Shown: positions 1-22,534 of the stretch, piece by piece
How the letters are laid out: each line of letters opens with the position of its first letter
How positions within the stretch are numbered: the first letter of the stretch is position 1
Origin: a virus
DNA length: 22,534 bases
IMG/VR virus record: IMGVR_UViG_3300042905_001586
Span: 1-22,534 of that record
Strand: one strand, 5' to 3'
Notes under the pieces: generated by a model
Database searches by the model: none
The model's input: only the letters and a program-made list of their open reading frames with translations
What the model was told of the DNA's origin: nothing
Translations under genes and position numbers: made by a program

Positions 1-1
1 G

Positions 2-649
2 AACCACTGGGACGTGCGCTCTCCGTACTCTGCGGAGATGGGCAACGCCCTGGCGTACACCTTTGACCGCAACATTGCGGCAACGATCGCCAAGGCTGCA
101 CGTACCGCCACCAACTTCAACACCGACTTGCCCGGTGGTACCCGGATCAAGATCATTGCTGCCACCAAAGCAGCGATCACTGGCGCCCAGCTGGCCACCG
201 CTCTGTTCTCCGCTGCCCAGCGGATGGACGAGAACAACTTGCCTGAGAACGACCGGTACTGCGTCCTGGCTCCGGCCGAGTATTACAAACTCGTCCAGAC
301 CACCGACGTGATCAACCGCGACTGGGGCGGCGCTGGTGCGTACTCCGACGGCACCGTGCTGAAGGTTGCTGGCATCACCATCCTGAAGTCGAACCACCTC
401 CCTACCACCAACCGCTCTGCGGTCACCGGGGAGCAGAACGACTACGCCGCCAACTTCACCGATTCCGTCGCTCTTGCTTTCAACAAGCAAGCCGTCGGCA
501 CCGTGAAGCTGATGGATCTCAAGATGGAGCAGACCGGCGCTGACGTGCATGCCCTGTGGCAAGGCACCTTCATGGTTGCCTCGATGGCCCTGGGCACCGG
601 GATCCTGCGTCCCGATTGCGCGATCGAGATCTACACCGCCACCAGCTGA
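2..649 (+). CDS. Major capsid protein, C-terminal part (gp10-like, truncated by window edge)
   Basis: This is the C-terminal ~215 residues of a T7 gp10-type major capsid protein, the HK97-fold subunit of the icosahedral shell. The frame is open from base 2 with no start in view, so the gene begins upstream of the window; the GTG at 14 lies inside the coding region. Recognisable features are the segment ending RYCVLAPAEYYKLVQ, the conserved NRDWGG stretch followed by GTVLKVAGITILKSNHLP, and a C-terminal beta-rich part, all typical of T7-like capsid proteins. It is followed by a strong hairpin terminator and then gp11, exactly the T7 order 10-Tphi-11. The assignment is by remembered family similarity. 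The truncation is an artefact of the window. Confidence 0.9.
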   Translation, partial: NHWDVRSPYSAEMGNALAYTFDRNIAATIAKAARTATNFNTDLPGGTRIKIIAATKAAITGAQLATALFSAAQRMDENNLPENDRYCVLAPAEYYKLVQTTDVINRDWGGAGAYSDGTVLKVAGITILKSNHLPTTNRSAVTGEQNDYAANFTDSVALAFNKQAVGTVKLMDLKMEQTGADVHALWQGTFMVASMALGTGILRPDCAIEIYTATS

Positions 650-660
650 CGGTCCAATAT

Positions 661-687
661 GGGGGGACTCCGGTCCCCCCTTTTTTT
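661..687 (+). terminator. Intrinsic terminator after capsid gene (T7 T-phi position)
   Basis: An 8-bp perfect stem (GGGGGGAC at 661-668 pairing with GTCCCCCC at 673-680) closed by the tetraloop TCCG is followed directly by seven T at 681-687. It lies 11 bases after the capsid stop and just before the gp11 ribosome-binding site (CTGGAGG). In T7 the T-phi terminator sits at the same place and is leaky, giving more capsid than tail transcript. The same role is inferred here. Confidence 0.93.
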
Positions 688-700
688 CTGGAGGTTTCCC

Positions 701-1309
701 ATGGCCCTTGCTCGCACCACGTTCTTGGAAGCCGTGAACCGGGTGCTGCAGATGCTTGGTGAAGCGCCGGTCAACAGTTTGGACGGGCAGTTCGGCTTGG
801 CGCAGCAGGCCCAAGACGCCATCAACGACGTGTCCCGCAAGGTCCAGTCAGAGGGCTGGTCGTTCAACACCGACTACGAGCGCCTGCTGATGCGGGACGC
901 CGTGACGTCTGAGATCAGTGTTGGCGCCAATGTCAGCCGGGTCAAGGTTGACCCCTACTCCTACCCAGACGTCGACGTCATCCAGCGCGGGGCCAGGCTG
1001 TACGACCGGCGGGCCGGCAGCTACGAGTTTGACGAAGACCTGCGTGCTGACGTCACCTACATCCTGGAGTGGGACGAGGTGCCTGAGTACGCCCACCAAT
1101 ACTTCATGATCAAGGCTGGCCGTCAGTTGCAGGAAGCGATTCTGGGTTCAGCTGATCTGTCAAAGATCAACGCTGCTGCCGAAGCCGAAGCCCGTAGCCA
1201 GTTCATGGAGGAGGAGGCGACCCGGGGCGAGCACAACTGGCTGCGTGGCAATCCCAACCACACTGATGTTTTCATGACGTACAAGCCCGCCTGGGCCCTG
1301 CGCCGCTAA
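701..1309 (+). CDS. Tail tubular protein A (gp11-like adaptor)
   Basis: A 202-residue protein, close to T7 gp11 (196). In T7 this protein forms the dodecameric adaptor ring between the portal and the gp12 nozzle. The N-terminus (ALARTTFLEAVNRVLQMLGE, then APVNSL) is the family hallmark; the middle contains SEGWSFNTDYE and LYDRR, and the C-terminus is charged. The start at 701 is chosen because a good Shine-Dalgarno (GGAGG, 690-694) lies six bases upstream. An upstream in-frame ATG at 659 is rejected because it would translate through the terminator hairpin. The stop is three bases before the gp12 start, so the two genes are probably translationally coupled. Confidence 0.93.
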   Translation: MALARTTFLEAVNRVLQMLGEAPVNSLDGQFGLAQQAQDAINDVSRKVQSEGWSFNTDYERLLMRDAVTSEISVGANVSRVKVDPYSYPDVDVIQRGARLYDRRAGSYEFDEDLRADVTYILEWDEVPEYAHQYFMIKAGRQLQEAILGSADLSKINAAAEAEARSQFMEEEATRGEHNWLRGNPNHTDVFMTYKPAWALRR

Positions 1310-1312
1310 GTC

Positions 1313-3964
1313 ATGCCTCTGATCAGTAGCTCTATACCCAACCTGATCAACGGGGTCAGTCAGCAACCAGCGGCATTGCGACTGGCGTCCCAATGCGAGC
1401 AAATGGTCAACTGCATGCCCAGCCCCGTGGAAGGGCTGAAGAAGCGACCACCAGCTCAACACGTGGCCAAGCTGTTCTCGGGATCAGCTGGCTCCAGCCG
1501 CCCATTCACGACCATCGTCGACAGGGATGGCGCCATCCGGTACCTGGTTTTGATCCTGGACAACGACATCAAAGTCTTTGGCCTGGATGGTTCTGTCAAG
1601 ACGGTGGCCAAGCCTGACGGCACGTCGTATCTCAACATCACTGGCGAACCCAGTGCCGTGTTCCGAGTGGCCTCGGTGGCCGACTACACGTTCATCGTGA
1701 GTCGGGAAAAGACGGTGGCCATGGCAGCCACGACGTCGCCCACCTGGGGCACCAAGTCCATGGTGTTCATCAAGTCTGCTGAGTACGCCACCACGTACAG
1801 CATCACCGTCAACTCCACCACGGTCACGTACGAAACCTTGCCGGCCGGTGGCAAGCGGATGTCAGCCACGTACAGCAGGAGCTCCAACACGGTCACGGTG
1901 ACGGCTACAGCCCATGGCCTGGCCACTGGCAATCAGGTGGACATGAGTTTCCAGAGTGGCTCTGGCACCGCTGGCACCTTCACGATCACGGTGACTGGTG
2001 CCGACACGTTCACGTACGCCGACCCGGTAGGTGGTACGACGTCAGGCAACTGCACCGTCGTCCATGAACCAAACTACAGCCCGAGCACAGTTGAGATTGC
2101 TGCGGCCCTGAAGGCAGCCTTGGCCACAGCACTGGGCGGCACGTTCACCGTTACCAACGGCACCGGCCAGTACGTCGTGCGAATCACCAAGAACGACGGG
2201 ACCGATTACACGTTGAGCTCCACCGACACCAAGACCGGCCTGGCCACTGTCGCCGTCAAGGGAACCATCGACAGCATCAGCGACTTGCCCGTCACCGCTG
2301 AGCACGGGTTCATCGTTGAGATCACGGGGGCCGCGGCCACCGGCGCCGACGACTACTACGTGAAGTTTGTGGCCAACGCGGGCTCTGGCTTTGGCCATGG
2401 CATTTGGCAGGAGACCGTGGCCCCTGCCATCCAGTACCTGTTCGATGCGACAACCATGCCGCACGTGTTGGTGCGAGAAACCGACGGCACCTTCACGTTT
2501 CGGAAGTTCACGTGGTCCGGCCGGGTGGCTGGTGACGCCATCACTGCACCGAACCCGAGCTTTGTTGGGTCCACGATCCAGAACGTCAACCTGTTCCGCA
2601 ACCGACTGGCGTTGTTGGCTGATGAGAACGTCATCCTGTCGGCAGCTGATGCGTACGACAGGTTCTGGCCCGAGTCCGTGCAGACCGTGGTCGACTCCGA
2701 CCCCATTGATCTCAGTGCCGGCAGCAGAAAGATCAACCTGCTGACGTCGAGCCTGGCCTTTGCTGACGTGTTGCTGGTCTTCAGTCGCAACGGCCAGTTC
2801 AGGTTGAGTGGTGGCAATGCAGTTGCTGCGTCGTTGACACCCAAGACCGCGACCATCACCCAGATCACAGCGTTTGAGATGAGCCAAGCGGTGGACCCGG
2901 TGATCGTGGGTCGCACCATGTACTTCCCGGTGCCTAGGGGTGAGTACGGCGGCTTGAGGGAGTTCTTCTTGCCGGACGCATCAGGCCCGGTGCCCACGTC
3001 GGAGGAAGTGACGGCAGCGGTGCCACGGTTCTTGCCATCAGACCTGTCGAACTTGATTGCGACAGCAGCGGAGGAGGCGGTCTATGCCGTGTCCAAGAGC
3101 CAGCCCAGGCGCATCTACCTCTACAAGTTCCTGTTCCAGGGGGACAACAAGCTGCAAAGCGCCTGGAGTTACTGGGAGTTCAACGCCGGCAAGAGCGTCA
3201 TTGGCATAGACCTAATCGAAAGCGATCTATATGCCGTGGTCCAGTATTCCGATGCCGTGTACTTGGAGCGCATTGTCACTCACCCGGACGCTGTGGACGC
3301 CGGCACGACGGTGGAGATGCTGTTGGACCGCAAGACCACGGAGGCCAGCTGCTCCGTGGCGTTGACGACGCCGAGTGGTCTCGATGTCCAGAGCACCATT
3401 ACCCTGCCGTACCCCATCAACACCAGCACCAGCAACATGGCCGTGGTTGGCCGGTTCTTTGCTGGCAACACCCTGCAGCACGGCCAGGTCGTTCAGGTCC
3501 TGTCGTCCACTGCAGCTGGTGGAGCCGGTGGCAACGGCACCCTCACGGTCCGTGGGGACTTGACTGGCGCTGAGTTCTTCGTGGGTGAGCTGTACGACAT
3601 GCTGTACGAGTTCAGCACCCAGTACCTGAAGGAGCAGCCCCCCGGTGGTGGCATGGCTGTGATTGCAGGACCCAAGCTGCAGCTCCGCACCTGGACCATG
3701 CTGTTCGACAAGTCGTCGTCATTCAGCATCAAGGTCACCCCCCGTGGCCGGGACACCCAGACCTACCCGTACACCGGCTTTGAGATTGGGGACCAGGAGG
3801 TCAGCCTGGGTGAGCTGGCTCTCCGCACTTCCAAGTTCCGGGTGCCGGTGATGGCCCAGAACATCGAGGCCAAGATCGAGATCACCAGCTCCTCACCGCT
3901 GCCCTGTCGCCTTCAGTCCGCAGAATGGGAAGGTTGGTACCACACCCGAGCTGCGCGTCTGTGA
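1313..3964 (+). CDS. Tail tubular protein B (gp12-like nozzle)
   Basis: An 883-residue homologue of T7 gp12 (794), the hexameric tail nozzle below the gp11 ring. The N-terminus (LINGVSQQPAALRLASQCEQ, then MVNCMPSPVEGLKKRPP) is the family signature, followed by the expected beta-propeller region (FRNRLALLADENVILSAADAYDRFW region) and a C-terminal part typical of podovirus nozzles. Residues about 183-250 (TVTVTATAHGLATGNQVDM region) are a small Ser/Thr/Gly-rich beta module that looks inserted and helps explain the extra length. No clear Shine-Dalgarno precedes the ATG; expression probably depends on coupling to gp11 three bases upstream. The stop codon overlaps the GTG start of the next gene as GTGA. 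Confidence 0.92.
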   Translation: MPLISSSIPNLINGVSQQPAALRLASQCEQMVNCMPSPVEGLKKRPPAQHVAKLFSGSAGSSRPFTTIVDRDGAIRYLVLILDNDIKVFGLDGSVKTVAKPDGTSYLNITGEPSAVFRVASVADYTFIVSREKTVAMAATTSPTWGTKSMVFIKSAEYATTYSITVNSTTVTYETLPAGGKRMSATYSRSSNTVTVTATAHGLATGNQVDMSFQSGSGTAGTFTITVTGADTFTYADPVGGTTSGNCTVVHEPNYSPSTVEIAAALKAALATALGGTFTVTNGTGQYVVRITKNDGTDYTLSSTDTKTGLATVAVKGTIDSISDLPVTAEHGFIVEITGAAATGADDYYVKFVANAGSGFGHGIWQETVAPAIQYLFDATTMPHVLVRETDGTFTFRKFTWSGRVAGDAITAPNPSFVGSTIQNVNLFRNRLALLADENVILSAADAYDRFWPESVQTVVDSDPIDLSAGSRKINLLTSSLAFADVLLVFSRNGQFRLSGGNAVAASLTPKTATITQITAFEMSQAVDPVIVGRTMYFPVPRGEYGGLREFFLPDASGPVPTSEEVTAAVPRFLPSDLSNLIATAAEEAVYAVSKSQPRRIYLYKFLFQGDNKLQSAWSYWEFNAGKSVIGIDLIESDLYAVVQYSDAVYLERIVTHPDAVDAGTTVEMLLDRKTTEASCSVALTTPSGLDVQSTITLPYPINTSTSNMAVVGRFFAGNTLQHGQVVQVLSSTAAGGAGGNGTLTVRGDLTGAEFFVGELYDMLYEFSTQYLKEQPPGGGMAVIAGPKLQLRTWTMLFDKSSSFSIKVTPRGRDTQTYPYTGFEIGDQEVSLGELALRTSKFRVPVMAQNIEAKIEITSSSPLPCRLQSAEWEGWYHTRAARL
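1859..2062 (+). other. Inserted 'HGL' beta module within the gp12-like gene
   Basis: Residues 183-250 of the nozzle protein read as a Thr/Val-alternating strand, an AHGLATGNQVDM turn, then a GTFTITVTGADTFTY strand pair. This pattern (xxHGL-x-TGDxV...GTYTVTxVDxxTFT) recurs in many phage and marine virion proteins as a small decorative beta domain; that statement is from memory. It interrupts sequence that otherwise reads as gp12-like. The boundaries are approximate. Confidence 0.55.
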
Positions 3965-4428
3965 CATCTGCGTACACCAGGCCCACCAGGGTTGCCGATA
4001 TTCCGTATGTGGCCGAGTTCATGCGGGACGAGGACGTGGCCGAGGTGCGGGCGTTCTCTGGTCACGCTCCCCAGGAGTCCCTGCTGCACAGCTTCTTTGC
4101 CGGGGACCCCTGCATGACCATGATCGGGCGGGACGGCAGGCCCATGGGCATGTGGGGCGTCGTTCCGCAACGAGACGACCTGGGCACCATCTGGATGCTA
4201 TGCACCGATGACCTGGTGCGCGATCGCCTGAACTCCATGCGGTTCCTACGGGAAGCCAGGGGCCACTTGGATCGGGTGCAGCGCCGGTACAAGGTCCTTT
4301 TCAATTTCGCAGATGCCCGTAACGTGGTGCATATCAAGTGGTTGCGGTGGATGGGGTTCACCTTCATCTCGTCGCACCCCAGATTCGGAACAGAAGGTCG
4401 GCTGTTCCATGAGTTCGTGAGGATCTAG
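3961..4428 (+). CDS. gp13-like protein, GNAT-like fold
   Basis: A 155-residue protein in the slot occupied by T7 gene 13 (138 residues) between genes 12 and 14. The start and layout (TRPTRVADIPYVAEFMRDED), the central GMWGVVPQRDDLGTIWMLCTDD block and the C-terminal VVHIKWLRWMGFTFI...GRLFHEFVRI resemble T7 gp13 and a degenerate GNAT acetyltransferase fold. T7 gp13 is needed for efficient incorporation of other virion proteins; enzymatic activity is not established. The start is taken as the GTG at 3961, which overlaps the gp12 stop (GTGA). An ATG at 3925 would extend 36 bases into gp12 and add residues unlike the family, but cannot be excluded. Neither start has a strong ribosome-binding site. 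Confidence 0.78.
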   Translation: MTSAYTRPTRVADIPYVAEFMRDEDVAEVRAFSGHAPQESLLHSFFAGDPCMTMIGRDGRPMGMWGVVPQRDDLGTIWMLCTDDLVRDRLNSMRFLREARGHLDRVQRRYKVLFNFADARNVVHIKWLRWMGFTFISSHPRFGTEGRLFHEFVRI

Positions 4429-4431
4429 GCC

Positions 4432-5136
4432 ATGTGCGGACCAATCCCAATCATCATGGGCGTCGTCAGCGCCGGCCTTGGCATTGGCCAGGCGGTGGCT
4501 GGCGCTCAAGCCGCGCAGCAGCAGGTTAATTTCGCCAATGCCCAGGCCCAGCAGAACTTTGCGTTTCAGCAGATGCAGGCCGGTTCCGCTCGGAACTTTG
4601 AGCAGATGCGGGCCAATCAGCAGGAAGAGCTGATGCGGATCAATCGCTTGATGGCCGACAACGCTTACGCCAACGACATCGCCACCCTCAACTCCCGGCT
4701 GATGCAGGAGCAGGCAGCTGCCAGCCAGGAGACGCAGAAGGGCGCGATCGCTGGGGCCAAGGCCCGAGGCGAGATTATTGCGTCCGGTCGCCTGGGCAAC
4801 ACCGTTGACAACCTGGTGGCTGACTTCCGCCGGCAACAAGCCCAGTTCGACTACGCCACCAGCCAGAACCTGGCGTTCACTGGCACCCAAGTCCAGCTCC
4901 AGAAACAAGGGGTTGCGGCTGAACGTGGATCCCGAATCGCCAGCCAGCAGCCGTACATCCAGCAGCCGGTGCTGGATCCATTGGAACCCTTGTACCAGAA
5001 GGCGCCAAGCATGGCGCCGTTCTTGCTGCAGGGGGCAGGGGCCGTTCTGGGTGGCGTCCAGACGGGCTTGAGCACAGCTTCGTCCATGAAGGCTGCTGGG
5101 CTCAAGACAAATTACTGGGGCTTCAAGAGGGAATAA
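4432..5136 (+). CDS. Internal virion protein B (gp14-like)
   Basis: A 234-residue counterpart of T7 gp14 (196), the core protein ejected first and placed in the outer membrane. The protein opens MCGPIPIIMGVVSAGLGIGQ, a hydrophobic glycine-rich segment (about 5-24). A long Gln/Ala-rich helical region (about 28-180) follows, with repeated NFANAQAQQNFAFQQMQ and RRQQAQFDYA-like heptads. A second hydrophobic stretch (about 194-212, MAPFLLQGAGAVLGGVQTG) lies near the C-terminus. This layout matches podovirus gp14 proteins, including those of cyanophages. A GAGG motif at 4418-4421 is a plausible ribosome-binding site. It sits three bases after the gp13-like gene and three bases before gp15. Confidence 0.86.
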   Translation: MCGPIPIIMGVVSAGLGIGQAVAGAQAAQQQVNFANAQAQQNFAFQQMQAGSARNFEQMRANQQEELMRINRLMADNAYANDIATLNSRLMQEQAAASQETQKGAIAGAKARGEIIASGRLGNTVDNLVADFRRQQAQFDYATSQNLAFTGTQVQLQKQGVAAERGSRIASQQPYIQQPVLDPLEPLYQKAPSMAPFLLQGAGAVLGGVQTGLSTASSMKAAGLKTNYWGFKRE

Positions 5137-5139
5137 CTC

Positions 5140-7884
5140 ATGGCACGTTTATCCACCGGTCAGTCTTACGGCGAAGCCAGCCGCGCCACAGCTGCTCAGC
5201 TCCTGGGCGGGATCCCGGTCGATGGGTTCGCTGGTGCCTTGGCGCAGGGCTCTATTGCCACCCCGTCCCTGCAGCCACGGGCGACACCTGTCGATACTTT
5301 CCAGCGGGTTGGGGCACCAACGCTGGGTGGGCCTCCAAAGATCTTTGCGCCCCCGGATCTGCCGAATCCCGGTCAGGATCTGGCGAACCTGTCCAAGGCC
5401 CTGGGTGGGTTCAGCTCCACCCTGCAGAACTTTGGCGAGACATGGCTCGCCAACAAGCAGCAGGAGGACAAGAGGCAAGAGGCAGCCACTGGGGCCCTTG
5501 TTGGCCAAGCCAGCAGGTTTGGTCCAGCCCGTGGCATTGCCGATCTGGCTGCCAACCTGGAGAAAGCTGCGGCCCTGGGGAACCCAGATGCAGCCCGCAT
5601 GCTGCAGGTTGTCCGAGAGAAACAGAACTCCTCGGTTGGCAAATACTGGCTGGAGCGTTCCGTTGAGCAAAACGCGATCCAGAACGCAGCCCTGAGCTTG
5701 CCGGACCGGATAGCCAACACCTCCACGATCAAGGTGAATGGCAAGGACGTTGAACTCAACACCCTGTCGTCCGACGACCCCAGGTACTTGCAGTACCGGG
5801 ACGAGCAACTGTTTGGCGGCGCACAGATGTCGCCCCAGGGCTACGCCAAGAACCAAGGCATCATTATTCAGGCGCAGCTCCAGGCCGACCAGGTCCAGCG
5901 CAAGAAATACAACACGGCCGAGGCTGGCAGGTTGACAGCCCAGGTCGCGGTCAACAGGCAAAGCATTGCCGCCGATTACATCTCCGTTCGCGGCAAAGGT
6001 AACGACGTCTATGCCATTCAGTACGTCGGCCGGGCCCTGCAACAGGAGATTGATTCGATCAGGATCCTTGGCGTGCCGGAGGAAACAAAGACAGAGCTGA
6101 CCAACAAATACCTTGAAGGGTTTGCCGCCGACGTCGTTTCAGCTGCTAGGTCCCAAGGCTTTGCCATTGTCGACATGGATGCAGTGCTAAAGCCTGCCCT
6201 CCGCTCGGTGATGATTGGCCCCGTTGATCAACGGGTCAAGGCAGACGGCACCCCGAACCAAGCCTTGCGCCTGTACAACACCCTGGGCGGCGAAGCGTTT
6301 CTGGACCAGGTGGCAGCCAGAGCCAATGCTGCCCAGATCCAAGACAACACCCAGCAGTCCCAAATGGCTGGCATCCAGGAGCAGCAGGCCTACGACGCCC
6401 GACTGGCCGCAGCCTTGCCGGAGGGGCGTCGTTCTGATCCGGCTGCCATCAAGAGCTTCTTCCAGGCCGAGCGGAATCGGGCGGCTGTTGAACCTGACGG
6501 CATCAAGCGGGCAGCCATGTTCTCGCAGCTTGATGCGTCCGAGCGTCAGTTGACTGAGACTTTTGTCAAGCCGGTCCAGGAGCAACGGGCCTTGTGGTAC
6601 ACCCAGCAGCTGGCCAACACGGCTGGCGACGAGGCTGCCCGCAACAGGTTGACAGCTCAACTGCAAACGGACCTACTTGCTGACCGGATCACCAGCGCAA
6701 CGGCCATCAGCATCCAGACCACGCTGTCGGCCCAGGGCTCCAAAGAGGTGCGGACCTACGACAAGGACATCAACAAGCGCATCGACACAATGTCCAAGGA
6801 GTGGGAGCTGTACATCGGCAGCCCTAACTCCTACGGCGATTCCACCGTCACATCGTTTGAGTCCCAGGCCCTGTACAAGTTCCGAGACGACGCACGTCGC
6901 AGGTCTCACGAAGTCGTGTACCAAGCCATTAAGGATGGAAAGGATCCGGTGCAGGCACTGAATCAGCTGTGGACCAACAGCAACTTTGGTCTCCGCAAGC
7001 GTGAGGACGTCGGTGGCACCCAGGCCCCCATGTATGAGAACGGTTCTCAGTTGATGAAAAAGAACACGGGCAACTGGAGCCGCAGCACCATTGCCCCACG
7101 GGACGCCAACAATCTGCGGGGCCAGGCCAAGGTCCGGCCGCTGTACGGGGCGGAAGCCTTTGCGGCCGACGTCGACGCTTTCCTCAATGGGACGCCCAGC
7201 CAAAACTTCAGGACGCTGATGAAAACGTTGACGACAGGGGCCGGTGGCCAGAAGCCGTCTGAAGTGATCTTGAATCAGTTTCGCCTTCTGGGCATCGACG
7301 TGCCGGAAGATCAACGCCAGCGCATCCAGTCCATGGATGGCCAGGAGATCTCAAGGGCAACGCCTGCGCGTCGCACGGCTCCCCAGCAAAACGGGGCCTT
7401 GGCTGGCGTCCAGATTGTTGGCGGGGCCTTGGGCAACTTGTTGGCGCCACCGGCTGCAGCTGCACCAACCGTCGCGGCCACAATGCGGCCAGTGGTTGCT
7501 GCCAGGACCCAGTCGACGGTGACCCCACAGGCCAGGGTCGACGGTTACATGAAACGCTTGGCCTACATCGAAACCAGAATCCGCAACATCCCCAACGCCG
7601 AAGGGTCGCCTGGCCGCGGCTACTTCCAGGCGTTCCCGCCCTTTGCCAAGGAAGCCATTGCGGCATCGGGTGGCATTGATCCACGGGACCCGGATTACAA
7701 CCGATCGGCCAAAGCTTCAGCCGCTTGGATCCGCACGTACAACAAGCCGGCCTGGGCGGCGATCCAGGCCGGTCGTTACGACGAAGCAGATCGGTTGCTG
7801 CGCAACACGTGGCCGTCGTTGCCAGGCGGAAGCCAGGCCCAGAAGCCAGAGGTGCAAAAGGCTGCCCGCAAATATCTTCGTTGA
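5140..7884 (+). CDS. Internal virion protein C (gp15-like) with C-terminal lysozyme-like domain
   Basis: A 914-residue counterpart of T7 gp15 (747), the core protein expected to form the periplasmic tube with gp16. A good Shine-Dalgarno (AGAGGGA) precedes the ATG at 5140. The N-terminal ~790 residues are mostly helical and Gln/Ala-rich, with segments such as LGGFSSTLQNFGETWLANKQ and ALGNPDAARMLQ typical of gp15 proteins of marine podoviruses. Around residues 755-800 an Ala/Pro/Thr-rich linker leads into a C-terminal domain (803-914) resembling phage lambda endolysin, with a candidate catalytic E811. T7 gp15 lacks this enzyme domain; T7 carries its transglycosylase on gp16. The identity as gp15 rests on position, size and composition more than on motifs. 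Confidence 0.85.
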   Translation: MARLSTGQSYGEASRATAAQLLGGIPVDGFAGALAQGSIATPSLQPRATPVDTFQRVGAPTLGGPPKIFAPPDLPNPGQDLANLSKALGGFSSTLQNFGETWLANKQQEDKRQEAATGALVGQASRFGPARGIADLAANLEKAAALGNPDAARMLQVVREKQNSSVGKYWLERSVEQNAIQNAALSLPDRIANTSTIKVNGKDVELNTLSSDDPRYLQYRDEQLFGGAQMSPQGYAKNQGIIIQAQLQADQVQRKKYNTAEAGRLTAQVAVNRQSIAADYISVRGKGNDVYAIQYVGRALQQEIDSIRILGVPEETKTELTNKYLEGFAADVVSAARSQGFAIVDMDAVLKPALRSVMIGPVDQRVKADGTPNQALRLYNTLGGEAFLDQVAARANAAQIQDNTQQSQMAGIQEQQAYDARLAAALPEGRRSDPAAIKSFFQAERNRAAVEPDGIKRAAMFSQLDASERQLTETFVKPVQEQRALWYTQQLANTAGDEAARNRLTAQLQTDLLADRITSATAISIQTTLSAQGSKEVRTYDKDINKRIDTMSKEWELYIGSPNSYGDSTVTSFESQALYKFRDDARRRSHEVVYQAIKDGKDPVQALNQLWTNSNFGLRKREDVGGTQAPMYENGSQLMKKNTGNWSRSTIAPRDANNLRGQAKVRPLYGAEAFAADVDAFLNGTPSQNFRTLMKTLTTGAGGQKPSEVILNQFRLLGIDVPEDQRQRIQSMDGQEISRATPARRTAPQQNGALAGVQIVGGALGNLLAPPAAAAPTVAATMRPVVAARTQSTVTPQARVDGYMKRLAYIETRIRNIPNAEGSPGRGYFQAFPPFAKEAIAASGGIDPRDPDYNRSAKASAAWIRTYNKPAWAAIQAGRYDEADRLLRNTWPSLPGGSQAQKPEVQKAARKYLR
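7546..7881 (+). other. Lambda-endolysin-like lytic transglycosylase domain (gp15 C-terminus)
   Basis: Residues 803-914 of the gp15-like protein align by eye with lambda R endolysin. LAYIETR matches LAWSEGT around the catalytic glutamate (E811 here). GSPGRGYFQAF matches GAGRYQLL (825-830). The helical middle and IQAGRYDEADRLLRNTWPSLPGG match the lambda stretch ending SNIWASLPG (W891). A role in opening peptidoglycan during DNA entry is inferred. T7's unrelated SLT-type domain sits at the gp16 N-terminus, and the giant gp16 here starts without one. Confidence 0.75.
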
Positions 7885-7913
7885 AGGCTTGGTTCTTTGA
7901 CGGCAACAGTCCA

Positions 7914-7938
7914 AACTGATCCCATCGCCAACTGATCC
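7914..7938 (+). repeat. 9-bp direct repeat just before the giant gp16 gene
   Basis: AACTGATCC occurs at 7914-7922 and again at 7930-7938, the second copy abutting the ATG at 7939. This is the largest non-coding gap in the plus-strand operon after the terminator region (54 bases, 7885-7938). No Shine-Dalgarno-like purine run is seen before the ATG. It could be a protein-binding or RNA element setting gp16 expression, or chance. Confidence 0.4.
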
Positions 7939-10900
7939 ATGCCTATCCAAACGATCCGCGACCCCAAGACCGGGGAGGAGCGCCGGGTCTATGTGTCGTC
8001 AGGTGGCATGGGGGCAGGGGCTCCACCTAAACCCAAGCCCCAGCCATCGGCCGGCGGTGGATTCATGGGGACGTTGAACGACTTCAACCCCATGAAGCAG
8101 ATCACTGCTCTCGGGACTGGTGTCTCCACGTTCATGCAGACCGGGGACCTGAACAAAAGCATTGCAGCTGCGTCGAGGGAAGCTGCGCCGACGACGGCCC
8201 TGGGTCAATCAGTCAGCCGGACCCTGGCGGCAGGCGGTCAACGGGCTGTGGATGCAGCTCGGCTTGAGATCGACCGAGCACGTCTGGCCCGGGAGCAGAT
8301 GGCAGCAGGCACGTCGCCCATGGACGTCAAGATCCCATCCAGGGGCCCCGGCGCCCCCAATGCCACGCGAGTGCGGCTGCCCGAGTGGGCCAACTACGAC
8401 GACATGCGCGTTGAACCCAAGAACCCGGTCGAGGACGTCGCTGCCAGCATCGTTGGGTTTGTCCCGTATTTCGCCGTTGCCCGTGGAGCCGGGGCCCCAG
8501 CACAGGCCTTGGTGCGTGGGTTGCCTGGCGTGTCCAGGGTGGCCACTGGCTTTGAAGCCGCGACTGCTGGCCTGAAAGCTGCTGGTGGCGCCAAGCGTGT
8601 TGCCGGCATCTTTGCGGAAGAGGCCGTCTCTGGTGCCATCCCGAGCGCCATTGCCACCTACTACGCCACCAAGCCCACCGACAAGACGTTGAGCGACAGC
8701 TTGGCCGAGACGGTCAAGGGCTCAGTGTTTGAGGGTGTCGTGGCCAGGGGCCTGTTGGCCGACCCGAATGACACGGTTGAGCAGGCCCGCATCAAGCAAT
8801 CCATCAACGACCTGATCTGGTCGGTGCCCTTGGGCGGTGGCTTGGGCACGGGCTTCCGTGGCATTGGCGCCATGGCAGGTGCCACCAAGCGAGCATTTGC
8901 CGACGTCATCCAGGGCACGATCAAGGTTGGCCAGGCTGATCAAGCCGTAAAGGATGCAACTACGGCACCGGTTGCGGCTGCCGTCGACCCGAGTGTCCCA
9001 AGTGCGGGAACTCCAGCCCCTGCTGCTGCACCAGCGCCGCGTGTCGTGTCCGGCAAGCCAGCGTTCTCGTCTGTGGCGTACTACCAGGGCCTGCGTCGTC
9101 AGCCGTTGTGGGAAAAGACCGGCGTCGAGATCCAAGGACGCCTGGAGCCCCAGGCCCCGCAGTCGCTTCCGGTTGACTCGTACACCGCCAAGCTGAACTA
9201 CAGCGACGTCAGGCCTGACGCTGGCCCGCTGAACGCCAGTGGCAAGAGGTATGCACAGGCCCTGGCTGGCCAGGATCAGATTGCGATTGAGGCGACGTCG
9301 CAGAAGCTCCGGGCCACGTTCAACAACGCGGCCGCCAAGCTTGGCATCGAGCTTGGCCCCAATGCCAGCAGCCAGTCGTGGTCCATGTGGGACATCGGCA
9401 AGCAGCTGTACATGGATGCCAACCCAGCGAAGAGCAACAAGCCGTATGTGCTTGGCAACCCGCTGACCAACATCCAGGTCCAAGCCGACATCGTCGACCG
9501 GATGCTTGGATTTGAGATCACCAAAGGGGTTGACGTTGAGGGGAAGCGCCTGAAGTCCTGGCAGCTGACGTCGATCGGCCGCAAGGCCCGGGAAGACGCA
9601 GGCGTCGAGCTTGGCCTAATGCCGGACCCCGGCTCCCAGCGCACCATCCCGGCCCCCAGCGCACCACCGACGCCAGAAGCTGCAGCAGCGGCCCTGCAAC
9701 AGGCTCAAGCCGAGCTGGTTGTAGCGACACAACGACTGCAGTCCGAGGCCGCCAAGGAGGTGGTGACTGCGCCTGAGGTTGCAGCGGTGCCCCAGGGCCA
9801 GCTGCCAGGCATGAACCAGCCGGCCTACGAGCAGGTTGCCACTATCCCGACTGGTGACGCTGCTGTTGCACCAAAGGTTTTCCAGTACAAAGCAGAGGGC
9901 CAGACGGCCACCGGCCGCAGTGGATCGCTTGCTGAGGAGAACGTCTACGACCCCCGGTACGCAGGCGTCATCAGCGTTTGGCGGGACAAGCTGGGCGAGC
10001 TTGGGCCTGTCAATCAGATCTACGTCGCAAACGGCCACAACCGGCATGAGCTTGCTGTACGCAGTGGGTTCCCGATGATCAATGTGCAGTTCATCGAGGC
10101 CGCGACAGCCGCAGAAGCCCGCGTCGTTGCAGCACTGCAGAACATCAAGGATGACAGGGGCACCGCTGTCGATGCCGGCAAGCTTCTCCGGGACACCGGC
10201 ATGTCCATCGAGGACCTGCGCCTTCAGAACGTCAACCTGAACGGGAAGCTGGCCAGCGAAGGTGTGGCCCTCAGTCGCTTGCCTCAGTGGTTGTTTGACA
10301 AGGCCGCTACCGGCAGCCTGCCCACCCCCAAGGCCGTGGCTTTGGGCTCTGCCGAAGGGGTTGACGACGCAATCATCAGCGACGTCGCCAAGCAAGCAAT
10401 CGCTGGCAAGTGGTCGGCCGAGAAGATTGTCCAGGCCATGCAGGAGGCCAAGTTCGCCAGCACCAGCACCGGAGGCGGTGACGCAGGTCCTGTGTTGCCT
10501 GGGTTTGAGGAGATGCTCAAGACCAGCAACGTTGTGGCCTTGATCGACATCAGGACCGCTGCGTTCAACAAGCTTTCGGGGGAGATGCGGGCCCTGACCG
10601 CTGCATCCCAGGCCAAGAACACCAGTTACCTGGAGGCCGCCGGTAACACCATCAACGTCGAAGGCAGCCAAGCCGCTCGCAAGATGGCGGCTGAAGCCGT
10701 CGCTGTATTCAACAGGGTCACCGCGTACGAAGGTCCGGTCCGCAACATCTTGAACGAGCTGGCGGCCCAGCTGCCAGAAGGGGCAGGTCGCTCCAAGGCC
10801 GCAGCGAACCTGGTGCAGTTCAATCTCCAGCGGTTGAGGGACGCAATCTCTGAGGAGATGAATGGGCCGCGGTTGCTTCAGGACGAAGCTGTGGCCAAGC

Positions 10901-13900
10901 AGATCCAGGAGCCACCGGCCCCAACTGCCGCAGCTGAACCTGCCGCCACAACCTTTGCCGACCCCCTAGAGGCTGAGAACCTGGCTGATGCCCGTGGGTT
11001 CCTGGGGCTCCCTGCGACCGCCAACGTGGCCCAGGTTGCGCGGGTGGCCAAGCAGGAGGGCTACGACGGCATTGTGTTCACCGGGGACTTTGGCCTGCCC
11101 GGTGGCAAGAGGGAGATCGACCTCAGGGCCCTGCCTGAAGTCAAGGCCCCTGAGAACGCTGGGAACCCGGTGCCGATTCAGGCCAAGCCGGTTGACGTGG
11201 CGCCAGCTACTGCCATCGAGCCACCCACCGTTTCGGATGAAGCGGTCAAAGCCCTGGAGAAGGCATATCCGTACAGGCCGTATCGCGGCCAGGGGGCAGT
11301 AGACATTGCGCAAGAAAGGCTCAACCGTGTCCAGGCTTTACTGGAAAGCACAAGGTTTGAACTTGAAGCGCTGAGGGCCAGCAAGCCCGAGCCGGGCGCA
11401 ACTGGTGCCGTGGCGCGAAAAGCCCAGCTCGACTGGCAGCGCAATTTCGCCAAGTTCACTGAGCAAGAAGCGGCAGTCGTCCAAGACCTCGCAACGGCTC
11501 AGGCGGTGGTGGATCAGTTCATGAACGCCCCCACCGGTGCCATTACCCCTGGCTTCACGGCCAAGACCGGTGGCGCCAAGGACGAGAACGAAGCCATCTC
11601 CACCGCTCTGGAGCGCCAGGCGTTAGCCGAGGAGGCTGGTGACACCGAGCTGGCTGGCGAACTGGGCACTTGGCTTGGTCGTCGGGGCGTGGCGGTCCAG
11701 CCCATGGGCGACGTGGCTGCTGCGATCGAGCCCCCAACGCTGACCTTGCCCCGTGAGCTGGCAGGCCTCAAGCCCCGTTACAGCTACGGCCAGAAGCGGT
11801 TTGAGTTGACCTTTGAGACCGACCTGGACCGTGTTGCCTACACCTTGGCTGGTGACGCCACCGGCAAGCCATCCAAGTCGCACCAGAAGTACCGGGATTG
11901 GCTGGAGTCCAACGGCCTGGACCCGGCGGAAGTTGCTGCGTACGGGGCCCGCGTCGTCAAGCCCAGCATCAAGGAGATGGCGGCCACCGCGCAGCCAGGC
12001 ACCCTCCAGGTGCGGAACCAAGGCTTTGGTGGCGCTGACTTCCAGGCCGAGCTGCCCAACCTTGAGGGCTGGCGCAACGTCGAAACCGGCGTCGGTGGCA
12101 CCGTTGGCGAGGGGTACACAGGTGCTACCCGCATCACCGAACGGGAAGCCAGCGAGCTGGCCCGGATTGCGTTCAACATCAGCGGTGTCACGGATTTCAG
12201 GATCCAGGAACGGATCGAGGCCACCTATGGGCCACGCCAGGCCCGGGCGTACGGCGACATGAGTTTGGTCGGTCAGAAGGCCGAGATCGCTGGGTCGTAC
12301 CGGCACGGCAAGGCCATGGCTGACGACACGATCACTGTCGCGATGACGGCTTACGGGGTGCCAAAGTCGTTCACCCAGATGATGACGACGACGTACCACG
12401 AGTCCATGCACCGGCTCATGGAATGGTTCTTTGCATCTGCCGAGAAGCTGGTGTTGGCCAGGTCTGAGAAGGGCCTGAGAGAGATGGCAGCCTTGCTGAT
12501 GGAGGACTCCCTCCAGCCCAACAAAGCCCGGGCGTACCGGGACGGCACCATCCAGATGGGCGAGGTGATCTCTGATGCGTTTGCTGCATACATGCGGGGC
12601 ATCACCTTGCCAAAGGTTGACCTGCAGGGCTTTGCAAAGCTGAAGAATTACATCGACCAGTCGATCAACTACATCATCAGCGGCGGCAAGTACAAGACCT
12701 GGGACGACGTGTTTGAGAAGGCTGCGCTGGGCGAGTTCCAAGGCCGTGGTGGTACCGGAGAGCCTGGTGTCCAGTTCGCCGCCGATCCCCCGGACCCCGC
12801 TGAGTTCGCCCGGCGCATTGACCAGAACCTTCAGGCCCTGGAGTCCGGGGACCTGACCCCTGAGGAAATTGCCCAAATGGGCGCCAGCGACGTGCGTCGG
12901 ATCACCAGCCGCTCGGGCAACACCCAGTACGTGCCGAACGCGCCAGACACCCTAATTGCCAGCAACAAGGCCCTAGGCGAGATGCTGACCAGCAGGGCCC
13001 AGCAGACCGGCATCGAGAGCTACAGCCAACCAGCGGTCGTCAAGGCCGCCATGGACCAGCTGGACGCCGATGGGTGGGCCGTTGAGTCAACAGTGACCCG
13101 GCTTGAGGCCGCCCGCCGCGGTGACCCCAAGTCTCAACAGGACCTGGTGGCTCTCGCTGCCAACCTGATCCACCGGGACCACATCGCCGCCCAGAACGGC
13201 ATGACCGCGATTGAGTGGCAGTCCGCCGTGGACGAGGCTGATCGTGCTGCGTCGATGCAACGGTTGTGGTCTGGCCTTGAGGACCAGCACCGCCTCGACA
13301 CCGCTTTGATGACGGCCACCCGCAAGGACGGCCAGCGGTTGAGCGTGATGCAGATCAAGTACGACTTCGACCCGACGCACAGGCAGGTGCCAGCCGGGAC
13401 CCCCCTGTACCACGGCACGACGGAAGCCAATGCCCAGTCGATCGTCGACAACGGGTTCCAAGCTTCTGGCCCCAACAGCAATTTGCTGGGCAGCGGTGTG
13501 TATTTCGCCAATGACCCGCGTTACGCAGGGGCCTACGGCGAGGCCGCTGCAGCTGGCGACCTGCCCAGCGACGTGCGGATCCTTGACTTGGTGGCGATGG
13601 ACAAGCGCATTGCCGACCTGGTGCAGGAACTGAACCTCGGCCCCCTTGAGCGGTTTGAGGAGAACCTGTACATGACTGGAGCCCAGAAGGCCGCAGTCCG
13701 CGATTGGGCCGTGGGCCAGGGCTACTCCGGCATCCGGTTCAACCCGGACTTTGAGCTGGGCGAAGGTGCCCCAGAGACCGTCATCTTCGACACCAACGTC
13801 GCCAACCGCATCGTCGGGTCCAAGGCGGCTGTGGAACCCGAGATGCCAGCAACAGCTGAGTCGATGGGCACCGACATCGAGAACGAGATCGCCAACCCCC

Positions 13901-16389
13901 TGAACACGATCCTGGGCAAGATCGACCCCGACATCAGGTCCGACATCGAGCAAGGGGTCATGAGCCCCGAAGCCACCGAGATGACCGAGGTCGCTGCCCA
14001 GGTCGCTATCTCCGGCCGCGGCAATCCTGGGATGCGGGCCAAGCTCAACAGCATCGTCGGCAAGATCGACGTCGGCCGGCTGAACCAGGAAATGTTTGTG
14101 CAGGCGTACCGGGCTGCGCTGCTGTGGTCGCCCAAGACCTGGACCAAGATGCTCGTCGGCTCTGCGTACCGGGCCGTCACGATGCCCATCAACCAGGCCA
14201 TCGCTGAGACCGGAACAGCTGGCATCGCCGCCCTCAAAGGCGACAACAAGGCCGCGTACCGGGCCATGCGCCAAGCCAGCTTGAACATGGGCATGTACGG
14301 CAAGTACGTGTCCAACTGGTCCAACGCTTTCCGCTTGGTCGGGGAATCGTTCCGCACTGGCGAGAGCTTCGGCAACCTGGGTGCCTCGTCGATGGACTTG
14401 GCCCAACGGAACCTGGGACAAGGCGACGGTCAGACGTCGCTCTTTGGCGAGACCCGTGACCCGGCCAACACATTGGAGAACCCGTGGTGGATTGATCCTG
14501 AGAACATGAACATCCCGGCCCAGTTTGCCCACAAGGCCTGGAAGCTCTTGAGCGTCTCTGGTCGGGTCTCGGGTTCGCTGGACACGTTCTTCTCGTCACT
14601 CATCGGCCCCAGCGCCGAATGGAGCCGGATCATGGGCCTGGAGCTTGAGAAAGCCGAAGGTCGTGGACTGACTGGTGACGCAGCTTGGGCTGAGGCCAGC
14701 AAAATCACCGACGAACGCATTGAGAACCAGTGGGTCAACGTGCTCCTGAACGACAAAACTATTGAGAACGGTGCGTTCACTGGGATCCATGCCAAAGCCG
14801 CGATGGACTGGATCAACTTCACCGATGACCTAGACGTCCAGTTCCAGCCCCGGAGCTACGAGTACGGCATTGCCAAGGCCAAGGAAGAGGGCATCACTGA
14901 CACCGCTGAGATCAACAGGCGGGCCCTGGCCTGGATGCAAGAGGAGCCGCCCGTCTGGGCGCAGCGGGGCATGGGCGTCGGTCAAGCCGTTGGCTGGATG
15001 CCCAAGGCGTTCAAAGACGCAATCAACCACACGCCAGCGCTGGGCATCTTGAATCCGTTCCCCACCAGCCCGGCCAACATCACTAAGGCCGCCATGCGGG
15101 CCACGGGTGTCGGCGCTCCGTTCGTCGACTCCTTTTACCGGGATGTCTTCAGCGAAGACCGCAACACCAGGGCTCGGGCCATTGGCGAAATTGCCACCGC
15201 GTACATGACGCTCGTCGGTGGGGTCATGTTGGCCACCAGCGGCTTCGTTGAACTCAGTGGACCTGGGTCGTACAACCCGCAAACCAGGGCCAAGATGCAG
15301 CGCCTTGGCTCCCAGCCGTACTCCATCCGGTTCAAGAACCCGGCCACTGGTGACACGACACGGTGGTGGGACCTGCAAGCCCTGGACACGGTCAGCAACG
15401 TGTTCTCGTTGATCGGCCTGCAGATGAACCTGAACAACAGCTTGCCAAAGGAGGACCGGAAGATCCTGGCGTCCAACTTCGTCTTGTCTGTTGCTGAGAC
15501 AGCCCGCCAGGTCGGCTTTGCCCAATTCACCAAGGACATGTACAAGTCCATGGGCGAGATTTTCAATTTGGTCTCCGAACTGCAAGACAAGAGCTTTGTG
15601 CCGACCGAGGGCCAGATCGATCCGTTCTCTGGCTACGTCCAACGACGTCTCGCTGGGTTCATGCCGGCCATTTTCAACAACACGCGCAAAGGCACGGATG
15701 GGTACCAGCGGGCCATCGAGAAATCCGAGTTGCCACAGCCGTTTGCCTTTGCCCATGAGCTGGCGCAGCGGTTTGCAAGCAGGATCCCAGGCTTGTCGGA
15801 TCAACTGCCACCGATCCTGCACCCCCTCACCGGTGAGCCAATCGCCATCGAGCAGGTCTGGGGCGTCAACTACTTGCCACAGGACCAGCCGTGGCTCAAA
15901 GGTGCCGTCAACGCCATGAGCCCCTTGGCCTTCACCCCCACCAAGGAGGGCTCCAAGGACCCGGTCGACATCGAGCTGGGTCGGTTGTCTGGTCGCGGCA
16001 CCGCTTTTCAGATCTGGGGACCCAACGAGCTGGGCTTGCCAAACTTCCGCATGAACCAGACCCAGCTGAACAAGCTGGCCGTGATCACCAGCCAGTTCAT
16101 CCCACCGGGTCGTGGATCAACGCTGCACCAGGGCTTGAGCGCCATGGTGGCCCCTGGTTCCAGCTATTGGCAGCTGCCGCCTCCGGAGGCCAGCAAAGCC
16201 ACTCCAAGCCGTCGGGCCATCCGCATCAACAAGGAGATCAACTACTACAAGCCTTTCATCAAGGCCGAGTTCTTGGCATCGGAACCAAACCTTGCGAGGA
16301 TGATCGAAGAAAACAAGGCCTCCCAAGCCCAGGCCACCTTTGATGCCGCCTACGGCATGCAGTCGTCCTGGTCCCCAACCCCCCGCTAA
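7939..16389 (+). CDS. Giant internal virion protein D (gp16-like) with polyvalent effector domains
   Basis: A single open frame of 2816 residues in the gp16 slot; T7 gp16 has 1318. In T7 this core protein is ejected and spans the inner membrane. Residues 1-335 (FMGTLNDFNPMKQI, then hydrophobic VAASIVGFVPYFAVARGAGA) and ~1960-2816 (long helical part with a hydrophobic segment near 2415-2436, IGEIATAYMTLVGGVMLATSGF) look like virion sequence. Between them are Ala/Pro-rich linkers (about 340-372, 563-630, 990-1005, 1065-1105). They separate a ParB/DdrB-like domain (648-~790, GHNRHE at 699-704), a coiled-coil-like stretch (1115-1195), an unrecognised 1275-1335 segment, a zincin-like domain (HESMH 1487-1491) and an ADP-ribosyltransferase-like domain (H1825, Y1855, E1946). 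T7's N-terminal transglycosylase is absent. Base composition is uniform throughout, arguing against a recent insertion. The gp16 role is inferred from position and ends; the domains are seen as motifs only. Confidence 0.85.
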   Translation: MPIQTIRDPKTGEERRVYVSSGGMGAGAPPKPKPQPSAGGGFMGTLNDFNPMKQITALGTGVSTFMQTGDLNKSIAAASREAAPTTALGQSVSRTLAAGGQRAVDAARLEIDRARLAREQMAAGTSPMDVKIPSRGPGAPNATRVRLPEWANYDDMRVEPKNPVEDVAASIVGFVPYFAVARGAGAPAQALVRGLPGVSRVATGFEAATAGLKAAGGAKRVAGIFAEEAVSGAIPSAIATYYATKPTDKTLSDSLAETVKGSVFEGVVARGLLADPNDTVEQARIKQSINDLIWSVPLGGGLGTGFRGIGAMAGATKRAFADVIQGTIKVGQADQAVKDATTAPVAAAVDPSVPSAGTPAPAAAPAPRVVSGKPAFSSVAYYQGLRRQPLWEKTGVEIQGRLEPQAPQSLPVDSYTAKLNYSDVRPDAGPLNASGKRYAQALAGQDQIAIEATSQKLRATFNNAAAKLGIELGPNASSQSWSMWDIGKQLYMDANPAKSNKPYVLGNPLTNIQVQADIVDRMLGFEITKGVDVEGKRLKSWQLTSIGRKAREDAGVELGLMPDPGSQRTIPAPSAPPTPEAAAAALQQAQAELVVATQRLQSEAAKEVVTAPEVAAVPQGQLPGMNQPAYEQVATIPTGDAAVAPKVFQYKAEGQTATGRSGSLAEENVYDPRYAGVISVWRDKLGELGPVNQIYVANGHNRHELAVRSGFPMINVQFIEAATAAEARVVAALQNIKDDRGTAVDAGKLLRDTGMSIEDLRLQNVNLNGKLASEGVALSRLPQWLFDKAATGSLPTPKAVALGSAEGVDDAIISDVAKQAIAGKWSAEKIVQAMQEAKFASTSTGGGDAGPVLPGFEEMLKTSNVVALIDIRTAAFNKLSGEMRALTAASQAKNTSYLEAAGNTINVEGSQAARKMAAEAVAVFNRVTAYEGPVRNILNELAAQLPEGAGRSKAAANLVQFNLQRLRDAISEEMNGPRLLQDEAVAKQIQEPPAPTAAAEPAATTFADPLEAENLADARGFLGLPATANVAQVARVAKQEGYDGIVFTGDFGLPGGKREIDLRALPEVKAPENAGNPVPIQAKPVDVAPATAIEPPTVSDEAVKALEKAYPYRPYRGQGAVDIAQERLNRVQALLESTRFELEALRASKPEPGATGAVARKAQLDWQRNFAKFTEQEAAVVQDLATAQAVVDQFMNAPTGAITPGFTAKTGGAKDENEAISTALERQALAEEAGDTELAGELGTWLGRRGVAVQPMGDVAAAIEPPTLTLPRELAGLKPRYSYGQKRFELTFETDLDRVAYTLAGDATGKPSKSHQKYRDWLESNGLDPAEVAAYGARVVKPSIKEMAATAQPGTLQVRNQGFGGADFQAELPNLEGWRNVETGVGGTVGEGYTGATRITEREASELARIAFNISGVTDFRIQERIEATYGPRQARAYGDMSLVGQKAEIAGSYRHGKAMADDTITVAMTAYGVPKSFTQMMTTTYHESMHRLMEWFFASAEKLVLARSEKGLREMAALLMEDSLQPNKARAYRDGTIQMGEVISDAFAAYMRGITLPKVDLQGFAKLKNYIDQSINYIISGGKYKTWDDVFEKAALGEFQGRGGTGEPGVQFAADPPDPAEFARRIDQNLQALESGDLTPEEIAQMGASDVRRITSRSGNTQYVPNAPDTLIASNKALGEMLTSRAQQTGIESYSQPAVVKAAMDQLDADGWAVESTVTRLEAARRGDPKSQQDLVALAANLIHRDHIAAQNGMTAIEWQSAVDEADRAASMQRLWSGLEDQHRLDTALMTATRKDGQRLSVMQIKYDFDPTHRQVPAGTPLYHGTTEANAQSIVDNGFQASGPNSNLLGSGVYFANDPRYAGAYGEAAAAGDLPSDVRILDLVAMDKRIADLVQELNLGPLERFEENLYMTGAQKAAVRDWAVGQGYSGIRFNPDFELGEGAPETVIFDTNVANRIVGSKAAVEPEMPATAESMGTDIENEIANPLNTILGKIDPDIRSDIEQGVMSPEATEMTEVAAQVAISGRGNPGMRAKLNSIVGKIDVGRLNQEMFVQAYRAALLWSPKTWTKMLVGSAYRAVTMPINQAIAETGTAGIAALKGDNKAAYRAMRQASLNMGMYGKYVSNWSNAFRLVGESFRTGESFGNLGASSMDLAQRNLGQGDGQTSLFGETRDPANTLENPWWIDPENMNIPAQFAHKAWKLLSVSGRVSGSLDTFFSSLIGPSAEWSRIMGLELEKAEGRGLTGDAAWAEASKITDERIENQWVNVLLNDKTIENGAFTGIHAKAAMDWINFTDDLDVQFQPRSYEYGIAKAKEEGITDTAEINRRALAWMQEEPPVWAQRGMGVGQAVGWMPKAFKDAINHTPALGILNPFPTSPANITKAAMRATGVGAPFVDSFYRDVFSEDRNTRARAIGEIATAYMTLVGGVMLATSGFVELSGPGSYNPQTRAKMQRLGSQPYSIRFKNPATGDTTRWWDLQALDTVSNVFSLIGLQMNLNNSLPKEDRKILASNFVLSVAETARQVGFAQFTKDMYKSMGEIFNLVSELQDKSFVPTEGQIDPFSGYVQRRLAGFMPAIFNNTRKGTDGYQRAIEKSELPQPFAFAHELAQRFASRIPGLSDQLPPILHPLTGEPIAIEQVWGVNYLPQDQPWLKGAVNAMSPLAFTPTKEGSKDPVDIELGRLSGRGTAFQIWGPNELGLPNFRMNQTQLNKLAVITSQFIPPGRGSTLHQGLSAMVAPGSSYWQLPPPEASKATPSRRAIRINKEINYYKPFIKAEFLASEPNLARMIEENKASQAQATFDAAYGMQSSWSPTPR
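9880..10308 (+). other. ParB/DdrB-like domain inside gp16
   Basis: Residues 648-790 include VNQIYVANGHNRHELAVRSG, matching the ParB/sulfiredoxin-fold box (DGHHRxxAA) with G699, H700, R702 and H703. A RVVAALQNIKDDRGTA helix follows, resembling the NIaEG/N-x-R region. The next part (LPGFEEMLKTSNVVALIDIRTAAFNKLSGEMR) is like the helical stretch after the DdrB-type ParB domains of phage polyvalent proteins. These domains can be NTP-binding or nuclease-like; activity here is not shown. Confidence comes from the box plus its followers. Confidence 0.72.
10996..11136 (+). other. Possible remnant ADP-ribosyltransferase C-terminus inside gp16
   Basis: Residues 1020-1066 read VAKQEGYDGIVFTGD, a short loop, then GGKREIDLRALPE. 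The pattern 'x-GYDGIxF ... E-x-x-x-x-P' is how ART-type domains in polyvalent proteins usually end (compare GYSGIRFNPDF...PETVIFD in the ART domain of this same protein). No HGT or GxYF motif precedes it, so it would be a fragment at best. Chance similarity is a real alternative. Confidence 0.3.
12133..12708 (+). other. Zincin-like metallopeptidase domain inside gp16
   Basis: Residues 1399-1590 contain TTYHESMHRLMEWF, a HExxH zinc-binding helix (H1487, E1488, H1491). About 50 residues on, GEVISDAFAAYM offers a third acidic ligand (E1542 or D1546). A hydrophobic strand (DDTITVAMTAYG) precedes the helix, as is usual in zincins. Metallopeptidase domains of this kind are known in phage polyvalent proteins. 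They may process the carrier protein or attack host proteins; which applies here is unknown. Confidence 0.68.
13390..13818 (+). other. ADP-ribosyltransferase-like domain inside gp16 (H-Y-E type)
   Basis: Residues 1818-1960 carry the three ART motifs in order. LYHGTT (H1825) binds NAD. GFQASG...LGSGVYFANDPRYAGAYG has Y1855 at the PARP-like tyrosine. GYSGIRFNPDF...GAPETVIFD has E1946 at the catalytic glutamate. The order, spacing and the GxGVYFA phrase match H-Y-E (diphtheria toxin/PARP-like) transferases. T4 Alt/Mod are precedent for virion-borne ADP-ribosylation of host RNA polymerase, although they belong to the R-S-E class. The target here is unknown. Confidence 0.82.
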
Positions 16390-16395
16390 CGACCG

Positions 16396-18531
16396 ATGCC
16401 TTACTCCTACGCCACGTACACGGGCAACGGGTCGACCACCCAGTTCGCTGTTCCGTTCGGCTATATCCGCCGGGAACACGTGCTCGCAACAGTGGCCACT
16501 GTTTCCGCCACGTTCACGTGGGTCAACGACAGCTTGATCCAGATGACCACGACCCCCGCCAACGGGGCAGCGGTGCGGGTGTACCGGCAGACGCCACTGA
16601 CGGCACCTCTTGTCGACTTTGCCGATGGGGCAACGCTGGTTGCAGCTGATCTCGACACGAACGCCAGGCAGTCTATTTACACCCAGCAAGAACTCGACGA
16701 CAGCCTGGTTGGCGTTGCGTTGGGAGCAATTCCAAACGGCAACAAGGGGGACATCACGACGTCAGTTGGGGGGACGGTCTGGACAGTCAACAGTGGTCTT
16801 CCGGCCGCCAAGTCAACTTTTACCCAAAGCGGCACTGGTGCAACGGCAAGGACCGTTGATTCCAAGCTCAAGGATACGGTTAGCGTTAAAGACTTTGGAG
16901 CGGTTGGAGACGGTGTGGCTGATGATACGGCTGCTATTCAGGCAGCGCTGACTGCGGCCACGCGAGTCTATTTCCCAGCGGGAACGTACAAAATCACCAG
17001 CTTTCTGACACTCAAGAACAACTCTGACGTGTGGGCAGATGGGGATGCCGTCATCACAATGGCAGTGACCAACACGACCTTCTTTTACGCCACCACAAAG
17101 ACGGGAATCAAGATCCGTGGCATCAAGATCCAGCAAACAGCCGCTGGCGCCTCAAGTAACGTTGCTGGGATTGAACTCACGGACTGCACCCGCTGCACCG
17201 TTGCTGATTGCGAGCTGGTTGGCCTGCAGTGGGCTGGAGTGTGGCTGAACAGATCCAGTTATTGCACGGTCATAAACAACAGATTCACCGCTTCACTGGG
17301 AACCGTACAGGATGCTGCTGACATTGCTGTGTACGGGTCCAGCAACTACAACATCATCAGCGACAACTACTGCTACGGAACCAGCAACCATCATGGAGTC
17401 TTAGTACAAGACCCTTACGCCGGACTCCTGCCATCCAAGAACATCATTTCTGGCAACAGGATTGGCGAACACAAAGGATACGGTGTTGCCCTTTACATAC
17501 CAGGATCTGCTGGAACCGGAAATACTTTTAACCAAGTTCTCAACAACTTCATTGAGGACATTCAGGGTTCTGTTTCCACAAACCGCTCGTCTGGGGCGGG
17601 GATCTACGTTGTGGGCAACTGGGCAGGCGGAACCCTTGTTAGTGGTAACACCATCAGGAACTGCTGCGTTCAGACCCTGGACCGCTCACTTGCCCCGGCA
17701 GGAATCGGCATCAACGGCATCCCTGCCACCGTGGCCAAACCTGCAGTGGTGGGCAACACGATTCTCGACATGCCTCAGGGTGATGGGATCTTGGTTGTCA
17801 GTGCCCCCGGTGGTGCTCAGATCAGCGGCAACAGCATCATTCTCCCCACAACCAATAATGGCTCCGGAGTTGGCGGTAGCACCCTATCTGGATCAGGCAT
17901 CCGCATTGCAGCCTGCGGAAACGTGGACATCGGACCCAATAGTGTCATCCATCTTGGCACAGGCAGGGCACTATTTGCATACGCCGATGGCAGCAACAAC
18001 ACTGGGGTAAAGGTGACCGGAGGTTATTACGAATCGGCCACGTCTATAACAGTCCAGTTCACGCAGAATGGTGGCTTCACCAACTCCGACGTGATTCTCG
18101 ATGGTGTTCACGCCAAGCAACTAGGTAGCAGCAACTACGCCTTTGAGCTAATCAGCGTTGTGCGTGGCTCAGTCAGTGGCTGCATCGGATACGCTCCTTC
18201 GTTTGAGGCTCTGAGGATCAGCAACTGCACCCAACTGCGGGTGATTGGCGGTTCCTTTACCAGTGGTGCCAACCCTGCAATCTCGACCGCTGGAACCTGC
18301 ACTGGTTCGTTCATTGACGAATCGGTCTACTTCGGAACAACCCCTACTGCTATGACCAACGGGGCTACCGGCCTGGCGGTGAAGTGGCGCAACAACGCTG
18401 CACCGGCTACTGGCACATGGGCAGTAGGTGACGCCGTGGAGCAGTCCGTGCCTGTGGTGGGTAACCCCAAAGGCTGGCGTTGCACAGTTGCTGGTACTCC
18501 AGGAACCTGGGTTTCAGAAGGAAACTTGTGA
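16396..18531 (+). CDS. Tail fibre/tailspike with T7-type N-terminus and beta-helix
   Basis: A 711-residue adhesin in the gene 17 slot. Residues 1-~110 (SYATYTGNGSTTQFAVPFGY, AADLDTNARQSIYTQQEL) are the T7 tail fibre N-terminal domain that docks onto gp11/gp12. Residues 163-190 (SVKDFGAVGDGVADDTAAIQ) open a right-handed beta-helix of the pectate-lyase-3/tailspike kind running to about 640, with many NxISGN-type rungs (NIISDNYC, NIISGNRIG). The final ~60 residues (GTWAVGDAVEQSVPVVGNPK, GWRCTVAGTPGTW) are a compact C-terminal module common in phage spikes. Depolymerase activity is possible but no catalytic residue can be assigned. The helix region is visibly more AT-rich than the neighbours, suggesting exchange of the receptor-binding part. 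It starts six bases after gp16 without a clear ribosome-binding site. Confidence 0.9.
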   Translation: MPYSYATYTGNGSTTQFAVPFGYIRREHVLATVATVSATFTWVNDSLIQMTTTPANGAAVRVYRQTPLTAPLVDFADGATLVAADLDTNARQSIYTQQELDDSLVGVALGAIPNGNKGDITTSVGGTVWTVNSGLPAAKSTFTQSGTGATARTVDSKLKDTVSVKDFGAVGDGVADDTAAIQAALTAATRVYFPAGTYKITSFLTLKNNSDVWADGDAVITMAVTNTTFFYATTKTGIKIRGIKIQQTAAGASSNVAGIELTDCTRCTVADCELVGLQWAGVWLNRSSYCTVINNRFTASLGTVQDAADIAVYGSSNYNIISDNYCYGTSNHHGVLVQDPYAGLLPSKNIISGNRIGEHKGYGVALYIPGSAGTGNTFNQVLNNFIEDIQGSVSTNRSSGAGIYVVGNWAGGTLVSGNTIRNCCVQTLDRSLAPAGIGINGIPATVAKPAVVGNTILDMPQGDGILVVSAPGGAQISGNSIILPTTNNGSGVGGSTLSGSGIRIAACGNVDIGPNSVIHLGTGRALFAYADGSNNTGVKVTGGYYESATSITVQFTQNGGFTNSDVILDGVHAKQLGSSNYAFELISVVRGSVSGCIGYAPSFEALRISNCTQLRVIGGSFTSGANPAISTAGTCTGSFIDESVYFGTTPTAMTNGATGLAVKWRNNAAPATGTWAVGDAVEQSVPVVGNPKGWRCTVAGTPGTWVSEGNL

Positions 18532-18617
18532 TGGCCGTCGCGGCCCTGCTCGGCTTGCCTCAAGAGCTAACCTGCATGGGTGCAGTCTTTTTGCCAGCGT
18601 GGACCCAGCCTCAGTGA
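18531..18617 (+). CDS. Possible 28-residue coupled leader ORF
   Basis: The ATG at 18531 overlaps the tailspike stop (TGATG) and has the best ribosome-binding site in this cluster (AAGGA, 18518-18522, eight bases upstream). It encodes only MAVAALLGLPQELTCMGAVF plus eight more residues before a stop at 18615, overlapping the next gene in another frame. It may be a real leader or coupling peptide, the N-terminus of the next gene reached by a -1 shift in the T-run at 18588-18592, or nothing. The peptide resembles no protein I know. Confidence 0.3.
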   Translation: MAVAALLGLPQELTCMGAVFLPAWTQPQ

Positions 18618-18778
18618 TCGCATTGGTGGGCCTGGGAGCTTCCGGCGTCATGGCGCTCTGGAAGATTGCCGCTGGCCTGGGCAAGTTTGAGGCCAAGACG
18701 ACCACCATCCTTGGCGCGATGCAGGTCATGCTCCAAGACCATGAGGAGCGCCTTCGGGCCATTGAGCGCAAGCGTTGA
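18599..18778 (+). CDS. Small membrane protein, holin candidate
   Basis: A predicted 59-residue protein read from a GTG at 18599, with one N-terminal hydrophobic segment (SVIALVGLGASGVMALWKI) and a charged, coiled-coil-like tail (FEAKTTTILGAMQVMLQDHE, then ERLRAIERKR). One membrane helix plus a polar tail directly after the tail fibre gene is the position and general form of T7 gp17.5 (67 residues, holin). The exact start is uncertain: there is no ATG in frame nearby and no strong ribosome-binding site, so expression may depend on the coupled upstream ATG at 18531. The stop overlaps the TTG start of the next gene (TTGA). Function is inferred from position and topology. Confidence 0.55.
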   Translation: MDPASVIALVGLGASGVMALWKIAAGLGKFEAKTTTILGAMQVMLQDHEERLRAIERKR

Positions 18779-19020
18779 ACCAATTTGAGCCCAGCCTTGA
18801 ACTTGAGCTGAGCGAGGAGCGAGTTCAGCGACAGCTGCTGGAGCTGTACGAGAACGAGGACTGGTCGGGACTCCTGGCCACAGCAGAGCTGTTGAACACC
18901 GCTTGGCACCACGAGGCGATGGCGACCCGGTGGTTGGCCAAGGAGGCTGCAGACAACCTGGCCAAAAGCTGGCAAACTGCAACCAACACCCTTCCGACCC
19001 ATGACACCTCGGATCGCTGA
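18775..19020 (+). CDS. Small acidic protein (81 residues), position of T7 gp18
   Basis: An 81-residue acidic, helical protein: LELELSEERVQRQLLELYEN, then EDWSGLLATAELLNTAWHHE and RWLAKEAADNLAK. I recall similar 'LL.LY..EDW..LL..A..LN..WH....TRWLAKEAA' proteins in cyanophages but know of no assigned function. The TTG start at 18775 overlaps the previous stop (TTGA), and the last 20 bases overlap the next gene, so all three small genes are translationally linked. It lies where T7 has gene 18, the small terminase subunit (89 residues). That is a positional hint only; no DNA-binding motif is visible, and no better small-terminase candidate appears in this window. Confidence 0.6.
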   Translation: MNQFEPSLELELSEERVQRQLLELYENEDWSGLLATAELLNTAWHHEAMATRWLAKEAADNLAKSWQTATNTLPTHDTSDR

Positions 19021-19189
19021 GTACGTGGCCGTTGCAATCGCCGTCCATGGCGCTGCAGTGGCCATTGTGAATCTGACACCCACCCCTCGGGACAACGAGG
19101 CCCTGGGCAAGTACAGCAGAATGGCCGTGAAACTGTACCGGGCCATCGAAATCCTGGCCGGCGTCATCACTCCATTGGTCAAGCGGTAG
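19001..19189 (+). CDS. Small membrane protein (62 residues)
   Basis: A 62-residue protein with an N-terminal hydrophobic segment (about 6-24, AEYVAVAIAVHGAAVAIVNL), a polar TPTPRDNEALGKY turn and a second amphipathic or hydrophobic helix (LYRAIEILAGVITPLVKR). The ATG at 19001 overlaps the previous gene by 20 bases. Small proteins with the VNLTPTP...YR.IE..AG motif recur in T7-like marine phages as unnamed membrane proteins, by recollection. As the last gene of the rightward operon it is a second holin or anti-holin candidate. The stop codon lies inside the operon's terminator stem. Confidence 0.6.
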   Translation: MTPRIAEYVAVAIAVHGAAVAIVNLTPTPRDNEALGKYSRMAVKLYRAIEILAGVITPLVKR

Positions 19190-19205
19190 CCCAGGGCTAC
19201 TTTTT
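19186..19205 (+). terminator. Rightward intrinsic terminator spanning both convergent stop codons
   Basis: GTAGCC (19186-19191) pairs with GGCTAC (19195-19200) around a CAG loop, followed at once by TTTTT (19201-19205). The left arm contains the TAG stop of the 62-residue membrane protein. The right arm contains the complement of the TAG stop of the leftward 51-residue gene. The T-run is the complement of that gene's last lysine codons. The leftward strand has no T-run after the hairpin, so it should act on rightward transcription only. The stem is short (6 bp). Confidence 0.7.
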
Positions 19206-19352
19206 CTTGGCGGTCTTGGCGGCCTGCTTGAAATCAGCGGCGCTGGGGGCCCCTTTGGCCCCTGGCTTCCGCATGCTTTCACCGGATCCGGCTTTGATCC
19301 GGTCGCGCTTCCGCTTGATGTTGATGTAAAGCCCGGCCTTGGGGTCAGCCAT
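19197..19352 (-). CDS. Small basic protein (51 residues)
   Basis: A 51-residue, strongly basic protein: MADPKAGLYINIKRKRDRIK, then AGSGESMRKPGAKGAPSAAD and FKQAAKTAKKK. The pattern LYxNI..KRxRIxAGSGExMRKPGxKGAP.xxxFKxxAKTxKK is one I recall from many phage genomes as a short conserved protein without assigned function; this has not been verified here. The ATG at 19352 overlaps the stop of the Gly/Lys peptide upstream (TGATG). It is the last gene of the leftward operon and ends opposite the rightward operon's last stop. The charge suggests nucleic acid binding or packaging, but that is speculation. Confidence 0.75.
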   Translation of the reverse strand: MADPKAGLYINIKRKRDRIKAGSGESMRKPGAKGAPSAADFKQAAKTAKKK

Positions 19353-19405
19353 CAGTAGCCCTTTTTGCCGCCGCCGCCCTTGGTGCCTTTGCCGCCTTTT
19401 TTCAT
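19352..19405 (-). CDS. 17-residue Gly/Lys micro-protein
   Basis: The frame from ATG at 19405 encodes MKKGGKGTKGGGGKKGY and stops at TGA (19354-19352), overlapping the next ATG as TGATG. It starts 10 bases after the lysin stop. The bias (Gly and Lys only, plus Thr and Tyr) and the tight fit between two supported genes argue for real translation. No good ribosome-binding site is visible. It may serve mainly to carry ribosomes into the 51-residue gene. I recall similar tiny Gly/Lys peptides beside such genes in cyanophages, unverified. Confidence 0.5.
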   Translation of the reverse strand: MKKGGKGTKGGGGKKGY

Positions 19406-19415
19406 GGGTCTGGTG

Positions 19416-19985
19416 TCAGTAGTCCCACCTTAGCCGGGGTTTGCCGGGGCGCATCCCGACGTGGATGAAGCCCCGGGGAGCCCCGAGACCCAAGGAATAC
19501 GGCCACTCCTTGTCGGCCCAGGCCTGCAAGGTGTAAATGGACTCCCCGTCGATGTAGAAGTCGACGGCGCCGGTGTTCGGTGCGTCGTAAAGGTGCTCTG
19601 AACGGCTGGCACCACCCACCTGGGCGTTGATCCTGGGGGGCCTGTGGCCAGAGGTGATGATTGCGGGTCCACCGAAGTGATCCCGGGCTTTCTGGACGAA
19701 CTGAGCCAGGACCAGAGCCGTGTCGCACTGATGTTGAGCCACGAACCTGCGGGCTTCGGACTGTTGAGTGAGCTCGCCGTACGCCACGTTGGGGGTCAGG
19801 TTGTAGCTGAACGGGGATCCGGGCTGGAATAGGCCCACCTTGGGCTCCGGGGCCGCCCTGTACGCCTCTGCAAAGTCCTCAAGCTGCTTGGGCGTCAGGG
19901 TTTCTTGGAGCCCGTTCCAAGCCGCCAGCTGATGCGGCAGGCCGGCGTCGTGTTTAGCTGCGTCTGCGAGACGAATAACCGACAT
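19416..19985 (-). CDS. Endolysin, peptidase M15 family
   Basis: A 189-residue lysin. The N-terminal module (about 1-50, SVIRLADAAKHDAGLPHQLA, then AWNGLQETLTPKQLEDFAEA) is a helical domain I associate with cyanophage lysins. The C-terminal M15_3-type peptidase carries ITSGHRPPRINAQVGGASRS, SEHLYDAPNTGAVDF and GFIHVGM. The zinc ligands are H131 (SEH), D142 (AVD) and H175 (IHVG). Such enzymes cut the peptide part of peptidoglycan (L,D- or D,D-bonds). The start at 19985 is chosen because similarity begins there; the frame stays open to 20159, but that extension translates the neighbouring gene out of frame. It overlaps the 73-residue gene by 32 bases. T7 uses an unrelated amidase (gp3.5) located in the early region. 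Confidence 0.88.
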   Translation of the reverse strand: MSVIRLADAAKHDAGLPHQLAAWNGLQETLTPKQLEDFAEAYRAAPEPKVGLFQPGSPFSYNLTPNVAYGELTQQSEARRFVAQHQCDTALVLAQFVQKARDHFGGPAIITSGHRPPRINAQVGGASRSEHLYDAPNTGAVDFYIDGESIYTLQAWADKEWPYSLGLGAPRGFIHVGMRPGKPRLRWDY

Positions 19986-20175
19986 TTGCGCTGGCGAGAG
20001 GGGTCTTGGGAAAGATTTGGACGTTGTCCACCTTCCACGGGATACGTTCCCAGACATCGCAGTACGTGGCAATGTCCCAAGCCATTTCTTCGTTTTCTGC
20101 AACGACGATGGTCTGAAAAGAGCCCAGCTCCCTGGTGCCCCCGTACCCAATGAACTCACCGGGGATCCGGATCAC
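19954..20175 (-). CDS. Hypothetical protein (73 residues) between terminase and lysin
   Basis: A 73-residue protein read from a GTG at 20175 with a possible TAGGG ribosome-binding site six bases upstream: VIRIPGEFIGYGGTRELGSF, QTIVVAENEEMAWDIATYCD, then VWERIPWKVDNVQIFPKTPL. The composition is that of a real globular protein, whereas the same frame upstream of the GTG reads as shuffled terminase. The 'IRIPGxFIGYGGTxExGxFQTIxV' beta-rich start resembles small phage proteins whose function I do not know. It starts 22 bases after the terminase stop and overlaps the lysin start, so it belongs to the same leftward operon. ATG is absent; the GTG start is the only sensible choice. Confidence 0.65.
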   Translation of the reverse strand: MIRIPGEFIGYGGTRELGSFQTIVVAENEEMAWDIATYCDVWERIPWKVDNVQIFPKTPLASANVGYSSRRRS

Positions 20176-20197
20176 CCAGGCCCTAGTGCCAGGTCGC

Positions 20198-21922
20198 TTA
20201 GCGACGAGGCCTGATCCAGCCCGTGGCGGCCGGGGCCGCAGCGAGATCCGTAATGCTGCCGCCCAGAAGAGATCGGTCAAGCGCTCCTTCAAGGTCTCCC
20301 ATGTACGCCTGAAGCTCCAGGTCCCACAACTCTGACTGTCGTTCCTTGATTGCTCGGTCTTCATCAATGGCCAGCGATTCATTCCAATACTGGACGGCAC
20401 CGGCCAAGGCGTCGAGTCGGTCGTCGTGGGCCAAGCAACCACGGTCTGCCGTCAGGTGCGTCAGTTGGTGGAAGAGCTGGTACGCCAGGCGCTTCTCAAT
20501 GGCTTCGTCGTCCCGAGTCTTGGCGTCACCCTCGATCACCGATCGGCTGACGATGAGCCGGTGCTGGTTCAGGACGGGCTCCAAAGCCGCGATGATGCGG
20601 CGCTCTTTCTGCACATTGGACCTGACCGTCTCAATGGTGCACGGATGCTGCACCTGTAGATACGGCTTCAGCAGGGACTCCAGCATGCCTTGGCCGAACT
20701 GGTCCTCTAGGAGCACCAAGTTGACCTTCTGGCGCTTTACAGCCGCTGCCAGGCCCTGCAGAACAGCCTCCGAGTACCCGTCCCGGAACGCCCCGGACTC
20801 CAGCAGAAACAAGTTCCCGTTGAGGTGCGCCACGATCGCGTAGGCCGTCTCGTCCAGGCCGCGGCCAGAGGGGTCAATAAACATGACGCAGCCCTGAAAC
20901 GGCAACCAGGTGCCGTGGATGTAGGCAGGCCGGTAGTAGTAGTCGCCGTTGAAACCCACCGCCGGCAAATCGCTGATTCGGTACTCGGCCCCAGACGACC
21001 ACACGACCTTTTCTGGCGCGTGATCAGAGACCTCCAGGACCATCAGATCCGCCAGTTTCAACGGGAACCGCTCGGCGTCGGACAGGCTGGTGTCCAGCTG
21101 GAACTGCAGGGCAAAGGCCGACCGGCCGTACGACGTCTCGCGCTCCAGCAAGTCCATTTCGCTGAAACGACCAGGATCTGTTGGCTGATTCGTCAACTCT
21201 GGGCACCCTTCCGCAATCACAGGGGCCAGGTGGTCGCCGTATTTGACGGGTTTCTCGGGGTACCGAGCCGGCCAAATACGCACCTCGTATCCACGTTGGG
21301 CCAGCTTGTTGTAAATGGATTCCTCGGTCTGAGGAGTGCCCAGGAACATGATCTCGCCACCGGGCTTCAGAATGGCGTTAAACTCACCCACGGCCGCCAG
21401 GAGCTTCTCCCGGATGCCGACAGACCACGACGTCGTCGGTGTCTCCACGTCGTCCGACAGGATCAAGTCGGCCCTGGACCCGGTCAACTGGCCAAAGATG
21501 CCGACCGCTTTGACGGAAGGGCTTTGATCCGGGATGGCGGGCCTGACGTCGAACCGGTTCACGGCTGACCGCTGCTCGTCTCGGTCTGGCTCCAGGCACT
21601 GAAGCATTGGCATCTCGCGGATCAAACGGATGCAGAACATGGTGAAGTCATCGGCCCGGGTCTTGGAGGCCGACACCACCATGATTTTTCTTTGGGGATC
21701 CAAACGCAGCAACCACAGCACATAGGCCGCAGCCATCCAAGACTTGCCGACACCCCGAAACGCTTCAACAATGCGGCGCTTGGAGCCGTGTTGCATGTAG
21801 TGAGCAATGTCGAGCTGGATGGGCGTGGGGTCAGGCAGGTTCAGGTGGCGCCAGACCAGGACCAGGAAGTAGCGGAAATCAGTGGACAGCGGCTCTGGGA
21901 GCCCAGTCCAGACTGCTGTCAT
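20198..21922 (-). CDS. Terminase large subunit (T7 gp19-like)
   Basis: A 574-residue DNA-packaging motor (T7 gp19 has 586). The ATPase half has Walker A FRGVGKSW (GVGKS 57-61), Walker B ADLILSDDVE (DD 157-158, E160) and the coupling motif FLGTPQ. The nuclease half has VMFIDPSGRGLDE (D350), VLLEDQFGQGM (E406/D407) and HDDRLDALAG (D500, D501, D504), the expected acidic cluster. The start at 21922 overlaps the upstream stop (ATGA) and fits the family; a start 48 bases earlier would only overlap that gene. It lies on the strand opposite to capsid and tail genes, unlike T7, where all genes read one way. The neighbouring lysin and small genes form one leftward operon. Confidence 0.96.
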   Translation of the reverse strand: MTAVWTGLPEPLSTDFRYFLVLVWRHLNLPDPTPIQLDIAHYMQHGSKRRIVEAFRGVGKSWMAAAYVLWLLRLDPQRKIMVVSASKTRADDFTMFCIRLIREMPMLQCLEPDRDEQRSAVNRFDVRPAIPDQSPSVKAVGIFGQLTGSRADLILSDDVETPTTSWSVGIREKLLAAVGEFNAILKPGGEIMFLGTPQTEESIYNKLAQRGYEVRIWPARYPEKPVKYGDHLAPVIAEGCPELTNQPTDPGRFSEMDLLERETSYGRSAFALQFQLDTSLSDAERFPLKLADLMVLEVSDHAPEKVVWSSGAEYRISDLPAVGFNGDYYYRPAYIHGTWLPFQGCVMFIDPSGRGLDETAYAIVAHLNGNLFLLESGAFRDGYSEAVLQGLAAAVKRQKVNLVLLEDQFGQGMLESLLKPYLQVQHPCTIETVRSNVQKERRIIAALEPVLNQHRLIVSRSVIEGDAKTRDDEAIEKRLAYQLFHQLTHLTADRGCLAHDDRLDALAGAVQYWNESLAIDEDRAIKERQSELWDLELQAYMGDLEGALDRSLLGGSITDLAAAPAATGWIRPRR

Positions 21923-22218
21923 GCCCACACCCGCACTGGATGCTGCGGCGTTACCAGATACTCCTCCCACTCCTCAGGCAGCTCACCGACGAAGTTGACG
22001 TGCCAGCCGTCAAGCAGCACGGGTGGGGTGATCACCTTGCCGGTGTCGGTGTTGTAGGTGCCGCCTGTGCAGATGGGGCCGATGACATCCAGGGCGTGGG
22101 TGTGGCTGGCGGTGAGCACCACGGTGTCGCCGTCTTCATTGGTGGTGGTAAGACCAGCAGCATCCAGCGCAGCCATGCCGGTGGATTCGTCGGGAAAGCG
22201 GATGTAGGTGGTGGTCAT
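21919..22218 (-). CDS. Conserved small phage protein (99 residues)
   Basis: A 99-residue protein: TTTYIRFPDESTGMAALDAA, ...TASHTHALDVIGPICTGGTY, ...LLDGWHVNFVGELPEEWEEY, ending VTPQHPVRVWA. I recall this arrangement (TTTYIRFPDE start, HTHAxDVIG, LDGWHVNxxGELPxxWxxYxVxPxxPxRVF end) from small proteins next to tail fibre genes in many phages. No function is established; a tail-associated or fibre-assembly role is a guess from neighbourhood. Both ends overlap neighbours by four bases as ATGA (start at 22218 with the lectin-like gene, stop at 21919 with terminase). Translation is therefore coupled and no separate ribosome-binding site is needed. Confidence 0.75.
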   Translation of the reverse strand: MTTTYIRFPDESTGMAALDAAGLTTTNEDGDTVVLTASHTHALDVIGPICTGGTYNTDTGKVITPPVLLDGWHVNFVGELPEEWEEYLVTPQHPVRVWA

Positions 22219-22534
22219 TGCGTGATGGTTTGGAGGGTGGAGTTGGAAAGGCGCTGGGGCCAGAAAGTGAAGCGCTTGATGGTGCTGTTGAGAGCGCCTG
22301 CGCCTGTTGGATTTGCACCCAATCTCAACTGGTCAACTGTCGGAATTGTTGCGCTTGTATCTTCCGTGCCTAGCGTCCCAGCATTTGCAAAATTAATTGA
22401 ATTCAGGACATAAGAAAGTGCGAACTGTTGTTGCGTTCCAAATGTGTAGGCAATGGTATTATTTGCTTGAGTTATGCCTCCTGTTACAACGCGAGCAACG
22501 CGGGCGCTTATGCCAGCGTCCGCTTGGATGCGAT
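22215..22534 (-). CDS. C-terminal part of a lectin-like (LamG-type) tail protein, truncated by window edge
   Basis: On the minus strand the frame is open from the right edge (first whole codon at 22532) to TGA at 22217-22215, giving 106 residues. They include ITQANNTIAYTFGTQQQFAL, PTVDQLRLGANPTGAGALNS and end TIKRFTFWPQRLSNSTLQTI. The final 'xIxRxTFWPxRLSNxxLQxIT' phrase is the usual last strand of concanavalin A/LamG-like domains in phage tail and fibre proteins. No start is visible because the gene continues beyond the window. Hand counts for 22321-22500 give about 37-50% G+C per 60-base line against about 65% in a gp16 line, so this domain looks foreign. It leads into the 99-residue gene through an ATGA overlap. 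Confidence 0.78.
   Translation of the reverse strand, partial: RIQADAGISARVARVVTGGITQANNTIAYTFGTQQQFALSYVLNSINFANAGTLGTEDTSATIPTVDQLRLGANPTGAGALNSTIKRFTFWPQRLSNSTLQTITQ

Follow-up and report, generated by a model that had tools for sequence, protein, structure and literature searches.

The locus described here raises the question of which virion protein would cut the cell wall during DNA entry in a T7-like phage whose gp16 has no SLT transglycosylase, and of what kind that cutter is. The window analysed (a whole virus record of 22,534 bases) contains a T7-like virion module, in the order partial capsid, gp11 (Tube), gp12 (nozzle), gp13-like, gp14-like, gp15-position, gp16-position and gp17. 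Pfam matches to T7_gp14, Phage_nozzle, Tube and Phage_T7_tail surround the gp15-position gene, whose product (5140-7884) has 914 aa. The features to which we refer are the following.

1313-3964, plus strand: tail nozzle protein (gp12-like; Pfam Phage_nozzle, E 1.3e-243)
4432-5136, plus strand: gp14-like internal virion protein (Pfam T7_gp14, E 2.9e-9)
5140-7425, plus strand: body of the gp15-like internal virion (ejection) protein, aa 1-762 (synteny between the gp14-like and gp16-like genes; HHalign to P-SCSP1 gp15)
7426-7524, plus strand: Pro/Ala-rich linker, aa 763-795 (read from the sequence; its length varies among relatives)
7525-7881, plus strand: short-loop lambda-R-like lysozyme domain, aa 796-914 (AlphaFold2, HHalign, Foldseek, dN/dS)
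7570-7572, plus strand: codon of the predicted catalytic Glu811 (aligns with Glu19 of lambda R; putative role)
7612-7629, plus strand: GRGYFQ motif, aa 825-830 (G-x-Y-Q of lambda R, G-x-x-Q of SLT)
7810-7827, plus strand: WPSLPG motif, aa 891-896 (WASLPG in lambda R; aligned in the HMM comparison)
7939-16389, plus strand: gp16-like giant internal virion protein, 2816 aa, without SLT (HHalign to P-SCSP1 gp16)
19416-20159, minus strand: M15_3 peptidase, likely a separate lysis endolysin (Pfam PF08291, E 3.2e-17)

The M15_3 peptidase and the terminase large subunit (19416-21970) were found on the minus strand, opposite to the virion genes, which is unusual for a T7-like phage. Their orientation was the same on the contig of the relative L008.

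We named the gp15-like gene by synteny, since similarity of its product to T7 gp15 was not detectable by HHalign. Comparison with the gp15-position proteins of T7, P-SSP7, Syn5, S-CBP3, HTVC019P, phiKMV and SP6 also gave nothing. The P-SCSP1 cyanophages were the only named phages found to have a detectable homologue of the gp15 body (HHalign probability 99.4 over 696 columns), and the gp16-like protein aligned with P-SCSP1 gp16 over 1982 columns (E 9e-210). The predicted gp15 and gp16 identities are thus based on synteny and on homology to P-SCSP1, and not on likeness to T7.

We then examined the C-terminus of the gp15-like protein. An earlier note on this DNA had proposed that it ends in a lysozyme-type domain with E811, GRGYFQ and WPSLPG. 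These residues were indeed present at 811, 825-830 and 891-896, and E811, G-Y-F-Q and W-P-S-L-P-G were kept across relatives collected from viral contigs in five scans. The domain starts near aa 796 (7525), a little before the position 7546 that had been given, and follows a linker that is longer in the relative L011. Using a 22-row alignment, AlphaFold2 modelled aa ~796-914 with a pLDDT of 93.4 and a pTM of 0.88 (six near-identical rows gave a pLDDT of 57, and the larger alignment was needed for a confident fold). The alignment A6, which includes long-loop relatives, misplaces the catalytic Glu of those relatives and was not used for the fold.

The predicted structure was lysozyme-like, as the note had anticipated. 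Foldseek matches in the PDB were led by i-type lysozymes, phiKZ gp144, MltF and Rpf, and were mostly lysozymes or transglycosylases, although lambda R structures were absent among the 50 PDB matches listed. In BFVD, lysozyme/transglycosylase proteins also led (probability up to 1.00, TM 0.65-0.68). The E-values were modest, the best being 0.19 (PDB) and 0.008 (BFVD). One viral match of 899 aa had the same length as the lysozyme of Anabaena phage Elbi, which has a lambda-R-type domain, and is perhaps that protein. As a single sequence, the window domain gave nothing useful in Pfam, PHROGs or the PDB and matched no Pfam or NCBIfam lysozyme family, and the same families were not matched by lambda R itself. 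In alignment A7, 14 of the 22 members matched the 'endolysin' family phrog_90 (E 5.1e-6 at best), while the window copy reached an E of 0.28 in one search and no match in another. On the basis of the model, the gp15 C-terminus is a predicted lysozyme-fold domain.

The domain might be non-catalytic and serve only as a wall binder or structural cap, since phage virion domains can lose activity and catalysis here is a prediction. We observed, however, that Glu811 was nearly invariant in A7 and was present in every member reaching that position, including the 33%-identical L092, and that Gln830, the Gln of GRGYFQ, was likewise kept down to that identity. The Gly and Gln of GRGYFQ were invariant in A7, and T-W-P-S-L-P was invariant in both A6 and A7. 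The dN/dS of the domain was 0.07-0.10 in six comparisons, against 0.19-0.39 for the rest of gp15. Purifying selection on the domain is strong (dN/dS about 0.1) and speaks for a function that has been kept. We consider a purely binding or structural role very improbable.

We further estimated the relationship of the domain to lambda R. HHalign of the domain family against an 11-member lambda R family gave a probability of 95.5, an E-value of 1.6e-8 and a score of 54.7, while the highest score in 100 column shuffles was 21.2; the resemblance to lambda R that had been noticed in the sequence was thus borne out. Glu811 corresponds to Glu19 of lambda R, and the motifs GRGYFQ and WPSLPG have GAGRYQ and WASLPG as their lambda R counterparts. 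Among PDB sequences, the two that the profile matched best were the lambda lysozyme entries 3d3d and 1am7 (weak, E 0.13). When the L045 domain was compared by tblastn with 50,697 phage records, 20 of them matched at E<1, and each of these was a lambda-R-type endolysin locus; the matches of two different members both converged on such endolysins. That single-sequence searches are weak could be taken to mean that a helical, Ala-rich segment had matched by chance. This reading is strongly disfavoured, since the profile score lies far above all shuffles, different queries reach the same enzyme family, and the confident model has mostly lysozyme-type matches.

Lambda-R-type domains were also observed in the baseplate-hub protein of Agrobacterium phage Atu_ph07 (L027, 1492-4089) and in the ~900-aa lysozyme of Anabaena phage Elbi (L028, 686-2381).

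The domain could instead be a divergent SLT (GH23) transglycosylase, with a lambda R likeness that is convergent or at superfamily level. Its Glu-to-Gln spacing of 19, shared by the short-form members (including L045 and L083), is close to that of T7 SLT (18) and P-SCSP1 SLT_3 (21), and far from that of lambda R (49) and its relatives (44-58; Yong-L1 47). In addition, one or two members weakly matched SLT models (best E 0.006), and many SLT-type enzymes were among the Foldseek matches. However, the window domain did not match the Pfam SLT model (PF01464), and HHalign against the single sequences of T7 SLT, P-SCSP1 SLT_3 and KMV36C stayed below 2% (noise level), whereas ten single lambda R relatives gave 19-94% and only the most divergent one (Atu) was at noise. 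W-P-S-L-P-G is a segment characteristic of lambda R, and the weak database matches converge on lambda R endolysins. We therefore regard a divergent SLT as unlikely.

The likeness to the lambda R endolysin family, in which one annotated relative bears the label GH104, consists of a catalytic-type Glu ending helix 1, a G-x-Y-Q-like motif and W-[AP]-S-L-P-G. Lambda R, however, is a free lysis enzyme, whereas the window domain forms part of a virion protein and has the short spacing. As the long insert of at least 44 residues between the Glu and G-x-Y-Q, by which the lambda R/GH104 group is recognized, is missing, we filed the domain as a short-loop relative of lambda R with SLT-like spacing and not as a plain member. 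This placement, read from profiles and motifs, keeps the relationship in the earlier label 'lambda-endolysin type' and qualifies it by the short loop. More distant virion-borne relatives (L093-L101) had a spacing of 43-45. Among the long-loop relatives, the long contigs L095 and L102 carry psbA and are therefore cyanophage-like.

We also evaluated gp16. No SLT was found by Pfam in the whole protein or in 300-residue windows, while T7 gp16, as a positive control, gave its SLT at E 1.7e-31. HHalign of the window gp16 to the T7 SLT was at noise level. The window record and six relatives (three of ~40-43 kb) were likewise negative for SLT when searched with PF01464, for which 8 of 14 control genomes were positive. 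The statement of the note that gp16 starts without an SLT was thus confirmed for the entire protein and record.

Other segments of gp16 were observed during these scans. Residues 1819-1870 (13393-13548) form an ADP-ribosyltransferase/PARP-like segment with PLYHGT at 13402; scanned alone, the region matched Pfam PARP at E 5.8e-7, above the curated cut-off. Residues 583-803 (9685-10347) matched phrog_21 (E 2.4e-36), far along its 1362-position profile, and contain a ParB-like motif, NGHNRHE, at 10030. The 'portal protein' label of phrog_21 probably comes from a polyvalent protein. An HExxH metallopeptidase-like motif, HESMH, lies at aa 1487-1491 (12397-12411).

The note had read these findings as a wall-cutting activity that moved from gp16 to gp15 and so freed the gp16 N-terminus for expansion. 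In its full form, this means a T7-like ancestor with a gp16 SLT and a window lineage that lost it, gained a lambda-R-type cutter on gp15 and then expanded gp16. The N-terminal SLT of T7 gp16, set against none in the window's, and the very large size of the window gp16 would fit such a history. However, several other groups of T7-like phages also have a lysozyme on the gp15 equivalent (SP6, K1E/K1-5, phiKMV and PhiM1), and P-SCSP1 already combines an SLT_3 on gp15 with a gp16 of 2563 aa. The gp37 proteins of SP6 (1270 aa) and phiKMV (1337 aa) are T7-sized and have no Pfam SLT, with the cutter on the gp15 equivalent; the two traits are therefore not coupled, and the idea of a freed N-terminus is not sustained. 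The change also cannot be polarised, as there is no sequence similarity to T7 gp15 or gp16. We consider this history very unlikely, and we found nothing that shows a move. What differs at the window locus is which cutter sits on the gp15 C-terminus, an exchange within that end to which we assign no direction.

Evidence for such exchange came from an identity table, in which the nozzle protein (gp12-like) served as a yardstick for vertical descent. A set of phages with the same T7-like gene order (group B, L045-L050) had 33-38% identity to the window in the capsid, 31-33% in the nozzle and none detectable in the gp15 body, and a terminal domain that was 72-79% identical. Closer clade members (L053, L054 and L073) had a nozzle identity of 64-82%, yet the domain was just 65-68% identical. 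P-SCSP1 was 71% identical in the capsid and 57% in the nozzle, but had SLT_3 in place of the lambda-R-like domain. The same module was found, at 57-64% identity, in tape-measure proteins (Pfam TMP_3; L078 and L083) and in structural-looking proteins of 745 aa (L080) and 1023 aa (L077, which also has M23). Overall, the module was 57-79% identical on unrelated carriers, namely gp15 bodies of distant T7-like phages, tape-measure proteins and an M23-bearing protein.

The domain tree was poorly resolved; it does not locate transfers or allow events to be counted, and it did not reject a single clade for all gp15-borne copies (p 0.19). The claim of exchange is thus based on the identity table and not on the tree. 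As judged from these sequence comparisons, module exchange appears to account best for the discordant distribution. No relative of the module turned up in two scans of genomes from bacteria and archaea, and a plasmid search gave weak, unconvincing matches; at that sensitivity, the module therefore looks confined to phages.

Some further observations were made on the carriers. The tape-measure proteins L078 (1999-7539) and L083 (2359-8541) combine the lysozyme module with an M23 or M15_3 peptidase domain. The group B gp15 proteins have a second, His-rich domain before the lysozyme domain (GNDHVHHGADD...KHQDPGHYDGRTFDIP; L050 7614-7979, with equivalents in L045-L049), which had no Pfam match and is perhaps a peptidase. 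Between the window and the near-identical L008, gp11, gp12, gp14 and gp16 were 98-100% identical and the gp15 body (5140-7530) 86%, which suggests that gp15 is a local hotspot of recombination or diversification.

Together, the computed relationship, fold, conservation, selection, gp16 without SLT and discordant distribution have led us to conclude that the window very probably encodes a gp15-like ejection protein with a linker-tethered C-terminal lysozyme-fold domain, a short-loop relative of lambda R that would cut the wall during DNA entry and has moved between virion proteins that are not related to each other. If it behaves like its counterparts in T7, phiKMV and PhiM1, the protein would be packaged in the capsid, leave through the tail before the DNA and rebuild as a periplasmic tunnel. 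The domains, tethered by the flexible Pro/Ala-rich linker, may then cut peptidoglycan glycan strands locally around the tunnel. Catalysis and bond specificity are predictions; the putative activity is probably that of a lytic transglycosylase, with Glu811 as the acid/base. The fused domain need not serve lysis, since the phage has a separate candidate lysis enzyme, the M15_3 peptidase.

If this is true, the gp15 C-terminus of T7-like phages is a socket in which wall-cutting domains that are unrelated to each other can be exchanged, and the cutter carried may reflect the host wall rather than phage ancestry. The internal virion proteins of the P-SCSP1 type had been left without annotation by their authors (PMC9860041), and a part of them would then gain a function. 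The domain is small (~120 aa) and well predicted, and its short loop may be of use in linking lambda R with the SLT enzymes. More tentatively, and with somewhat less than even confidence, we propose an undescribed family of virion-borne cutters with an SLT-like short catalytic loop and a lambda-R-like C-lobe. This family could stand between SLT (GH23) and lambda R (GH104) in evolution, and would travel as a cassette among the ejection, tape-measure and other virion proteins of environmental phages.

A gp15 that carries a lysozyme is already known and is not new in itself. Lysozyme-carrying gp15 equivalents include SP6 gp36, K1-5/K1E gp35 and phiKMV gp36 (PMC5380687, PMC8954989). SP6 gp36, K1E gp35 and phiKMV gp36 (KMV36C) share with the window the gene position and a wall-cutting domain on the gp15 equivalent. 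The SP6 cutter, however, is a Pfam Phage_lysozyme (aa 770-905, E 6.6e-10), and KMV36C has no HMM similarity to the window domain. The T7 gp16 SLT transglycosylase has the same presumed job, the local opening of the wall by an ejected protein, but it sits on a different protein, at the opposite end, and belongs to a different family. The OEP of PhiM1, also a gp15 equivalent, has a C-terminal lysozyme-like domain seen in the ejectosome/virion by cryo-EM (PMC11440229). The PhiM1 domain has ~185 residues, and a second endolysin-like domain is inserted in the PhiM1 gp16 equivalent. The nearest named relative is Prochlorococcus phage P-SCSP1, where gp15 (g20) has a homologous body, a giant homologous gp16 beside it and a C-terminal cutter; this cutter is SLT_3 (Pfam E 1.1e-13), whereas the window's belongs to the lambda-R-like short-loop family. 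SLT_3 was also found on the gp15-position protein of S-CBP3 (Pfam E 5.4e-13). As part of the overall explanation, and with the same high confidence, we propose that several interchangeable cutters occupy gp15 C-termini, namely SLT_3, a GH24-type lysozyme and the short-loop lambda-R-like family. The window gene lies between the gp14-like and gp16-like genes and its product ends in a predicted lysozyme fold, as in a virion-associated lysin on a gp15-type ejection protein. That kind is already known, and the window's version of it has not been described before.
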